From Aequorivita aquimaris (GTDB lineage Bacteria; Bacteroidota; Bacteroidia; Flavobacteriales; Flavobacteriaceae), in assembly GCF_001573155.1 (NCBI RefSeq), contig NZ_JRWG01000001.1, positions 62,001 through 126,000 of the forward strand: 64,000 bases of DNA. The letters are read 5' to 3'. Of the stretch, positions 1-64,000 are shown piece after piece. Each line of letters opens with the position of its first letter. Position 1 is the first letter of the stretch. A program made the position numbers and the translations under genes. The notes under the pieces are model-generated. The model was not told the origin of the DNA, made no database searches, and saw only the letters and a list, made by a program, of their open reading frames with translations.

Positions 1-551
1 TTTTGTTTGATACGGTTTTGGGCGAAGTGGTAAACGCGCTTAACGTCAAAATGAGTAAAATTGAGAGCAAGGGCCATAAATCGGTACGCAGCCGCGTGGC
101 CAATATTTCTGAATTTTTAAAGCAACCTTTAAAGATTGAAGAATTCAGAAAATTGTTATTGGAAGGACTATATGAGGAAAGTGAACCGTTTGAGAGTTAT
201 CATTTAACGCCCGAGGAATGGAAAGCTGTCCACGAATTGAAAGAAGAGAAATACGACACTTGGGATTGGAACTTCGGACGTTCCCCAAAATTCAACATAC
301 AGCGGAGCAAACGTTTTCCAATTGGTGAAATTGATCTTCGTATTTTTGTGGAAAAGGGACACATCAAGGATTTTAAAATCTACGGCGATTTCTTCGGAAA
401 AGAGCCCGTGGAAAAGCTTGAAAAACTATTGGAAGGCGCCCGTTATGAAAAAGAAGACATTTCAGAATTGCTGAAAGATATTGAAGTTAAAGAATATTTT
501 GGAGACATTCCAAAAATTGATTTTATTGAATTGGTTTATGGGGGAGATTAA
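1..551 (+). CDS. lplA: Lipoate-protein ligase A, C-terminal part (truncated by window edge)
   Basis: The reading frame is open at the left edge, so only the last ~182 residues are present. The start of the visible protein contains ESKGHKSVRSRVANISEF, which matches the conserved stretch of lipoate-protein ligase A that follows the catalytic domain. The remainder (helices, then a small domain with DLRIFVEKGHIKDFKIYGDF) fits the C-terminal accessory domain of LplA, which helps bind the acceptor protein. The enzyme attaches free lipoate through lipoyl-AMP to a lysine of lipoyl domains in 2-oxoacid dehydrogenases and GcvH in the cytoplasm. A TTG at position 3 is an internal leucine, not the start. 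Confidence 0.85.
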   Translation, partial: LFDTVLGEVVNALNVKMSKIESKGHKSVRSRVANISEFLKQPLKIEEFRKLLLEGLYEESEPFESYHLTPEEWKAVHELKEEKYDTWDWNFGRSPKFNIQRSKRFPIGEIDLRIFVEKGHIKDFKIYGDFFGKEPVEKLEKLLEGARYEKEDISELLKDIEVKEYFGDIPKIDFIELVYGGD

Positions 552-582
552 GTTGATGGTTTCAAGTTTTTAGTGTCTATTT

Positions 583-606
583 CCTAATCCCTAATCCCTA
601 ATGCCT
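583..606. repeat. 7-bp tandem repeat (CCTAATC x3)
   Basis: Three adjacent copies of CCTAATC/G lie between lplA and the next small ORF. The repeat runs over the ATG at 601, which argues that the small gene starts at the later ATG at 625. Confidence 0.7.
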
Positions 607-624
607 ATTTTAAAAACTCTTCAA

Positions 625-765
625 ATGAGCAAAAACACTAAAATCATCCTTATGGTAGCGGCGGCGGTAGTGACCATCGTGGGGCTGATAACGGGAAGGT
701 ACCTATTTATTTTTTTGATGCTGCCCTTGGGTTTTCTCCTTAAGGGAAAAAACATCGACAAATAA
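625..765 (+). CDS. Small single-helix membrane protein
   Basis: A 46-residue ORF that starts MSKNTKIILMVAAAVVTIVG and ends with GKNIDK. It has a lysine-containing N-terminus, one long hydrophobic helix running through most of its length, and a basic tail, so it should sit in the inner membrane. An in-frame ATG at 601 would add eight residues but lies in a tandem repeat. A perfect terminator hairpin follows directly at 767. Its function is unknown and I do not recognise a family. Support comes from the clean ORF, the hydrophobic pattern and the terminator placement. Confidence 0.5.
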   Translation: MSKNTKIILMVAAAVVTIVGLITGRYLFIFLMLPLGFLLKGKNIDK

Positions 766-766
766 A

Positions 767-796
767 AAAGCCGCAATATAGATTGCGGCTTTTAAA
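767..796. terminator. Bidirectional intrinsic terminator
   Basis: An 11-bp perfect inverted repeat (AAAGCCGCAAT / ATTGCGGCTTT) with a 4-nt ATAG loop, with A-rich and T-rich flanks. It lies between the plus-strand small gene and the minus-strand azurin gene, so it can end transcription from both sides. Confidence 0.85.
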
Positions 797-816
797 AGAT
801 ATTTTGATTAATCCGA

Positions 817-1326
817 TTATTCTACGATAAACTTACCCTGCATTAAAGCATAGTGCCCAGGGAAGGTACACATAAAAATATAAGTGCCTGGAGCAGGAGC
901 GTCAAATTCAATGGTGTCGCTTTCACCCCCACCAAGCATTTTGGTATGCGCTATAAACTTATCTGTCATATCCGCAGGAATATAGTCGTTATCTTCCGCA
1001 ACAGCTGCAGCCTGTCCCACGGTAGCCATATCGGCATCCTGAGTAAGCAGTGCCCAGTTATGGCCCATTACTGTTTTTTGCATTGTCCCAACGTGCTTTA
1101 AGGTAAGTCTTACTTTTTGACCCGCTTTTACGCGAATTTCACTTTTATTGAATTTCATCTGGTCGTTTCCGGTAATCGTAACCTCGGTTACCGAATCATC
1201 AGTAGTCTCGGCAGGAGTGGTTTCCTCTACCGGAGCACCGATCTTTAAATCATTTTTTTCTTCTTTCTTGTTGTCGCCACAGCTTATTGCAAGGACGGCC
1301 GCGAATACTAAAATTAGTTTTTTCAT
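817..1326 (-). CDS. Azurin-family cupredoxin lipoprotein
   Basis: A 169-residue blue-copper protein. An N-terminal signal peptide ends in a lipobox with Cys16 (AISC), followed by an acidic linker of about 30 residues rich in E, T and D. The cupredoxin domain begins near residue 47. The type-1 copper ligands are visible: His89 in VMGHNW, then Cys153, His158 and Met162 in the C-terminal CTFPGHYALMQG. This is the classic azurin ligand set (His, Cys, His, Met). It should be a lipid-anchored periplasmic electron carrier. Its redox partner is not evident here. The gene is monocistronic, with a consensus promoter at 1361-1392 and a shared terminator. Confidence 0.93.
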   Translation of the reverse strand: MKKLILVFAAVLAISCGDNKKEEKNDLKIGAPVEETTPAETTDDSVTEVTITGNDQMKFNKSEIRVKAGQKVRLTLKHVGTMQKTVMGHNWALLTQDADMATVGQAAAVAEDNDYIPADMTDKFIAHTKMLGGGESDTIEFDAPAPGTYIFMCTFPGHYALMQGKFIVE

Positions 1327-1360
1327 TGTATTGTAGTTTATATTGATTATAAATAAAAGA

Positions 1361-1392
1361 CAAAATTAACGGCTATTTTCTGTTCCACCAAA
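1361..1392 (-). promoter_or_regulatory. Bacteroidota-type promoter of the azurin gene
   Basis: On the minus strand the sequence reads TTTG, 20 nt, TAATTTTG, matching the Bacteroidota TTG / TAnnTTTG consensus in both boxes and spacing. The -7 box ends 35 nt before the azurin ATG. Confidence 0.65.
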
Positions 1393-1461
1393 GTTAATTG
1401 ACTTCATTTCAAAAAAATTATGAAAATAGTAACATTTAAAAAAGACAGGAATTCCTGAAAA

Positions 1462-2799
1462 TTAAAACTGGTACGAATAGGCCAAGCCAGCACCAAAAAC
1501 CGTAGAGCTTCTGTTAGAAAAATCGACACCTCCCATCGCCGTGAAAATACCCAGTTTTTCAGTTTTATACGATAGCGAACCATAGTTATACCAATACTTC
1601 CACTCCGGATATAAAGGGGCGCCATAAGTGCCGAGATATTTTGAATAAGTGGTTTTTATTTTCCAGGTTAAGTTATTGAACTGTCCCATAATCCCCAAAT
1701 GGTGTGTTTTGGATCTGTTGCTAATATACCGCGGTTCCGTACTCTCCAAGGACAGTTCCTTATTGTATAAAATAAACGGGACGCCAATTACATTCTCCTC
1801 ATAGGTCCAGCCGCTCCTGTAGATGGAATTGCTAAAATAATTGTCCTTTCCGCTGCCAACTGATATCCCACTTTGGTCCACGGTGTCGATGTATTCATAG
1901 AGTATCGAACTTATAATACGCTGGTTGTTCGGTTTAAAATAGATACCCCACAGCCCATCGGGAAAATTCGCCCATCGAGTGCCACTTCCATCCTCAATAT
2001 AGTGGTCGTGATAGATAGAGAATTCCCCAAACTTATTTTTTAGGTTGTATTGCAACAAAATGCTCCCTAGGTGATTACCCAGCTTATTTAGGGTTTCGCC
2101 CTCAATACCATATTCCTCCGTGGTGTGTGCAAAAAATACATTTACAAAATCCTTAAACCCGCTCTTTAACTTGCCCCATTCTGGCGAAGTACCTGCCCAT
2201 TGTGCATAGTGCTGCACTTTTAGCGTAAGGATGTTGTTTTCATTAAACTTGGTGATTAACCCCAAACGCTTGTAATGCAGTTGCGTATTGTCCACATATC
2301 GGGTATCGTTCATAACATAATGTCCTATTCCCCAATCTATGGCAAAGGTTTTTGAAATCTTAAAAGGGTTATTGGCTTCCAATAGAAACCCAGGCAAAGG
2401 CCGGGCATTTCCGGACCATAGAAAGTTTTGATTGGTTGCGGAAAGACCATCCAATACTTCCTTTTGTTTCTTAGCTCCTGCGGTTGCCAACAGCCACGAA
2501 TTTTCAAACTGAAGATATAAATCCCGACGCTGGATGGCATCTTCCACTCCATCCCTGCCAAAAGCGGCTGCACCCGCATTAATTTTAAAAGTAGAATAAT
2601 TAAGACTGGCATTAAGTTGGGCAGTTACCGAAAGATTTGTTAGCGCTCCCACTCCATAGTTCGTATTGGTGTGGAACCAAAACGGATTGTCATTTTTATT
2701 GGTCACGATAATTTTGGTTCCCACTTCCCCCTCAATCCCGAATTCTTGGGAAGAGAGAAACATTGGAAATAACAAAACTAAAACCAGGAAACCTTTCAT
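1462..2799 (-). CDS. wzi: Wzi-family capsule assembly outer-membrane protein
   Basis: A 445-residue protein with a Sec signal peptide (MKGFLVLVLLFPMFLSSQ) followed by alternating aromatic/hydrophobic strands ending in AGLAYSYQF, typical of an outer-membrane beta-barrel. Motifs such as the DRYVDNTQLHYKRLGL region and the terminal barrel strands fit the Caps_assemb_Wzi family. In enteric bacteria Wzi is an outer-membrane lectin that anchors capsule at the surface. It follows wzc by 13 bp and is the last gene of the wza-wzc-wzi unit. Just downstream is a weak palindrome (CAGGAATTCCTG, 1446-1457) with a T-run on the minus strand that may end the unit. Confidence 0.85.
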   Translation of the reverse strand: MKGFLVLVLLFPMFLSSQEFGIEGEVGTKIIVTNKNDNPFWFHTNTNYGVGALTNLSVTAQLNASLNYSTFKINAGAAAFGRDGVEDAIQRRDLYLQFENSWLLATAGAKKQKEVLDGLSATNQNFLWSGNARPLPGFLLEANNPFKISKTFAIDWGIGHYVMNDTRYVDNTQLHYKRLGLITKFNENNILTLKVQHYAQWAGTSPEWGKLKSGFKDFVNVFFAHTTEEYGIEGETLNKLGNHLGSILLQYNLKNKFGEFSIYHDHYIEDGSGTRWANFPDGLWGIYFKPNNQRIISSILYEYIDTVDQSGISVGSGKDNYFSNSIYRSGWTYEENVIGVPFILYNKELSLESTEPRYISNRSKTHHLGIMGQFNNLTWKIKTTYSKYLGTYGAPLYPEWKYWYNYGSLSYKTEKLGIFTAMGGVDFSNRSSTVFGAGLAYSYQF

Positions 2800-2812
2800 A
2801 GTAAGTAGCAGC

Positions 2813-5194
2813 TTATTGCTTATTCAAAATTCGTTTGAGCAACGAACGATCCTCGCGCGAATAGGCATACCCGTATTTATTACCATAACCGAAGTTGTTT
2901 AAAGCTACATTATTCAATACCATTGCCACGTTGGTAAGGCGACCGTCCTCAATGGCATCTTTCGCAAAATCCAACAGGCGCCTATCGGTATAGTCTGCCC
3001 GCACCACATAAAGGGTGATGTCAGCCAGCTTATTGATCAAAATGGTATCGGTTACAAGCATTGCTGGCGCGGTGTCCAAAATTATATAATCGTATTGTTT
3101 CCGCAGCTCCTCCACTAGGGTGGAAGTGCGTTTCTGCATTAACAATTCCGCGGGATTCGGGGGAATGGCACCCGATACAATTATATTTAGGTTTTCGTTA
3201 TACTCACTCTGTGCCACCACATCTGCTACCTGCAGGTCTTCATATACAATATATTCCGTAAGACCTTTTTTAGATTTTAAATGTTCTGGCAAATACCGTT
3301 GCAATTGCGGGTTCCGTATGTCGGCACCCACCAAAACTACCTTTTTCCCGGTAAGAGCAAGGGTTAGGGCCAAGTTGAATGCTACAAACGTTTTGCCTTC
3401 TCCTTTTATGGTGGAGGTTACGATTAGGGATTTCCCCTCTTCGTTCTTCTCCAACTTATTAATAAACAGATACTGCAGATTGGTCCTGAAAATCCGATAG
3501 GCTTCTGCCATTATACTTTGGTCGTTATGCTTTATCAGGTCTGAGTCTCCTTTTTGCACTTTTGGTATCTCCCCGATAATAGGTACCGATTTAAGATGTC
3601 TTTCTACATCCTTTCTTCCTTTAACTTTGGTATTCAATAAATTAAAGCTATAAATACCGCCGAATGGCACAAGCAGTCCCGCCAAGAGCGCACCCAAATA
3701 AATTAGGGATTTTTTTGGCGATACCGGCTCCTGCGGGCCATAGGCGCTATCCACTATCTTGGCCCTATCTGCCGTAGCCGCCAGGGCAATGGAGGCTTCC
3801 TCCCGCTGTTGCAGTAAAAAGAGGTAAAGCTGCTCCTTAATGGTCTGTTGTCGTTCTATGCCCCTAAATATTTTTTCTTTGGCAGGGACTTGGGATATCT
3901 TGGAGCTGATAATATTTTCTTGTACATTTAAATCCTTCATCGCAATTCGTAATCCATTACGTGAATTCTCCAAACTTCCCAAAATATTGGCGCGCATTTG
4001 TGCAATTTGTTCGTTTACACTCTTTACTACAGGATTTTTAGAGGTGGAGCTTTGCAATAATTTATTTCGGTATAAAATAAGTTCGTTGTAATTATTCACT
4101 GCCGTGCCTACACTTTCATTGGAGATTCCAATATTGGCGGGCAGCAATTCATCAGGATTGCTATTCTTGATATAGTCTATCATGGTATTGCTCAACTCCA
4201 TTTGGGTAGAAACATCCAACTGCCGCTTATTAAACTCACTGGCATTTTCCAGGGTTATTTGGGCTTCCGCCTGAATGTCAGTCAGTCTATTGGAGCTTTT
4301 AAAATCTTCCTTATTGCTTTCTACCGAATCCAGCTCCTTGGTAATAATCTGCAATCGTGACTCTATAAAGGCCGATGTTTTTTTCGCAATCTCATTTCGG
4401 TCCAGTACCGCATCCTTATTGTATTGCCGTACCAGCTCATCTAAAAAATCCTGACCTTTCTCCTTATTTTGGGTCTGTATGGACAATTCCACTACATTAC
4501 TTTTGCCATCTGTATTAAAAATATTGACACGATCCTGAAAACCCAAGGCTACTTTCTCTACCGTATGGTAACTTACGAGTAAGGTCTTATTTACATATCC
4601 TTCAAATTTGTCAGCATCTTCTAGGTTTGGCAATACGGTTATCTCGCCAAAAGGCAGTCTTATTTGTTCTCCAAAATTATAAGTATCGGCAATTTCAATT
4701 TCCTCACTTTCAAGATGAAACTCATTGCTGGACAAAATTTTGAAATAGAGGACGGGTACATTTGTATCCAAATCCTCATTAAAACTTTGAAACTTAACCT
4801 CAAACGGTTTGTAGCCATACAGTTCAGAGGTCTTTATATTGCCAACAACCTCATATTTAATATTGAGCTGCAACTCCTTTACGGTCTCAGAAATTAATCT
4901 TTTGGAGTTAAAGATTGCAAGTTCATTGTCTATTTGATTATTCTTAAATCGGGATAAAAAACTTCCAAATTGGGAAAAGGCCGCCATTTCCAATGGACTC
5001 TGGGTTTTTTCATCCTTTATGATAATAGTTGCCTTACTCTGGTACAATTGTGGGGTGTATCGCAGATAAAGAAAAGCGAGTACAAGGGCAATCAACACCC
5101 CTATTACAAACAAATACCAATATTGGGTATATTGCTCTATTAACTCTCTTAATGAAAGCTCATCTGACTCTTGGATTTTTGGATTCTCGTTCAT
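2813..5194 (-). CDS. wzc: Wzc-type polysaccharide co-polymerase and BY-kinase
   Basis: A 793-residue inner-membrane protein. The Wzz domain has a first transmembrane helix at about residues 30-50 and a long periplasmic coiled-coil region, then a GNVR-type segment and a second helix near 510-530. The cytoplasmic BY-kinase domain has a Walker A variant (STIKGEGKT, ~590), Walker A' (VVLVGADIRNP, ~625) and Walker B (YIILDTAPAM). The C-terminus carries four closely spaced tyrosines (GYGNKYGYAYS), the usual autophosphorylation cluster. Cycles of phosphorylation control chain length and export through Wza. It lies 60 bp downstream of wza. Confidence 0.95.
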   Translation of the reverse strand: MNENPKIQESDELSLRELIEQYTQYWYLFVIGVLIALVLAFLYLRYTPQLYQSKATIIIKDEKTQSPLEMAAFSQFGSFLSRFKNNQIDNELAIFNSKRLISETVKELQLNIKYEVVGNIKTSELYGYKPFEVKFQSFNEDLDTNVPVLYFKILSSNEFHLESEEIEIADTYNFGEQIRLPFGEITVLPNLEDADKFEGYVNKTLLVSYHTVEKVALGFQDRVNIFNTDGKSNVVELSIQTQNKEKGQDFLDELVRQYNKDAVLDRNEIAKKTSAFIESRLQIITKELDSVESNKEDFKSSNRLTDIQAEAQITLENASEFNKRQLDVSTQMELSNTMIDYIKNSNPDELLPANIGISNESVGTAVNNYNELILYRNKLLQSSTSKNPVVKSVNEQIAQMRANILGSLENSRNGLRIAMKDLNVQENIISSKISQVPAKEKIFRGIERQQTIKEQLYLFLLQQREEASIALAATADRAKIVDSAYGPQEPVSPKKSLIYLGALLAGLLVPFGGIYSFNLLNTKVKGRKDVERHLKSVPIIGEIPKVQKGDSDLIKHNDQSIMAEAYRIFRTNLQYLFINKLEKNEEGKSLIVTSTIKGEGKTFVAFNLALTLALTGKKVVLVGADIRNPQLQRYLPEHLKSKKGLTEYIVYEDLQVADVVAQSEYNENLNIIVSGAIPPNPAELLMQKRTSTLVEELRKQYDYIILDTAPAMLVTDTILINKLADITLYVVRADYTDRRLLDFAKDAIEDGRLTNVAMVLNNVALNNFGYGNKYGYAYSREDRSLLKRILNKQ

Positions 5195-5254
5195 ATAATA
5201 ATTTTCCTTCCCAATTATTAAAAGCTATTGGAGGGTATTTAACAGTATCTAAAA

Positions 5255-6040
5255 CTATCTAAATATAATAGCCATCGCAGACAATAGTAGAGAGGCTACA
5301 CTCACATAGACTGCGGTATTTCTATTAAAACTACTACTCTGTACCTGTGCCCGATTGGGTTCCACATATACTACATCATTTTGTTGCAAATAGTAATATT
5401 CACTGTTTAAAACATCTGCACTTCTAAGGTCCAGATATTCATATTGTTTAGTTTTACCATCGTCCCTAATAACCAATACATTATCCCTTCTTCCGTAGAT
5501 TGTCATATCTCCGGCCAATCCTAAGGCAGCAGGCAGTGTCAGTCGCTCTCCTTCAAAATTATAGGTTCCGGGCCTATTTACTTCCCCTAAAAGACTTACC
5601 TTAAAGTTAAGGATACGAATGGTAACAATAGGATCTTTCACATATTCGGAAATACGTTTTGTCAACATCTCACTTAATTCCGTCCTACTCAACCCGGCTA
5701 CCTTTACATTGCCCAATACAGGAAAATCTATCGTTCCGTCCTGTGCAGTAAGATAGGCTTGTTGCTGGTTGGTATTGTTTATACTTATTCCAGAAACCTC
5801 AGCTGTAGGACGTGTCTCACTAATTAGATTGAATGGACGAACCGCATTTAAATCGTATGCGGAAACCACAATACTTAGAAGATCTCCAGATTGAATTTTA
5901 GAGCTTTTTTGTAGAGTATCAAGCACTCGCTGCCCTTCAGATAAATCTTGGAAATAAACAATTTTCTTAGAAGAAACACAGGATACCCCTAGGGTCCCCA
6001 GGAGTACAACAACTAATAACTTTATAAAATATCGTATCAT
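5255..6040 (-). CDS. wza: Wza-type polysaccharide export lipoprotein
   Basis: The protein from this start has 261 residues. It has a lipobox (LGVSC), a Poly_export domain (KIQSGDLLSIVVSAYDL), an SLBB-like domain (SLLGEVNRPGTYNFEG) and a C-terminal hydrophobic helix (VYVSVASLLLSAMAIIF) in place of the amphipathic helix of E. coli Wza. It forms the outer-membrane export channel for capsule. An ATG ten codons upstream (6070) is possible, but the promoter-like box at 6051-6058 lies inside that extension, so the start at 6040 (MIRYFIKLL) is preferred. It leads wza-wzc-wzi. Confidence 0.92.
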   Translation of the reverse strand: MIRYFIKLLVVVLLGTLGVSCVSSKKIVYFQDLSEGQRVLDTLQKSSKIQSGDLLSIVVSAYDLNAVRPFNLISETRPTAEVSGISINNTNQQQAYLTAQDGTIDFPVLGNVKVAGLSRTELSEMLTKRISEYVKDPIVTIRILNFKVSLLGEVNRPGTYNFEGERLTLPAALGLAGDMTIYGRRDNVLVIRDDGKTKQYEYLDLRSADVLNSEYYYLQQNDVVYVEPNRAQVQSSSFNRNTAVYVSVASLLLSAMAIIFR

Positions 6041-6050
6041 ATCTTTTTTG

Positions 6051-6058
6051 CAAATATA
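6051..6058 (-). promoter_or_regulatory. -7 box (TATATTTG) upstream of wza
   Basis: A minus-strand TATATTTG matches TAnnTTTG and ends 10 nt before the preferred wza ATG, giving a leader of only a few nucleotides. No TTG was found at the usual upstream distance. Confidence 0.45.
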
Positions 6059-6132
6059 ATCTTTTATCAACCGTACACTAAAGGATTCATGATTTTAAGG
6101 AAACAAGCGTATTTAAAAATATATAAAACTTA

Positions 6133-6167
6133 TAAAAAAGAAAACCTTCATTACTTATATGAAGGTT
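6133..6167 (-). terminator. Intrinsic terminator after the pglF-like gene
   Basis: The inverted repeat AACCTTCA / TGAAGGTT with a 9-nt loop is followed on the minus strand by TTTTCTTTTTT. It lies 25 bp past the dehydratase stop and separates the sugar-synthesis genes from wza-wzc-wzi. Confidence 0.75.
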
Positions 6168-6191
6168 AATTTATTTGATAACATTATATTA

Positions 6192-8153
6192 TTAATTCTG
6201 GTGCTGAATATCCAAAAACTGGTATTCAGAATTCTGGCTAATATACTCTGGCACTAGTTCCTTAATCTTTAGGACCACCTCCGTTTTTTTATTTTGGTTG
6301 GTGGCTTTGACAATAGCCTGTATTTTCTCACTAACCTTATAAAAATCCTCTGTGGGCACTTTTGATACCATAATCTTCGAGTGGAAAGTTGGTAAGCTCT
6401 CAGCAGTTTCGCTTAAAAGCTCTTCATACAGTTTTTCCCCAGGACGTAAACCGGTAATTTTTATATCAATATCTTTATAAGGTTGGAATCCGGAGAGTTT
6501 TATCATTCGTTCAGCCATATCGAGTATTCTTACCGGCTTACCCATATCAAATATAAATATTTCTCCTCCTTTACCCATGGTACCAGCCTGTAATACCAAT
6601 TGACAGGCTTCTGGTATGGTCATAAAATAACGTATTATATCCTTATGGGTGACAGTTACAGGTCCTCCTGCTTCAATCTGCTTTCTAAAGTGCGGGATTA
6701 CCGAACCATTGGATCCCAAAACGTTTCCAAATCGAGTTGTAATAAAGCGGGTATGGGTGCCTATTTTCTCCTGAAGTGACTGTACATACATCTCCGCTGC
6801 TCTTTTTGATGCTCCCATTACATTCGTCGGGTTAACGGCCTTATCGGTAGATATCATCACAAATTTATCTATCCCATGTTGTACAGCGAGGTTGGCAAGA
6901 TTTATCGTACCACTAATATTTACGCCTACAGCCTCGTAAGGGTTTTTCTCAATAATAGGTACATGCTTATATGCCGCAGCATGAAAAACTATATCAAACT
7001 TGTAGGTGGCAAATATCATCTCAAGGCGATCGATATTTCTCACATCAGCCAAAACACTGGCAAATTTTAAATCTGGAAAATTATTTTCCAAATAAAGTTC
7101 CATCTCATATAATGCCGACTCCGCATTATCCAAAACCACGATTTTTCGAGGATTGAATAATGACAATTGTCTTACTATTTCACTCCCAATCGATCCTGCG
7201 CCCCCGGTTACCAAAATTGTTTTATGCTCAAGATCGTTTTTAATTATAGCAGAATCGATTTCAATCGGATACCTATCCAATAAATCCTCAATTTCTATAT
7301 GCTTTATTTGGGTCTGTAGGTCTTGTTTCTGGTTCCAATTCTCAACAGACGGCATATTAAATACCTGTATTTTATTCGCCAAACAAGCTTCTACTATTTC
7401 ATTTGTTTCGGCTACTGATAAAGAATCACGCACCATTAAAACCCCATCAATGCGATGTTTTTCCAGCAAAGAGGAAAATTCTTTAGAATCCTTTTTTATC
7501 GATGTTAAAAAAACCGGCTTTCCAAGAACATTTAATCTCTTAGTGGAATTATCATCGGAAATAAACCCTATCAATTGAAAAGCTTGGTCAGATTCCGAGG
7601 TCAGCGCCCTTCCCAGGTTAATGGTCTGATTGTCCATTCCTACAATCAATACCCGCTTCTTGATTTTAGCAGTATTCATTCTACGTATATACTGATAGGC
7701 CTCCTTCACCGCAATTCTAAAAAACAACATTAATGTAAATGAAAAAAACATGTAAAGTATAACCGCCGTAGTAAGAAATATTTTTTCTCCCTGAAAAAAA
7801 TAATAAGTTGTATTATAAGTAACAACCGTAATGGCTGTAAAAAAAGACGCTGCAGCTACCCTGAATACATCGGTAAATGTAGAGTGGCGAACTATTCCCG
7901 CATAAGTCCTAAAAATATAAAAGAAAAATACATTTATACCCAAAATGAATAGAGCCCGCAATGGAGTAGGCCATACATTCTGAAATTTTAACGGCGTACC
8001 GTCCAATATTAAATAAGCCAATACAAATGAAGCCAAACATATCAAAACATCCAACATCAATACAGCCCAACGTGGCAAATACCGTCGGTTTAATAAACCT
8101 ATAGTTCTAGTGCGCATCTTTAATTGCTCAAATAGTGAATTGTTATAAGGCAC
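6192..8153 (-). CDS. pglF: PglF/WbpM/CapD-type nucleotide-sugar 4,6-dehydratase
   Basis: A 653-residue two-part protein. The first ~150 residues form four to five membrane helices, followed by a CoA-binding-like Rossmann domain and then an extended SDR domain. The cofactor motif TGGAGSIGSE is near residue 317. The catalytic stretch STDKAVNPTNVMGASKR (~433-449) has Met where most SDRs have Tyr, as in the WbpM/PglF group. These enzymes convert UDP-GlcNAc to UDP-4-keto-6-deoxy-HexNAc. The aminotransferase gene lies 32 bp upstream and an acetyltransferase further up, so bacillosamine synthesis is the best guess. A C-5-epimerising relative cannot be excluded from sequence alone. Confidence 0.88.
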   Translation of the reverse strand: MPYNNSLFEQLKMRTRTIGLLNRRYLPRWAVLMLDVLICLASFVLAYLILDGTPLKFQNVWPTPLRALFILGINVFFFYIFRTYAGIVRHSTFTDVFRVAAASFFTAITVVTYNTTYYFFQGEKIFLTTAVILYMFFSFTLMLFFRIAVKEAYQYIRRMNTAKIKKRVLIVGMDNQTINLGRALTSESDQAFQLIGFISDDNSTKRLNVLGKPVFLTSIKKDSKEFSSLLEKHRIDGVLMVRDSLSVAETNEIVEACLANKIQVFNMPSVENWNQKQDLQTQIKHIEIEDLLDRYPIEIDSAIIKNDLEHKTILVTGGAGSIGSEIVRQLSLFNPRKIVVLDNAESALYEMELYLENNFPDLKFASVLADVRNIDRLEMIFATYKFDIVFHAAAYKHVPIIEKNPYEAVGVNISGTINLANLAVQHGIDKFVMISTDKAVNPTNVMGASKRAAEMYVQSLQEKIGTHTRFITTRFGNVLGSNGSVIPHFRKQIEAGGPVTVTHKDIIRYFMTIPEACQLVLQAGTMGKGGEIFIFDMGKPVRILDMAERMIKLSGFQPYKDIDIKITGLRPGEKLYEELLSETAESLPTFHSKIMVSKVPTEDFYKVSEKIQAIVKATNQNKKTEVVLKIKELVPEYISQNSEYQFLDIQHQN

Positions 8154-8175
8154 GGTTTCGTAAGATTTGGGACTA

Positions 8176-8183
8176 CAAATATA
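8176..8183 (-). promoter_or_regulatory. -7 box (TATATTTG) upstream of pglF-like gene
   Basis: A minus-strand TATATTTG sits in the 32-bp gap before the dehydratase, 22 nt from its ATG. No clear TTG lies at the expected distance upstream, so this may only be an internal or weak promoter. Confidence 0.3.
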
Positions 8184-8185
8184 AC

Positions 8186-9322
8186 CTATTTATCGATAAA
8201 AGGTATTAAAACATCGTTAATCTTAACTTTTTCTTCATCTGTTAAATTTGAACCTGAGGGCAAACAAAGGCCTATATTAAATAGGCTCTCTGCAGTTTTC
8301 CCACCATAATATGGAGCTCTTTCAAATATTGGCTGTAAATGCATTGGCTTCCATAATGGCCTACACTCAATATTATTTTCCCCCATTGCCATTCTAATAT
8401 CTTCGCTTGAAAAACCACATTCTGAACTATCTACAAGAATACAGGAAAGCCAATGATTTGAAAAATAATTGCTGTTAGGTTCTGAAAACACATTAACTCC
8501 AGTGACATTCTTAAATATTACTTTGTAAAATTCATTCATTTTTCTACGCAAACCTACATGTGAATCAAGAACTTCCATTTGGCCTCGGCCTATACCCGCA
8601 GAAATATTGCTCAACCTGTAGTTATAGCCTATTTCAGAATGTTGGTAATGCGGTGCGGCATCCCGCGCCTGTGTAGCCAAGAAAATAGCTTTCTCTTTGT
8701 GCTTCAAATATCGAGAAACCAATGCCCCACCTCCTGAAGTTGTGATGATTTTGTTACCATTGAAGGATAGGATGGAAATATCGCCAAAAGTACCACATTT
8801 TTGACCTTTATAAGTGCTTCCCAACGCTTCGGCACTATCCTCCACAATTGGAATTTCATATTTTTCAGAAATCTTTTTTATTGCATCAACTTTATAGGGC
8901 ATTCCGTAAAGATGTACGGCGATTATTGCTTTTGGTTTTTTCCCTTTAGAACTTCGATCTTTTATGGCCTCTTCCAAATAATTCGGGCAAATGTTCCAGG
9001 TGTCCGGCTCGCTATCAACAAAAATGGGAGTTGCGCCTAGGTAAACAATTGGATTTGCTGAAGCGGAAAAGGTCATACTTTGGCAGATTACCTCATCGCC
9101 CTTTTCAACGCCCAATAAAATAAGTGCCAAATGTATTGCCGCAGTGCCAGAGCTAAGTGCGGCAACGTGATTCCCATTTCCCAGATAACTTTCTAAAGAT
9201 TTCTCAAAACCATCCACATTTGGACCCAAGGGAGCTACCCAATTTGTGTCAAACGCCTCATTAACGTAATTTTGCTCGGCACCGCCCATATGTGGGGAGG
9301 ATAGGTATATTTTTGAGTCCAT
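8186..9322 (-). CDS. pglE: DegT/DnrJ/EryC1 aminotransferase, PglE-like
   Basis: A 378-residue PLP-dependent sugar aminotransferase. It begins with the typical IYLSSPHMGGAEQNYVNEAF. The cofactor lysine lies in SFNGNKIITTSGGG (~189), and EDSAEALGSTYKG provides the acidic residue that contacts the pyridine ring. The length matches PglE-type enzymes, which transfer an amino group from glutamate to UDP-4-keto-6-deoxy-GlcNAc. The adjacent dehydratase and nearby PglD-like acetyltransferase support the bacillosamine pathway. A 379-bp gap with a possible promoter precedes it. Confidence 0.9.
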   Translation of the reverse strand: MDSKIYLSSPHMGGAEQNYVNEAFDTNWVAPLGPNVDGFEKSLESYLGNGNHVAALSSGTAAIHLALILLGVEKGDEVICQSMTFSASANPIVYLGATPIFVDSEPDTWNICPNYLEEAIKDRSSKGKKPKAIIAVHLYGMPYKVDAIKKISEKYEIPIVEDSAEALGSTYKGQKCGTFGDISILSFNGNKIITTSGGGALVSRYLKHKEKAIFLATQARDAAPHYQHSEIGYNYRLSNISAGIGRGQMEVLDSHVGLRRKMNEFYKVIFKNVTGVNVFSEPNSNYFSNHWLSCILVDSSECGFSSEDIRMAMGENNIECRPLWKPMHLQPIFERAPYYGGKTAESLFNIGLCLPSGSNLTDEEKVKINDVLIPFIDK

Positions 9323-9701
9323 TAATTTGATGTTGGGGAAATATATTTAAAATTTCATTTACAGTAATATCGCATAAAGCTTACCCTATAATGAGGTAAC
9401 AGCATAATATTAAATAGTATCGCACCTTTAAAAGGGCGCAAAGTTAAGAAATAATATGACGACATTAAATGATAAGGGATTGACAAATTTATTCTATCCC
9501 TCAAAATTAATATTCCGCGCGAACCATATAAATTTTTTAGCTTTTGAATAGGCTTTAAGTAGCCTTTTAGTAGCTTAAAACTACCTCAACTCCAATGGAT
9601 ACAGCTTGAACGTAGGTGAAGACCTTCCGAAAGTAGCTAGATTAGTTTTGAATTATACATAGAAACAGCTGCGCAACATTAAAAATTAATTGAGAAAAAA
9701 A
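9323..9701 (-). other. Gap in the capsule locus with a possible promoter
   Basis: No ORF was found in this 379-bp AT-rich gap. It contains CAAAGTTA at 9439-9446, which on the minus strand is TAACTTTG and matches the -7 box. The nearest TTTG (9484) is too far upstream for standard spacing. If active it would give the aminotransferase gene a leader of ~110 nt. The gap lies between the second sugar transferase and pglE and could be a recombination joint in the locus. Confidence 0.35.
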
Positions 9702-10268
9702 TTACTTCGTCAAAAAGAGCCACATAATCCTCAAGTCTTCCGCAAACGATCTATTGTAATAATACTCCAGGTTCATTCGTACCTTGTCGGGAAAGATAAC
9801 TTCATTATTGTACTTAAGGGGATCCGTCTGTTCTTTTAAAAGGGCTTCCTCATTATAATATTTTAAAGCCGCCTTACTGATTAAACCCGGTTTCAGTTCC
9901 AATATTTTTCTTTCCTCCCCCTCCAGTTTATCGTAATATCCGGGAATATCGGGACGTGGGCCCACCAAACTCATTTGTCCAAAAAGGATATTTAACAGTT
10001 GCGGCAACTCGTCCAATTTGGAACGCCGGAGAAACTTTCCATATTTTGAAACGCTTCCACAACAAGTTTGTAATGTCCGTATCTTAAAAATGGTAAATTG
10101 TTTGCCATATTGCCCTACCCTTGGCTGGCAAAAAAGAGCCTTCCCCGTATCAAAATAGGCGAAAAGCAATAACAAGAGTATTAACCAGCCAAAAATCAGG
10201 AGACCAATTATCGAAAATACTATGTCGAATATTCTTTTGATAGAAATATTTTTGTTGGTTAGTAATCT
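9702..10268 (-). CDS. Undecaprenyl-phosphate sugar transferase without a standard start codon
   Basis: The open frame runs 188 codons from just after the TAA at 10269-10271. It encodes a typical bacterial sugar transferase: a basic segment and membrane helix ([20 protein letters not shown]), then [23 protein letters not shown] and MSLVGPRPD, as in initiating phosphoglycosyl transferases. The protein looks full length and intact, but between the upstream stop and a TTG (10173-10175) inside the helix-flanking region there is no ATG, GTG or TTG. Starting at that TTG would remove the membrane anchor. Either a rare start such as ATT is used or the start was lost. A second, intact initiating transferase is at 11040. 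Confidence 0.75.
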
Positions 10269-10405
10269 TTAAATGGGGTTGGGTATTAAGTATCACAGAG
10301 AGCAACCTGTCCTAAATGCAGGGCAAAGAGGTAGTATAAATGCAGCTAAGATCTTTTTTAAACTTTATAAAATACAACTTACAGTATTGGGTCCGCATTC
10401 TTATC

Positions 10406-10996
10406 TCAGCCTATTACCCTGCCAGGATTCCCTACCACTACTGCCCCATCTTCCACATCCCTTATGATTACAGCGCCAGCCCCGATGGTGGCCCATTTTC
10501 CAATTTTGATTTCCGGCAATACACAGGCACCAATGCCAATATGGGTTCCCTCCCCCACAATTACACCCCCTGCTAGACTCGCGTTGGGTGAAACGTGAAC
10601 AAAATCACCCAGCATACAATCGTGTTCCACAACAGCTCCAGAATTTATGATACAATGTTTTCCAATGGCCGTATTGGCATTTATAACAACCTTTGCCATA
10701 ATAACAGTTCCTTCTTCTAAAGATGACCAAGAAGAAACACTGGCGGTTCTATGTACAAGAAGACCAAAATGTTGCGTCAATTTTTCCACAATTTTCTTTC
10801 TGTTCCGATTATTGCCTATAGAAACTATCCACGCCTCATTCGCATTTATAGGTTCGGCAAGAAATTTTTGAACCGGAATATGGCATACTGCTTCGACCTT
10901 GGGATTGTCGTCATATATGCGGGTAATCCTCTCGCCTATGGATTCTGCAATGTCAATTACAGATTTAGAATGGCCGCTTGCACCGAATAATATCAT
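10406..10996 (-). CDS. pglD: PglD/NeuD-type sugar O/N-acyltransferase
   Basis: A 196-residue acetyltransferase. The N-terminal Rossmann-like part starts ILFGASGHSKSVID, typical of PglD/NeuD proteins. The C-terminal half is a left-handed beta-helix built of hexapeptide repeats, with the likely catalytic His (~125) in VEHDCMLGDFVHV, and ends in GNPGRVIG. PglD acetylates the 4-amino group of UDP-4-amino-4,6-dideoxy-GlcNAc to give UDP-di-N-acetylbacillosamine. It lies 43 bp downstream of the PglC-like gene, and both pathway partners are in the same locus. Confidence 0.88.
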   Translation of the reverse strand: MILFGASGHSKSVIDIAESIGERITRIYDDNPKVEAVCHIPVQKFLAEPINANEAWIVSIGNNRNRKKIVEKLTQHFGLLVHRTASVSSWSSLEEGTVIMAKVVINANTAIGKHCIINSGAVVEHDCMLGDFVHVSPNASLAGGVIVGEGTHIGIGACVLPEIKIGKWATIGAGAVIIRDVEDGAVVVGNPGRVIG

Positions 10997-11039
10997 ATTT
11001 TATTAAGTTATAACTAAATTGAAAATTGCAATCCATCTA

Positions 11040-11651
11040 TTAACCTCTACTTCCCTTAAATTGTTCTGCGGTAGCTTGGCCCTCCTGTGCAACCCCTTCA
11101 CGTTTAAAAACTTTCCACAGAGTTTTTAACAGAATGCGGAAATCGAGCAGGAAACTTTGGTTTTCAACATACCAAACATCAAACTCAAACTTCTGTTCCC
11201 AGCTTAGTGCATTCCGCCCATTTACCTGCGCCCAACCTGTAATACCAGGTTTTACGTTATGCCGTTTTCGTTGTGTTTCACTATATAAAGGTAAGTATTC
11301 CGGCAATAAAGGTCTCGGTCCCACAAAACTCATATCGCCTTTTAATACATTTAACAATTGTGGCAGCTCGTCTAGTGAAGTTTTTCTTACAAAACTGCCT
11401 ATGGCAGTAAGGCGTTCGGCATCTGGTAGCAATCTACCGCTACTGTCTCTCTTTTCTGTCATCGTTTTAAACTTGATGATGGTAAAGATCTTTTCTCCTT
11501 TTCCGGGGCGCCGTTGATAGAAAAAAGGTTTTCCGTTGTTGGCTATTGTAAGACCTAACCAAACGACGGAAAAAATAGGACTAAGCAATATAAGACCCAA
11601 GAAGGCGCAGACAAAATCCAAAAAAGGTTTTATTGAGTTTTGATATAACAC
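11040..11651 (-). CDS. pglC: PglC-like initiating phosphoglycosyl transferase
   Basis: A 203-residue monotopic sugar transferase. The N-terminal re-entrant helix is FLDFVCAFLGLILLSPI. It is followed by [44 protein letters not shown] and PGITGWAQVNGRN, all hallmarks of the family. It transfers a phospho-sugar, here probably phospho-diNAcBac, to undecaprenyl phosphate at the inner membrane. The frame opens with GTG, preceded by an in-frame stop eleven codons upstream and no ATG, so GTG is taken as start. The C-terminal tail (KREGVAQEGQATAEQFKGSRG) is longer than usual. Confidence 0.9.
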   Translation of the reverse strand: MLYQNSIKPFLDFVCAFLGLILLSPIFSVVWLGLTIANNGKPFFYQRRPGKGEKIFTIIKFKTMTEKRDSSGRLLPDAERLTAIGSFVRKTSLDELPQLLNVLKGDMSFVGPRPLLPEYLPLYSETQRKRHNVKPGITGWAQVNGRNALSWEQKFEFDVWYVENQSFLLDFRILLKTLWKVFKREGVAQEGQATAEQFKGSRG

Positions 11652-11701
11652 GCTGTCTATTTCTTTAAATTTAGATTGAGGCTAAAAATGAACAATTTTT
11701 T

Positions 11702-12874
11702 CTATTTCCTACTTTTCTGTTTGAGTAAGCTTTGATATTCTTCGAACAGCGCATCCCAAACCTGTTGTTGTTCATAGCGATTCGTTATTTGAGCCCTAGC
11801 ATTGCCCTTTAAGTGTTGATATAAATTTACATCTTCAATCAATAATCGCATAGCTTTCGCTAAGGCTTCAGAATTTTTAATCGGAATAATTAATCCATTT
11901 ACCCTATGGATTATAATTTCATTGCAGCCATTAATATCGGTTACTATAGACGGTAAACCCATGGCACCGGCCTGCATAACTACATTAGGAAAACCTTCCC
12001 GATAACTTGGAAAAGCCAAGGCATCTGCTGCGGCAAAATATGGCCGAACATCTTGCTGATACCCCACCATAATAATATTTGGATTATTTTCAATCGTTTT
12101 AAGAGTTTCCTTTTTTAATGGATCTAATTGAGATTCTTGCGGTCCGACCAATAACAATTTTAACTTCTGCATTCCCAAATCAACTATAAGGTTTGAGAAA
12201 GCCGCACACAACTCGTTTATTCCTTTATCACCTACTAGCCTACCGACAAAAACAAAAACAAAATTGTCATTCGAAATATTAAGATTTTGGCGAAGAATAT
12301 TTCTTTTTGAATTGAAAAGTGTAGGATTAAAGTATTCAGTATCTATACCGTTACTACTCCCCTGTCCTATTATTTTAAGCTTTTCCGATTTCGCTAAATT
12401 TTCATTAATAATAAAATCGTAAAGACCTTTGGAATTTGGATACACATTGGTGGCAAATTTATATGTGAGCCTTTCTACAAAATCTAGCAGTTTTCTCTTC
12501 TTCCCTGTAGTCTCCATTAGTGGAAGACCTGCAATGGTATGCAAACGATTTGGAACACCTGCAAGCCAAGCCGCCATCATGCCCACGATTCCCGCTTTTG
12601 GGGTGTGGGTATGTACGATTAATGGCTTTTCTTTTTTTAGGAAGCGATACAGTTTAAAAACCGCTACAATATCTTTTATGGGTGTTATTTTTCTAGTGAG
12701 TTCTAAAGAAAAAACTCGCACGCCTTCCTCCTTTCCATAGGCTTCCAATCTTTCTTTTTCTGCGGAAACAGCAATAACTTCGTAATACTTCTGCATAAAG
12801 GCAAGTTGCCCCTCCAGTAACTTTACGAGGGAAATAGGTACTGTTGTTATACGGATTAGTTTGGGTTTAGGCAT
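11702..12874 (-). CDS. GT4 glycosyltransferase, PglA-like
   Basis: A 390-residue GT-B glycosyltransferase. The N-terminal domain contains PLIVHTHTPKAGIVGMMAAW and LHTIAGLPLMETTGKKR, characteristic of the PglA/RfaB-like group that adds a HexNAc to the bacillosamine lipid carrier. The nucleotide-binding domain has VFVGRLVGDKGI and SYREGFPNVVMQAGAMGLP. In the EX7E motif the second Glu is Gln, as often seen in this subgroup. It overlaps the next gene upstream by 8 bp and lies 50 bp from the PglC-like gene. It probably adds the second sugar of the repeat unit. Confidence 0.87.
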   Translation of the reverse strand: MPKPKLIRITTVPISLVKLLEGQLAFMQKYYEVIAVSAEKERLEAYGKEEGVRVFSLELTRKITPIKDIVAVFKLYRFLKKEKPLIVHTHTPKAGIVGMMAAWLAGVPNRLHTIAGLPLMETTGKKRKLLDFVERLTYKFATNVYPNSKGLYDFIINENLAKSEKLKIIGQGSSNGIDTEYFNPTLFNSKRNILRQNLNISNDNFVFVFVGRLVGDKGINELCAAFSNLIVDLGMQKLKLLLVGPQESQLDPLKKETLKTIENNPNIIMVGYQQDVRPYFAAADALAFPSYREGFPNVVMQAGAMGLPSIVTDINGCNEIIIHRVNGLIIPIKNSEALAKAMRLLIEDVNLYQHLKGNARAQITNRYEQQQVWDALFEEYQSLLKQKSRK

Positions 12875-14036
12875 CTTTTAAAATTTTATTCATTGACGCG
12901 TAAAAATCCAATCTTTTTTTGTCAAGGTTTGTTTTAAGGTAAGGAACGGCTTTAGTAAGACTTAAAACAGCTTCTCGTTTTAGCTCATCTCTGTTAGAAT
13001 ATAGATAATCAATATGTGCTGCCAACTCTTTTATATTTCCCTTCTTATGAATAAACCTATCTGAAAGAATGTCCGGAATACCACCTACATTGCTTCCAAT
13101 TACAGGACAACCCATTGCCATTGCTTCAATTGTAGCTCGTGGCATTCCTTCAGTGAGGGAAGGTTGGATGTATAATGAAAGTGTTTTGAGAAACTCATTA
13201 ATTTGAGACCCGGATTCTAGGGGACCTATAAATTCTATATTATCCTTAAGGTTTAATCTTTCCGCAAGATCAATAATCCATTCATAATTTCCTTTACCTA
13301 CAAGACTAATTTTTAAATTCTTTTTGACATCCGGAATTAAAGTGGCGATGGCTTTAAGGAAAATATCCTGACCTTTGTATTTGGCGTCAAATCCACCAAT
13401 AATGCCAAGTCTAAAAATATCGCTGGAAAACCTATTTTTATTTAAATCCTCAACTCCTAAGATTCTATCTATGATAACGTTTGATAATGATATTGTAATT
13501 GCAGTATTTCTAGCTGGATAATCTTTTTGTAATTTACTTAGGGTAACATAACTCACGAAATCAGCTTTCGAGACTATTTTTTTATTATGATGTTCAAAAA
13601 TCGGTGCGGCAATTTTACCCATTAACGAACCATAACTGGACAATGCTTCTTTCGCGTTTCCTACTTGCTCCACCCATAATGGCTTGTTATTAATAAATGC
13701 AACCTTACTCGCAATAAAACCTAAAACACTCGGCAGTCGTACTAAAACAACGTCCGCATTTATCATTAAGGTATGCAGTTCTTTTTCAATGGTTTTTCGG
13801 TTTTTGAAAAGTGTAGAAGCAGAATTATATTTTGTCGTTAAATGGAACGAGACTTGGTCAGCCGAAGATATGCTCATTTTAGAGTAGGTAGATTTAGAAT
13901 TTCTACCATAAACATCTATAGCTCCAAAATTAATTAAATAATTGTCCCACAACTTTTTGGGAAAAGAACCGCCAGTATAAACTATACCGTTTTTATTTTT
14001 GAAAAAAGGATGGTCGTGAACAAATAATAATCTCAT
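12867..14036 (-). CDS. GT4 family glycosyltransferase
   Basis: A 389-residue GT-B enzyme. The first half is an acceptor-binding domain without recognisable specificity (MRLLFVHDHPFFKNKNGIVY). The second half has the donor-binding features LGIIGGFDAKYKGQDI and LTEGMPRATIEAMAMGCPVI, with an intact EX7E motif. Both ends overlap neighbours (8 bp and 4 bp), so it is translated as part of a tightly coupled set. It should act on the cytoplasmic face in building the repeat unit. Sugar specificity cannot be read from sequence. Confidence 0.83.
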   Translation of the reverse strand: MRLLFVHDHPFFKNKNGIVYTGGSFPKKLWDNYLINFGAIDVYGRNSKSTYSKMSISSADQVSFHLTTKYNSASTLFKNRKTIEKELHTLMINADVVLVRLPSVLGFIASKVAFINNKPLWVEQVGNAKEALSSYGSLMGKIAAPIFEHHNKKIVSKADFVSYVTLSKLQKDYPARNTAITISLSNVIIDRILGVEDLNKNRFSSDIFRLGIIGGFDAKYKGQDIFLKAIATLIPDVKKNLKISLVGKGNYEWIIDLAERLNLKDNIEFIGPLESGSQINEFLKTLSLYIQPSLTEGMPRATIEAMAMGCPVIGSNVGGIPDILSDRFIHKKGNIKELAAHIDYLYSNRDELKREAVLSLTKAVPYLKTNLDKKRLDFYASMNKILKDA

Positions 14037-15124
14037 TTTACCAGAACATAATATAATTCATTAAACCGTTCTTTATAGTCAAACTTTTTGATTGTTTGAT
14101 CTCTTAATGTTGAATTCCTTTTTACATTCTTTAAATAAAAATCTTCCAAAATGAAAACAAAACCATTTATATCATTAGGATTTAATAAATAAGAATTTTT
14201 ACCCACTGTTTCTTTTATTGGTTCAATATCCGAAGCTACAAATGGCAAGCCCATTATCATTGCTTCAATCAAAGCATTGGGTTGACCTTCCGTTATGGAT
14301 GGAAAAAAAAAGGCATCCATGGAATTTAAGAAAACAGGTATATCACTTCTATTCTCAAATAAGCGTACGTTTGAATCAATTTCTAATTCTTTCACCTTGT
14401 CTTTCAAATTCTCCTTTACACCGTTACCACACAAAATAAAATATATGTCGTTATGCATTTTTATCAACTTTTCTGCCACTTCAACAATAACTCTGTGGTT
14501 CTTGGCAGGATTATACCTGCCGGTATGACCTATGACAAAGGCATGATTAGGAATATTCAAAGCTTGTCTTAAATTCTGATTACCAACCTCAAACTGTTTT
14601 GAATCCACACCATTGTAAATTACTTTAAATCGATTGTCCTGCCGTCTTTTGCTGTAGAAAAAATCAAAAGCTGCTTGTGAATTGGACAATATACTAGATG
14701 CATATTTGTAAGTTAAGCGCTTGACAAAACTGTTGTACTGCGATTTTAAAAATGTTTTTTCAAAGTGATCGGTAGAACCTCGATAAAAAGCTACCCGATT
14801 TTTAATTCCCGCCTGTTTTGCGCTCCATAAAATAGGACCGGCAAAATTACCCGTGAAATCGCATACCGTATCAAAATGATGTTGTTTGAAATATTTTGTT
14901 AGATTGATATAATCAATGGGGTTGAAAAAACTTAACTTATTTTTGATGATTTGAACATTCGGTATTTTTAAATATTCGTTTTCTAGTTGTCCACCATTTC
15001 CTCCTTTGCAATAGACGATTATCTTTAAGAAGGACGTAGCTTTATATTTTAAGAAGCGCAAAAGATAATTTTCTATTCCACCAGAATCTAATCCTGTAAC
15101 AAAAAAGACTATTTTATTTATCAT
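14033..15124 (-). CDS. GT4 family glycosyltransferase
   Basis: A 363-residue GT-B enzyme with N-terminal VFFVTGLDSGGIENYLLRFL, a common opening in exopolysaccharide GT4s. The donor-binding domain has IGHTGRYNPAKNH and FPSITEGQPNALIEAMIMG (EX7E intact). It overlaps the downstream glycosyltransferase by 4 bp (ATGA). It follows the polymerase gene by 31 bp. It should add one residue of the repeat unit. Donor and linkage are unknown. Confidence 0.85.
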   Translation of the reverse strand: MINKIVFFVTGLDSGGIENYLLRFLKYKATSFLKIIVYCKGGNGGQLENEYLKIPNVQIIKNKLSFFNPIDYINLTKYFKQHHFDTVCDFTGNFAGPILWSAKQAGIKNRVAFYRGSTDHFEKTFLKSQYNSFVKRLTYKYASSILSNSQAAFDFFYSKRRQDNRFKVIYNGVDSKQFEVGNQNLRQALNIPNHAFVIGHTGRYNPAKNHRVIVEVAEKLIKMHNDIYFILCGNGVKENLKDKVKELEIDSNVRLFENRSDIPVFLNSMDAFFFPSITEGQPNALIEAMIMGLPFVASDIEPIKETVGKNSYLLNPNDINGFVFILEDFYLKNVKRNSTLRDQTIKKFDYKERFNELYYVLVK

Positions 15125-15155
15125 AAGGTTAATTCATAGATTTGGTTTGTCTTAT

Positions 15156-16538
15156 TTATTTAATCACTTTTAGAAATAAATAATTTAAAAATAAAATATA
15201 AACTATATCCTTCAGCGGGGTAAATAGCATACCTCTGTTCATAGAAAGAGCAGATGCAAGTAAGATCAATGTAATAAGTACATAAATTGGGTCCTGTAAA
15301 ATTGTACGATTATATACTTTACCGCTCCAACACCCAAAAAGCAGCATTATCAAAAAGGTACCATACAAACCAAAGTTGATATAAATATCCGCCAATATTT
15401 CGCTTCCTTCGCCATAGGAAACAAATCTGCCTTGTCCTAAATATGTGAAAAAATTCGCCGATCCTGCATAGATTCGAGGGATATTAAATAAATCTAAAGT
15501 GGCAGAGCCAGCAAAAGGAAAAATACCAATGCCCACAGTAGCAAAAGTTAGTCCGTAAAGATAGGGGTGGCTATTTGGGACCACATCCAAAGCTCGATAT
15601 TGTATTCGAACCGAGGATGCGAGTTCATTGGTAATGTTCACTTCCTCCTGATCCTGAAAGGACGAATACCCTCTGGTTATAATATTTCCCTCATCAAAAG
15701 CAGAAGCATCCCTACCTCTTCCATAACGGATTATTGTAAAAACAAATGCTCCCAAAAGAGTATATAAAATCAGATTTCTAACTGGTATTGGCTTTACATA
15801 GATAGCATAAGCCCCTAAAAATATTAATGCAACTTGCATCACAGGCCCTCTATCACCTGTGCGCAAAAATAGAAGTGTATATAAAAATAAGACAATAAAG
15901 AAAATTTTATTGGCAGAAAAGGATTTAATAACATCTTTTATACGGGTATTAGAAGGCAATTTTTGTATAAAATAAAAAATTCGTAAGTAAAGTAAAACTC
16001 GCAATAAAAGAAATATATAATTTGCCCCTTCCCCCCACACATTAGTATTATAAGCTCCGGATAAGAAAACTGGACCCACTAAGAATAAAAAAACTACGAA
16101 CGAAAGAAATAAAAGACCATCATAAATCCAAAGATTTACAGATACCGTTGCGGAAGTAGTTTGAGCAATACTTTTTTGCTTTGGATATTTATATAATGAA
16201 AACCCCAACATCCATAACACAATAGCCACTACACTCATCCAGGTTGCAAAATTCACCACGGCCTTGTTCAACCAAATAAAAGACGGTCTTTCGGGTTCCA
16301 TCCCCAAAGATGCTAAAAAAGGAATCTGAAAATGAACTATGGTATAGCCAATTAGAAACATTACATCAAATCGTAGCCAATTTGAGGTATGCTTAGATTG
16401 TTGATAGAGGAAATAAACTACTGAGATTAAATACAAAATGGAGATAAGAAAAATATAATTTGCATTGAAATGTTCAAACCTATCAGGGGTAAGAAAAATC
16501 AATAAAAGTAACACCAGTAAATACAAAAAGTTTTTCAT
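15156..16538 (-). CDS. wzy: Wzy-type repeat-unit polymerase
   Basis: A 460-residue polytopic membrane protein with about eleven hydrophobic helices, the usual topology of O-antigen/capsule polymerases. Sequence signatures are weak, as always for Wzy, but a large loop near residues 270-370 contains RYGRGRDASAFDEGN and a SSFQDQEEVN segment, similar to the conserved loop of the oligosaccharide repeat-unit polymerase family. It would join lipid-linked repeat units in the periplasm. Flanking glycosyltransferases and the flippase at the head of the operon support the role. Confidence 0.82.
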   Translation of the reverse strand: MKNFLYLLVLLLLIFLTPDRFEHFNANYIFLISILYLISVVYFLYQQSKHTSNWLRFDVMFLIGYTIVHFQIPFLASLGMEPERPSFIWLNKAVVNFATWMSVVAIVLWMLGFSLYKYPKQKSIAQTTSATVSVNLWIYDGLLFLSFVVFLFLVGPVFLSGAYNTNVWGEGANYIFLLLRVLLYLRIFYFIQKLPSNTRIKDVIKSFSANKIFFIVLFLYTLLFLRTGDRGPVMQVALIFLGAYAIYVKPIPVRNLILYTLLGAFVFTIIRYGRGRDASAFDEGNIITRGYSSFQDQEEVNITNELASSVRIQYRALDVVPNSHPYLYGLTFATVGIGIFPFAGSATLDLFNIPRIYAGSANFFTYLGQGRFVSYGEGSEILADIYINFGLYGTFLIMLLFGCWSGKVYNRTILQDPIYVLITLILLASALSMNRGMLFTPLKDIVYILFLNYLFLKVIK

Positions 16539-16596
16539 AAAACTTTTCCTAAAATTTTAAATTTCCATATTTAATTTCACTCATTCTTAAATTAAA

Positions 16597-17916
16597 TTAT
16601 TTCTCAATTTCAGAATAAACATACATAATCTTGCCCGTTCTCGTCAAATTAATTTTATCGGCAAATATCACATGGATTTGAGAATGAGGTAATTCTTTAT
16701 TAATCTTTTTTAATATGCTTTCCAATTCACTTTCTTCGTAATCTTTGTTTTTCACTATATATAAATTTAGAACAGAAATAGATTTTTGAATTAGTTGAAA
16801 TGATTTAATCCCCTTTTTATTAAAAAATAATGTTGTGAAAAACTGTCCATCTATTTTAGTGCCGTCATTTCTATAAATCACACCTAGTGTTCGTCCAATC
16901 ACTTTTTCCATTTTTAACACCCCCCACTCCATATCATCACCTTTAACTGCACGGTCGCCAATTTTATATCTCAACAAGGGCATATAAAAATTATTAAGTG
17001 TTGTAATTACTATTTCGCCTTCTTCTCCCTTTTTCACAGGATTGTTATCATCATCCAGTATTTCCACAAAAACATTGTCAAACATCACGTACATTCCTTG
17101 CAGACCCTTAACTTCCGTTGCAATTGCAGAGACTTCTCTTGATCCATAGAAGTTATATACATAAGCAAAGTTAAATGCTTTACTAATTTCTTTGCGCATT
17201 TCAGGATACAACGGGCCTGTAGTGCAATGAATAGTCGGTTTAAAATTTATTTTAATCGAATTCTTATTGATATATTTTGCAATATCATAAAGGGAGTGTA
17301 CATAGGCCTTAATAAACAAAGGTTTTTTTTTATTAAGAATTTTTACGTAATATGCAATGATGGAATCATTTAGAACAAAGGTGTTAAGAGTAGTTTTATT
17401 ATGAATTAGAGATTTGATATTAAATTGATTGTTTGAGTTGTACATATCTCTTTCTGCACCCCATAAATCGGCAGATTTATCATAAAAATTTATACCATTT
17501 AAGTGTAAGGCATAAAAATAATTTACTGTTCCACAAATACCTTGATCTTTTGTTTGATAAAACTCTAAGGGTTCGCCGGTTGAACCACCAGAAGTATTTT
17601 TGCGCACCTTTTGCATTTTAGAATAACTATCATTAAATAACTCATTACTCTTGGTTCTAATAATATCTTTTGTAAGTACGGGGATTTTTTGAAGATCTTT
17701 ATATGAGAAATTATTTGGGTCGATTGACACATTCATATTTTTGTAATAAGGGACTTGTTCAAAAGCAGTTTTCAAAACTTTTTTTAACTTATCGAGTTGA
17801 TGTACTCTTTTAGTTTCAACATCCTGAATATTCAACTTTTTTAGTACTTGTAAAGACCAATAAATTTTAGGTGTAAATATGAATTTATAGGTAAATGAAA
17901 TTAAATTATTTATCAT
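16597..17916 (-). CDS. CapK-like / phenylacetate-CoA ligase family adenylate-forming protein
   Basis: A 439-residue ANL-superfamily protein. The phosphate-binding loop NTSGGSTGEPLEFYQT is near residue 107. NFYGSREVSAIATE corresponds to the adenine-binding motif and PLLRYKIGDRA to the hinge region. Homologues recur in capsule loci (CapK of Staphylococcus aureus), where they may activate a carboxylic acid for sugar decoration. The substrate is unknown. The gene lies 58 bp upstream of wzy and 90 bp downstream of the CapA-like gene, in the most AT-rich part of the locus. Confidence 0.8.
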   Translation of the reverse strand: MINNLISFTYKFIFTPKIYWSLQVLKKLNIQDVETKRVHQLDKLKKVLKTAFEQVPYYKNMNVSIDPNNFSYKDLQKIPVLTKDIIRTKSNELFNDSYSKMQKVRKNTSGGSTGEPLEFYQTKDQGICGTVNYFYALHLNGINFYDKSADLWGAERDMYNSNNQFNIKSLIHNKTTLNTFVLNDSIIAYYVKILNKKKPLFIKAYVHSLYDIAKYINKNSIKINFKPTIHCTTGPLYPEMRKEISKAFNFAYVYNFYGSREVSAIATEVKGLQGMYVMFDNVFVEILDDDNNPVKKGEEGEIVITTLNNFYMPLLRYKIGDRAVKGDDMEWGVLKMEKVIGRTLGVIYRNDGTKIDGQFFTTLFFNKKGIKSFQLIQKSISVLNLYIVKNKDYEESELESILKKINKELPHSQIHVIFADKINLTRTGKIMYVYSEIEK

Positions 17917-18006
17917 CGTATTTATATGGTTTTATAAATAGCACTTTTAGCCTCATAATGCTAAATCCAAAGCTCTTAAAAACTTTTTTTTGATGTACCG
18001 CTATTT

Positions 18007-19122
18007 TCATTTTTTTAGAATCTCATTTAAAAATACTTTTGAAGCATCTCTATGTGCCTCACATCTCAATAAATTAAGATAGAGAGCAGAAGCCTTTTTC
18101 TGAGGTTTGAGTATTCCAGTTTTATTCAACACCGCCTTTAAATATTTATTTTTGACAAAGGTGGAGGGAGACCAATAACTTGAGTAGGTTTTTGTTCTTT
18201 GTTTTACAAAATATTCCCACGAATTTTTAAGGGTTGCGAAATCTTGAATTTCACTACTGTACGTAGCAAATCTTTTATCTATATTCTCTTTTGCTTTACC
18301 AGATAATAAACTTAACCCAAAATTATCTTTGTTTTGAATAACTGAAAAGTGAGAAGTTGTAACTTTTCCTTCATTAATTTCAATTTCCAATACTAATCCA
18401 GTATACCAATCATTATAAGTACTTGGTTCAGTAAATAAGAAATTACCTAAACTGTAATAAATCGGTTTGCCATTATGTATTTCCCTCCCACTGATACAAT
18501 GCGTATGATGTCCTATAACCATATCAGCTCCATTATCTATATAAAAGCGATATTGCTTTTGCATTCGAGGGCTTGGCAAATTATAAAATTCATGACCTCC
18601 GTGAACAATTACAAAAACAAAATCACTTTTAGATTTTGCTTCTTGAATTTGTTTTGCATCGTCTATCAAATCCATGCCGTTTGCCCCAGCTGTAATTTCT
18701 GTAGCAGAAGCCCATTCATTCTCGGCCATATTAATGATAGCGATTTTACCTTCTGCAGATTCTATATAAAAAACTTTTGAAGCTGTTTCTTTATTTTTTC
18801 CCGCTCCTACTGTTGCTATTGAATTTTCTTGACAGAACCTTAAGGTATCCAACACTCCTTGTTGGTCATAGTCCAGTACGTGATTATTTGCTAATGTAAC
18901 TAAATCAATTTCCAAAACTTTTAAAACAGCGAGCGTACTCACTTTATTGACTTTTAAATGAGGTCCCGTTTTTATAATTTTTGAATTGCTGTTGGTTACA
19001 GGCGCTTCTAAATTCACAATATTATAATCTGAATTTTGAAATAAGCTAATTATCTCCTTATTGATATTATCAATTGGATAATCTATATTAATGACAAAAT
19101 CACCGGTTATTAAAATTTTCAT
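18007..19122 (-). CDS. CapA-family metallophosphoesterase-fold protein
   Basis: A 371-residue protein of the PGA_cap/CapA family. It has the order of metal-binding motifs of a calcineurin-like fold: ILITGDFVI at the N-terminus, NLEAPVT, TLANNHVLDY, FVIVHGGHEFY and VIGHHTHCISG. No signal peptide is evident. CapA was first described in poly-gamma-glutamate capsule synthesis, but cytoplasmic homologues occur in many polysaccharide loci with unknown roles. No CapB or CapC homologue is nearby, so a poly-glutamate capsule is not implied. It lies 4 bp after the GT2 gene. Confidence 0.82.
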   Translation of the reverse strand: MKILITGDFVINIDYPIDNINKEIISLFQNSDYNIVNLEAPVTNSNSKIIKTGPHLKVNKVSTLAVLKVLEIDLVTLANNHVLDYDQQGVLDTLRFCQENSIATVGAGKNKETASKVFYIESAEGKIAIINMAENEWASATEITAGANGMDLIDDAKQIQEAKSKSDFVFVIVHGGHEFYNLPSPRMQKQYRFYIDNGADMVIGHHTHCISGREIHNGKPIYYSLGNFLFTEPSTYNDWYTGLVLEIEINEGKVTTSHFSVIQNKDNFGLSLLSGKAKENIDKRFATYSSEIQDFATLKNSWEYFVKQRTKTYSSYWSPSTFVKNKYLKAVLNKTGILKPQKKASALYLNLLRCEAHRDASKVFLNEILKK

Positions 19123-19126
19123 ATAG

Positions 19127-19942
19127 CTAATATTTTAAGATATCTGAAAAAGATATAAAGCCTTTGTGCTTTTTCTTTAATTTAATAAAATCTTCTATTT
19201 TTCTTTGCTTTATGAATGATTTTAAAACATTTGAAATTTGCTTATTATAGTAAGCCTTTTCAGAATCAGTACTATTATCTAAGAATTGATAATTATAAAC
19301 TCTACTTTTTTCCAGTATAAATTTCAGGTCACTTCTATTTTCAGCCTCACAACGATAAATAGCTGTAATTTTCTTAGACCTTATAAAAATATATTTCCTG
19401 CCAATTCTTCCCCATAATTCTAAATCTTCTCCTCTATTTAATAAAACATTAAACCCTCCTATTTCATCAAAGATAGAATTATGGATACAAGTTACCGAGG
19501 TCCAAAAAAAATGATGTTTAATTGCTTCTTTAAAATAATCTTCAATTATAATAACTGAATTATCCTGAATCATTGGAAGAGTGTTATTACTTCTAACATA
19601 AGAAGTACAAAACACTTTATGTCGTGAATAATCACTTATCATTTCTTTAAGAGTCATTAAATGCTCCTTCTCCCACAAATCATCCGCATCCAAAAAACAA
19701 ATCCATTCGTGCTTTGCGTGTTTAATTCCTGTGTTTCTAGCAGCAGAAACACCTTGATTTTCCTGATGGATCAAACGAATTCTATCATCTTTGATTTGCT
19801 CCACGACTTCTACACTTTTATCGGTAGAACCATCATTTACAATAACAATTTCAAAATCTTTGTAAGTCTGATTTACTACAGATTTTATAGTGTTAAAAAC
19901 GCTTAATTCTTTATTATATAATGGGATTACTACGGTAAACAT
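19127..19942 (-). CDS. GT2 family glycosyltransferase
   Basis: A 271-residue GT-A enzyme. The N-terminal FTVVIPLYNKELSVFNTI and IVNDGSTDKS are the nucleotide-binding strands, and CFLDADDLW (~85-92) carries the DXD metal-binding motif. It lies 1 bp from the pyruvyl transferase and 4 bp from the CapA-like gene, so it is clearly part of the same transcript. It should add one sugar of the repeat unit at the cytoplasmic membrane. The donor is unknown. Confidence 0.88.
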   Translation of the reverse strand: MFTVVIPLYNKELSVFNTIKSVVNQTYKDFEIVIVNDGSTDKSVEVVEQIKDDRIRLIHQENQGVSAARNTGIKHAKHEWICFLDADDLWEKEHLMTLKEMISDYSRHKVFCTSYVRSNNTLPMIQDNSVIIIEDYFKEAIKHHFFWTSVTCIHNSIFDEIGGFNVLLNRGEDLELWGRIGRKYIFIRSKKITAIYRCEAENRSDLKFILEKSRVYNYQFLDNSTDSEKAYYNKQISNVLKSFIKQRKIEDFIKLKKKHKGFISFSDILKY

Positions 19943-19943
19943 T

Positions 19944-21059
19944 TTAAAAATTTATTGCAGTGAAATTTATTCTTGCCTTTTCAGTCATTTCTTTAATATG
20001 TTTTGGTTTACTATATATACTAGGATTATTTACTATCTCTACTATCTGTTCGGCTTTTTTATTTACATCAAATTCACTATTAAATAATCTATACATATTA
20101 TTATACCCTACATTATTAAGAAAATCACCACATTTTCTATGATATTCGTTTAGCATAAAAGGCACTTCTGCAAAACAAGCAAAAATTGCTGCATGCAACC
20201 TTGTTGAAACTACTAAATCACATTGCGCTATGGACTCCCAAGTTAGTTTTGTATTTTTATTGTAATAGAAAATCTCAAAATTTTTAGGCGAAGCCTTTTC
20301 AACAGTTTCTGTAGTCAGTTTTAAATCTCCATATTTAGGATTTCCATTTATTACGTAAAATCTGAAATGAAAATTACCTAATTTGTCTAATTTCTTAATT
20401 AAATCAATTAGCATAGTATTTCTTTTTATTTCCATTGAAGAATTCATTCCTACTTGATGAGATTCATAAGGACATACGCTAATACCAATTATTTTAATTT
20501 GATTATTTTTTTTTTGAAATAAATAATTATAAATCTCTGGAAGCAAGGCGGCTAAATCGAAGGCATTGATAGGATTATAGGGCAAGTCCCATTCTGAAAC
20601 AATATCGTATGAAGCTTGGTCTCTAACGGCGAGAAAATCCATATGTTTTAAATAGGATTGAATTGCTCTTTCGTTCTCGATAGATTTAAATGGACCAATC
20701 GATACACCAATTGCTCCATATTTTAAATCCTTACCATTTTTTTTTCTTTGAACCGCCTTATACCTTATGTTAGAAGGACTTAATCGGGAATGTATAGTTG
20801 AGCCACCAGCATAAATAAAAGCTTGTGTATTGCTTAATAAGCAATCTGCCTGTAAAGAATAAGTCTTTGGTATTGTCAATGGGTAACCACTGACAGGAAA
20901 CAATGTTTTAGGAAGATTCTCAGATTTTGCAAGAAATCTGTTATTTGTCTTATTCCAATATTTATTTGCACCCCAAGAAGCCACTTCTACAAAAGCATCA
21001 TCCCCTGTGTTTTGTTGTCCATAATATCCAGTAAATAATATGTCTGAATTAAATATCAT
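19944..21059 (-). CDS. Polysaccharide pyruvyl transferase family protein
   Basis: A 371-residue member of the PS_pyruv_trans family (CsaB/WcaK type). It opens with ILFTGYYGQQNTGDDAFVEV, the family's glycine-rich first loop. Other typical elements are AFIYAGGSTIHSR, GAIGVSIGPF and CDLVVSTRLHAAIFACFAEVP. These enzymes transfer pyruvate from phosphoenolpyruvate to form a ketal on a sugar, which adds negative charge to the polymer. It lies 3 bp after wzx. A pyruvylated, acidic capsule is therefore predicted. Confidence 0.87.
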   Translation of the reverse strand: MIFNSDILFTGYYGQQNTGDDAFVEVASWGANKYWNKTNNRFLAKSENLPKTLFPVSGYPLTIPKTYSLQADCLLSNTQAFIYAGGSTIHSRLSPSNIRYKAVQRKKNGKDLKYGAIGVSIGPFKSIENERAIQSYLKHMDFLAVRDQASYDIVSEWDLPYNPINAFDLAALLPEIYNYLFQKKNNQIKIIGISVCPYESHQVGMNSSMEIKRNTMLIDLIKKLDKLGNFHFRFYVINGNPKYGDLKLTTETVEKASPKNFEIFYYNKNTKLTWESIAQCDLVVSTRLHAAIFACFAEVPFMLNEYHRKCGDFLNNVGYNNMYRLFNSEFDVNKKAEQIVEIVNNPSIYSKPKHIKEMTEKARINFTAINF

Positions 21060-21062
21060 ATT

Positions 21063-22490
21063 CTATTTTCTGATTAAATTTCTAATAACTTCAATTATCT
21101 GTTTTTCAAATGATAAAACAGAAAATACATATAAGGCACCATAAATGGTGGTACCAATTAATATGTTTGCTATTAAATAGGACGTATCTGTGTAGGGCAA
21201 TACAAAAAAACAAATTATACCTACTATAATTCCTATTAGATAAAGCAAACTTATATCCTTTAACTGTTCCCAAACTTTATAATTAATCAGTCGTCCAGAA
21301 ACAATCATATTAACCATCACAAACAAATAAGAAACTACTGTTAAAGAAATCACTAAGGGCATAATGCCAAATGGTAGGGCTATAGCAATAGCAGCTACAC
21401 CAAGAATCTTTTTGATTACTTCAACTTTTAAAAACAAATCGCTCCTTCCCTTTACCTTAAGGATATTAAGATTGTAACCACTAATAGGGCGCACTATAGA
21501 AGCAATCGCTAATATTTTAAAATAAGGTACTGCAGGCATCCATTTTTCACCAAATACCAACAAGAATAAATCATCTGCTACAAGAATTAAAATAAACATT
21601 ACTGGAATTGCTACGCTCAAAACCAGTTTCATCGTTTTCTTGCAAGCATTTTTTAATTCCTTGTCGGTTTCAATTTTAGCAAACATTGGGTATGTAACTT
21701 TTCCCAATACACTACCAATTTGGTTTACTGGGAACAATCGCATTGATTCTGCTTGATAGAAAAAGCCAACTTGAGCTGGACTAAAGAATTTCCCAATTAC
21801 AATATTATAAGCATTATTATATATTCTATCCAGCAATCCCGAGAGTGTCATTTTATAACCAAAATTAAAATGATATTTTAGTTTGCTTTTATCTATGATA
21901 AAAGACGGCCTCCAATCGGTCATTAGCCAATACTGCAAACTTAAAGCTGTTACTTGTGCCAAATTCAACCAGACCAAACTCCACACCCCATAGCCCATTA
22001 AAGCTAAAGTGACTCCCGTTATAGCTCCAATTACCGTAGATGGAATTTGAAAGGTCATTTGCTTTTTAAAATTCATTTCTTTAGTGAGTTTTGCCACGTG
22101 AACTGCTGAAAAAGCATTAATCACAAACATTAGAGCAAACACCCTAACTATTTCCGTTAAAATAGCTTGATCATAAAAATCAGCAATTAATGGAGCACAA
22201 ACAAAAACAATTAAATAAACAAAAATACTTACCGATAAATTAGTCATGAAGACTGTAGAGTAATCTTTGTTATCAGCATTTTTAGTTCTTATCAAAGAAG
22301 TGGTCATCCCACCATCCATTAGCATTTGTCCAATTGAAACAAAGATGTTAATCATCGCAATTAACCCAAACATTTCTGGCATTAGTAAACGAGCCAAAAC
22401 AATTTGCACTCCAAAATTGATAATTTGCACAGAAAATTGCTGTGCAAAGGTCCATATTACGCCACTGATTGCTTGTTGCTTTAAGCTCAT
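21063..22490 (-). CDS. wzx: Wzx-type lipopolysaccharide/capsule flippase
   Basis: A 475-residue member of the MOP flippase superfamily with about 12-14 hydrophobic helices. The N-terminus LKQQAISGVIWTFAQQFSVQ and the segment VLARLLMPEMFGLIAMINIF are typical of the Polysacc_synt_3 (WzxC) group. It would flip undecaprenyl-linked repeat units to the periplasm. It is the first gene of the capsule operon, downstream of a consensus promoter at 22614-22648 and a ~120-nt leader with a hairpin. Confidence 0.9.
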   Translation of the reverse strand: MSLKQQAISGVIWTFAQQFSVQIINFGVQIVLARLLMPEMFGLIAMINIFVSIGQMLMDGGMTTSLIRTKNADNKDYSTVFMTNLSVSIFVYLIVFVCAPLIADFYDQAILTEIVRVFALMFVINAFSAVHVAKLTKEMNFKKQMTFQIPSTVIGAITGVTLALMGYGVWSLVWLNLAQVTALSLQYWLMTDWRPSFIIDKSKLKYHFNFGYKMTLSGLLDRIYNNAYNIVIGKFFSPAQVGFFYQAESMRLFPVNQIGSVLGKVTYPMFAKIETDKELKNACKKTMKLVLSVAIPVMFILILVADDLFLLVFGEKWMPAVPYFKILAIASIVRPISGYNLNILKVKGRSDLFLKVEVIKKILGVAAIAIALPFGIMPLVISLTVVSYLFVMVNMIVSGRLINYKVWEQLKDISLLYLIGIIVGIICFFVLPYTDTSYLIANILIGTTIYGALYVFSVLSFEKQIIEVIRNLIRK

Positions 22491-22540
22491 TTTAAAATAA
22501 TTAAACTAAACTTCATTCTCCCAGCTTATATTAGTGTTTC

Positions 22541-22568
22541 TTAATGACTTTCATATTGTAGTCATTAA
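22541..22568 (-). promoter_or_regulatory. Hairpin in the capsule-operon leader
   Basis: A perfect 9-bp inverted repeat TTAATGACT / AGTCATTAA with a 10-nt loop lies between the promoter and wzx. There is no T-run directly after it, so it is not an obvious intrinsic terminator. It could be a protein-binding site or an RNA pause element. Confidence 0.4.
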
Positions 22569-22613
22569 AATTTAAAACCAGTGCTATACTCGTCTCAAAA
22601 ATTTTTAAGCCCG

Positions 22614-22648
22614 CAAAGATAACTAACCGCTATCGATTAACTGCCAAA
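22614..22648 (-). promoter_or_regulatory. Bacteroidota-type promoter of the capsule operon
   Basis: On the minus strand the sequence reads TTTG, 23 nt, TATCTTTG. Both boxes match the consensus and the spacing is at the upper end of the normal range. It lies about 120 bp upstream of wzx, the first gene of the tightly packed minus-strand run. Confidence 0.6.
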
Positions 22649-22792
22649 TAAAACCGATTAGATGTTAATTGAGTGGTAAAAAATTTACTACGTAAGTATG
22701 CCAATGTCTTATACTGGAACAAATTATACAGCAGCGAATGCAAAACTAAATCTATGGCTAATCATTCAGTGATTTAAAACTTTGATTTTTCC

Positions 22793-23173
22793 CTATCGCC
22801 GTATCTCCTTAAACTGCACCGCCTTCATTTTTGCCTTCATTCTCTTATGCGGCAAAAAGGCAATCTTTAAACCTTTTATAAATTCTTTTTTAAAATCCTT
22901 TGGTGCCGCCACTCCCTTACTGCTAATGGTGGCCCGAAAAATCCCCAAATTCGGTAGGCTTACGGTTTTTCCCTCCATAAGCGTTTCCCCCATGAGATCG
23001 GCCAGATGGTATAATAGCCGCTCGCAGTCCACCGGATGCAATTTGCTGCGCTCGCTTAAGCTAGCAATTAGTACCTCCTCCTCCAGACTGCCAACTTTTA
23101 TGGCGGTCGCGTAATAGAAGTGTTCTTGTGTTTTAAGCGTGTCTTTTTTTTGGGTCAATTTAAAGGGAAACAT
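22793..23173 (-). CDS. HU-family (HU-HIG type) DNA-binding protein
   Basis: A 126-residue basic protein. It has the extended HU-like layout seen in Bacteroidota: N-terminal KTQEHFYYATAIKVGSL, a helical HU core (ILIASLSERSKLHPVDCERLLYHL, here VLIASLSE), then a strand motif VSLPNLGIFRATISSKGV. The C-terminal tail is rich in lysine (KRMKAKMKAVQF). It is expected to bind and bend DNA, possibly as a local regulator. It lies 300 bp upstream of the capsule operon in the same orientation. An unrelated-group HU protein controls capsule genes in Porphyromonas gingivalis, which makes a role here plausible but unproven. Confidence 0.78.
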   Translation of the reverse strand: MFPFKLTQKKDTLKTQEHFYYATAIKVGSLEEEVLIASLSERSKLHPVDCERLLYHLADLMGETLMEGKTVSLPNLGIFRATISSKGVAAPKDFKKEFIKGLKIAFLPHKRMKAKMKAVQFKEIRR

Positions 23174-23426
23174 ATTCTGAATTTAAGTTACGTATCCAAG
23201 ATACAAATTGTTCCAAAATGGCCTATTGCCAAATTCCCATATAACCACATTTCTCTCGAATGTAAGTTATTTAGGTGCAGCGTTCAGTGAATGACGGATT
23301 CTGGCTTTGTGGGATAAGGATTGTTAATAATCGCTTTGTGGTCTTCTGCTGATAGAATTTTGCCAATGCTGTTGTGGATGGAGTAGATAAGTTCTAACTT
23401 TATACCATAAATTTCGGTTAACAAAC

Positions 23427-23477
23427 CGGGACTTATTTTCAGAACTGCCCAGAAGAACTCGCAATTACTAGCTGCCT
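23427..23477. repeat. Duplicated 3' flank of an HU-like gene (copy 1)
   Basis: The segment begins CGGGACTTATTTTCAGAA and ends CGCAATTACTAGCTGCC. The same two blocks occur at 23834-23887, where they form the stop codon and downstream flank of the HU-like gene at 23879. Copy 1 has no HU gene attached, so it looks like the leftover end of a lost paralogue. Confidence 0.6.
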
Positions 23478-23633
23478 GATTTTTTTGGGCTTTTTCTTTT
23501 TAAGAAGGTTTTCCCTCAATGCTTCGCTTTTGAGAGCAGTTTTGACGTTTAATTAGTTGTTGACAAGTTGTTTATAAATTGTTTATTACCATAACCTGCC
23601 CATGTATGATTTCAGAAAACGGAGCGGCTTAAA

Positions 23634-23786
23634 ATGGCTTTAAAAGAGAAAAAGCAATCAAAAAATGTGGGATTTTTAAAAGTGCTTAGGGATTTTTTGG
23701 AACTGCCTATGAAATATTTTTATTCGCTTAGCGAATTTTGGGAAGGGCGTAGCAGTTTAAGAAAAAGATGTAGATGTTTTTTATAA
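23634..23786 (+). CDS. Possible small protein, 50 residues
   Basis: An ATG-started ORF of 50 codons with a basic N-terminus (MALKEKKQSKNVG), a hydrophobic/aromatic middle (FLKVLRDFLELPMKYFYSLS) and a basic, cysteine-containing end. The amino-acid pattern could be an amphipathic membrane-associated peptide. No promoter match was found next to it and no family is recognised. It may be chance. Confidence 0.22.
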   Translation: MALKEKKQSKNVGFLKVLRDFLELPMKYFYSLSEFWEGRSSLRKRCRCFL

Positions 23787-23878
23787 TGGCGCGTAGTTTT
23801 TCTAGAATTAAAATCCCGGGAAAGAACGTTCCCCGGGACTTATTTTCAGAAATGTAAAATAGAAGAATGACGCAATTA

Positions 23879-24262
23879 CTAGCTGCCCGTCATCCTATAT
23901 CTTACGGTTTTCAGGAATGTCCGGAACCGTGGTCCTGGCCTGAAGTTTACGTGTGCAGACCGTACCGCGGCCACATTCAGATCTTCCTGCACGTCCGTAC
24001 CTTCTGATCGCACGCCAATCTGGAAATTGCCCAAGGTACCCAGTTGCACTACCCTTCCCATTGCCAGTTCGTCCATCACATTGTGCTGGAGGGCATTGAG
24101 AACGGCAAGGCAATCAGCTTCCCTTACGGTACATTGGTTAGACACTAAATACGCCAACCTTTGCAGATCGGTGATGCCCTGCGAAATAGCCTGGGCATAA
24201 AATTTGGGCGGAGCGGCCACATCTTGGGGATTCTTACGCTCCATTGGCTTTAATAAAACCAT
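23879..24262 (-). CDS. HU-family (HU-HIG type) DNA-binding protein
   Basis: A 127-residue protein with the same architecture as the HU-like gene at 22793: KFYAQAISQGITDLQRLAYLVS, CTVREADCLAVLNALQHNVMDELAMG, then VVQLGTLGNFQIGVRSEG. The two are clearly diverged paralogues. The codon use is noticeably richer in G and C than the surrounding DNA, which suggests a different recent history. It is followed by a segment duplicated at 23427. It is expected to bind DNA non-specifically or at bent sites. The target is unknown. Confidence 0.78.
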   Translation of the reverse strand: MVLLKPMERKNPQDVAAPPKFYAQAISQGITDLQRLAYLVSNQCTVREADCLAVLNALQHNVMDELAMGRVVQLGTLGNFQIGVRSEGTDVQEDLNVAAVRSAHVNFRPGPRFRTFLKTVRYRMTGS

Positions 24263-24704
24263 ATAGAATTAGTATTTCGCCTTTCGGCGGTCGCCGCTTC
24301 ATTGCATTGACATCGGCAAATTAAGAAGAAATACAATTCTTTTTGAAAATAAATTTTAACACTTATCAACAAAAAAATTCTTGTTTTTTATGGTAAAAAG
24401 TGGTAATTAACGCGCGAAATATTTATTAACGAAAATTACAGGGTTTTATATTTGTAAATCAGCTACTTAACCTTTTACAATTAAAATTTGGGAAGATTAA
24501 ATGTGCATTTTTATAGATGAAGTGTGCGATCCTTTTAAAAAAAGACTGTTGAATATTTACTGGGAGACAATAATTTTTACTACCTAAAAGCTCCACAACA
24601 GTTCATGCCTATGATGAAATGTTAATAACTTGATAGCCAGCAACGCTAAAAACAGCCTATTGGCAATTTTTTTGAACAAATTTTAAAGCCGAACCAAAAA
24701 CCTT
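24263..24704. other. Intergenic region with an orphan promoter-like box
   Basis: This AT-rich 440-bp region has no gene of normal length. A plus-strand TATATTTG at 24447-24454 matches the -7 box without a TTG at the normal distance. Fifty bases on there is a 28-codon ORF (24501-24587, MCIFIDEVCDPFKKRLLNIY...) that is too short to support. It ends where the palindromic repeat array begins. Confidence 0.4.
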
Positions 24705-26500
24705 TGGATGAAAATTCCCCAAAACCTTCTTCCCCAACCCTAAAGGGAGAGGTTTTGGGGAATTTTTAAAGCCAAACCAAGAAACCCCATGAAAAACTCC
24801 CTTTAGGGCCGGGGCAAATTCTCGTAGGGCTTCGCTCCCAAAGCCTAAATCCTAAAAAACATTTCGAACGGAAAATTCCCCAAAACCTTCTTCCCCAACC
24901 CTAAAGGGAGAGGTTTTGGAGAATTTTTAAAGCCAAAATAAGAAACCCCACGAAAACTCCCTTTAGGGTCGGGGCAATTTTTCGTGGGGTTTCGGCCTTC
25001 TCCCTTTAGGACCGGAGCAAATTCTCGTCGGGTTTCGCTCCCAATGCCTAAACCATAAAAACCAAATCAGACGGAAAATCCCCCAAAACCTTCTTCTCCA
25101 ACCCTAAAGGGGGAGGTTTTGGGAAATTTTAATGACAAACCAAGAAACCCCACGAAAAACTCCCTTTAGGGTTGGGGCAAATTTTTCGTGGGGTTTCAGC
25201 CTTCTCCCTTTAGCGCCGGGGGAATTTTATTGGACTGGAGGATCCTTTAAATATTTTTTATGATCTCTACTAATCTGCAAATTACCTCATCAATATGATT
25301 CTCCACATCATAGTTCGTAAAACGGACAATTGATATTCCCATTGCCTCAAGGGCCGCAGTTCTATGTTCATCAATTATTGTTTGATCACTGGCGTCGTGA
25401 TAGGGACCATCGATCTCAATACCTAATTGTAGCGAATGACAGTAAAAGTCCAATATATATAAATGCTGAGGATGCTGTCTCCTAAACTTTAACCCCTGCA
25501 ATTTTTTATTCCTTATCCTTTCCCAAAAAATTTTCTCGGCAACCGTCATATTTCTCCTTAATACCAAAGCTTTGACAAAGCTGCTTGTAGGCGCACCCTT
25601 GAACATTCCGTGATGATAAGAAGGTCTAGATTTTCCCATTCAAATAATAAAACCTAAATATAATGATAAATACTATTGAAGAAACCCCACGAAAACTCCC
25701 TTTAGGGCCGGGGCAAATTTTCGTGGGGTTTCGCTCCCAAAGCCTAAACCCTAAAAAACACTTCGGAAGGAAAATTCCCCAAAACCTAAACCATAAAAAC
25801 CAAATCAGAAGAAAAATCCCCCAAAACCTTCTTCCCCAACCCTAAAGGGAGAGGTTTTGGAGAATTTTAATGACAAACCAAGAAACCCCACGAAAAACTC
25901 CCTTTAGCGCCGGAGCAAATTCTCGTAGGGTTTCGCTCCCAAAGCCCAAACCCTAAAAACCAATTCAGAAGGAAATTCCCCAAAACCAAGAAACCCCACG
26001 AAAAACTCCCTTTAGGGCCGGAGCAATTTTTCGTGGGGTTTCAGCCTTCTCCCTTTAGGGCCAGGGCAAATTCTCGTAGGGCTTCGCTCCCAAAGCCTAA
26101 ATCCTAAAAAACATTTCGAACGGAAAATTCCCCAAAACCTTCTTCCCCAACCCTAAAGGGAGAGGTTTTGGAGAATTTTAATGACAAACTAAGAAACCCC
26201 ACGAAAAACTCCCTTTAGGGTCGGGGCAATTTTTCGTGGGGTTTCAGCCTTCTCCCTTTAGGGCCAGGGCAAATTCTCGTAGGGCTTCGCTCCCAAAGCC
26301 CAAACCCTAAAAACCAATTCAGAAGGAAATTCCCCAAAACCAAGAAACCCCACGAAAAACTCCCTTTAGGGGCGGGGCAAATTTTTCGTGGGGTTTCAGC
26401 CTTCTCCCTTTAGCGCAGGGGCAAATTCTCGTGGGGTTTCGCTCTCCAAGCCTAAACCATAAAAAACTCCGAGCAGAAAAGTCCCCTTTGGGGATTTAGG
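24705..26500. repeat. Array of two palindromic repeat families
   Basis: Family A has the arms CCCCAAAACC / GGTTTTGGGG around CCCTAAAGGG. Full copies are at about 24717, 24878, 25081, 25819 and 26129. Family B has the arms GAAACCCCACGAAAA / TTTTCGTGGGGTTTC around CCCTTTAGGG. Copies are at about 24779, 24940, 25140, 25678, 25880, 25986, 26190 and 26341. Partial units and a shared spacer (CGCTCCCAAAGCCTAAACCC) link them. Each unit can fold into a long hairpin. Units are near-identical and mixed in order, unlike CRISPR. A DUF559 gene sits in the middle (25247-25639). They resemble REP/BIME-type elements. Confidence 0.9.
25247..25639 (-). CDS. DUF559 (Vsr-like PD-(D/E)XK) endonuclease-domain protein
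   Basis: A 130-residue protein of the DUF559 family. The core contains LVLRRNMTVAEKIFWERIRN, LKFRRQHPQHLYILDFYC and GIEIDGPYHD. The Asp and Glu in ILDF...GIEIDG fit the PD-(D/E)XK nuclease active site. It is related to very-short-patch-repair nucleases, but no methyltransferase is nearby. The gene is alone and surrounded on both sides by palindromic repeats (nearest copies at 25140 and 25678), a common setting for this family in Bacteroidota. Its role is unknown. Nuclease action on the repeat hairpins is only a guess. Confidence 0.85.
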   Translation of the reverse strand: MGKSRPSYHHGMFKGAPTSSFVKALVLRRNMTVAEKIFWERIRNKKLQGLKFRRQHPQHLYILDFYCHSLQLGIEIDGPYHDASDQTIIDEHRTAALEAMGISIVRFTNYDVENHIDEVICRLVEIIKNI

Positions 26501-26555
26501 GGACCGGGCTATGACCAATTTTCGTGGAGATTTAAGACAATTCTAATACCCCTAA

Positions 26556-27206
26556 TCAATACCAGTCAGCGTGATATTTATTCTCTCCTAAATAGTACAT
26601 AATCCCAATACTTACAGTAACGAAACTACCGCTAACGCTTTCAAAATTTGGGTCCAAGAGCGCTCCGTTATAAGCGTAATGCTGTTTTAGGTTGGTAATA
26701 TAACTTAGGTCGCCAATAAAGGCAAAACTCTCACTCAATTTAATTTGCCCGGTAAGTCCTACCATTATATTTCCTATATGTTCAGTACCGCTAATAGTAG
26801 CGGGTTGCGCAAAGGTTATCCCTCCGCCCACGTGTATCAATAGTCCTAGGCGCTCCCTTAGCCGGTAACTCACATTCAATAATCGGCCTACGTTGGCCAC
26901 ACCTTCAAGACCCAATCTGTTTAAACTTATGCCTATTTCAGTATCATCCGGATTGGCAAAGCGGTTAAAGCCATAATGCCCTTTCACGCCAAACTTGTCA
27001 CTAAACATATAGCGTCCACTTAATTGGAACTGCTTAAACGCTATATACTTTTTACGCGATATCCCGTCATTGGGCGCAAGTGGCACGTGAATACCGGTGG
27101 AAACTTCAGCAGACCAACGATTGTATTCACCGTTCTGGGAAAAAAGACTAAATGTGAAAAATAAAAATAAAGGAAATAGGTAGGTACGAAGTGGGGATAA
27201 ATTCAT
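26556..27206 (-). CDS. Small outer-membrane beta-barrel protein
   Basis: A 216-residue protein with a signal peptide (LFPLFLFFTFSLFSQ) and alternating amphipathic strands throughout. It ends in VSIGIMYYLGENKYHADWY. The pattern fits OmpA-like or OprF-like eight-stranded barrels common in flavobacteria (outer membrane protein beta-brl). No OmpA peptidoglycan-binding domain is present. Function is unknown. It lies alone between the repeat array and the sulfate-activation genes, with a 412-bp gap upstream. Confidence 0.7.
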   Translation of the reverse strand: MNLSPLRTYLFPLFLFFTFSLFSQNGEYNRWSAEVSTGIHVPLAPNDGISRKKYIAFKQFQLSGRYMFSDKFGVKGHYGFNRFANPDDTEIGISLNRLGLEGVANVGRLLNVSYRLRERLGLLIHVGGGITFAQPATISGTEHIGNIMVGLTGQIKLSESFAFIGDLSYITNLKQHYAYNGALLDPNFESVSGSFVTVSIGIMYYLGENKYHADWY

Positions 27207-27618
27207 TTTAATTATTTGCGGTTAAGTTCTTTACAGCGTTGCAATTTATCGCGGGGCAGCCACAAATTACAAGCACTCACAAAGATTGGGGAACCTTGTG
27301 GATGCCGGAGCAAGATAAAAATATCTTCTCAAAAACACCAAATTTATCTTAGAAGTTGGACAAATTATTTTTAAACCACTTAGAATTAGATAAGTGGGAT
27401 CGAGGGATGTCATTCCAAACCAAGTTAAAAGAAGGGTGTGATTTTAGCTAAAATCCCAAATTCCGAACCCCAAATCCCAAACCTCAAACCAAGGCAAGAC
27501 AGTCCCCCCTTTCAAGGGGGTTAGGGGGATGTCATTCCTAACTAAGTCAAAAGGAGAGTGCGATTTTATCTTAATTTCCAAATCAATGAATCGCGAATGA
27601 CGAATCACGAATCCACAT
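27207..27618. other. Repeat-bearing intergenic region
   Basis: No gene was seen. A 45-bp direct repeat (27404-27448 and 27526-27570) begins GGGATGTCATTCC and ends GATTTTA, with roughly 80% identity. Between the copies is a C5/G5 hairpin (27504-27520). Next to the cysN stop are CGAAT-based units (27588-27614) like those bordering the four-helix-bundle ORF. Confidence 0.6.
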
Positions 27619-28875
27619 TTAAACAATCATCCCCGCCGCAACGGTTTCATGCGTAGCATCGTCAATCAACACAAAACTGCCCGTTATGCGGTTGTCCCGA
27701 TACTCGTCCACCATCAACGGCCGTGTGGTGCGGATGCTGATTCGGGCAATGTCGTTCATTTTCAATTCCTTATCGTCTTCCTCGCGGGCGTAGGTGTTTA
27801 TGTCAATTTTATAGACCACATTGGTTATCATCGCCTTTTGTTCGTTTGAAGTGTGCACAATGGTATATTTTGCCCGTGGCCGCGCAGGGGCATTGTTGAA
27901 CCAGCAGAGCATGGCGTCAAATTCCTGAAGTGGCTTTGGCTGATTATTTTCCTTAACGATCATATCGCCACGGCTGATGTCTATGTCATCTTCCAAGGTG
28001 ATAGCAACAGACATGGGTGCAAAAACTTCTTCCAAAGAACCGTCCATAGTGTCTATACTTTTAATTTTTGAAGTAAAACCGGAAGGCAATACAACTACAT
28101 CATCACCAGGTCTAAAGATTCCACTGGCCACACGGCCCGCATACCCTCGGTAATCTATAAAACCTTCCCGCTGTGGGCGTAAAACTGTTTGTACCGGAAA
28201 ACGGGCATCTATTTTATTGATGTCGCTACTTATGTGCATAGTTTCCAAAGTATATAATAAAGGGGCGCCTTGGTACCAATCCATGTTTGTGGAACGGTTC
28301 ACCACGTTATCACCATCCAAAGCGCTAATGGGTAGAAACTGAATGTCCTTTACGTATAGTTTTGAGGAAAACTCCTCAAATTGGTTGATGATGTTTTCAT
28401 ATACTTCTTCTGAATAATCCACCAAATCCATTTTATTGATACAGACAATAATATGCGGAATCTGCAATAGTGAAGCGATAAAGGCGTGGCGTTTGGTTTG
28501 TTCAATTACTCCGTGACGGGCATCAATCAATATTAAAGCTGCATTTGCCGTTGAAGCACCTGTAACCATATTCCGTGTATATTGAATATGTCCGGGAGTA
28601 TCCGCAATTATGAATTTACGTTTTGGAGTGGTAAAATACCTATAGGCCACATCAATTGTTATTCCCTGCTCCCGCTCGTCGCGAAGTCCATCTGTAAACA
28701 AGGCAAGATCTACGCCTTCGTGACCTTTTTTACGGCTCGTATTTTCTATGGCTTCCAATTGGTCTTCAAAAATTGCCTTGCTATCGTAAAGCAACCTCCC
28801 TATCAACGTGCTTTTACCATCATCCACACTTCCTGCCGTGGTAAATCTTAGTAGTTGGTTTTTATCTATTTCCAT
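27619..28875 (-). CDS. cysN: Sulfate adenylyltransferase subunit 1 (GTPase)
   Basis: A 418-residue EF-Tu-like GTPase. G1 is SVDDGKSTLIGRLLYDSKA near the N-terminus, G3 is IADTPGHIQYTRNMVTGAS, and G4 is INKMDLVDY, followed by two beta-barrel domains. GTP hydrolysis drives APS formation by the CysD subunit from ATP and sulfate in the cytoplasm. It is not fused to CysC, which is separate here. It lies 533 bp downstream of cysD, separated by a GxxExxY ORF and repeats, instead of directly following cysD as usual. Confidence 0.95.
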   Translation of the reverse strand: MEIDKNQLLRFTTAGSVDDGKSTLIGRLLYDSKAIFEDQLEAIENTSRKKGHEGVDLALFTDGLRDEREQGITIDVAYRYFTTPKRKFIIADTPGHIQYTRNMVTGASTANAALILIDARHGVIEQTKRHAFIASLLQIPHIIVCINKMDLVDYSEEVYENIINQFEEFSSKLYVKDIQFLPISALDGDNVVNRSTNMDWYQGAPLLYTLETMHISSDINKIDARFPVQTVLRPQREGFIDYRGYAGRVASGIFRPGDDVVVLPSGFTSKIKSIDTMDGSLEEVFAPMSVAITLEDDIDISRGDMIVKENNQPKPLQEFDAMLCWFNNAPARPRAKYTIVHTSNEQKAMITNVVYKIDINTYAREEDDKELKMNDIARISIRTTRPLMVDEYRDNRITGSFVLIDDATHETVAAGMIV

Positions 28876-28886
28876 ATTATCACTTA

Positions 28887-28926
28887 TTTATCCGAATTTG
28901 CACGAATTTATCAGAATTATTACGAA
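28887..28926. repeat. 10-bp-spaced GAATT repeat, left border of the GxxExxY ORF
   Basis: Four spaced copies of CGAATT or a close variant (TCCGAATTTG, CACGAATTTA, TCAGAATTAT, TACGAATGGT). They are the inverted counterpart of the repeats at 29331-29410, so the ORF is bracketed by repeats in opposite orientation. Confidence 0.7.
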
Positions 28927-29321
28927 TGGTTCGAATTGGGTTTATTTAAAATTCTTTTATAGGTTAGGGATGATTCTCCAAAATTGACGAGTATTCCCAG
29001 TTCAAGGTTTGTCACCTTCAAATAATTTCTCAATTGTTTGGAAAAGGCCATTGGAACTATACTTACTGCCTTAGTCTCTACAATAATTTTTTCATAGCAT
29101 ATAAAATCTGCTCTATAGGTTTTACTCAGCTTTTCGTCATTATAGAAAATATTTAGCTTAGCTTGCTTATTATAGGGGATGCTCAAATTACGGAACTCCT
29201 TTTCCAGCGTTTCTTCATAAACAGCTTCCAAAAAACCAGGACCTAAATTATTATGTACCTGCATACAAGCGCCAATAATTTTATAGCTTTCCTCCTTAAA
29301 TAATATCTTATTAGTTTCCAT
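28920..29321 (-). CDS. GxxExxY family protein (PDDEXK_3)
   Basis: A 133-residue protein with the family motif GFLEAVYEETL (GxxExxY) preceded by IIGACMQVHNNLGP. Near the middle, YRADFICYEKIIVETKAV gives the D...ExK pattern of PD-(D/E)XK nucleases, the clan to which the family is assigned. The end (LRNYLKVTNLELGILVNFG) is also typical. Function is unknown. It lies between cysD and cysN, and both sides carry 10-bp-periodic repeats in inverted orientation. This suggests that ORF and repeats entered the operon as one unit. Confidence 0.9.
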   Translation of the reverse strand: METNKILFKEESYKIIGACMQVHNNLGPGFLEAVYEETLEKEFRNLSIPYNKQAKLNIFYNDEKLSKTYRADFICYEKIIVETKAVSIVPMAFSKQLRNYLKVTNLELGILVNFGESSLTYKRILNKPNSNHS

Positions 29322-29330
29322 CCCCTAATT

Positions 29331-29410
29331 CGGATAAATTCGTTAACATTCGCATAAATTCGCAAAAATTCGGATTAATTCGGATTAATTCGGATTAATT
29401 CGGATTCCTT
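29331..29410. repeat. 10-bp tandem repeat, right border of the GxxExxY ORF
   Basis: Eight consecutive 10-mers, each starting with CG and seven of them ending in ATT: CGGATAAATT, CGTTAACATT, CGCATAAATT, CGCAAAAATT, three copies of CGGATTAATT, and CGGATTCCTT. The last unit runs into the 3' end of cysD. The period equals about one helical turn. Confidence 0.9.
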
Positions 29411-30314
29411 AAAAATATCCCTGTCTTTTCCTATCCTCCATAGCCGTTTCGCTGCGCTTATCATCTGTACGGTTACCTCGTTCGGTTTGTTTCATTGCGG
29501 CAACTTCAGCCACGATTTTCTCCAAAGTGTCCGCATCGCTTTCTATTCCACCAGTAATAGTAATGTCTCCCAAAGTCCTAAAACGGATTTTTTTGGTTTC
29601 AATTTTTTCGTTTTCTTCCAACTTTAAAAATTTAGAAACCGGAATCCACGAATCATTTCGCCAAACCACTTCGCGTTGGTGTGCCAAATACAGGGAAGGA
29701 ATCTTTATATCCTCACGCTTTATATAATTCCAAACGTCCATTTCGGTCCAATTGCTTATGGGAAAGGCTCGAAAATGCTCGCCTTCAAAATGTTTTCCAT
29801 TTAATAAATTCCAAAGTTCTGGACGTTGGTTTTTTGGATCCCACTGCCCAAAATCGTCTCTATGTGAAAAGAAACGTTCCTTGGCACGGGCTTTCTCCTC
29901 ATCACGTCTTCCGCCGCCAATGGCGCAATCTATTTTGTTGCTTTCTATGGCATCGAGCAAAGTTGTAATTTGAAGCGCATTGCGTGTTGCATTTTTTCCC
30001 TTTTCCTCGGCAACTCTTCCCGTGTCAATCGATTCCTGAACTGAACCGACAATTAATTGCACTCCCAATTCCTTTATTAAATCATCACGAAATTGAATGG
30101 TTTCAGGGAAATTGTGCCCTGTATCTACATGTAGCAACGGAAACGGAATCTTGGAAGGGTAAAATGCCTTCTTCGCCAAATGTGTCACAAGAATGGAATC
30201 CTTTCCCCCTGAAAATAATATCACGGGGTTTTGGAACTGTGCCCAAACCTCTCGAAGAATATAGATGGCTTCAGATTCCAATTCGTCTAAATAATTTAAA
30301 TAATATTTACTCAT
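29409..30314 (-). CDS. cysD: Sulfate adenylyltransferase subunit 2
   Basis: A 301-residue PP-loop ATP pyrophosphatase-family enzyme. The PP-loop is VILFSGGKDSILV (~31-43). GGGRRDEEKARAKERFFSHR is the conserved central segment and FPISNWTEMDVWNYI the C-terminal one. It makes adenosine 5'-phosphosulfate from ATP and sulfate with CysN. The C-terminal tail (TDDKRSETAMEDRKRQGYF) is the family's conserved end and confirms the gene is complete. The last codons overlap the border of the 10-bp repeat. Confidence 0.95.
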   Translation of the reverse strand: MSKYYLNYLDELESEAIYILREVWAQFQNPVILFSGGKDSILVTHLAKKAFYPSKIPFPLLHVDTGHNFPETIQFRDDLIKELGVQLIVGSVQESIDTGRVAEEKGKNATRNALQITTLLDAIESNKIDCAIGGGRRDEEKARAKERFFSHRDDFGQWDPKNQRPELWNLLNGKHFEGEHFRAFPISNWTEMDVWNYIKREDIKIPSLYLAHQREVVWRNDSWIPVSKFLKLEENEKIETKKIRFRTLGDITITGGIESDADTLEKIVAEVAAMKQTERGNRTDDKRSETAMEDRKRQGYF

Positions 30315-30415
30315 TAGTCTTTTATTAATTTATTAATTGAAGATTCATTAATTGATTAATACGTGAATTTCTCAATTGGTACATTAGGGATTCGATTCAT
30401 TTTCATTATAAAACA

Positions 30416-30790
30416 TTATTTTTCATTATTCTTCTGCTGTAAATATCTAATGTAACCGTTAATTAATTGTATACATTTTTCTGTCTGTAAACGAACGGCA
30501 TTAAGAGTTTCCAAATTTATATAATCACAGTCTTTTGCTTCAATGCAATGATCCCAAATTTCAGCAACTGAACCTCTTGAAAAACGTAAAAAATTGATGT
30601 TCTCTTTGTAATGATACCTCCCCCAGCCTTCCGCTATATTTGCAGTGGAAGAACGTGCAGCACGCAGTATTTGCGCGTGAAGTTCAAATTTTTCAATTTT
30701 TGGCAACTTTTTCAAAACATTAGTTTTCAAATAAGTTTTCAAATTATAACAAGCTTGCCAACAATGCAGCTCTTCAAAATTTCCTGCCAT
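30416..30790 (-). CDS. Four-helix-bundle protein (S23/IVS type)
   Basis: A 124-residue protein of the four-helix-bundle family first seen in 23S rRNA intervening sequences. The family signature RAARSSTANIAEGWGRY is central, followed by NFLRFSRGSVAEIWDHC. It has four predicted helices and no transmembrane segment. It sits between cysC and cysD with AT-rich flanks of about 100 bp on each side and a 15-bp tandem repeat upstream. It is not known to act in sulfur metabolism. The likely explanation is insertion into the operon. Confidence 0.88.
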   Translation of the reverse strand: MAGNFEELHCWQACYNLKTYLKTNVLKKLPKIEKFELHAQILRAARSSTANIAEGWGRYHYKENINFLRFSRGSVAEIWDHCIEAKDCDYINLETLNAVRLQTEKCIQLINGYIRYLQQKNNEK

Positions 30791-30846
30791 AGTCCATCGT
30801 TTATAATCCTATCACTCTAATTCAAAATAGACCCCATACTCAAAAT

Positions 30847-30887
30847 AACGAATCCCGAATCAACGAATCCCGAATCAACGAATCCCC
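30847..30887. repeat. 15-bp tandem repeat beside the four-helix-bundle ORF
   Basis: The unit AACGAATCCCGAATC occurs twice in full (30847-30861, 30862-30876) and once in part (30877-30887), directly downstream of cysC and upstream of the inserted ORF. Confidence 0.85.
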
Positions 30888-30889
30888 AT

Positions 30890-31477
30890 TTATATTTTTT
30901 TTTTAATAAATTTCATAATCAACGTCACCGCTTGTTCCACAGAAATCATGGTTGTATTTATTTCCACATCGGGAGCGATGGGAGGTTCATAAGGGGCGTT
31001 TACACCAGTAAAATTCTTGATTTCTCCAGCTCTTGCTTTTTCATATAATCCTTTTACATCTCTCCGTTCACATTCCTCTATCGGGGTATTAACAAAAACT
31101 TCCACGAAATTTTCATAACCTACAATTCGTTTTACGTTTTCACGGTCTTCCCTATAAGGTGAGACAAACGATGCCAAAACTACCAAACCTGCATCAATCA
31201 TTAAATTGGCCACTTCAGCAATTCGTCTAATATTTTCACTTCGGTCTTCTGGCGTAAAGGAAAGATTATTGTTTAAACCCTTGCGCACATTATCGCCATC
31301 CAATAGATATGTATGGATGCCTTTAATAAAAAGGGCCTTTTCCAATGCATTTGCAATGGTAGATTTTCCAGAACCTGAAAGCCCCGTAAACCAAATCAAC
31401 AACGGCTCGTGCTTTTTTAAATCACTCCGTTGTCGCTGTGTGATACTGAAGTTATGTGGAATTATATTTTCTTCCAT
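30890..31477 (-). CDS. cysC: Adenylylsulfate kinase
   Basis: A 195-residue APS kinase. The P-loop is WFTGLSGSGKSTIANALEK (~28-46), followed by LLDGDNVRKGLNNNL for APS binding, and SFVSPYREDRENVKRI and YEKARAGEIKNFTGVNAPYE further on. It phosphorylates APS to PAPS in the cytoplasm. PAPS is the sulfate donor for sulfotransferases and, in some bacteria, the substrate of PAPS reductase. It lies 11 bp from the DUF2061 gene and so belongs to the cysQ-DUF2061-cysC transcript. Confidence 0.95.
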   Translation of the reverse strand: MEENIIPHNFSITQRQRSDLKKHEPLLIWFTGLSGSGKSTIANALEKALFIKGIHTYLLDGDNVRKGLNNNLSFTPEDRSENIRRIAEVANLMIDAGLVVLASFVSPYREDRENVKRIVGYENFVEVFVNTPIEECERRDVKGLYEKARAGEIKNFTGVNAPYEPPIAPDVEINTTMISVEQAVTLIMKFIKKKI

Positions 31478-31488
31478 AAAATTGTAAG

Positions 31489-31911
31489 TTAATTTCTATT
31501 TGGCAGTCCGTAATTTATGCGATACCAAAAGCGTTCGTGAAGATAGTATAAAATCATTTTTGTCAAAAGTTCCGCAAGGCCAATCTTAAGTCCCGTTAAA
31601 GGGTTTCCTGTTATTAACCAAGAAAGCAACATAGTATCTAGCGTTCCTACACCACGCCAGGTGAAGGTTTTCAATACATGCCTTTTTCGGCTTTCGCGGA
31701 TAATGCCTTTTTCTGAAAGATTAATGCTAAACCAAACCCGTTCGTGAAAATAATATAATATCATTTTGGTTATTACCTCGGCAAATCCAATTTTAAGTCC
31801 GGTCAGCGGATTTCCGGTAATGAGCCAAGATAACAATATGGTGTCTAGCGTACCGACAATGCGCCAAGTGATGGTTTTTGCTATATGCCTCTTTCTGGTG
31901 TGGTCCTTCAT
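31489..31911 (-). CDS. Tandem-duplicated DUF2061 membrane protein
   Basis: A 140-residue protein made of two near-identical DUF2061 units. Unit 1 (~1-65) has KRHIAKTITWRIVGTLDTIL and unit 2 (~70-135) has KRHVLKTFTWRGVGTLDTML. Each is followed by LLSWLITGNPLTGLKIG (unit 1 begins ILLSW) and a LTKMILYY-type helix. Each unit has two short hydrophobic segments, so the whole protein should span the inner membrane about four times. DUF2061 genes often lie beside cysC/cysD/cysN, hinting at a role in sulfate supply, but the function is unknown. Its start overlaps the cysQ stop by 4 bp. Confidence 0.88.
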   Translation of the reverse strand: MKDHTRKRHIAKTITWRIVGTLDTILLSWLITGNPLTGLKIGFAEVITKMILYYFHERVWFSINLSEKGIIRESRKRHVLKTFTWRGVGTLDTMLLSWLITGNPLTGLKIGLAELLTKMILYYLHERFWYRINYGLPNRN

Positions 31912-32696
31912 AATACCCTTACCAAAAAATAATTGTTCAGTAAATTGGGTTTATTGTATTGCATATTTTTTCCAGTGGTCTGATCAATTACCGAAACTCC
32001 TACAGCATTACAGATTGCGTGTCCCGCGGCAGTGTCCCATTCCATAGTTGGGGCAAAACGGGGATAAAGTTGTGCGAGTCCTTCGGCTACCAAACAGAAT
32101 TTTAGCGAACTTCCTTTTGAAACAATTTCTACCTCATTTTGCTTCGCTATTTCTGCAATAAAATTTTTAGTATCTTCATTTAAATGCGAACGACTACCCA
32201 CAATTTTTACCACGGAAGCTTTACTTGGCTTGATTTCTTTAGCGTTTTTTACTATTTTCTCAACCGAATCATTTTCTGAGGTAATAACTATTTTTTTTGA
32301 AGTCTTCCCATCCGAAGAAGTAAAATATAACTCTTTTGTAACGGGAACGTAAATCACTCCAAGCACGGGATTGCCGTTTTCAATCAAAGCAATGTTTACC
32401 GTAAATTCACCATTTCGTTTTATAAACTCCTTGGTGCCATCCAGTGGATCCACAATCCAACAACGGTCCCAGTCCTTCCTTTCAGCATAATCCAATTGCC
32501 TGTTTTCTTCACTTATAATTGGAATTTGGGTAGGTTTCAAATACTCATTTATTACCTCATTTGCATTTTTATCAGCTTGCGTAAGGGGTGAATCATCGTT
32601 TTTGTGCTCCACCTCAAAATTGGTATCGTAAATCTTAAGAATTTCTGTTCCGGCAGACAAAGCCGCTTTTATTGCTGTACTTAAAAGAGTATTCAT
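31908..32696 (-). CDS. cysQ: 3'(2'),5'-bisphosphate nucleotidase
   Basis: A 262-residue inositol-monophosphatase-fold enzyme. Metal-binding motifs are visible: IISEEN near residue 62, WIVDPLDGTKEFI (~78-90) and MEWDTAAGHAICNAVG near the C-terminus. It removes the 3'-phosphate of PAP (adenosine 3',5'-bisphosphate), the by-product of PAPS use, and possibly recycles PAPS. It leads the sulfate-activation cluster, and its stop overlaps the DUF2061 start. No consensus promoter was found upstream; a one-mismatch -7 box lies close to the start codon. Confidence 0.92.
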   Translation of the reverse strand: MNTLLSTAIKAALSAGTEILKIYDTNFEVEHKNDDSPLTQADKNANEVINEYLKPTQIPIISEENRQLDYAERKDWDRCWIVDPLDGTKEFIKRNGEFTVNIALIENGNPVLGVIYVPVTKELYFTSSDGKTSKKIVITSENDSVEKIVKNAKEIKPSKASVVKIVGSRSHLNEDTKNFIAEIAKQNEVEIVSKGSSLKFCLVAEGLAQLYPRFAPTMEWDTAAGHAICNAVGVSVIDQTTGKNMQYNKPNLLNNYFLVRVL

Positions 32697-32823
32697 CGTG
32701 AGATTTTATAGAGTTTGGAAAGTTACAATTTTGAATTTAAAGAGAAGGTTTGAAACTATTGAAATACAAAGCAAATGTTGGTGCCATAACAAAATCTTTT
32801 TAATTTTAAAGAAAAATGTAATT

Positions 32824-32982
32824 ATGGGAAATACTGTTGACGGATTCGGAAAAAAACGCGACCACAACCAATATGGTGAGGTGGAAAAGGATAAGGACAA
32901 AATTAAAAAAGACACCAACTTGCCAAAACCGCCAAATAGGGGAAGCGATAGCAATTTAAAGAATAAAAAAACTTCAAAATAA
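32824..32982 (+). CDS. Small highly charged protein
   Basis: A 52-residue ORF (MGNTVDGFGKKRDHNQYGEV...) rich in Lys, Asp and Asn, without hydrophobic segments and probably disordered. It is divergent from cysQ. A longer frame from 32698 exists, but the upstream part looks non-coding and the ATG at 32824 follows an A-rich stretch typical of Bacteroidota start sites. Function is unknown. It may be a stress-related small protein, given Dps next door, but this is a guess. Confidence 0.45.
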   Translation: MGNTVDGFGKKRDHNQYGEVEKDKDKIKKDTNLPKPPNRGSDSNLKNKKTSK

Positions 32983-32999
32983 CCTCCTCACGGCTACTC

Positions 33000-33031
33000 C
33001 ATAGCAAAGCCATAGCAAAGCCATAGCAAAG
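33000..33031. repeat. 11-bp tandem repeat (CATAGCAAAGC x3)
   Basis: Three adjacent copies, the third one base different, lie between the small charged-protein gene and the dps promoter. Confidence 0.85.
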
Positions 33032-33155
33032 TCATTAAAATGTAAGAAAAACGTCGTTTTTTCCTACAAAAAATTCTTGGCCTTTTTTTTAAGCAATTCT
33101 ATGTACCGATTATAAGTATTTCAGAGTTAAAAAAAGGCTAAACTATCTATTAAAA

Positions 33156-33186
33156 TTGATTGCTTAAATAAGGTTAATTATCTTTG
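33156..33186 (+). promoter_or_regulatory. Bacteroidota-type promoter of dps
   Basis: TTG, 20 nt, TATCTTTG: both boxes and the spacing match the consensus. The -7 box ends 24 nt before the Dps ATG at 33211. It overlaps an upstream in-frame GTG (33184), which rules that codon out as start. Confidence 0.75.
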
Positions 33187-33210
33187 GGTGAAACCTTAAA
33201 AAACAATATA

Positions 33211-33702
33211 ATGAGCTATTTAAACCTCGATAAAAAGAAAACTACCGCAACAGCAAAAGAGCTAAATGTACTACTCGCAGACTACCATTTGTACTATCAA
33301 AAACTTAGAAATTTTCACTGGAATGTAATTGGCCATAATTTCTTTGATCTTCACATTAAGTTTGAAGAAATGTACGACGATGCAAAATTGAAAATTGATG
33401 AAATTGCTGAGCGAATCTTGACTCTTCGTTTTCAACCCACCAGTAATTTTACCGATTATGTAAAAATGAGCAATATTAAGGAGTCTCCATCTGACACGAA
33501 AGATTTAAAGATGGTTGAAATATTGCTGGATGATCACGGAAAATTACTGAAGCAAATGCGCACGGTTGTTGAAAAAGCTGATGCTGCTGGCGATGAAGGT
33601 ACTATTGATATGATTGGCGGCTTCATTGGCCATATAGAAAAAATAAGTTGGATGCTGGATGCTTGGACAATGAAAACGGGAGAAGGCCATCCGGAAGCTT
33701 AA
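33211..33702 (+). CDS. dps: Dps-family DNA-binding ferritin-like protein
   Basis: A 163-residue Dps. Ferroxidase-site residues are at the expected spacing: His36 in NFHWNVIGHNFFDLH, His48, Glu52, Asp63 and Glu67. The C-terminal helix GHIEKISWMLDAWTM is typical. Twelve subunits form a shell that oxidises and stores iron and, in many species, binds DNA during oxidative stress. The lysine-rich N-terminus (MSYLNLDKKKTTATAKEL) could contact DNA. The start is chosen at 33211 because the promoter overlaps the alternative GTG. A strong terminator follows. Confidence 0.95.
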   Translation: MSYLNLDKKKTTATAKELNVLLADYHLYYQKLRNFHWNVIGHNFFDLHIKFEEMYDDAKLKIDEIAERILTLRFQPTSNFTDYVKMSNIKESPSDTKDLKMVEILLDDHGKLLKQMRTVVEKADAAGDEGTIDMIGGFIGHIEKISWMLDAWTMKTGEGHPEA

Positions 33703-33727
33703 GCTTTATAATTTAAAAACCTTGAAG

Positions 33728-33762
33728 CTTGCCAAATATTTATAATATTTGGCAAGTTTTTT
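33728..33762. terminator. Bidirectional intrinsic terminator
   Basis: A perfect inverted repeat CTTGCCAAATATT / AATATTTGGCAAG with a tiny loop is followed by a run of seven T on the plus strand. It lies between the convergent dps and phosphoesterase genes. Confidence 0.9.
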
Positions 33763-33767
33763 TATGT

Positions 33768-36700
33768 TTAAAAATCAAATCCCAATCCAAAGCTAAGCCT
33801 TGTTCCCTCAGTAGAATTGAACAAACTAAGGTTAACATTCGCTCCACCCGGTCCATTTATCCAAAAACCACCACCTCTGGAATTGTGCCACTTATTTGAA
33901 CTATCATCAGCCAGCCAAACTCTTCCTAAATCTGCACCTCCATAAATACCAATCTGAAATGGCAACAACCCCACTTTAAACATTGGAAAGCTATATCGCA
34001 GATCTGCACTGCCCACCAAAAACGATTTCCCTGTAAAACGCTGTTCCCTATAGCCCCTTAAACCATTGTCTCCTCCCAGATTTGCAGCTTGATAAAACTG
34101 GTACTTCTGTCCCATATTTAACTGGTAATTAATGTTGGTTTTCAGCACTAAGGTCCTGTTCTTAACTAAAGTATTATAAAACCCGAGACGTGTTTTTAAA
34201 AAGCCAAACACCTCATCCATATCTTCCAAATTATCGGTAACTCCCGCGTTAAGATCAAACATCATCCCTATCGTCGGGTTTTGGGGGTCGTCAAAACTTC
34301 GGTAATTATAAATCCCTTCCAAGGTGCCGAAATAGCTTGTTTCTCCTTTATTTTCAACTGTTGCTTCAGAAATAAAATTGGTTGGTGAATTTCCCACCTC
34401 ATAAGCGTCAAAGGTAGTTTGCAACTTGAAAAAACTACCAAAATTACTATTGCGAAGCAATCCAATATTTCCTGAAATATGCTGCACATCTACCCTATTA
34501 TAATCATACCCATTTTCGTCCTGCAGATTTTGGGTTTCATTTCCAAAGCCAAAAAAATTAACCTTGTAATTTGGACTGGTAAGCCGGGCGCCAAAACTTA
34601 GATTTAAATCGTCTTTTATATTCGCAAATTCTCCAGAATATGAAAGTTCAAAACTATTGATATCAGTAAAATAGGCTAAACTTACTATGTGTTTTTGGGA
34701 AAATGGATTTCTTTGAAAATTATCTACCCTATAAGCATATTGCAGTGCCGCACGAAAGCCGTCGTCGGGATTATACCCAATTGCCGAAACCAATCCTTGC
34801 GAACGATCTATTTGCTTTCGATAATCATAGGTGTTTAGATTGTAAATATCCGTATAACGTATGCTCCCACCCTTTTTTTCTTCAATTACATTCGGCATAC
34901 TTTCATAATCGTAAACCTTTAATCTTCTACCCTTTTTTAAACTAAAATTGTCTTTATCCCTTCCTCCAATTATTCGCAAAAAAATTAAATCATCTCCCGC
35001 TCCATTTACAATAAACCTATCATTACCATTTAGGCCGTAGATCCATATTTCTTTAGTATCGTTTCTTGAAAATGTTCTATCAATTATGGTATCTGATTTT
35101 ATTCCATTGATGGTTGTAAAGCTTCTCACCAGCGTTTTACCGTCCGGAAGTCTTGTTATCTCAAACAGATCGTCATAATCGGTTCCTACAATAGTTTGTA
35201 ATGTGGAAAGATAACTGTAGTAATTATCTGCGATGGTAACCAGATTCTTCTTTCGTTCCTTTAATTTCTGCTTAATATCTTCAAGGGCTTCATCCTGAAC
35301 TTCTGGTGGAATGTTGTTAAAAGCCATTTCAATTACCGCATCGGTAATACTGTCCTGTATGGATTCTGCCAAATATTTCCACTGTGCCCTGCCCGAATTT
35401 TTCAATAAGGCCCGATCTAGAATCACACCTTCTTTATTGAACCATTCCAAATCGTTCAAGTTTTCACCATATACGTGAGTTTGCAGAGACCCGTTAAATA
35501 GCGAACGGGTGTAATCGAAAATATTTCCTTCAAAACTTGAAAAGGCATTGTCGCGGTTGTTGGGTATGGGAACGTAAACATTTTTTTTATATCGGTTGTA
35601 GTATTCTGCCCATTGCCAGTGGTTTGGCTCTCGGTCCCAATCGCCAATTAGCATATCAAACAATCTGGATTTTATATAATTTTCCTCATCAACTTGAACA
35701 TTTCCTGTCTTTCGGAGTTTGATCAAAATATCATCCGTTGTTTCTACATCATCGGGGTATTTGAAAAGACCTTCTCCTTCGCTCTTCTCGGAAGGTTCTA
35801 TAGAAATCAAATACAAATCATTTCCAAAACGATCATTGTAACCCTCCAAACTTTTCTGCTTGGGAACGTAATATAATTGAGGGGTTGTGTAAAATATATT
35901 TATTGCCCGGGCCATATCCGGAATTGCCATGATAGCATATGGATGCGAAGCGGTATAAAAATTTGTATTTTGTCCTTTTACGGAAGGGACATCAGACTTT
36001 TCAGTATCTGTAGGTTTGTCTTCAGTATCTTCAAAAATGAGTTTTCTTGAAATCTGCAAGGCGTTTTTGCCCATTGCGCGCATACGATATTGGTTACCAT
36101 TTTTGTCTTCCAATAAAAGTGAATTGTAATCCATTCCCTTGTTTTCCTGAATCACTTTTAAGCCTCCATACAAAGTGTCTAAAGAAGCAACTTGTGCAGT
36201 AACTGGTGTTGAGTATGCTTCTTTGTATTTTGCACCCCAAACCGTTTTAAAAAATAATGCCTCATTTATACTATCCTGTTTAAAGATGGGAACGGTGTAC
36301 TGTTGTGGAAATATTTCAGGTAACTCCGAAATATCCCGCTTTATAGGTGCGGGAATAACTTCTTTTTGAAAAAGCATTTTTGGCTGAAAATTTTCACCCT
36401 TCACAAAATAACGCACCCAAGAGGAGCCATCCTCAAACACATCCAGCACCGCAAAACCTTGCATGCCCGTACTAAAAAAACCGTCTTTTCCTAATGCCGC
36501 ATACGATTCTTTTGCACCTCCACCAGAAACAATCTGTTTAAGACCATCTTTTTCGATGTATTGCAAATTATGGTCGTGACCGGATACAAAAACCAATCGC
36601 TTATTATTTTTTACTAGCTCCTGTAGCCTGTTCATTAAATTATTATAGAGCTCATTATATCTATCCTGAACCGAAACCCCGCCCTGGGATCGTACCTGTA

Positions 36701-37481
36701 CCACCAAGGAGGAAAGAAGGGGCATCGGTATTTTTTTTTGGAGAGGGTATAGATGCTTTTCAAGCGCAAAATACCCCCCGTGATTACCATTGGTAAACAT
36801 GGGATGGTGCATGGCGAAGACAATGGTTTTATTTTGGTTTTTCTCCAATTCCAACGCTAGCTCAATAAAGAACTTTTCCCGGGTCTTTATATCGCAATTT
36901 TCATTGATTGTGGGGTTTGCGTTCCAATCCTCCAAATACCATTGCGTGTCTATAATGAGCAACTGAATGTTTTTAGAAACGGCTACACTTTCCAGTGGGC
37001 ATCCATTACTAGGCCTAAACGCATCTTGATCTGGAAATAGCGCTTCCACATAATTTTCTTCACGGGCAACGCCTATTACTCCATCGTTGTACCATTCGTG
37101 GTTACCGGGAATAAATATGGTTTGCCCCTTGTAATCCCTAACTGCTTTGTATTGGGCATCAATCATATTCTCAGATTCCTTTCTTCGCGGGTGACCTTCG
37201 GGATCCATTCCTGATGGGTAAATATTGTCACCCAGATAAATGGTATAATTGCCCTTTGTCTTTTCGTTTTTAAGATAATTGTTGAAGGTAGCTAGCGCAT
37301 CGCTCATACCACCCATAGGTGAAAGACCTGCATCGCCAACCAAGTAAAAAGTTTTTTCTATTTTTTTTTGCGAAGGATACAATGGCATCGCATCCTTATC
37401 CTTAAACTGCGGTGCATACGTAGCGCAGGAAGAGATGAAAAACGCAGTAAAAAATATAAAATAGAACTTTTTAAAAATCAT
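33768..37481 (-). CDS. Lipoprotein metallophosphoesterase fused to a BamA-like beta-barrel (active-site intact)
   Basis: A 1237-residue protein. The lipobox ends at Cys19 (FFISSC). Residues ~43-320 are a purple-acid-phosphatase-like domain with all five metal motifs: GDAG (Asp50), GDNIY (Asp85), GNHE (His128), AMHH (His225/226) and GHDH (His302, His304). A central region of ~450 residues includes FDMLIGDWDREPNHWQW. The last ~350 residues form a surface-antigen (D15/BamA-like) barrel ending in RLSFGLGFDF. It should sit in the outer membrane with the phosphatase in the periplasm or at the surface. It lies 6 bp downstream of its paralogue. Confidence 0.88.
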   Translation of the reverse strand: MIFKKFYFIFFTAFFISSCATYAPQFKDKDAMPLYPSQKKIEKTFYLVGDAGLSPMGGMSDALATFNNYLKNEKTKGNYTIYLGDNIYPSGMDPEGHPRRKESENMIDAQYKAVRDYKGQTIFIPGNHEWYNDGVIGVAREENYVEALFPDQDAFRPSNGCPLESVAVSKNIQLLIIDTQWYLEDWNANPTINENCDIKTREKFFIELALELEKNQNKTIVFAMHHPMFTNGNHGGYFALEKHLYPLQKKIPMPLLSSLVVQVRSQGGVSVQDRYNELYNNLMNRLQELVKNNKRLVFVSGHDHNLQYIEKDGLKQIVSGGGAKESYAALGKDGFFSTGMQGFAVLDVFEDGSSWVRYFVKGENFQPKMLFQKEVIPAPIKRDISELPEIFPQQYTVPIFKQDSINEALFFKTVWGAKYKEAYSTPVTAQVASLDTLYGGLKVIQENKGMDYNSLLLEDKNGNQYRMRAMGKNALQISRKLIFEDTEDKPTDTEKSDVPSVKGQNTNFYTASHPYAIMAIPDMARAINIFYTTPQLYYVPKQKSLEGYNDRFGNDLYLISIEPSEKSEGEGLFKYPDDVETTDDILIKLRKTGNVQVDEENYIKSRLFDMLIGDWDREPNHWQWAEYYNRYKKNVYVPIPNNRDNAFSSFEGNIFDYTRSLFNGSLQTHVYGENLNDLEWFNKEGVILDRALLKNSGRAQWKYLAESIQDSITDAVIEMAFNNIPPEVQDEALEDIKQKLKERKKNLVTIADNYYSYLSTLQTIVGTDYDDLFEITRLPDGKTLVRSFTTINGIKSDTIIDRTFSRNDTKEIWIYGLNGNDRFIVNGAGDDLIFLRIIGGRDKDNFSLKKGRRLKVYDYESMPNVIEEKKGGSIRYTDIYNLNTYDYRKQIDRSQGLVSAIGYNPDDGFRAALQYAYRVDNFQRNPFSQKHIVSLAYFTDINSFELSYSGEFANIKDDLNLSFGARLTSPNYKVNFFGFGNETQNLQDENGYDYNRVDVQHISGNIGLLRNSNFGSFFKLQTTFDAYEVGNSPTNFISEATVENKGETSYFGTLEGIYNYRSFDDPQNPTIGMMFDLNAGVTDNLEDMDEVFGFLKTRLGFYNTLVKNRTLVLKTNINYQLNMGQKYQFYQAANLGGDNGLRGYREQRFTGKSFLVGSADLRYSFPMFKVGLLPFQIGIYGGADLGRVWLADDSSNKWHNSRGGGFWINGPGGANVNLSLFNSTEGTRLSFGLGFDF

Positions 37482-37487
37482 AAATTC

Positions 37488-40400
37488 TTACATTGAAAAA
37501 GCAACGCCAAAGGTGAAGCGTACTCCTTCTTCCCCAGTAAAGACATTAAACGTTCCGCTTAACAAATCTGCAGTATTTACCCAAAATCCGCCTCCATAAG
37601 AATTGTGAAACACATCGGAAGTATCATTTGGAACCCATACCCTTCCCACATCATATCCTCCAAAAATACCCAGCTGTATGGGTAAAAGCGCAGTCTTGAA
37701 TTTATTGAAACTATATCTAAGGTCTGCGCCGGCAACCGCAGCACTTCGTCCTGTAAACCGCTCATCACGATATGCACGAAGCCCAGTATCGCTTCCCAAT
37801 TGGGCACCTTGATAGAACTCAAAGTTATTCCCAATATTGAACTGTCCGCGAACGTCTGTTTTTAGTACCAGTTTTCTGTTGCGCGTCAAAGCGTTGTAAA
37901 AAACTATTTGTGGTTTTACATATCCAAATATTTTTTCGCTATCATCAATATTTTGGGTTCCTCCGGCCACTAATGAAAAATTCATGCCCCGTGTGGGGTT
38001 AACCCTATTGTCATAACTTTCGTATTGATACTTTCCTTCTGCGGAAAGAAAATACTTGGTTTCGTCAAGCTCGGTGGGCGCGGGAATAACTTCGGTTATG
38101 TACCTATCGTTTGTACCTTCCACTTCAATTCCTTCAAAAATAGCCTTGATTTGAAATGTACTTCCGTAAGGGGAATCTTTTGTTACGCCAATAGAGCCCC
38201 CATAGCCACCAATGCGAACGCGATTGTAGTCCATATCAAAGTCAAATTCATATTGTGGGTTAAGGGTTTCATTTCCAAAACCAAAAAAGTTTTCAGAAAA
38301 ATTGGGGTTCTTAAAATAACCTCCCAATAGGAAATTCCAACTTCCGAAAATATTTGCAAACTCGCCTTCGTAATTTATATCAAAACTATTTGTGGCAAAA
38401 TAATAGCCTGAACTTATGCGGTGCTGCTGCGAGAAGGGGTTTCTTTGGAAGCCATTAAAGGTTAGTAAATACGAAGGACCAATTTTAAAGCCATCATCTG
38501 GATTGTACCCTACCGTTGGAAGAAACAAATGAATGCTTTGTTTTTGTTTTTTATAATCGTAAGTGTTAAAATCATAATTATCGGTAAATTTAAATGTAGC
38601 GCCACCTTTTTCCTCTATTGTATTTTTCTTGCTTTTTTGGTCATAAATTTTCACTTTTCGACCATTGGAAATTTTATAGGTGTCATTATTTTGCCCTCCA
38701 ATAATTCTTAAAAATATAGGGTGATCACCTTTTCCTTTTACTTCGAAAACGTCATCATCATCCAATCCATATACCCAAATTGAATTGGTTTCGTCTGCAT
38801 TAAAAGTTCTGTCAACCATTAGCCCGTCCTTTTTTCCATCTTTAATACGGTAAGTCTTGATATTGGTTTTTCCCTCTGGCAAACGGGTTATTTCAAAGTA
38901 ATCATCTTTATCTGTTCCGGTGATTGTTTGGAGTTTTGCAAGATATTCATAATACTCTTCTGCTATTTCAACAAGGTTGTTCCGCCTCCCTTTCAGTTTT
39001 TTTATTATTTCCGCAGCAGTTTCATTCTGTACTTCCTTAGGAAGATCGCTGAAAGCCTCTGCAATTACTTCATCGGTAATACTTTGCTGTACAATTGCTG
39101 CCTCTTCCAGCCACGCTTGCTTTCCATTGTTCTGAATTAAGGCGTGATCCAGTTTTATACCGGCAGCATTAAACCATTTTGTGTGTTTCAACTCTTCATC
39201 GTAAACCTGAAATTGACGTGAAGTACTAAAAACAGTCCTTGCCAAATCAAACAGTCCACCGTCAAAATAGGAATAAACCTGATCGCGATCGCGAGGGATA
39301 GGCTCAAAAGTCACCGTTCCGTCTTCATTGTCGTGTTGTGTAAATCGCCACTGATCGTTATGACGGTCCCAATCGCCCACAAGCATATCAAAAACGCGTG
39401 CGCGTATATACGCCTTTTCGTTTAGTTTGTATTTTTCATCCTCGCGCAGTTTTGCCAATAAATCATCAGTGCTTTCCATATCATCGGGATAATTGAAAAT
39501 AGGTCCCGTGAAAGTTTCATCGGGCCTTTCCACAATCATATAAAGTTCATCTCCATAATCAGCATTAAAATTTCCTAGAGCCTTTTGCTTGGGAACATAA
39601 AAAAGCTTTGGTTTGGTATGCAATATAGATGCGGCTTCTGCCAGCTTAGGTATCGTAAAGGCTCCGTAAGGATGTGCAGCCGTATAGAAGTCGAGAATTA
39701 AATCTTCGGGGATTGTATTTAAGAAATCATTTTCTATTTCCTTATCCTTAATAATAACTGTTTGTAAAAATTGTACGGCGCTCTTTTTTAAAGCTCTCAT
39801 ATTATAGGTTCTGCCCTCCTTATCTTCCAAACGCAAAGAGCGGGTTTGATGGCCTCCTCCTGCTCTAATTACCTTTAAGCCTCCGTAAAGTGTATCGAGC
39901 AGCACTGTTTTTGCCGTAACTTCGGTGCCATACAATTCTCTGTAATGCTCGCCCCATAAAGCTTTGTAAAAACCAGTTTTATCTACCATTTCATCTGTAT
40001 ATACCTGTGATTTTACGGTTTCGGGAAAATTTTCATGCAGGGTTGAAAAATCGTACGTTTCAATAGCGGGGAAAATTTCCTTTTGAAACATCAATTGGTA
40101 ATTTCCATCTTTTTCAGATTTAAAAAACTCTACTTGGGAAGCGCCATTTTTACCAACCTCCAGCTTTGCGAAACCTTCATGTCCATATACAAATTGCCCA
40201 TACTGACCAAGTGCGGCAGCAGTAGCGCCAGAACCGGCACCAGATACAATTTGTTTTACCGTGCCGTCATCATTGTACTGTAGCGACTCATCATGACCCG
40301 AAACAAATACAAGACGATCCAAATCTTTGGTGAGCACTTTAAGACGGCTCATTAAGGCATTATAACGTTCATTATAGCGGTCTTGCTTAGAGATTGCGCC

Positions 40401-41165
40401 TTGGATTTTCACTTGTTTTATTAAGGTGCTGAAAAAATCTTTGTGGATTGCGGGATATTTACCGCCGTGCTCGCCATACGTAATCAAAGGGTGGTACATT
40501 GCAAAAACAATTGTCTTTGTAGCGTTCTTCTTTAATTCACCTTCTATTTCAATAAACAATTTCTCACGGGTTTTGATATCGCACTTATCGTTCATTTTAG
40601 AATTGTTATCCCAATCTTCCAGAAACCATTGGGTATCTAAGACAATCAGATGCACATTATCATTAATATCAATACTTTCCAGAGGGCAACCGTTATTTGG
40701 CTGTAACACATCGGCATCGTTAAAACGTGCTTTAAGAAAATCCTCTTCAAGTTCTAAGCCGTCCACACCACCTATCCAGTCACGATTACCAGGCAGTACC
40801 ACAACCTTTCCCTTAAAGTCTTTCAATGCGTCAACCTGCATTTGCATTCCCTTAGTTGCCCGTGCTTTTGCAGCTTCATCCTTTGGCGGCATTCCTGAGG
40901 GATAAAAACTATTCCCCAAAAACAATACATAGCTATCTTCAGAATTGTTTTCCGCTATATAATTTTTTAAGGATTGAAGTGATTTCGAAGTATTTTCACT
41001 TGATTTTCCAACATTACCTATAAGATAAAAAGTCTTATCTATATTGTTTTTGGAAAGTGGTAGTGGAGCTTCTGAATTGGGGTTCTTAAATTGTGGATTG
41101 TAGCTTGCACAAGCTGAAAAAAGCGCAGCGGCAACAAAAGTTATAAAGATGTTAATTTTATTCAT
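37488..41165 (-). CDS. Paralogous lipoprotein/phosphoesterase-fold/beta-barrel protein with lost metal ligands
   Basis: A 1225-residue paralogue of the next gene with the same layout: lipobox Cys19 (LFSAC), phosphoesterase-fold domain (~45-310), central domain (FDMLVGDWDRHNDQWRF) and BamA-like barrel. Every metal motif is changed: GNVG (Asn51 for Asp), GNSFY (Asn85 for Asp), GNRD (Arg128 for His), AMYH (Tyr224 for the first His) and GHDE (Glu293 for His). The fold elements between them are well kept. It is therefore probably a pseudoenzyme with a binding or structural role, perhaps partnering the active paralogue. It is the first gene of the pair. Confidence 0.87.
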   Translation of the reverse strand: MNKINIFITFVAAALFSACASYNPQFKNPNSEAPLPLSKNNIDKTFYLIGNVGKSSENTSKSLQSLKNYIAENNSEDSYVLFLGNSFYPSGMPPKDEAAKARATKGMQMQVDALKDFKGKVVVLPGNRDWIGGVDGLELEEDFLKARFNDADVLQPNNGCPLESIDINDNVHLIVLDTQWFLEDWDNNSKMNDKCDIKTREKLFIEIEGELKKNATKTIVFAMYHPLITYGEHGGKYPAIHKDFFSTLIKQVKIQGAISKQDRYNERYNALMSRLKVLTKDLDRLVFVSGHDESLQYNDDGTVKQIVSGAGSGATAAALGQYGQFVYGHEGFAKLEVGKNGASQVEFFKSEKDGNYQLMFQKEIFPAIETYDFSTLHENFPETVKSQVYTDEMVDKTGFYKALWGEHYRELYGTEVTAKTVLLDTLYGGLKVIRAGGGHQTRSLRLEDKEGRTYNMRALKKSAVQFLQTVIIKDKEIENDFLNTIPEDLILDFYTAAHPYGAFTIPKLAEAASILHTKPKLFYVPKQKALGNFNADYGDELYMIVERPDETFTGPIFNYPDDMESTDDLLAKLREDEKYKLNEKAYIRARVFDMLVGDWDRHNDQWRFTQHDNEDGTVTFEPIPRDRDQVYSYFDGGLFDLARTVFSTSRQFQVYDEELKHTKWFNAAGIKLDHALIQNNGKQAWLEEAAIVQQSITDEVIAEAFSDLPKEVQNETAAEIIKKLKGRRNNLVEIAEEYYEYLAKLQTITGTDKDDYFEITRLPEGKTNIKTYRIKDGKKDGLMVDRTFNADETNSIWVYGLDDDDVFEVKGKGDHPIFLRIIGGQNNDTYKISNGRKVKIYDQKSKKNTIEEKGGATFKFTDNYDFNTYDYKKQKQSIHLFLPTVGYNPDDGFKIGPSYLLTFNGFQRNPFSQQHRISSGYYFATNSFDINYEGEFANIFGSWNFLLGGYFKNPNFSENFFGFGNETLNPQYEFDFDMDYNRVRIGGYGGSIGVTKDSPYGSTFQIKAIFEGIEVEGTNDRYITEVIPAPTELDETKYFLSAEGKYQYESYDNRVNPTRGMNFSLVAGGTQNIDDSEKIFGYVKPQIVFYNALTRNRKLVLKTDVRGQFNIGNNFEFYQGAQLGSDTGLRAYRDERFTGRSAAVAGADLRYSFNKFKTALLPIQLGIFGGYDVGRVWVPNDTSDVFHNSYGGGFWVNTADLLSGTFNVFTGEEGVRFTFGVAFSM

Positions 41166-41217
41166 ATTTATTTATGTACGTTGATTTTTTACTACTTTGG
41201 ATATCTAAAAAAAATTT

Positions 41218-42402
41218 ATGAGCAATATTGTTGAAGCTGCAGATAATTTTATCTTTCAACTGTTTAAGGACAAGCTTCCAAGCACTTTCGTTTATCACAA
41301 TTATACCCATTCAAAACGTGTTTATAAAAGTATAAATGAAATTATTGAAAACTCCCAATTTGATGTTAAAGATGCTACAATACTGCGTTTGGCGGCTTTG
41401 CTGCATGATACGGGCTATATAATTGGACGGGAAAACCACGAAGAAGAAAGTGTGAAAATTGCGAATAAATTTTTAAAGGAGCATAATGTAGATGATGATA
41501 TAATAAATGGAGTAGAAAAGTGTATTCTTGCCACAAAATTTAAGGATACCACTCCACAATCGGAACTTGAAAAAGCAATTCGAGATGCTGATTCATCACA
41601 TTTTGGCAAGGACTATTTTGAGGAAGCCAGCGAGTTTTTAAGACAAGAGTATTTGATCCAAAAAGTCCATAACTATACCTCACGGGAATGGTTGGATGAA
41701 AATATAAAAGTTTTGGTAGAGAACCATCAATTTTATACCGAATATGCCCTAAAGGAATGGCAACCCGTAAAGGAGGAAAATCTTGCCGATCTGCTAAACA
41801 AACGAAAAAAAAGAAAGGAAAAAATCCAGAAAGAACGTGTAAAGGCAAAGCTAAAGGCACAATATAAAAACGACAGCCCCGAACGCGGCATACAAACCTT
41901 TTACAGGACGGCCTTAAGAAACCATATGAAATTGAGCGATATTGCTGATACAAAAGCGAATATTATGCTTTCTGTAAATGCAATTATAATTTCGTTGGTA
42001 CTTTCCAATCTTATCTCCAAATTGGACAATAACAATTACTTGATTATTCCTACCGCCATTTTTGTACTTTTCAGTGCCATAACTATGATTTTAGCGGTAA
42101 TCGCTACCCGCCCAAACGTTACCCGCGGAGAGTTTACCAAAGAAGATGTAGCTAATAGAAGTGTGAATCTAACCTTCTTCGGAAATTTTCATAAAATGGA
42201 ATTGGAACAATACGAATGGGCCATTGAAGAACTACTAAAGGACAGAAACTATGTGTACAAGTCACTTACTAAAGATTTGTATTTCTTAGGAAAAGTATTG
42301 GACAGGAAATACCGGATTTTAAGGCTTACCTACACAATTTTTGTAGCCGGAACTATTATTTCCTTGATTTCCTTTGCGGTTTTCTTTTATTTGGAAGTAT
42401 AA
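41218..42402 (+). CDS. HD phosphohydrolase fused to a Pycsar-effector transmembrane domain (DUF5706)
   Basis: A 394-residue protein. Residues ~20-190 are an HD domain with YHNYTH (His27/31), LLHDTG (His63-Asp64), NHEEE and DADSSHF (Asp125). A lysine-rich linker (~196-220) follows. The C-terminal part has LSDIADTKANIMLSVNAIII, the conserved start of Pycsar-effector membrane domains, then helices at ~247-268, 275-296 and 370-391. Pycsar membrane effectors disrupt the membrane upon cCMP or cUMP binding. Here the HD domain could hydrolyse a nucleotide signal. No cyclase gene is adjacent. It is convergent with the GAF gene with no spacer. Confidence 0.85.
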   Translation: MSNIVEAADNFIFQLFKDKLPSTFVYHNYTHSKRVYKSINEIIENSQFDVKDATILRLAALLHDTGYIIGRENHEEESVKIANKFLKEHNVDDDIINGVEKCILATKFKDTTPQSELEKAIRDADSSHFGKDYFEEASEFLRQEYLIQKVHNYTSREWLDENIKVLVENHQFYTEYALKEWQPVKEENLADLLNKRKKRKEKIQKERVKAKLKAQYKNDSPERGIQTFYRTALRNHMKLSDIADTKANIMLSVNAIIISLVLSNLISKLDNNNYLIIPTAIFVLFSAITMILAVIATRPNVTRGEFTKEDVANRSVNLTFFGNFHKMELEQYEWAIEELLKDRNYVYKSLTKDLYFLGKVLDRKYRILRLTYTIFVAGTIISLISFAVFFYLEV

Positions 42403-44769
42403 TTACTCCTCGATTTGTGAGATTAGATCCTCATAAGTATAGTATTCCTTAACCTTGTCGTTGCTTTTACTGTAAAGCACCTTTACACGCAAAGCCTTTA
42501 AACCAGTTACCCCTTGTAGATCTTCAAGTTCGAGTATTTCGATTTCTGTATCAATCATTTTTTGATGTTGCAGAAAACTCAAATATTTCAAATACTCTTC
42601 CTCGTCTTCTTTTTGAGAGTAAATTATTGCAATTTTTCCAGGCTCAGTAATACGGTCTTCAGTGCCTTTAATGTTTGCTTTATCTACGCGTTTTTTTACA
42701 ACTTCATAGCGCGCATTGTATGTTCCATCAACGTCAAAGCGTTTTTCATCCATTCGAAAACGAAGTGATAATGAGCCATTGAAAACCAAAATCATTGAAG
42801 CTACGTTTAGGCTCATGGGCAGTGAGTCCTTAAAACGATAAAAACTATTCTCCATTTCGCACATAACCTGGAGCTGCCACAGTTTTAAGTTTTTAAGGTA
42901 TATTTTATTGAACGACCGTTCTTTTGTAATAGCTTCACCAATATATAAATTATGCTCTACTCCATCGGTTTTGAAACGCTCAAAATAATGTGGATACATT
43001 TTTTGGGCCTCCTGTTGCTTGCGGTCTAAAATGGCGGCAAGCCTTTTATTTATTTGCATTACAGACTCATCATAATCTTTTCTGAATTTATAAACAAAGC
43101 CAGTGTTTATGTCAATGAGCTTGTAATATTCATCTACCCATTCCTTATAGATATCATTTTTATGTCTAATATGTTTTAACAAAGGGATGATTTCGGAAGA
43201 AATGAAATTCATTATCTTCCGCTCGGTATCTACCTGCAAATTTTCTTCAATTTCTGTTGAAAAATTTGCAATACTAAACATCATCTGATCAAATATTGGA
43301 AGGGAAGTTTGATTGGAAAGTTTTTTCAAAAGCCCATCGATATAACTCAATTGAAGAATGAGATCTTGCTTGGTAGCCTCGTTTCGCGCCTCGGAAGATC
43401 CTTTTATATCAGTCTGTCCATATAACGGGTAGATGTCCTCAAAAACTATTTCCTTAAAAAAGGTAGGATTGCCCTCATTTATGGTATTGAGATAACGTTT
43501 CGCCTCTTTGCGGAATTTCCAGTGCACACTGCTGTGTATGGCAGTACATTCCTCTTGAATTATAAGTTCAAGCTCATTCTCAAGGTTTTCTTTTGAGCGT
43601 ACAACAGAGTCAACCAAAAAAGGCATAATATCGCGCAGCTTATTGGCATTAATTGTATTTAAGTCATTGGCATTTGGCGAAACCAATTCCAAAACTCCTA
43701 AAATTTTATCATCGTGTACAATAGAAGCAAAAATGGCGCTCCTCATGCCTTGATCCAGCATTTTTTTATAGAGTAGGTTTTCCGGATACATTTCGTGATA
43801 CCGTTGCGCATCGGTTACACAATAAAATTCCTTCTGCTTAAAAAGAGTATAATAGGAAGCACTACAAAGTGCGTCCTTGCTTAATTGAGACTTGTTATTA
43901 TTGAGAATAAAACTGGTAATTTCTTTAAACAAAGTTCTTTCAAAAGATTCGGTTTCCTCATTATAGTCCGTAAAACCGATCATCAATTCTTTTAAATCGA
44001 ATATGGAACGGAAAATACGACTGAATTCCGTATTCTCAAAACCACCGTTTTTTTCCAATCGCAATAGATTCGACTTAAAATCTGAAATAGAAACATTTAG
44101 TGTAACATCTGTCAAGGACGCAATTACAAAGCCATTGAAAATCCAACTTTCTGGCGGAAATTTTTCTTTCCAAACGGAAACATCCTCAAAACTTTCCAAA
44201 AGTTCATTAATATCCTCCTCGGTTATATCTTTGGCCTTATCGGTTTTTTGAATTTCTACAAAATCTGCATTATAGAGCAACCTATAGTTTTTAATCATTC
44301 CACGCGCATCTGGAATGTTGTAATAGTAGGAACGTCTAAAATCAACTTTCTTATCATAATAAGCTCCTAGAATCATACTACAGCCCATGATATAAAATTG
44401 ATCTTCATCAAAATTTATGATGTCCAGTTTAAAATCAGAACCGGCGGCTTCAATTATATTTTTATAGCGTTGTGTACTTTTAAAGGCTACGTCTTGAAAT
44501 GGAATGGTTGCAAATTTAATTTCATTTTGGCCCAATGCCGTTGGAAACAATGGGTTCATAATTGTATTTATCTGCTCTGTATATTCTGATAGCTTATTAA
44601 AATCACTAATACCCTCAGATAACTGTGGAAATTTTTCTTCAACTGAAAGAATTTCAGCAGCAAGATTTTTCTCTCCTTCAGTTTCGGGCGTGTTTTCCTT
44701 GTAAGCATCAAAAACTTTTTTGAAACCTATTTTTAATTTTAATGGAAAATCCCTTTTCAATTTCTTCAT
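42403..44769 (-). CDS. GAF-domain protein
   Basis: A 788-residue cytoplasmic protein without signal peptide or membrane segments. A GAF-like domain lies at about 300-395 (LYKKMLDQGMRSAIFASIVHDDKILGVLELVSPN), typical of ligand-sensing domains. The flanking regions are helical and show no histidine kinase, cyclase or phosphodiesterase motifs. GAF domains bind cyclic nucleotides or other small molecules. It ends immediately at the stop codon of the HD-Pycsar gene (TAATTA) and starts 135 bp from the divergent TlpA-like gene. Function is unknown. Confidence 0.65.
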   Translation of the reverse strand: MKKLKRDFPLKLKIGFKKVFDAYKENTPETEGEKNLAAEILSVEEKFPQLSEGISDFNKLSEYTEQINTIMNPLFPTALGQNEIKFATIPFQDVAFKSTQRYKNIIEAAGSDFKLDIINFDEDQFYIMGCSMILGAYYDKKVDFRRSYYYNIPDARGMIKNYRLLYNADFVEIQKTDKAKDITEEDINELLESFEDVSVWKEKFPPESWIFNGFVIASLTDVTLNVSISDFKSNLLRLEKNGGFENTEFSRIFRSIFDLKELMIGFTDYNEETESFERTLFKEITSFILNNNKSQLSKDALCSASYYTLFKQKEFYCVTDAQRYHEMYPENLLYKKMLDQGMRSAIFASIVHDDKILGVLELVSPNANDLNTINANKLRDIMPFLVDSVVRSKENLENELELIIQEECTAIHSSVHWKFRKEAKRYLNTINEGNPTFFKEIVFEDIYPLYGQTDIKGSSEARNEATKQDLILQLSYIDGLLKKLSNQTSLPIFDQMMFSIANFSTEIEENLQVDTERKIMNFISSEIIPLLKHIRHKNDIYKEWVDEYYKLIDINTGFVYKFRKDYDESVMQINKRLAAILDRKQQEAQKMYPHYFERFKTDGVEHNLYIGEAITKERSFNKIYLKNLKLWQLQVMCEMENSFYRFKDSLPMSLNVASMILVFNGSLSLRFRMDEKRFDVDGTYNARYEVVKKRVDKANIKGTEDRITEPGKIAIIYSQKEDEEEYLKYLSFLQHQKMIDTEIEILELEDLQGVTGLKALRVKVLYSKSNDKVKEYYTYEDLISQIEE

Positions 44770-44870
44770 AAGAAGTTATTTATTGGATAAAAGTAAAGGT
44801 TAATACCGCCATAATATGTTAATAAATAATAAAAAAATAGCTCATTTCGCACATTGAGAGAATAAACAGC

Positions 44871-44878
44871 TATTTTTG
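44871..44878 (+). promoter_or_regulatory. -7 box (TATTTTTG) of the TlpA-like gene
   Basis: TATTTTTG matches TAnnTTTG and ends 26 nt before the ATG at 44905. The only TTG upstream is 14 nt away, shorter than usual. Confidence 0.5.
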
Positions 44879-44904
44879 CCACAATCTTAAAAAAAGACAA
44901 ATTT

Positions 44905-46020
44905 ATGAGACTGATTTTAGCTTTACTTTTAACAATTTCATTAATCTCCTGCAATAAAGATACCAATTCATATAAGCTGGAAGGCGACGCAATTGGCTTT
45001 GCCGATGGTACTGAAATGTATCTTTACACGCTGGAAAACAAGCAACCTAAATTACTGGATACCATTACAATCAATCAAGGAAAGTTTTCTGCAACTTATC
45101 CCAACAAAGAAAATTCAAGTCTTAATTTCTTAAGGGTTAACGAAGTACAAGGCTCTGTCCTATTTTTTCCTGAAAATGTAGATATGAAGGCAACTATTTA
45201 CAAAGATAGTATTCAGGCTTCACGCGTATCTGGTGGTAAACAAAATGAAGCTTATACTGAATTTGTAAATAAAATGACTGTTTTCAATAAAAGAAAGCAA
45301 GAAAGTATGGAGCGTTTTCGCGCCGCAAAACAGACAAATGACACTGGGGCAATTGCTCAAATTCAAAGCCAAAATCTAAATATTCTGGCAGAAGAGACAG
45401 AATATAAAAAAGAATTCCTAGAAAACAACAATAACACATTGTTTGCAGCAATGCTTATTTCCGAAATGGTTGGCAGGCAAGATCTTACTCCAGCGGAAGC
45501 CTCTGCTTATCTTGAAAAGATGGACCCTAAACTAGCCTCAACCGAAATTGTAAAAGATTTAAAAACTAATCTTGAGGCAATGAAAAAAGCAGAAATTGGG
45601 AACGCAGCACCCAATTTCAGTGCTCCCACCCCGACGGGTGAAATGATGTCCTTAAAGGATGCGCTGGGCAAATACACCATTATTGACTTCTGGGCATCTT
45701 GGTGCCGCCCGTGTAGAATAGAAAATCCAAATGTGGTAAAGGTTTACAACCAATATCACGATAAAGGTTTAAATATTATAAGTGTCTCTTTAGATAAAGA
45801 GGGACAAAAAGACAAATGGCTACAAGCCATACAAGATGACAAAATGGATTGGTACCATGTATCCAATCTTCAATTTTGGCAAGATCCTATTGCGCAACAG
45901 TACAACGTTAGGTCTATACCCGCAACCTTCCTTTTGGATGAAAACGGAATCATTATAGATAAAAACCTTCGTGGAGCTGCATTGGAAGCAAAAATTGCTA
46001 CGCTTTTAGGCGGAGAATAA
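44905..46020 (+). CDS. TlpA/ResA-like thiol-disulfide oxidoreductase lipoprotein
   Basis: A 371-residue lipoprotein (lipobox LISC, Cys16). The N-terminal half (~20-220) is a DUF4369-type beta domain plus helices. The C-terminal thioredoxin-like domain begins near GNAAPNFSAPTPTGE and carries FWASWCRPCRIENP with the redox pair Cys267-Cys270. The cis-proline is in RSIPATFLLD. It is expected to reduce periplasmic disulfides, for instance in cytochrome c maturation, anchored to a membrane. It is monocistronic with a promoter-like box and a strong terminator. Confidence 0.9.
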   Translation: MRLILALLLTISLISCNKDTNSYKLEGDAIGFADGTEMYLYTLENKQPKLLDTITINQGKFSATYPNKENSSLNFLRVNEVQGSVLFFPENVDMKATIYKDSIQASRVSGGKQNEAYTEFVNKMTVFNKRKQESMERFRAAKQTNDTGAIAQIQSQNLNILAEETEYKKEFLENNNNTLFAAMLISEMVGRQDLTPAEASAYLEKMDPKLASTEIVKDLKTNLEAMKKAEIGNAAPNFSAPTPTGEMMSLKDALGKYTIIDFWASWCRPCRIENPNVVKVYNQYHDKGLNIISVSLDKEGQKDKWLQAIQDDKMDWYHVSNLQFWQDPIAQQYNVRSIPATFLLDENGIIIDKNLRGAALEAKIATLLGGE

Positions 46021-46040
46021 TCAGTAAAATTTAAAACTAT

Positions 46041-46075
46041 AAAAGCCTCAGTTTAAAATGAAACCGAGGCTTTTT
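46041..46075. terminator. Bidirectional intrinsic terminator
   Basis: The inverted repeat AAAAGCCTCAGTTT / AAACCGAGGCTTTTT has one A-C mismatch and an AAAATG loop and ends in a T-run. It lies between the convergent TlpA-like and SIMPL genes. Confidence 0.85.
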
Positions 46076-46093
46076 ATTTGGAAAAAATATTTC

Positions 46094-46780
46094 TTAATTC
46101 AAAAGAAAGCTAACATTCACCGTTGTTTTAATCTCCATTTCGCCGAGGGCAATCGTTTGGCCTCCCCCGCCCGATGAAGAATCCATCATTGCCATTTTAT
46201 ACATAGGCTGCGGCCCGCCGGCATTATTGAATTCACTAATTGAAACAGCTTTCCCTACTGTTTGGTTTAAAACTGAAACATATTCCTGAGCTTTCATTTT
46301 AGCGTTTTCAACCGCTTTTTTTCGCGCTTCGCTTTTTAGTGACTCTTCTTTTGAAGAAGAAAAGCTCACACCGTCAATCCTGTTAATTCCAGTATCAATC
46401 AAGCCTTTCATTACTGCCTCATATTTTTTAAGATCGCGCAGCTTTACCGAAAGTGATTGATTGGCGGCAAAGGTGTACGTTTTGCTGTTATGGTCATAGT
46501 TTTTGTTGAGGTTCATATATTCGGTGCGTACATCTTTATCGGCTATGTCCATTTTCTTCAGAAATTTTAAAACCTCGCTGATGGTTGCATCGTTTTGTTC
46601 TTTGAGTGTTTTGGTGTTTTCTCCGGTGTTTTCCACACGAATGTTGATGGTAACTTCATCTGGAACCACGCGAACAATCCCTTCGCCTGTAACGTCTATA
46701 GTGTTTGGTGGAAGTGTGTTTTGAGCCATTGCGGTAGTTGTAGTTATTGCTAAGATTAAAAGTGTTTGTAAGGTTTTCAT
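46094..46780 (-). CDS. SIMPL-domain (DUF541) periplasmic protein
   Basis: A 228-residue secreted protein with a Sec signal (LLILAITTTTAMAQ) followed by the SIMPL domain from ~25: IDVTGEGIVRVVPDEVTINI is the family's opening, ending in GEMEIKTTVNVSFLLN. It folds as a BP26-like module that can assemble into channels or cages. The physiological role is unclear (oxidative stress resistance in E. coli YggE). It follows the rhomboid gene by 13 bp and is probably cotranscribed. Confidence 0.9.
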   Translation of the reverse strand: MKTLQTLLILAITTTTAMAQNTLPPNTIDVTGEGIVRVVPDEVTINIRVENTGENTKTLKEQNDATISEVLKFLKKMDIADKDVRTEYMNLNKNYDHNSKTYTFAANQSLSVKLRDLKKYEAVMKGLIDTGINRIDGVSFSSSKEESLKSEARKKAVENAKMKAQEYVSVLNQTVGKAVSISEFNNAGGPQPMYKMAMMDSSSGGGGQTIALGEMEIKTTVNVSFLLN

Positions 46781-46793
46781 AGTTTTCTTTTTT

Positions 46794-47444
46794 TTAAATT
46801 TTTCCTAGTTTATGAAGAACGAATAAAAGAATTAATGGAATGGCGAGTAAAACCACGATCCATAAACTTGTTTGAAACAAATAAGGTGCAAAAACAAGTG
46901 TAAGTACATAACCACCAATGGCCCCACCAATGTGGGCGTCGTGGCCAATGTTTCCCAATCTTTTTTTCATTCCGTAGATAGAGTACAACAAATATGCCAT
47001 CCCAAAAAGCCACGCTGGAATGGGGATAGGGATAAAAAACAAATAAAGGCCCATATCGGGAAAAAACAAAATAGCGGAATATAGTACGCCCATCACCGCA
47101 CCGCTTGCCCCTATTGCGCTGTAATGGTATTCATCTTTGTGGAAATAAAAGGAAAGCAAATTACCTATCAGCAAACTCGCCACATAGATTATCACAAAAT
47201 AAGTAATCCCAACGCTCATAATAACTACGGGTGCAAAGAAATAAAGCGTAAGCATATTGAAGAGCAAATGTGAAAAATCGGCGTGTAGAAAAGCAGAGCT
47301 AAACATACGTATCTGCTCGCCACGGCGTATTCCCGCAATATTAAATTTATATTTTTCAAAAAAGGAAAAATCATTGAAACCTTTCATCGAGATGATTACA
47401 TTGGCGGCGATGATTACGATTGTTGCGATATCTAAATTTTGCAT
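46794..47444 (-). CDS. Rhomboid-family intramembrane serine protease
   Basis: A 216-residue protein with six hydrophobic helices. The catalytic dyad is visible: Ser114 in IGASGAVMG and His171 in HDAHIGGAIGG. The loop/helix motif HADFSHLLFNMLTLYFF (~54-70) matches the conserved HxxxN region. It should cleave transmembrane helices within the inner membrane. Its substrate is unknown. The SIMPL gene follows on the same transcript. Confidence 0.93.
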   Translation of the reverse strand: MQNLDIATIVIIAANVIISMKGFNDFSFFEKYKFNIAGIRRGEQIRMFSSAFLHADFSHLLFNMLTLYFFAPVVIMSVGITYFVIIYVASLLIGNLLSFYFHKDEYHYSAIGASGAVMGVLYSAILFFPDMGLYLFFIPIPIPAWLFGMAYLLYSIYGMKKRLGNIGHDAHIGGAIGGYVLTLVFAPYLFQTSLWIVVLLAIPLILLFVLHKLGKI

Positions 47445-47515
47445 TTAGGAATTGAAGTTATTGGGTTATTATATTATAATGAATTTTGTATTCTAATTCT
47501 TGCAATAAAATTAGT

Positions 47516-47523
47516 TAGTTTTG
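47516..47523 (+). promoter_or_regulatory. -7 box (TAGTTTTG) upstream of the acyltransferase
   Basis: It matches TAnnTTTG and ends 14 nt before the ATG at 47538. It lies inside the extended frame that starts at 47439, so the shorter start is preferred. The TTG positions upstream do not give ideal spacing. Confidence 0.4.
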
Positions 47524-47537
47524 CGCTAATAATTTCT

Positions 47538-48413
47538 ATGCAAAGATTGCTTTATATACTGGCTTATCCAATTCTTTGGCTTCTTTCCATTATGCCGATG
47601 CGCATTTTGTACATAAAATCCACCGCGCTCTATGTTTTGGCTTATTACATTATTGGCTATCGCAAAAAAGTAGTGAAGGATAATCTGGCGTTGGTTTTTC
47701 CCGAAAAAACACAACAAGAAAGAGACCGGATCGCGCAGCAATTCTTTAAACATCTTTGCGATATAATTTTTGAGACCATAAAGGCCTTTACCATTTCCGA
47801 AAAGGAAATCCGCAAACGTTTTGTGGTTACCAATGCCGAAGTACTCGACCATTACTACCAAAACGACCGTAGCATCCTGCTAATGGCAGGTCATTACGGC
47901 AACTGGGAATGGAGCGGAATCCTCAACAAATTGATGCAGCATCAAGCCCACGCCGTTTACAAGCCTTTGGGCAGCAAGCAATTTGATGCGCTTGTGAAAA
48001 AAACGCGGGAACACTTTGGTGGCATCATTGTGAGCAATAAAAAGATTGTAGCTGTCCTTTTCCGAAAGTGGAAAAAAGGAATAAAAACACTTACCTATAT
48101 TCTTTCAGACCAAACTCCAAAAAAGGGTGCTTTTAAACACCGCGACACGTTTATGGGAATTGATGTACCCATGTTCACCGGAACCGAGGAACTGGCTAAA
48201 AAGCTCGACTTTTCAGTACTCTATTTAAAAGTTGAAAAAGTGAAACGTGGGTATTACACCGCCACTTTTGTTCCTTTGGTTGACAATCCAAAAGAATACC
48301 CCGATTTTCAAATTACTCGTATGTTTTTTGATGCTTTGGAAGCACAGATTCGCGAAAAACCCGAGTATTATTTATGGTCGCATAAACGGTGGAAGTTGCG
48401 GAAAATGGATTGA
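47538..48413 (+). CDS. Lipid A biosynthesis acyltransferase (LpxL/HtrB family)
   Basis: A 291-residue membrane-associated acyltransferase. From the start MQRLLYILAYPILWLLS it has one N-terminal helix. The catalytic HX4E motif is in MAGHYGNWEW (His118). Other family segments are VYKPLGSKQFDALVKKTREH and SDQTPKKGAFK. It adds a secondary acyl chain to lipid A on the inner face of the cytoplasmic membrane. Proteins of this group in flavobacteria start here. The frame is open a further 33 codons upstream, but that part overlaps a promoter-like box. Confidence 0.9.
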   Translation: MQRLLYILAYPILWLLSIMPMRILYIKSTALYVLAYYIIGYRKKVVKDNLALVFPEKTQQERDRIAQQFFKHLCDIIFETIKAFTISEKEIRKRFVVTNAEVLDHYYQNDRSILLMAGHYGNWEWSGILNKLMQHQAHAVYKPLGSKQFDALVKKTREHFGGIIVSNKKIVAVLFRKWKKGIKTLTYILSDQTPKKGAFKHRDTFMGIDVPMFTGTEELAKKLDFSVLYLKVEKVKRGYYTATFVPLVDNPKEYPDFQITRMFFDALEAQIREKPEYYLWSHKRWKLRKMD

Positions 48414-49802
48414 CTATAGTCCAGCAATTCCTTTAATTTCCTCAATAATCCTATCCGCCAAACCATCCGCTTCTTCTTGGCTTTTTGCTTCGGTATAAAT
48501 TCTTATTATAGGTTCCGTGTTTGATTTTCGAAGGTGCACCCAGTTTTCGGGAAAGTCTATTTTTACGCCGTCAATCGTGTTTATTTCCTCCGCAGCATAC
48601 TTTGCTTCCATCGCTTTTAAAATGGCATCAACGTCCAACTGTGGGGTTAATTGAATCTTCTTTTTGCTCATAAAATAAGCCGTGTACTTTTTCCGAAGTT
48701 CGCTAACGGGAATTTTTTCTTCCGCCAAAAAGCTTAAAAATAAAGCAATGCCCACCAAACTATCGCGGCCGTAATGCAGCTCTGGATAAATAATTCCGCC
48801 ATTTCCCTCACCTCCTATCACGGCATTAGTTTCCTTCATCAATTCAACCACGTTTACTTCGCCCACAGCACTGGCAGTATAAATTCCGCCGTGCTTTTCG
48901 GTAACATCGCGCAAAGCTCGTGAAGAAGACATATTGCTCACTGTATTTCCAGGCGTGTTTTGCAAAACGTAATCGGCAACCGCAACCAGCGTATATTCCT
49001 CGCCAAACATTTCGCCTTTTTCATCTACAAATGCAAGTCTATCAACATCTGGATCAACCACAATTCCGAAGTCGGCGTGGTTTTTTACAACACTTTCCAT
49101 CAAATCGCCCAAATGTTCTTTTAAAGGTTCGGGGTTGTGCGGAAACTGTCCGTTTGGCGTGCAATGCAATTTTACGAGTTCAACACCCAAAGCCTCTAAA
49201 AGCAAAGGTACCGCAATGCCTCCCGTAGAATTCACCGCATCAACAACCACTTTAAATTTGCTACGTTTTATGGCATCGGCTTTCACCAAAGGCAGATTCA
49301 ATATTTCATCAATGTGCAAATCTATGTAAGCATCATTTTTATGGATTTCACCCAAATTATCAACTTCCGCAAATTCAATAGTTCCATTTTCGGCAATATC
49401 GAGGATTTGCTGTCCCGCTTCGGCATTTAAAAATTCGCCTTTATTATTCAATAATTTTAAGGCGTTCCATTGTTTTGGGTTGTGGCTTGCCGTTAAAATG
49501 ATTCCACCATCGGCATGTTCCGAAGCAACCGCAATTTCAACCGTTGGCGTTGTGGAAAGATTTAAATCTATTACGGTAATGCCCATTCCTACCAAGGTAT
49601 TCATCACCAATTGCTGGATCATTTCGCCAGAAATACGCGCGTCACGGCCCACAACAACTTTATAGCTTTCTTTATTGCGTTGCTGTTTTACCCAAGTTCC
49701 ATAGGCTGCGGCATATTTTACGGCATCAATTGGAGTTAGGTTTTCGCCCTGCGTTCCGCCAATAGTTCCACGGATTCCTGATATAGATTTAATTAATGTC
49801 AT
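48414..49802 (-). CDS. glmM: Phosphoglucosamine mutase
   Basis: A 462-residue alpha-D-phosphohexomutase. Motifs: ISGIRGTIGG at the N-terminus, the phosphoserine loop ILTASHNPKQWNALK (~100-114), the metal loop DPDVDRLAF, sugar-binding GGEGNGG, and the C-terminal phosphate-binding RKSNTEPIIRIYTEA. It converts glucosamine-6-phosphate to glucosamine-1-phosphate for UDP-GlcNAc, which also feeds the bacillosamine pathway. Its ATG overlaps the stop of the upstream acyltransferase by 4 bp. It converges with the lipid A acyltransferase with no gap. Confidence 0.93.
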   Translation of the reverse strand: MTLIKSISGIRGTIGGTQGENLTPIDAVKYAAAYGTWVKQQRNKESYKVVVGRDARISGEMIQQLVMNTLVGMGITVIDLNLSTTPTVEIAVASEHADGGIILTASHNPKQWNALKLLNNKGEFLNAEAGQQILDIAENGTIEFAEVDNLGEIHKNDAYIDLHIDEILNLPLVKADAIKRSKFKVVVDAVNSTGGIAVPLLLEALGVELVKLHCTPNGQFPHNPEPLKEHLGDLMESVVKNHADFGIVVDPDVDRLAFVDEKGEMFGEEYTLVAVADYVLQNTPGNTVSNMSSSRALRDVTEKHGGIYTASAVGEVNVVELMKETNAVIGGEGNGGIIYPELHYGRDSLVGIALFLSFLAEEKIPVSELRKKYTAYFMSKKKIQLTPQLDVDAILKAMEAKYAAEEINTIDGVKIDFPENWVHLRKSNTEPIIRIYTEAKSQEEADGLADRIIEEIKGIAGL

Positions 49803-50869
49803 TTTCTGAATTTATTTTTTAATTTTAAAAAGTAAAGCTCAAAGTAGGTGTAAGATAAATGAGCTATCAAAAGTGTGCTTGCGAAGGTAAGCAGGTGCAA
49901 TAAAAATATGGTTAAAGTTTCATTAAGGTTTTGGAGCATTTCCAGTTTCAAAAACAAAAATACAACAGCATTTAAAACAATGGCGTGAAACATATAAATT
50001 CCGTAGGAAATACTACCGAAATGGTTTAAAATTTTACTGTTTACCTCTACTCCCCGATTATTGAATGCCAGCGAATGGATAAAAGATCCAAAGAGAAAAC
50101 ACGTGAAGGCAGCCCGAAGCCAAAGCGGCTCAAATAGAAACCAATCGGTTGTAAAATAAAGCAATGTCGCAATGCAAATCACCAAAGGAAAAACCGCCGA
50201 ACGTTTTAAAAAATCCAGCATTTGCTTTTCTTCCAAAATTGCGATTACCCCTCCCGAAAACAGATAGAAAAATACAAAAGTATAGTTACGGAGTACCTCA
50301 AAAACATCGAACCAATAAAGTATGAAATATCCAAGCAGCAAAAGGCTCAATACGCGCAGTACCCATTTTACATTTATAAAAAAGAGCAAAGGCGCAATCA
50401 CGAGATAAAACTGTTCCTCGATCCCGATAGACCACAAAATTTCAAGTATGCCGCCGGGTTCGTAGATTTTTGCAAAGACATTCGGAAGAAAGAAAACGTT
50501 ATAAAAAAGGGCTTCTTTCCAAGTGTAATTTATTTCAAAAGGAATATTCAGAAAAGGCAAAATCACATTGTAAAAAAGCAGCCCAAACCCCAAAACAAGA
50601 TAATACAGAGGAAAAATCCGCAGAATCCTTCTGACGTAAAAATCTTTTATGGAAAAGGCATCCCTGATTTTTGCGCGATAAATGAGCCGAATAATCAAAA
50701 ACCCGCTTAATACAAAAAACATGTAAACCGCTTCCAAACCACGGTGATAGATAGGAAGGCTATCAAAATAAGGCAAACCCTGATTGGCGGAAAGTTGGGG
50801 TAAGTGAAAAAGCAACACAAAGGAAGCAAGAAAAAACCGCAGTGGGTCCAAATTTGGTAATCGGTTCAA
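49799..50869 (-). CDS. Acyltransferase 3 (OafA/YrhL) family membrane protein
   Basis: A 356-residue polytopic protein with about ten helices. It opens with LDPLRFFLASFVLLFHL, the family's first helix with the conserved His, followed by VYMFFVLSGFLIIRLIYR and SIGIEEQFYLVIAPLL. It transfers acyl groups (often acetyl) to sugars of surface polysaccharides across the membrane. No periplasmic SGNH domain is present. Translation starts with TTG two codons after an in-frame stop, with no alternative start. A -7-like box (TATTTTTG) lies at 50888-50895. It is coupled to glmM by an ATGA overlap. Confidence 0.88.
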   Translation of the reverse strand: MNRLPNLDPLRFFLASFVLLFHLPQLSANQGLPYFDSLPIYHRGLEAVYMFFVLSGFLIIRLIYRAKIRDAFSIKDFYVRRILRIFPLYYLVLGFGLLFYNVILPFLNIPFEINYTWKEALFYNVFFLPNVFAKIYEPGGILEILWSIGIEEQFYLVIAPLLFFINVKWVLRVLSLLLLGYFILYWFDVFEVLRNYTFVFFYLFSGGVIAILEEKQMLDFLKRSAVFPLVICIATLLYFTTDWFLFEPLWLRAAFTCFLFGSFIHSLAFNNRGVEVNSKILNHFGSISYGIYMFHAIVLNAVVFLFLKLEMLQNLNETLTIFLLHLLTFASTLLIAHLSYTYFELYFLKLKNKFRK

Positions 50870-50909
50870 TTTTCAGTTTTTACAGCCCAAAAATACATAT
50901 ATTTATTGA

Positions 50910-51494
50910 ATGAATTTTTTGGCCCACATCTATCTTTCCGGCAAGGACGAAAGTGTTATCATCGGCAATTTTATTGCCGATGGCATCAAAGGAAAACGGT
51001 ATTTAAAATTTCCGCCTTCCATCGCAAAGGGGATTTTGCTGCACCGTGCCATTGATAGTTTTACCGATGCACATCCCACGGTACACCAAAGTACAGCTCG
51101 GCTTCACAAAAACTACAGCCATTACAGCGGGGTGATTGTGGACATACTTTACGATCACTTTTTGGCGAAAAACTGGAGCAACTATTCTGAGGAGCCATTA
51201 GCCGGTTTCGTGGAAAATTTTTATACCTTGCTTAGGCAAAACTTCACAATTCTTCCTGCGCGTATCCAAAAAATGATGCCCTATATGATTGCTGATAATT
51301 GGTTGCTGAGCTATGCTACCGTGGAAGGTATCAGTAAAATTTTGGCACAAATGAACGTGCGTACCAAAGGCATTTCAAAAATGAACTTGGCCGTTGTGGA
51401 ACTTGAAGAATATTACGAAGAATTTGAAGCTGAATTCACCTCTTTTTTTGAAGAATTGATTGTCTTTTCCCAAGAAACACTTGACAGCCTATGA
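50910..51494 (+). CDS. AcpH-type acyl-carrier-protein phosphodiesterase
   Basis: A 194-residue all-helical protein of the DUF479 family. Characteristic stretches are NFLAHIYLSG, IGNFIADGIKG, LLHRAIDSFTDAHP and DILYDHFLAKNW, which together supply the His/Asp metal site of the HD-like fold. The E. coli enzyme removes phosphopantetheine from acyl carrier protein. It lies 40 bp from the divergent acyltransferase gene and overlaps the gamma-glutamyltransferase start by 4 bp. Confidence 0.9.
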   Translation: MNFLAHIYLSGKDESVIIGNFIADGIKGKRYLKFPPSIAKGILLHRAIDSFTDAHPTVHQSTARLHKNYSHYSGVIVDILYDHFLAKNWSNYSEEPLAGFVENFYTLLRQNFTILPARIQKMMPYMIADNWLLSYATVEGISKILAQMNVRTKGISKMNLAVVELEEYYEEFEAEFTSFFEELIVFSQETLDSL

Positions 51495-53203
51495 AACCCA
51501 CCCACCTTATATTGATCGTATTACTGTTTTTCGCCTGCAAAGAAAAACCGAAAGCCCAAGCCAATATTGAAAAACCAAAAACCGAAAAAGCAGCAGTAAT
51601 TGCAGACAGCGCGATGGTAGTTTCGGCACGGGCGGAAGCTTCACAAATCGGTACTGAAATACTTAAAATGGGCGGAAATGCATTTGATGCAATGATCCCT
51701 ACACAAATGGCACTTGCCCTAACCTACCCCAATGCTGGCAATCTTGGTGGTGGCGGATTTATGGTTTACAGAAGCCAATACGGCGAAATTGGCACCCTCG
51801 ATTTTCGAGAAAAAGCCCCGTTGGCGGCCACTACAGATATGTATTTGGACAAAGAGGGCAATGTAATTGCTGAAAAAAGTACGGATGGTGCCCTTGCGGT
51901 AGGTGTTCCCGGAACTATTGCGGGGATATTTGCTGTTCATGAAAAGTTTGGGTCCCTTCCCATGGAAATTCTCCTAAAACCCGTAATAGACCTTGCTAAT
52001 AAAGGGTATTCAATAACACCCAAACAAAAAGCCCGTTTTGATGAATTTAAAGAGCAATTTAAAAAAATAAACGGCGAACCTTCTATTTTTACTGAGATTT
52101 ATGAAGAGGCAGATACACTAAAAAATATAGCGCTTGCTAATACACTTTCGCGAATAGCGAAAAATGGACGTGCAGAGTTTTACGCAGGAGAGACCGGAAA
52201 AAAGATGATCGATTATATTCAAAAAAAAGGAGGAATAATAACACAGGAGGATTTAGATGCATATGAGGCTATTTGGAGAGAACCTCTAGTTTTTGAGTAT
52301 AAAGATGTTAAGCTCATTTCCATGGCACCACCCTCTAGCGGAGGCATTTGTTTGGCGCAAATCTTAAAAATGATTGAGCCTTACCCAGTTTCAGAATATG
52401 GGCACAATTCCACAAAATATATCCAACTTTTGGTTGAGGCCGAAAAAAGGGCGTATGCAGATAGAAGTGAATATTTGGGCGACCCTGATTTTATCGATAT
52501 TCCTGTAGATTCATTATTGTCTGAAAATTATCTCTTAAAACGAATGGAAAACTTTTCATTGGAAAAAGCAACACCTTCCAAAGAAATTAAGCCAGGAAAA
52601 ATAGGTATTGGCGAAAGTATGGAAACCACTCATTATTCCATCGTGGATAAATTTGGAAATGCGGTTTCAGTCACTACAACACTTAATGCTTCGTACGGTT
52701 CAAAGCTCTATATTTCGGAACTAGGCTTCTTTTTGAATAACGAAATGGATGATTTCAGCGCCAAGCCCGGTGTTCCAAATATGTTTGGGCTTATAGGAGG
52801 AGAGGCAAATGCCATAGCTCCACAAAAAAGAATGCTAAGTTCAATGACCCCTACCATTGTTGAAAAAGACGGAAAGCTGTTAATGATTTTGGGCACTCCT
52901 GGAGGTTCCACAATTATTACATCGGTGCTACAAACATTTCTGAATGTCTATGAATTTAAAATGAATATGCAGCAAGCAGTAGATCTTCCCAGGTTTCATC
53001 ATCAATGGTTGCCCGATGTAGTTTTGATGGAAGAAAAAAGTTTTTCTGAAGCTACCATCGCAGATCTAGAATCAAAAGGATACTATACATCTACCGAAAT
53101 ACTGCCACAGATAGGTTACGTAGATGCTATATTGGTATTACCAAACGGAAAACTAGAAGGCGGAGCTGATAGTCGAGGCGATGATACAGCTATAGGCTAT
53201 TAA
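51491..53203 (+). CDS. ggt: Gamma-glutamyltransferase lipoprotein
   Basis: A 570-residue member of the Ntn-hydrolase family. A lipobox (LFFAC) at the N-terminus indicates lipid anchoring. The large-subunit region has NAGNLGGGGFMVYRS. The autocleavage/nucleophile site is METTHYSIVD, with Thr379 as the likely new N-terminus of the small subunit. The substrate pocket SSMTPTIVEKDG and LGTPGGSTIITSV complete the signature. It degrades gamma-glutamyl compounds such as glutathione in the periplasm. It overlaps the acpH-like gene by 4 bp (ATGA), so the two are translationally coupled. Confidence 0.93.
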   Translation: MKPTHLILIVLLFFACKEKPKAQANIEKPKTEKAAVIADSAMVVSARAEASQIGTEILKMGGNAFDAMIPTQMALALTYPNAGNLGGGGFMVYRSQYGEIGTLDFREKAPLAATTDMYLDKEGNVIAEKSTDGALAVGVPGTIAGIFAVHEKFGSLPMEILLKPVIDLANKGYSITPKQKARFDEFKEQFKKINGEPSIFTEIYEEADTLKNIALANTLSRIAKNGRAEFYAGETGKKMIDYIQKKGGIITQEDLDAYEAIWREPLVFEYKDVKLISMAPPSSGGICLAQILKMIEPYPVSEYGHNSTKYIQLLVEAEKRAYADRSEYLGDPDFIDIPVDSLLSENYLLKRMENFSLEKATPSKEIKPGKIGIGESMETTHYSIVDKFGNAVSVTTTLNASYGSKLYISELGFFLNNEMDDFSAKPGVPNMFGLIGGEANAIAPQKRMLSSMTPTIVEKDGKLLMILGTPGGSTIITSVLQTFLNVYEFKMNMQQAVDLPRFHHQWLPDVVLMEEKSFSEATIADLESKGYYTSTEILPQIGYVDAILVLPNGKLEGGADSRGDDTAIGY

Positions 53204-53234
53204 TTTAACTTATTATTCACGCTTAATCGAAATG

Positions 53235-53264
53235 TTGTGCATTATATCGAAAGAGGTATATTTG
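53235..53264 (+). promoter_or_regulatory. Bacteroidota-type promoter, 220 nt upstream of the next gene
   Basis: TTG, 19 nt, TATATTTG fits the consensus in both boxes and spacing. The nearest downstream gene begins at 53488, giving a long untranslated stretch with no convincing ORF. A second near-match (TATCTTTTCG) lies closer, at ~53457. Confidence 0.5.
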
Positions 53265-53487
53265 GGAAATAAAAAAGGTTAGATTTGAGGGAATTAACCA
53301 AGGATTTTTAAAAAATTTAGATTGAGACTTTTTGAAAAAACTATTTATTTCTTCTACCGTAGAAACCTATATAATCTTTTCTTTATCTCTTGTTGCAGAA
53401 ATTAATCAATTCACATTTCTGAAATAATTCTCTTGTTTTAAAAATCCTCGTTTTATTATCTTTTCGCCGTTTGGCGCTTTGTAGCCT

Positions 53488-54501
53488 ATGAAAAGTAAAT
53501 CTTTTTTAAAGGATTTGTACTCCATTATTGCCTTTGTGATAAGTGGGGCAATCTGTGCAGGGCTTATTTTTCTACTTTATGATAAATACCTAAACACACT
53601 GGGTTTTGAAGAAAATTTAAAAAAACTTACGTCAATTTATATAGGCATCAGTGGTTTTTTATCGGCGATTTTAATGGTTTTTTTAGCGGCTTCTGCCATG
53701 AGACAAAAGTCATATAAAGCCAAAATTATCCATAAAATAAGCAAGACAACACAGAAAATGCACAATTTCCGCAATATTGCTGAAATTTTGTTCAACTCAA
53801 ATATTTGGCTTCCTGGACTGAAGGAATATATGGAAAAAGACTATGCCGATCTTACTTATTTTGACGTTAAGGAATTTTACAAAGGAAAATCTAAGCTGGC
53901 CATTGAGTTTCTTCAAGAAACGCATCATTTCGGTGAAACGGAGAACCTTTATTTGGAATTAAAATCGCTGTTGATGACCGACCCGAAGGACAAGCACATT
54001 CCCGAAACTATAAACTATCCTATTTTTTATGACAACGATATCATAGAAAAATGGGTTGAACACAAATGCGGCTCAGGCCTGTGGTATGTGTTTGGATATA
54101 AATTCGGAAATTATAAGGAATCATTAAATCTGGAAGCCGTCTTCGAGCGCCACAGGGAGAAAATTTTAACGCTTGCCAATACCATAGACCAGGACAAGTT
54201 TGAAAACTCCTCCTTTAATGAAATTTTCTTTTCGAAACTCTGGGAGCACTTGACCAAGGATGTCATTCCGAAATTATCCCAATTCCAGAGCCACATAAAT
54301 AGAAAAACCCCACGACTTATTTACTATCTATACATCGTGTTTTTTTTGTTAATGGTTTTTGGTGTGCTATTGCCGCTTACCTATTTAATGCTCGGATTTT
54401 CGGTACTGGCTATTATTGTCGGTTATTCCATCGTAATAAGTACCATCTTCTACGTTGCGGTTACATTTCATATTTTTCTTTCAAAGGAAGTGAACCGCTA
54501 A
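53488..54501 (+). CDS. Four-helix membrane protein of unknown function
   Basis: A 337-residue protein. Two hydrophobic helices lie at the N-terminus (~11-32, ~46-68) and a hydrophobic pair at the C-terminus (IYYLYIVFFLLMVFGVLL, then VLAIIVGYSIVIST). The middle ~200 residues are soluble and helical with many Lys and Glu. The layout suggests that the middle domain faces the cytoplasm. I do not recognise a family. It stands alone, behind a long leader, before uvrA. Confidence 0.75.
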   Translation: MKSKSFLKDLYSIIAFVISGAICAGLIFLLYDKYLNTLGFEENLKKLTSIYIGISGFLSAILMVFLAASAMRQKSYKAKIIHKISKTTQKMHNFRNIAEILFNSNIWLPGLKEYMEKDYADLTYFDVKEFYKGKSKLAIEFLQETHHFGETENLYLELKSLLMTDPKDKHIPETINYPIFYDNDIIEKWVEHKCGSGLWYVFGYKFGNYKESLNLEAVFERHREKILTLANTIDQDKFENSSFNEIFFSKLWEHLTKDVIPKLSQFQSHINRKTPRLIYYLYIVFFLLMVFGVLLPLTYLMLGFSVLAIIVGYSIVISTIFYVAVTFHIFLSKEVNR

Positions 54502-54575
54502 AAAAACATTTCATTTTTTACCAAAAATTAACACCGCGCCATTGCCATGCATTCTTTATTTTCCAATCTATTGAG

Positions 54576-54583
54576 TACCTTTG
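54576..54583 (+). promoter_or_regulatory. -7 box (TACCTTTG) at the uvrA start
   Basis: It matches TAnnTTTG and ends 6 nt before the uvrA ATG, so transcription should start at or within a nucleotide or two of the start codon. No TTG lies 17-23 nt upstream; the nearest is at 54542. Confidence 0.55.
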
Positions 54584-54589
54584 CCAGCT

Positions 54590-57424
54590 ATGCTGAAAAA
54601 TGAGGATTTTATTGAAGTTTTGGGCGCCCGCGTCCACAACTTAAAGAACATTGACGTTCGCATTCCAAGAGAAAAATTAGTAGTAATCACAGGGCTTTCC
54701 GGCAGCGGAAAATCCTCCTTGGCGTTTGATACCATTTATGCCGAAGGACAACGTCGCTATATTGAAACTTTTTCAGCATATGCACGCCAATTTCTTGGCA
54801 GCTTGGAACGCCCTGATGTAGATAAAATTGAAGGCCTTTCCCCAGTAATCGCCATTGAGCAAAAAACCACGAGTAAAAGTCCGCGTTCTACCGTTGGCAC
54901 CATTACTGAAATTTATGATTTCCTCCGTCTTTTTTACGCCCGCGCCAGTGATGCTTACAGTTACAACACAGGGCAAAAAATGGTCAGCTATAGTGATGAG
55001 CAGATAAAACAGCTTATCCTTGAATATTTCGCCGATAAAAAAGTGAGCATTTTGGCTCCGGTTGTCCGGTCACGAAAGGGGCATTACCGCGAACTTTTTG
55101 AACAGATTGCCAAACAAGGTTTCCTAAAAGTACGCGTGGACGGCGAGGTGCGCGATATTGTGAAGGGCATGAAAGTGGACCGTTATAAAACCCACGACAT
55201 TGAAATAGTTATTGACCGACTGAAGGTTTCCGCCGAAAGCGATAACAACAAGCGGCTTTCCGAAACCATAAACACCGCAATGTACCACGGTGATGATGTG
55301 CTGATGGTCCTGGATAACGATACGAACGAAGCCCGCTATTTCAGCCGGTCGCTGATGTGCCCGTCCTCGGGAATTTCATACCCAAATCCCGAGCCGAACA
55401 ATTTTTCCTTCAATTCACCAAAAGGGATGTGCCCCAATTGCAAAGGGTTGGGGAAACTCTACGAGGTAAATTTGAACAAGCTCGTTCCAAATCCAAAACT
55501 ATCCATAAAGCAGGGCGCCTTGGCCGCGCACGGGCCCCAAAAGAACAATTGGGTTTTTAAGCAGCTTGAATTGATTGCGGAACGCTTTAAGTTTAAGTTG
55601 AGCGATCCGTTTGAAAGTATTCCGCAAGAAGCAAAGAATGTTATCTTTTTCGGCGGAAATGAAAAATTTGAAGTTGCTTCAAAGGAACTCGGTATCACCC
55701 GCAGCTATAAAATAGATTTTGAGGGCGTCGCCACTTTTATCCAAAATACTTTCGACGCAAACGAAACCACTTCTCTAAAACGCTGGGCAAAGGAATATAT
55801 GGACAAAATTCCCTGCCCGGAGTGCAACGGCACACGGCTTCGCAAGGAATCGCTTTACTTTAAAGTGAACGATAAAAACATTGCCGAACTCGCTAACATG
55901 GATGTGGTGGAATTGGCGGAATGGTTTGCAAACCTCGAAAACAACCTTTCGGAAACGCAGCTTAAAATCGCTTCCGAAATTATAAAGGAAGTACGCTCAA
56001 GGCTTCAGTTTTTGGTGGATGTTGGGTTGACGTATTTGGCTCTGGACCGCAGCTCAAAATCACTTTCGGGCGGGGAGGCGCAACGCATACGACTTGCAAC
56101 GCAGATTGGCTCGCAGTTGGTGGGCGTGCTCTATATTTTGGACGAGCCCAGTATTGGCCTGCACCAACGCGATAATGAGCGATTGATTTTTTCCCTGAAG
56201 CAATTGAAGGATATAGGCAATTCCGTAATTGTTGTGGAGCACGACAAAGATATGATTGAAAGCGCCGATTATGTGATTGACATTGGGCCGGCAGCGGGAA
56301 GGCACGGTGGCGAGATTGTTTCCGAAGGAACTCCAAAAGAAATAGAAAAACACAACACACTTACCGCAGATTATTTAAGCGGAAAGAAGAAAATTGAAGT
56401 CCCAAAAAAGCGAAGAAAAGGAAACGGCAAAACGCTAACGTTGAAAGGGGCTTCGGGAAACAATTTGAAAAACATTTCAGTGGAATTTCCCTTGGGAAAA
56501 ATGATAGGTGTAACGGGCGTTTCCGGCAGCGGAAAGAGTACACTTATCAACGAGACCCTCTACCCTATTCTCAACGCACATTTTTTTAATGGCGTAAAAA
56601 AACCGATGCCTTACAAAAAAATTGAAGGGCTTGAAAATATTGACAAAGTAATCGATATAAACCAATCGCCCATCGGCCGCACGCCACGAAGCAATCCAGC
56701 CACTTATACGGGTGTTTTTTCTGAAATACGCAATCTTTTCGCCAAAACTCCCGAAGCGATGATTCGTGGCTATAAACCGGGCCGTTTTAGTTTCAACGTT
56801 GCCGGCGGCCGCTGCGAAACCTGCAAAGGCGCCGGTCTGCGCGTTATTGAAATGAATTTCCTTCCCGATGTTTATGTGGAATGCGAAACCTGTCAAGGCA
56901 AACGTTTTAACCGTGAAACTTTGGAAATACGTTATAAAGGGAAATCCATTTACGATGTTTTGGAAATGACAATCAACGAGGCGGATGGATTCTTCGAAAA
57001 TATCCCGAAAATCCACCGAAAAATAAAAACCATAAAGGATGTTGGTCTCGGTTATATTACGTTGGGCCAGCAATCCACCACGCTTTCGGGCGGGGAAGCA
57101 CAGAGAATTAAACTGGCTACCGAACTCTCCAAACGCGATACGGGAAACACCTTTTACATTCTGGACGAACCCACAACGGGACTTCATTTTGAGGACATTC
57201 GCGTTTTGATGATAGTGCTGAATAAACTGGTTGACAAAGGAAACACGGTACTGATTATTGAACACAATCTGGACGTTATTAAAACCGTTGATTATATTAT
57301 AGATATTGGTCCCGAAGGCGGAAAGCAGGGCGGAAAAATTATGGCCCTGGGAACCCCGGAAGAAGTAGCCGAAGACAAAAAGAGTTATACCGCCCGATTC
57401 CTTAAAAAAGAATTACATTCGTGA
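54590..57424 (+). CDS. uvrA: Excinuclease ABC subunit A
   Basis: A 944-residue UvrA with two ABC ATPase modules. Walker A motifs are GLSGSGKSSLAFDT (~30) and GVSGSGKSTLINETL (~640). Signature motifs are SLSGGEAQRIRLATQ and TLSGGEAQRIKLATE. Zinc fingers are CPNCKGLGKL, CPECNGTRLR and GGRCETCKGAG/CETCQGKRF. It recognises bulky DNA lesions with UvrB in nucleotide excision repair. An in-frame TTG at 54581 would add three residues but lies inside the -7 box. The ATG at 54590 gives the normal N-terminus (MLKNEDFIEVLGARVHNLK). Confidence 0.97.
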   Translation: MLKNEDFIEVLGARVHNLKNIDVRIPREKLVVITGLSGSGKSSLAFDTIYAEGQRRYIETFSAYARQFLGSLERPDVDKIEGLSPVIAIEQKTTSKSPRSTVGTITEIYDFLRLFYARASDAYSYNTGQKMVSYSDEQIKQLILEYFADKKVSILAPVVRSRKGHYRELFEQIAKQGFLKVRVDGEVRDIVKGMKVDRYKTHDIEIVIDRLKVSAESDNNKRLSETINTAMYHGDDVLMVLDNDTNEARYFSRSLMCPSSGISYPNPEPNNFSFNSPKGMCPNCKGLGKLYEVNLNKLVPNPKLSIKQGALAAHGPQKNNWVFKQLELIAERFKFKLSDPFESIPQEAKNVIFFGGNEKFEVASKELGITRSYKIDFEGVATFIQNTFDANETTSLKRWAKEYMDKIPCPECNGTRLRKESLYFKVNDKNIAELANMDVVELAEWFANLENNLSETQLKIASEIIKEVRSRLQFLVDVGLTYLALDRSSKSLSGGEAQRIRLATQIGSQLVGVLYILDEPSIGLHQRDNERLIFSLKQLKDIGNSVIVVEHDKDMIESADYVIDIGPAAGRHGGEIVSEGTPKEIEKHNTLTADYLSGKKKIEVPKKRRKGNGKTLTLKGASGNNLKNISVEFPLGKMIGVTGVSGSGKSTLINETLYPILNAHFFNGVKKPMPYKKIEGLENIDKVIDINQSPIGRTPRSNPATYTGVFSEIRNLFAKTPEAMIRGYKPGRFSFNVAGGRCETCKGAGLRVIEMNFLPDVYVECETCQGKRFNRETLEIRYKGKSIYDVLEMTINEADGFFENIPKIHRKIKTIKDVGLGYITLGQQSTTLSGGEAQRIKLATELSKRDTGNTFYILDEPTTGLHFEDIRVLMIVLNKLVDKGNTVLIIEHNLDVIKTVDYIIDIGPEGGKQGGKIMALGTPEEVAEDKKSYTARFLKKELHS

Positions 57425-57460
57425 GGCACGAGGAACGAATGACGAGTAACACTTAACTTA

Positions 57461-57492
57461 TAACGCATAACGCATAACGCATAACTCATAAC
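57461..57492. repeat. 7-bp tandem repeat (TAACGCA x4)
   Basis: Four adjacent copies, the fourth with one change, plus a partial fifth in the uvrA-LOG gap. Confidence 0.85.
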
Positions 57493-57507
57493 ATCGAACA
57501 CTGAAAA

Positions 57508-58197
57508 ATGAGAGACGAACAAATACCTAAAAACTGGAATCAAGTAAAAACCAACGACTCCTGGGCCATTTTTAAGATTATGGGAGAATTTGTGGGTGGA
57601 TATGAAAAAATGAGCCGAATAGGCCCCTGTGTTTCCATTTTTGGATCTGCCCGCACAAAACCAGACCACAAATATTATAAACTAGCAGAAAGCATTGCCA
57701 AAAAGATTACTGAAAATGGTTACGGCGTCATAACCGGCGGTGGACCAGGAATCATGGAAGCTGGAAACAAAGGAGCACATTTGGCCGGAGGGACTTCCGT
57801 TGGGTTAAACATTACCCTTCCCTTTGAGCAGCACGACAACCCTTATATTGACAGCGATAAAAGTATCGATTTTGACTACTTCTTCGTAAGAAAGGTTATG
57901 TTTGTAAAATACTCCCAGGGGTTTGTTGTAATGCCCGGAGGCTTTGGAACGCTTGATGAATTTTTCGAGGCCTTGACCCTTATCCAAACCCACAAAATTG
58001 ATAAGTTCCCATTAATACTTGTAGGCACCGAATTTTGGGGAGGTCTTTTTGAATGGATTAAAACAACGCTTTTGGAAGCCAATAACAACGTAAGTGCGGA
58101 AGATTTGGACTTGGTACATTTGGTTGATTCGGAAGACGAAGTCCTTCAAATATTAAACGATTTTTATAACGAATACAATTTAAGCCCGAACTTCTAA
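57508..58197 (+). CDS. LOG-family protein (cytokinin-riboside phosphohydrolase type)
   Basis: A 229-residue Rossmann-fold protein. Signatures: GSARTKPDHKYYKLA, VITGGGPGIMEAGNKGA and the diagnostic PGGFGTLDEFFEALTLIQT. LOG proteins release ribose-5-phosphate from nucleoside 5'-monophosphates. In bacteria without cytokinin signalling they probably act in nucleotide salvage or housekeeping. It is often misannotated as lysine decarboxylase. It ends 16 bp before the endonuclease gene. Confidence 0.93.
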   Translation: MRDEQIPKNWNQVKTNDSWAIFKIMGEFVGGYEKMSRIGPCVSIFGSARTKPDHKYYKLAESIAKKITENGYGVITGGGPGIMEAGNKGAHLAGGTSVGLNITLPFEQHDNPYIDSDKSIDFDYFFVRKVMFVKYSQGFVVMPGGFGTLDEFFEALTLIQTHKIDKFPLILVGTEFWGGLFEWIKTTLLEANNNVSAEDLDLVHLVDSEDEVLQILNDFYNEYNLSPNF

Positions 58198-58213
58198 TTC
58201 TTAAACCATCCGA

Positions 58214-59458
58214 ATGTTTAAAACGATACTTACGGTTGCCTTTTTTATAATTTCGCTTTGCGCAAATGCACAGGGAACCATAAAGACCATGTTTTACAAC
58301 CTGTTGGAGTTTCCCTCTGCCCAGCCCAGTAATCGCGAACAGATTTTAATGGAGATAATCGACGATTACGAGCCCGATATCTTTATGGTTTGCGAGCTGG
58401 AAAGTGAATATGGTGCCGATTTAATTTTGAATACATCGCTCAACGATGAAGGCGTCAATTATTTACGGGCTCCATTTCAGCCCAGCCAATCCGGCGACCC
58501 AGACCATCAACAAATCCTGTTTTACAGAAAAGGAATGTTTACACTGGAAGCTGCCGAAGTTATCCCAACGCAAGTGCGCGATATAAACCATTATACCTTA
58601 AAACTCAGCACTGCCGACCAACAAACAGACCCAGTGCTAATTGAGGTATTCGTAACCCATCTTAAATCCAGCCAAGGTAGCGGGAACCAAACATTGCGCC
58701 TGGATATGGTAAACCAGTTTACCGACAGACTGGAAACCTTGGATCCCGATTCCTTCGTAATTTTCAGTGGCGATTTTAACTTTTATACTTCGAGCGAGCC
58801 GGGATACCAAGAATTATTGGACCCCACGAACGCCATTGTAATGGTAGATCCTATTGATCGTCCGGGGTCGTGGCATAACAATGATAGTTTTCAGGATATA
58901 CATTCGCAAAGCACCCGTTTAAGCTCAGGCCCTTTTGGCGCGGGAGCCGGCGGCGGGCTGGACGATAGGTTTGATTTTATAACCATTTCAGAAAATATGC
59001 TGGGCAACCCCAAATTAAAATATATTGAAAGCACCTATAAATCTTTTGGGAACAATGGCAATTGCTACGACAACAGTATAAACAGCCCCGACTGCGCTGG
59101 AGATTTCAGCCAAGAATTGCGGGAGCATCTTTACAATATGAGCGATCATCTGCCCATTGTGATGGACCTGGAAACGGACAAGGAAATTGTTTTGGACAAT
59201 CCGGATTTTGCGGTTATAAGCGCTATTCTTTTAGAAAACACAATGGCTTCCTCAGAATTAAACATTCGTCTGGCGTCGAGTGTTTCGGAAAGCGTTTCTT
59301 TTGAAATTTACAATACTTTGGGGCAAAAACTCTTGGAATTCACTTCAGAAAATACAGGGCATATTTCGATAGATATAAGCCAATTTGCCAATGGAATATA
59401 TTATTTAAAAACGAACATCCCCGGCTTCAAAACCCTAAAATTTCTTAAAACTCCTTGA
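58214..59458 (+). CDS. T9SS-secreted endonuclease/exonuclease/phosphatase-family protein
   Basis: A 414-residue protein with a Sec signal (FFIISLCANAQ). The EEP domain covers ~22-320, with acidic active-site stretches FMVCELESEY (~58), FVIFSGDFNFYT (~180) and MSDHLPIVMD at the end. The C-terminal ~75 residues (SFEIYNTLGQKLLEF ... FANGIYYLKTN) are a type A sorting domain of the type IX secretion system. It should be exported and either released or anchored to the cell surface, degrading extracellular DNA or phosphoesters. Its stop overlaps the next start (TGATG). Confidence 0.92.
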   Translation: MFKTILTVAFFIISLCANAQGTIKTMFYNLLEFPSAQPSNREQILMEIIDDYEPDIFMVCELESEYGADLILNTSLNDEGVNYLRAPFQPSQSGDPDHQQILFYRKGMFTLEAAEVIPTQVRDINHYTLKLSTADQQTDPVLIEVFVTHLKSSQGSGNQTLRLDMVNQFTDRLETLDPDSFVIFSGDFNFYTSSEPGYQELLDPTNAIVMVDPIDRPGSWHNNDSFQDIHSQSTRLSSGPFGAGAGGGLDDRFDFITISENMLGNPKLKYIESTYKSFGNNGNCYDNSINSPDCAGDFSQELREHLYNMSDHLPIVMDLETDKEIVLDNPDFAVISAILLENTMASSELNIRLASSVSESVSFEIYNTLGQKLLEFTSENTGHISIDISQFANGIYYLKTNIPGFKTLKFLKTP

Positions 59459-62268
59459 TGCCAAAAAGGATTCTATACCTACTTTTTTTCTGTTTGGCGG
59501 CCCAGGCAGGCGCGCAGCATGTTATAAACATTGATGCGACGCTCCTTCCGGGCAAAAAAACACTGGCAATAAAACAACAGATAACCTATAAAAATACTTC
59601 TGCAGATACGCTAAGGGAGTTATACCTTTTTGATTGGGCCAATAGTTTTTCCACCAAAACCAGTCCGTTGGGCAAGCGCTTTGCCGAAAATTACGACAGC
59701 TCCTTTCATTTTGAAAAAGAAGAAGATCGCGGCAAAACCACCATTGAAAAAATTTATGGTACGGCCAAAAATCCATTACAGTGGCAACGCGGTGACGAAG
59801 TGGATATATTGAGAATAATCCCGCAGACTCCCCTCCTGCCGGGAGATAGCTACACCTTCAATCTGGAATATAGTGTTAAGGTTGCAGATAATAAATTTAC
59901 GCGCTACGGGGTAGATAAGAACGGCAATTACAAGCTTCGGTATTGGTATATTTCCCCCGCTGTTTATAATGGCCAATGGCAGGTTTACAGCAATAAAAAT
60001 ATTGACGACCTTTATTTAACGCCGTCCGAATTTTCGGTGAGCCTCCATTTTCCGAAGAACTACTCCCTCACTTCAGATTTGGATTTGCTGGACGAGCCCA
60101 GTTCCCAAAACACGAAATCCATTGCTCTTGGAGGAAGGGAGCGCACGGGCGCAACAATCTACCTAGAAAAGATTCCCACTTTTGAAACTATTGAAACAGA
60201 TAAGCTGCAGGTAATCACAAACATACAGAACAGCAAGGTAAATCCGCCAGTACAGGCCTTGTTGATTGATAGAATTGCGCATTTTCTGGATGAGCGGCTT
60301 GGCCCATATCCCTTTGAAAAAATGGTCATTAGCGAAACCGATTATAAAACTAATCCCGTTTACGGTCTTAACCAATTGCCGCGGTTTATCAGTCCGTTTC
60401 CCGATGGTTTTGAGTACGATATGGAGCAGCTAAAAACCATTACCCGAAACTATATTGACAATACCCTCATTATGGATTCCCGGGATGATTACTGGCTTCA
60501 GGATGCGTTGCAAATTTACCTGATGATGGAATATGTGGATACCTATTACCCAAAAATGAAGATAATAGGCAATCTGAGCAATTGGTGGATAATCCGATGG
60601 GCGCACGCGGCAGATCTGGAATTTAACGACCAGTATCCAATCCTCTATTTGAATATGGCACGCAACAACATCCATCAGGCCCTGACCACGCCAAAGGACT
60701 CCTTGTTGAAATTCAATATGAATATTGCCAACGGCTACTACGGCGCAAGTGGGCTTCGGTATTTGAACGATTATTTGGGCGACGGTGTCGTAAACCGAAG
60801 TATTAAGGAGTTTTATTCTGAAAATAGATTGAAGCCCATTAAATCCTCGAGTTTTGAAACGGTGCTTTCCCGAAACACCGAACTTCCCATAAATTGGTTT
60901 TTTGAGGATTTTGCCGATACCCGCACCACGATTGATTTCAAAATAAAGAAAGTTGAAAAACAAGGCGATTCGCTAAAGGTCTTTATAAAGAACAACAGAA
61001 ATAGCGAATTGCCCATTTCGCTTTACGGCCTCAACAAAGAGGAAGTTGTCTATAAAACTTGGACGAGGCCCGTGGATAGTATAACTACGGTAACCATTCC
61101 TGCGGAAAACATCCGGAAACTGGCGCTCAATTACGAAGGAAAAATTCCCGAATACAACAGAAGAAACAACTTTAAGGCCGTAAAAGGTTTGCTGAATAAA
61201 CCCTTACAGTTCCGGCTTTTTCAGGATGTGGAGGACCCAAATTACACCCAGTTTTTCTTCATGCCCATTTTTGAATATAACCTCTATGACGGTATTTCGG
61301 CGGGATTGCGGCTTTACAATAAAACGGTATTGCCCAAGGCCGTGCATTACAGTCTGGAGCCGCAGTTTGGGTTTCGTTCCAAAACCCTTGTGGGGAGTGC
61401 CTCCATCAGCTATACGCAGACTATGGACCAAGGCAATCTCTACGCCATGCGCTACGGTTTTTCCGGAAATTATTATTCCTACGATCGGGGACTTTTCTAT
61501 AAGCGCTTTACGCCATACATTACCTTCGCCTTTCGTAACGACGATTTGCGAAATAACGAAAAGCAATACATCAATCTCAGAAACGTAAACGTATATCGGG
61601 ACGAGAACCCAAATGATCCCAACCAGGAGCCGAATTACAGCGTTTTCAACATGCAATATGTGTATTCAAACCCCAACCTTATCAATTATTTTAGGGGCGT
61701 TGCCGACTATGAAATTTCCTCTAAATTCAGCAAGCTGTCGGTTGATTTGGAATACCGCAAGCTCTTTCTGAGCAACCGCCAGTTGAACCTTCGCTTCTTT
61801 GCAGGGGTTTTTCTCTTTAACGATACCCGTGAAAATGAAGATTTCTTCAGCTTTGCCCTAGACCGTCCCAACGATTATCTTTTCGATTATAATTATTACG
61901 GTAGAAGTGAAGATTCGGGGCTTTTTAGCCAGCAGCTCATCATAGCCGAAGGAGGTTTTAAGTCGCAGTTGGAGCCGGCATATGCCAACAGCTGGATGGC
62001 CACCGTAAATGCCAGTACCAACATCTGGAGATGGATCTATGCCTATGCCGATGTAGGTTTGGTCAGCAACAAAAAACGCGGCACAAATGCGGTTTTTGAC
62101 AGTGGGGTGCGGGTAAGTCTGGTGGCCGATTATTTTGAGCTTTACTTCCCAATCTATTCAAACTTGGGTTTTGAACCAAATCTGCCCCATTATGATGAAA
62201 AAGTTAGGTTTATAATTACTTTGAGCCCAAAAACCCTGTTGGGACTTTTTACGCGAAGATGGTATTAA
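59458..62268 (+). CDS. M1 aminopeptidase-like domain without a zinc site, fused to a beta-barrel
   Basis: A 936-residue protein with signal peptide (LLFFCLAAQAGAQ). Residues ~20-500 follow the M1 peptidase layout: ITYKNTSADTLRELYLFDWAN in the N-terminal beta domain, then a helical domain. Where M1 enzymes have HEXXH-X18-E, this protein has KTITR-X18-D (326-330, Asp349), and the GxMEN motif reads YGLNQ. The last ~400 residues are barrel-like strands (FEYNLYDGISAGLRLYNKT) ending in TRRWY. It should be a non-peptidase outer-membrane protein. TTG 59455 is an alternative start, but ATG 59458 fits better. It is coupled to the T9SS endonuclease gene. Confidence 0.8.
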   Translation: MPKRILYLLFFCLAAQAGAQHVINIDATLLPGKKTLAIKQQITYKNTSADTLRELYLFDWANSFSTKTSPLGKRFAENYDSSFHFEKEEDRGKTTIEKIYGTAKNPLQWQRGDEVDILRIIPQTPLLPGDSYTFNLEYSVKVADNKFTRYGVDKNGNYKLRYWYISPAVYNGQWQVYSNKNIDDLYLTPSEFSVSLHFPKNYSLTSDLDLLDEPSSQNTKSIALGGRERTGATIYLEKIPTFETIETDKLQVITNIQNSKVNPPVQALLIDRIAHFLDERLGPYPFEKMVISETDYKTNPVYGLNQLPRFISPFPDGFEYDMEQLKTITRNYIDNTLIMDSRDDYWLQDALQIYLMMEYVDTYYPKMKIIGNLSNWWIIRWAHAADLEFNDQYPILYLNMARNNIHQALTTPKDSLLKFNMNIANGYYGASGLRYLNDYLGDGVVNRSIKEFYSENRLKPIKSSSFETVLSRNTELPINWFFEDFADTRTTIDFKIKKVEKQGDSLKVFIKNNRNSELPISLYGLNKEEVVYKTWTRPVDSITTVTIPAENIRKLALNYEGKIPEYNRRNNFKAVKGLLNKPLQFRLFQDVEDPNYTQFFFMPIFEYNLYDGISAGLRLYNKTVLPKAVHYSLEPQFGFRSKTLVGSASISYTQTMDQGNLYAMRYGFSGNYYSYDRGLFYKRFTPYITFAFRNDDLRNNEKQYINLRNVNVYRDENPNDPNQEPNYSVFNMQYVYSNPNLINYFRGVADYEISSKFSKLSVDLEYRKLFLSNRQLNLRFFAGVFLFNDTRENEDFFSFALDRPNDYLFDYNYYGRSEDSGLFSQQLIIAEGGFKSQLEPAYANSWMATVNASTNIWRWIYAYADVGLVSNKKRGTNAVFDSGVRVSLVADYFELYFPIYSNLGFEPNLPHYDEKVRFIITLSPKTLLGLFTRRWY

Positions 62269-62314
62269 TGAGAGCCGAAATTTTAAAAACCGGTATTTCA
62301 AATAAAATCAAAAA

Positions 62315-62539
62315 ATGCAGCTATTAAATAATTGGCGAATCGTCATCCTCCTTTGCCTAACCTTGGGCTTAGCACCATTTTTGCCCGAACCCCACATTTG
62401 GGGCAAAATCAAATGGATTGCAGGCGGCGCCGAAGGCATGCAGGGAGCAGACTGGTTTGATGTCTTGCTCCACGGGTTTCCTTTTATACTTTTGCTTAGA
62501 TTGTTGATTGTGAGCGCTCTTCCTTCAAAAAAAGATTGA
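62315..62539 (+). CDS. Small membrane protein with two helices
   Basis: A 74-residue protein with hydrophobic segments IVILLCLTLGLAPFL and FDVLLHGFPFILLLRLLIV joined by a loop (IWGKIKWIAGGAEGMQGAD). It ends in charged ALPSKKD. Function is unknown. Conserved-looking features suggest a real gene, and the ATG at 62315 follows an A-rich stretch. Confidence 0.6.
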   Translation: MQLLNNWRIVILLCLTLGLAPFLPEPHIWGKIKWIAGGAEGMQGADWFDVLLHGFPFILLLRLLIVSALPSKKD

Positions 62540-62586
62540 AACACAAATCCGCTCTGTTACAAAAACCGCCTGTGGATAACTAAGCG

Positions 62587-62617
62587 TTGCGAAACACCCT
62601 CAATTTCGCTATTTTTG
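62587..62617 (+). promoter_or_regulatory. Bacteroidota-type promoter of the E1 gene
   Basis: TTG, 20 nt, TATTTTTG. The -7 box ends 20 nt before the ATG at 62638. Confidence 0.75.
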
Positions 62618-62637
62618 CAAAACTAAAACCCATTGAA

Positions 62638-64000
62638 ATGCAGACAGACCCAAAGACCAACGGCGAAATTTCCTTTGACGATTTCAAGGAAACAGTTATA
62701 AACGATTATAAAATAGCTGTTACCAGCCGTGAATGTAGTCTGTTGGGCCGCCGTGAAGTACTTACAGGGAAGGCAAAGTTTGGGATTTTTGGCGATGGCA
62801 AGGAAGTACCGCAACTGGCTTGGGCCAAGGCCTTCCAAAATGGAGATTGGCGCAGTGGTTACTACCGCGACCAAACGTTTATGATGGCCATCGGGAAATT
62901 AACTATTGAGCAATTCTTCGCAGGTCTTTATGCCCATACCGATATAAAGGCGGACCCTATGAGCGCGGGAAGGCAGATGGGAGGCCATTTTGCAACCCAC
63001 AGCCTCAATGAAGACGGCAGTTGGAAAAATCTTACCCAACAAAAAAACAGTAGTGCCGATATTTCGCCCACGGCAGGTCAGATGCCAAGATTATTGGGCT
63101 TGGCGCAAGCTTCAAAGATTTTCAGGAATGTAAAAGGGATTGAAAACAAAACCAATTTCTCCATAAACGGAAACGAAGTGGCTTGGGGAACTATCGGTAA
63201 TGCCAGCACCAGCGAAGGGCTGTTTTGGGAAACCATAAATGCCGCGGGCGTGCTCCAAGTACCGATGGTAATGAGCGTTTGGGACGATGAGTACGGAATT
63301 TCAGTCCACGCAAAATACCAAACCACCAAAGAGAATATTTCAGAAATATTAAAAGGATTCCAACGCAATGAGGAAGAGGATGGTTATGAAATTATCCGCG
63401 TGAAAGGTTGGGACTATCCAGAATTGATTGAAGTTTACAACCGTGCCTCTAAGATTGCCCGGGAGGAGCATGTGCCCGTCCTGATCCACGTACAGCAACT
63501 TACCCAGCCCCAGGGCCACAGTACCAGTGGCTCGCACGAACGCTACAAAAGCAAGGACCGTTTGGAGTGGGAGGCAAAATTCGACTGCAACCTGAAAATG
63601 CGCGAATGGATGATTGCCAGTGATATTGCTACCGATGAAGAGCTTTCAGAAATAGAAAAGGAAATAAAAAAGAAAGTACGTGACGGCAAAAAAGCAGCCT
63701 GGGAAGCCTTTGTGGCTCCCCAGAAAAAGGAGCAGCAGGAAGCCGTGGTATTGTTGGGCAACTTAGCCGAGAGCAGCCCAAACAAAAATTTCATTGAAAA
63801 AATAAAGAATGAATTGGCTTCCGAAAAGGAGCCATTGCGTAGAAATATCCTCGCTTCCGCGCGCAAAGCACTGCGCTATGTAGTAGGGGAAAATTCTTCT
63901 GAAAAGAAACAACTTCAGGATTGGATTGAGAATTATTGCGAAACAATCCAGCCCAAATACAGTGCCCATCTTTACAGTGAGGCCAAAGAGAACGCCAAAA
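62638..64000 (+). CDS. Fused alpha/beta 2-oxoacid dehydrogenase E1 (start; truncated by window edge)
   Basis: The first ~454 residues of a thiamine-diphosphate enzyme; the frame is still open at position 64000. The N-terminus carries an E1-alpha-like domain with RSGYYRDQTFMMAIGKLTIEQ. The ThDP/Mg motif spans WGTIGNASTSEGLFWETIN to WDDEYGIS, and GHSTSGSHERYKS is the phosphorylation-loop-like segment. Bacteroidota encode a single polypeptide of E1 alpha and beta for branched-chain or pyruvate-type 2-oxoacids. The beta half lies beyond the window. The lipoylated E2 partner is elsewhere. The lplA at the left edge is only loosely related. Confidence 0.88.
   Translation, partial: MQTDPKTNGEISFDDFKETVINDYKIAVTSRECSLLGRREVLTGKAKFGIFGDGKEVPQLAWAKAFQNGDWRSGYYRDQTFMMAIGKLTIEQFFAGLYAHTDIKADPMSAGRQMGGHFATHSLNEDGSWKNLTQQKNSSADISPTAGQMPRLLGLAQASKIFRNVKGIENKTNFSINGNEVAWGTIGNASTSEGLFWETINAAGVLQVPMVMSVWDDEYGISVHAKYQTTKENISEILKGFQRNEEEDGYEIIRVKGWDYPELIEVYNRASKIAREEHVPVLIHVQQLTQPQGHSTSGSHERYKSKDRLEWEAKFDCNLKMREWMIASDIATDEELSEIEKEIKKKVRDGKKAAWEAFVAPQKKEQQEAVVLLGNLAESSPNKNFIEKIKNELASEKEPLRRNILASARKALRYVVGENSSEKKQLQDWIENYCETIQPKYSAHLYSEAKENAK

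Follow-up and report, generated by a model that had tools for sequence, protein, structure and literature searches.

Probable partition of a phosphatase- and kinase-fold outer-membrane protein between tandem paralogues in Aequorivita

Two adjacent genes of Aequorivita aquimaris, here named pse and act, are probably tandem duplicates that partitioned the two domains of a common ancestor, rather than a dead protein that partners a live one. A sequence-only reading of the locus had presented pse as an inactive protein beside its active paralogue. This is right for the phosphatase domain, which is degenerate in pse, but the kinase-like domain shows the reverse, with pse intact and act degenerate. 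The partition is based on predicted architecture, on reciprocal residue loss and rates, and on conserved pairing and order; catalysis by either domain, location, operon, complex and substrate are aspects that we infer.

Gene layout and predicted domains

The window analyzed is a stretch of 64,000 nucleotides (contig NZ_JRWG01000001.1, positions 62,001 to 126,000). In it, pse lies upstream of act with a gap of 6 bp, and the proteins are 45% identical along their whole length in pairwise alignment. The features of the locus are collected in Table 1.

Table 1. Features of the pse-act locus (coordinates in the window). The bounds of the act phosphatase domain were transferred from pse via the pairwise alignment.
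Feature	Coordinates	Strand	Description
act	33768..37481	(-)	Complete ORF, 1237 aa; by sequence, a paralogue of pse with phosphatase residues intact, kinase-like domain apparently degenerate and barrel probably alike
act residues 40-380	36342..37364	(-)	Metallophos / purple-acid-phosphatase-like domain, all motif residues; PF00149
act residues 607-648	35538..35663	(-)	LFDMLIGDWDREPNHWQW...VPIPNNRDNAFS, degenerate kinase-like segment; Q605 to H, D626 to N (pse numbering)
pse	37488..41165	(-)	Complete ORF, 1225 aa; predicted lipoprotein-like outer-membrane protein with degenerate phosphatase, intact kinase-like domain and 16-strand barrel
pse residues 40-369	40059..41048	(-)	Purple-acid-phosphatase fold by model; N51, N85, R128 and E293 in place of Asp, Asp, His and His
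pse residues 400-745	38931..39968	(-)	Kinase-like domain, putative catalytic residues retained
pse residues 591-632	39270..39395	(-)	VFDMLVGDWDRHNDQWRF...EPIPRDRDQVYS, putative catalytic segment with D600, Q605 and D626
pse residues 746-875	38541..38930	(-)	Beta-rich linker from kinase-like domain to barrel (secondary structure of the model)
pse residues 876-1225	37491..38540	(-)	16-strand Omp85-type barrel (model)
HD domain and PycTM transmembrane domain gene	41218..42402	(+)	Conserved divergent neighbor; PF18967, PF01966
Second conserved neighbor	42403..44769	(-)	788 aa; weak GAF match below the Pfam cut-off

The N-terminal domain has the fold of purple acid phosphatase, even in pse, whose domain was modelled with good confidence and superimposes on the human enzyme (2bq8) with Z 28.5 and rmsd 2.7 over 268 aligned residues. 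Relative to this enzyme, pse lacks two Asp and a His from the ligand motifs, as well as the motif III His. In a Pfam search, act matches Metallophos PF00149 (E 8.6e-8, 33.3 bits versus a cut-off of 21.5), and no match to this family was found in pse at E up to 0.1. Sequence searches against solved structures yielded only weak purple acid phosphatase matches for act, and nothing for pse at E up to 0.1.

The C-terminal domain had been described as a BamA-like barrel, and the pse model is indeed BamA/TamA-like, with 16 strands and Z scores of 26.7 for TamA (4n74), up to 26.3 for BamA and 24.8 for Flavobacterium johnsoniae BamA. The barrel of act is probably similar, as identity with pse is 45% through this region. 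Neither protein reaches the curated cut-off of 200 for NCBIfam Omp85_fam (52.5 bits for act, 55.5 bits for pse). The loop-6 motif [VL]RG[FY] is found as LRGY or LRGF in 17/17 act proteins; in pse, LRGY is found in 3/17, LRAY in 13 and LRSY in one.

Fusion of a phosphoesterase to an Omp85 barrel is already known: an N-terminal PF00149 domain joined to the barrel, without POTRA domains, defines the 'Metallo' subfamily of Omp85 proteins (Heinz and Lithgow 2014, PMC4104836), and pse and act share this layout. There PF00149 is termed a metalloprotease, while its Pfam name is calcineurin-like phosphoesterase, and the words phosphatase, phosphoesterase and calcineurin do not occur in the accessible main text. 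Section 10 of that paper mentions neither a kinase-like middle domain nor phosphatase-degenerate or partitioned copies. The patatin-like protein PlpD likewise carries an enzyme domain fused to an Omp85 barrel, and stays in the periplasm as a homodimer (PMC11116518); it differs in having a lipase-type domain and POTRA, and the accessible passages describe no kinase-like domain or partitioned twin. A literature search, with most subscription papers beyond reach, found no paper that reports such a partition or Omp85 proteins with a kinase-like domain. A BAM subunit was considered as an identity; the accessible text of a paper on F. johnsoniae BAM (PMC12611786) contains none of the words phosphatase, metallophos and phosphoesterase. 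The pse/act family was not equated with the Riemerella metallophosphoesterase (Niu 2021), because the part of a review available to us lists the latter as a type IX secretion effector.

Between phosphatase and barrel lies a third domain that the sequence-only reading had overlooked, kinase-like by predicted fold. The pse model of this domain (pLDDT 93.4) is a protein-kinase-like fold. Its best Foldseek matches are CtkA (1.1e-5) and HipA (1.3e-5), and VIA gives Z scores of 14.6 for PI4KII beta, 14.2 for CotH and 13.8 for CtkA; across the CotH, CtkA, HipA and PI4KII kinases, Z ranges from 11.3 to 14.6. Against a kinase fold count the Foldseek TM-scores, most of which lie between 0.2 and 0.5, and the rmsd of at least 7.7. 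Sequence likeness to named kinase families is weak. The layout of the catalytic motifs resembles that of CotH, with hhalign aligning IPRDRDQV to IPYDYDNT, and hhalign probabilities are 33.6% for CotH and 7.3% for HipA, compared with 0.4% and 0.3% for the HD and GAF controls; the phosphatase alignment is invalid as a control because it overlaps the query (98%). Unlike CotH and HipA themselves, the domain is fused to an outer-membrane barrel and scores below the CotH and HipA_C cut-offs: the best of three proteins, a stand-alone homologue, obtains 15.8 bits for CotH PF08757, whose gathering cut-off is 23.8, and nothing in Pfam or NCBIfam exceeds a cut-off for the middle domain. When 86 members were scanned, CotH, HipA_C and Fam20C matched 4, 4 and 2 of them, and unrelated Pfam families matched as often with similar E-values. 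PADLOC PDC-M03A matches pse weakly (3.8e-5, residues 583-736). The domain was detected in 110/296 genomes sampled across the phylum.

An HD-PycTM protein of Pycsar-effector type is linked with the family by gene order; counts of PycTM neighbors are lower bounds, as only matches past query residue 280, hand-picked among the matches listed, were included. The 788-aa GAF-like neighbor accompanies 29/55 full-length copies (17 Aequorivita pair loci excluded) and was found in 69 of 77 loci.

Reciprocal degeneration of the two domains

Within the genus, 18 of 28 genomes, including that of the window, have pse with an adjacent act, orthologues being 71-97% identical, and none of the 28 has either gene alone (E 1e-60). 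Pairing is hence more than chance, and pse is not the lone decayed gene that would have undermined the earlier reading. The order pse-act is conserved too, and pair and order persist across several genera. Residues, rates and dN/dS were examined in the 17 genomes with both genes full-length; the remaining one, a metagenome-assembled genome (MAG), was omitted as its act is broken.

In act, all nine phosphatase columns are kept and the five metal-ligand motifs are present in 17/17 genomes. The motifs had been quoted exactly (GDAG, GDNIY, GNHE, AMHH and GHDH in act; GNVG, GNSFY, GNRD, AMYH and GHDE in pse). The statement that all five are changed in pse is correct as to the letters, but a changed motif is not always a lost ligand. 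The motif I Asp, the motif II Asp, the motif III His and the second motif V His are each lost in 17/17 genomes; the motif IV His before Pro, the usual ligand in that motif, is retained in 17/17. The motif III Asn and the motif II Tyr are each retained in 16/17, and the first motif V His in 6/17, so this position varies. A pse phosphatase domain that is degenerate yet conserved is borne out.

The kinase-like domain presents the opposite picture. In pse, D600, Q605, D626, G437, Q440 and H602 are retained in 17/17 genomes; in act, Q605 is replaced by H or Y and D626 by N in all 17. The change of H602 in act carries little weight because L185, L195 and L223, all doubly intact, also vary at this residue. 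Some activity of the act domain is possible since K461, D600, R601 and D628 are kept in 17/17. The structure alignment (A1) was made without the act-type copies and without six others whose kinase motifs are degraded.

Rates are reciprocal as well. Parsimony steps in pse and act were 592/425 for the phosphatase (ratio 1.39, 95% 1.15-1.70), 492/679 for the kinase-like domain (0.72, 0.61-0.85), 187/338 for the linker (0.55) and 625/712 for the barrel (0.88, 0.75-1.02). Ten pairs from other genera gave ratios of 1.31, 0.44, 0.62 and 0.89, respectively.

We also scored 172 distinct full-length copies for phosphatase (P) and kinase (K) residues: 92 were P+K+, 51 P-K+, 29 P+K- and none P-K-. This is a non-random set of fetched copies above 1150 aa (197 before removal of 25 duplicates), with 77 of its loci selected by likeness to pse and with residue sets chosen after the alignments were seen; it excludes the broken act of the MAG mentioned above, a cut act (L178) and a broken Lacinutrix copy (L202). 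Every P+K- copy (29/29) has a P-K+ companion at the same locus, although at the loci of G018 and of an Ulvibacter MAG that companion is a different copy, not pse. The reciprocity of residue loss and rates, together with the absence of copies that lost both, is the reason for preferring partition. The P+K- copies form one clade (one change, 10 duplicate Aequorivita rows omitted), so that this state represents one event. In one tree act and pse are sisters (support 95); in the other they are not, and act groups with Leeuwenhoekiella (support 84). A single clade including third copies was not rejected (p-AU 0.258).

Competing explanations and significance

According to the partition reading, the ancestor would have been an outer-membrane lipoprotein in which a purple-acid-phosphatase-like domain was joined to a domain of kinase fold, a beta linker and an Omp85-type barrel of 16 strands. 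Tandem duplication may have taken place in the lineage of Aequorivita, Altibacter, Marixanthomonas and relatives, or earlier. The upstream pse would then have retained the kinase-like active site, its phosphatase persisting as an empty but conserved shell; the downstream act would have retained the phosphatase, with its kinase-like domain becoming the shell.

It is possible, if rather unlikely, that the kinase-fold domain is a non-kinase transferase, the partition being then between a phosphatase and another transferase. Kinase-fold enzymes with other chemistry exist. The hhalign alignment places Gln at the position of a HipA Asn, and the domain probably resides outside the cytoplasm, where ATP would be scarce; in the periplasm, ATP is not expected. 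However, the nearest folds are kinases, and direct evidence for other chemistry was not found.

We consider it unlikely that pse serves an active phosphatase, act, as non-catalytic partner or regulator, with a purely structural middle domain in both. Good modelling of the degenerate phosphatase domain and the presence of pse in most genomes of the genus agree with such a role, and Plasmodium GAP50, titled an anchor, is among the best fold matches of that domain (Z 26.8). Furthermore, kinase motifs are degraded in 6/18 kinase-barrel homologues without phosphatase, which indicates that the kinase-like domain can persist without a catalytic site. This explanation accounts, however, neither for the retention of the four kinase residues, lost in act, in 51/51 phosphatase-degenerate copies scored, nor for the rate reversal that the kinase-like domain shows.

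Neutral decay of a redundant duplicate whose domains drift toward loss might be suggested by the faster change of the pse phosphatase domain, its freely varying first motif V His and the split of act into two ORFs in one Aequorivita MAG (G010), but seems very improbable given that length and frame, as had been claimed, are kept in 18/18 pse orthologues, that the four pse domains have median pairwise dN/dS values of 0.03-0.05 (only 8-10/136 pairs per domain having dS < 1.5), and that the pair outlives genus boundaries.

Returning to partition, a tentative proposal is that in many Bacteroidota a barrel-anchored phosphatase-plus-kinase and a divergent HD-PycTM inner-membrane protein might form a module for envelope signalling or remodelling. 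In Aequorivita and relatives, its activities would be split between tandem twins, each carrying the other's domain as a pseudoenzyme, and opposing reactions would be performed by an obligate pair.

Altogether, pse and act form a naturally occurring pair of complementary candidate pseudoenzymes, one with a degenerate phosphatase and an intact kinase-like domain and the other the reverse, apparently derived from one ancestor. A kinase-like core domain is thereby added to a family described, in the accessible text, as metalloprotease plus Omp85 (PMC4104836), and the division of a two-activity enzyme between its duplicates becomes directly testable.

Reciprocal loss of residues in the tandem pair

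Both reading frames, their coordinates, their tandem layout and the motifs quoted in the sequence-only reading matched the sequence when ORFs and motifs were re-read. That reading had considered all five phosphatase motifs lost in pse, the upstream protein of the pair, and kept in its paralogue act (45% identity over the full length). In the 17 genomes carrying both genes full-length, every checked phosphatase residue is kept in act, and four are lost in pse in 17/17. The reading needs one correction: in motif IV, pse keeps the His before Pro, which we take to be the usual metal ligand, in 17/17 genomes; it also keeps the Asn of motif III and the Tyr of motif II, each in 16/17. Of the two proteins, only act yields a detectable Pfam phosphoesterase domain.

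The kinase-like middle domain shows the opposite pattern (positions in pse numbering). Residues Q605, D626, H602, Q440 and G437 are all kept in pse; in act, they are changed in 17/17 genomes to His or Tyr, Asn, Glu/Gln/Ser, Asp or Asn, and Lys/Asn/Ser, respectively. Among 88 other homologues, position 626 is Asp in 82 and position 605 is Gln in 84. The H602 change is less telling because this residue is also altered in three copies with both sites intact (L185, L195, L223). The original finding is real, and stronger than proposed, but its interpretation as a non-catalytic partner of an active protein changes: act and pse look like reciprocal pseudoenzymes.

Seven phosphatase and four kinase residues were scored in 172 distinct full-length copies, a set of our own fetched copies that is enriched for pse relatives. 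Both sites are intact in 92 copies, only the phosphatase is degenerate in 51, only the kinase in 29, and both in none. All 29 kinase-degenerate copies share their locus with a phosphatase-degenerate, kinase-intact copy. In one Aequorivita genome (G018), where it adjoins the act orthologue, and in an Ulvibacter MAG, this companion is a copy other than pse and lies tail to tail, as if it had replaced pse. By parsimony on a 73-row tree, the phosphatase was lost repeatedly (at least four changes, plus L123 and L151, absent from that tree), and kinase loss requires one change. The rule is not universal, however, as 6/18 phosphatase-less kinase-barrel proteins have damaged kinase motifs (L136, L157-L161).

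Rates were compared as parsimony steps on a shared tree in the 17-genome set. The pse/act ratio was 1.39 (95% 1.15-1.70) for the phosphatase domain, 0.72 (0.61-0.85) for the kinase-like domain, 0.55 for the linker and 0.88 (0.75-1.02) for the barrel; ten non-overlapping pairs from other genera gave 1.31, 0.44, 0.62 and 0.89. Median pairwise dN/dS was 0.03 to 0.08 for all domains of both proteins, with dS mostly saturated and 6-13 of 136 pairs usable per domain.

Coordinates of the features (window positions unless another source is named)
Feature	Coordinates	Strand	Remark
pse	37488-41165	-	1225 aa
act	33768-37481	-	1237 aa
HD-PycTM gene	41218-42402	+	divergent neighbour of pse
Beta linker	34809-35198 and 38541-38930		GLDDDD / GGxxxDxY stretches, which we take to resemble calcium-binding beta-roll repeats
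23S rRNA-intervening-sequence type protein gene	30416-30790		flanked by a gene of PAPS-reductase type (29409) and one for APS kinase (30890); presence here variable among relatives
Low-GC stretch	16001-22000		0.30-0.31 in three 2-kb bins vs 0.33-0.45 in other bins; possibly an acquired cluster
Stand-alone kinase-like domain	G000:C1:451637-452662		same genome, outside window (L003/L035); open frame about 427 aa; also in several relatives
Split act gene, an Aequorivita MAG	L062 (G010) 6297-10012		two ORFs
Split copy at this locus, Lacinutrix neustonica	L202 8001-11711		two ORFs

The kinase-like domain and its place in the cell

The kinase-like domain is the part common to the whole family, and is present in 110/296 genomes of the phylum. 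A set of 88 copies, fetched from outside the loci of the 17 Aequorivita pairs, comprises 55 full-length proteins that have both phosphatase and barrel, 18 with a barrel but no phosphatase, and 15 that lack both. In pse the domain spans residues about 400-745, a region on which no Pfam family scores above its cut-off. An AlphaFold2 model of the domain (86-sequence alignment; pLDDT 93.4) had CtkA (1.1e-5) and HipA (1.3e-5) as top Foldseek matches, with low TM-scores. PI4KII beta (Z 14.6, rmsd 4.1, 246 aligned), CotH (14.2, 4.2, 257) and CtkA (13.8, 4.3, 233) were at or near the top in VIA-align; among the matches listed, nearly all were kinases or HipA-type proteins, judged by title. CtkA was also the best, if weak, match of the domain profile to PDB sequences (E 0.053). 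In hhalign, 19 CotH domains gave 33.6% (E 4.4e-4; IPRDRDQV on IPYDYDNT, GDWDRH on GNWDNY), 19 HipA domains 7.3% (DWDRHNDQW on NCDDHTKNF) and two unrelated controls <0.5%. Against kinase likeness, CotH, HipA_C and Fam20C do no better than unrelated families in single-sequence Pfam scans, either in the number of matches or in their quality. On the CotH and HipA alignments, D600 would be the putative catalytic Asp, and Q605 and D626 appear to stand at the positions of the metal-binding Asn and the DFG-type Asp, roles that we assume to be those of the HipA and CotH residues.

A lipobox-like Cys lies within the first 70 residues of 126/172 copies; ATY is the commonest sequence after it. Acidic residues, usual after the Cys of surface lipoproteins in this phylum, are rare at +1 to +8 (≤20% at any single position). 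Barrel termini normally face the periplasm. In the account of PlpD given in PMC11116518, the enzyme domain is shown to stay in the periplasm. Because of the scarcity of acidic residues, the orientation of barrel termini and the PlpD precedent, both enzyme domains of such proteins are predicted to be periplasmic.

Conservation, neighbourhood and origin

The closest named record is an Aequorivita MAG (97% identical). Adjacent pse and act are found in 18/28 Aequorivita genomes, including that of the window and G010 with its split act. Of the other ten, one is G018, three have a single copy that is doubly intact and belongs to another lineage, and six yield no match at E 1e-60; neither gene was found alone in any of the 28. 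The tandem order extends to Altibacter, Marixanthomonas, Pukyongia, Thermobacterium and several MAGs, and eight loci outside Aequorivita have a third copy behind the pair. The two genes are separated by 5 to 17 bp in 21/27 same-strand pairs (the window's included). In three pairs they overlap by 23 to 53 bp when the longest ORF is used, and in the other three they lie 66, 135 and 277 bp apart.

The divergent HD-PycTM gene is present in 74/77 loci of the named set, ≤200 bp away in 65/74 and on the opposite strand in 73/74; copies at the three loci without it (L230, L233, L235) are phosphatase-degenerate. For the 55 full-length copies outside the Aequorivita pair loci, 44 have the gene in the fetched stretch. 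The other 11 are six phosphatase-degenerate (L043, L044, L107, L109, L114, L116) and five doubly intact copies (L106, L121, L134, L139, L140), and the gene lies just beyond the fetched stretch in L106 and L121. Counterexamples exist: pse, L123, L151 and L225, degenerate copies at the usual locus, do carry this neighbour. In raw counts that ignore kinship, at least 93/110 genomes with the kinase-like domain have a PycTM match, within 15 kb of the domain in at least 81 of those 93, and at least nine genomes have PycTM without the domain. Across 73 sequences, the HD residues H31, H63, D64 and D125 never vary. The Pycsar-effector label may be misleading for the HD-PycTM protein of the window.

In a 76-row tree, act and pse each form a clade of 18 rows with support 100, and the two clades are sisters with a joint support of 95. 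The 73-row tree, with more genera, places act beside Leeuwenhoekiella-type singles (84) and groups pse with third copies (96); a constraint uniting act, pse and third copies in one clade was not rejected (p-AU 0.258). The partition between act and pse is clear, and may have begun either with one local duplication or with an older one. Altogether, act and pse are probably the split product of an ancestor with two activities, the kinase-like domain being a putative enzyme.
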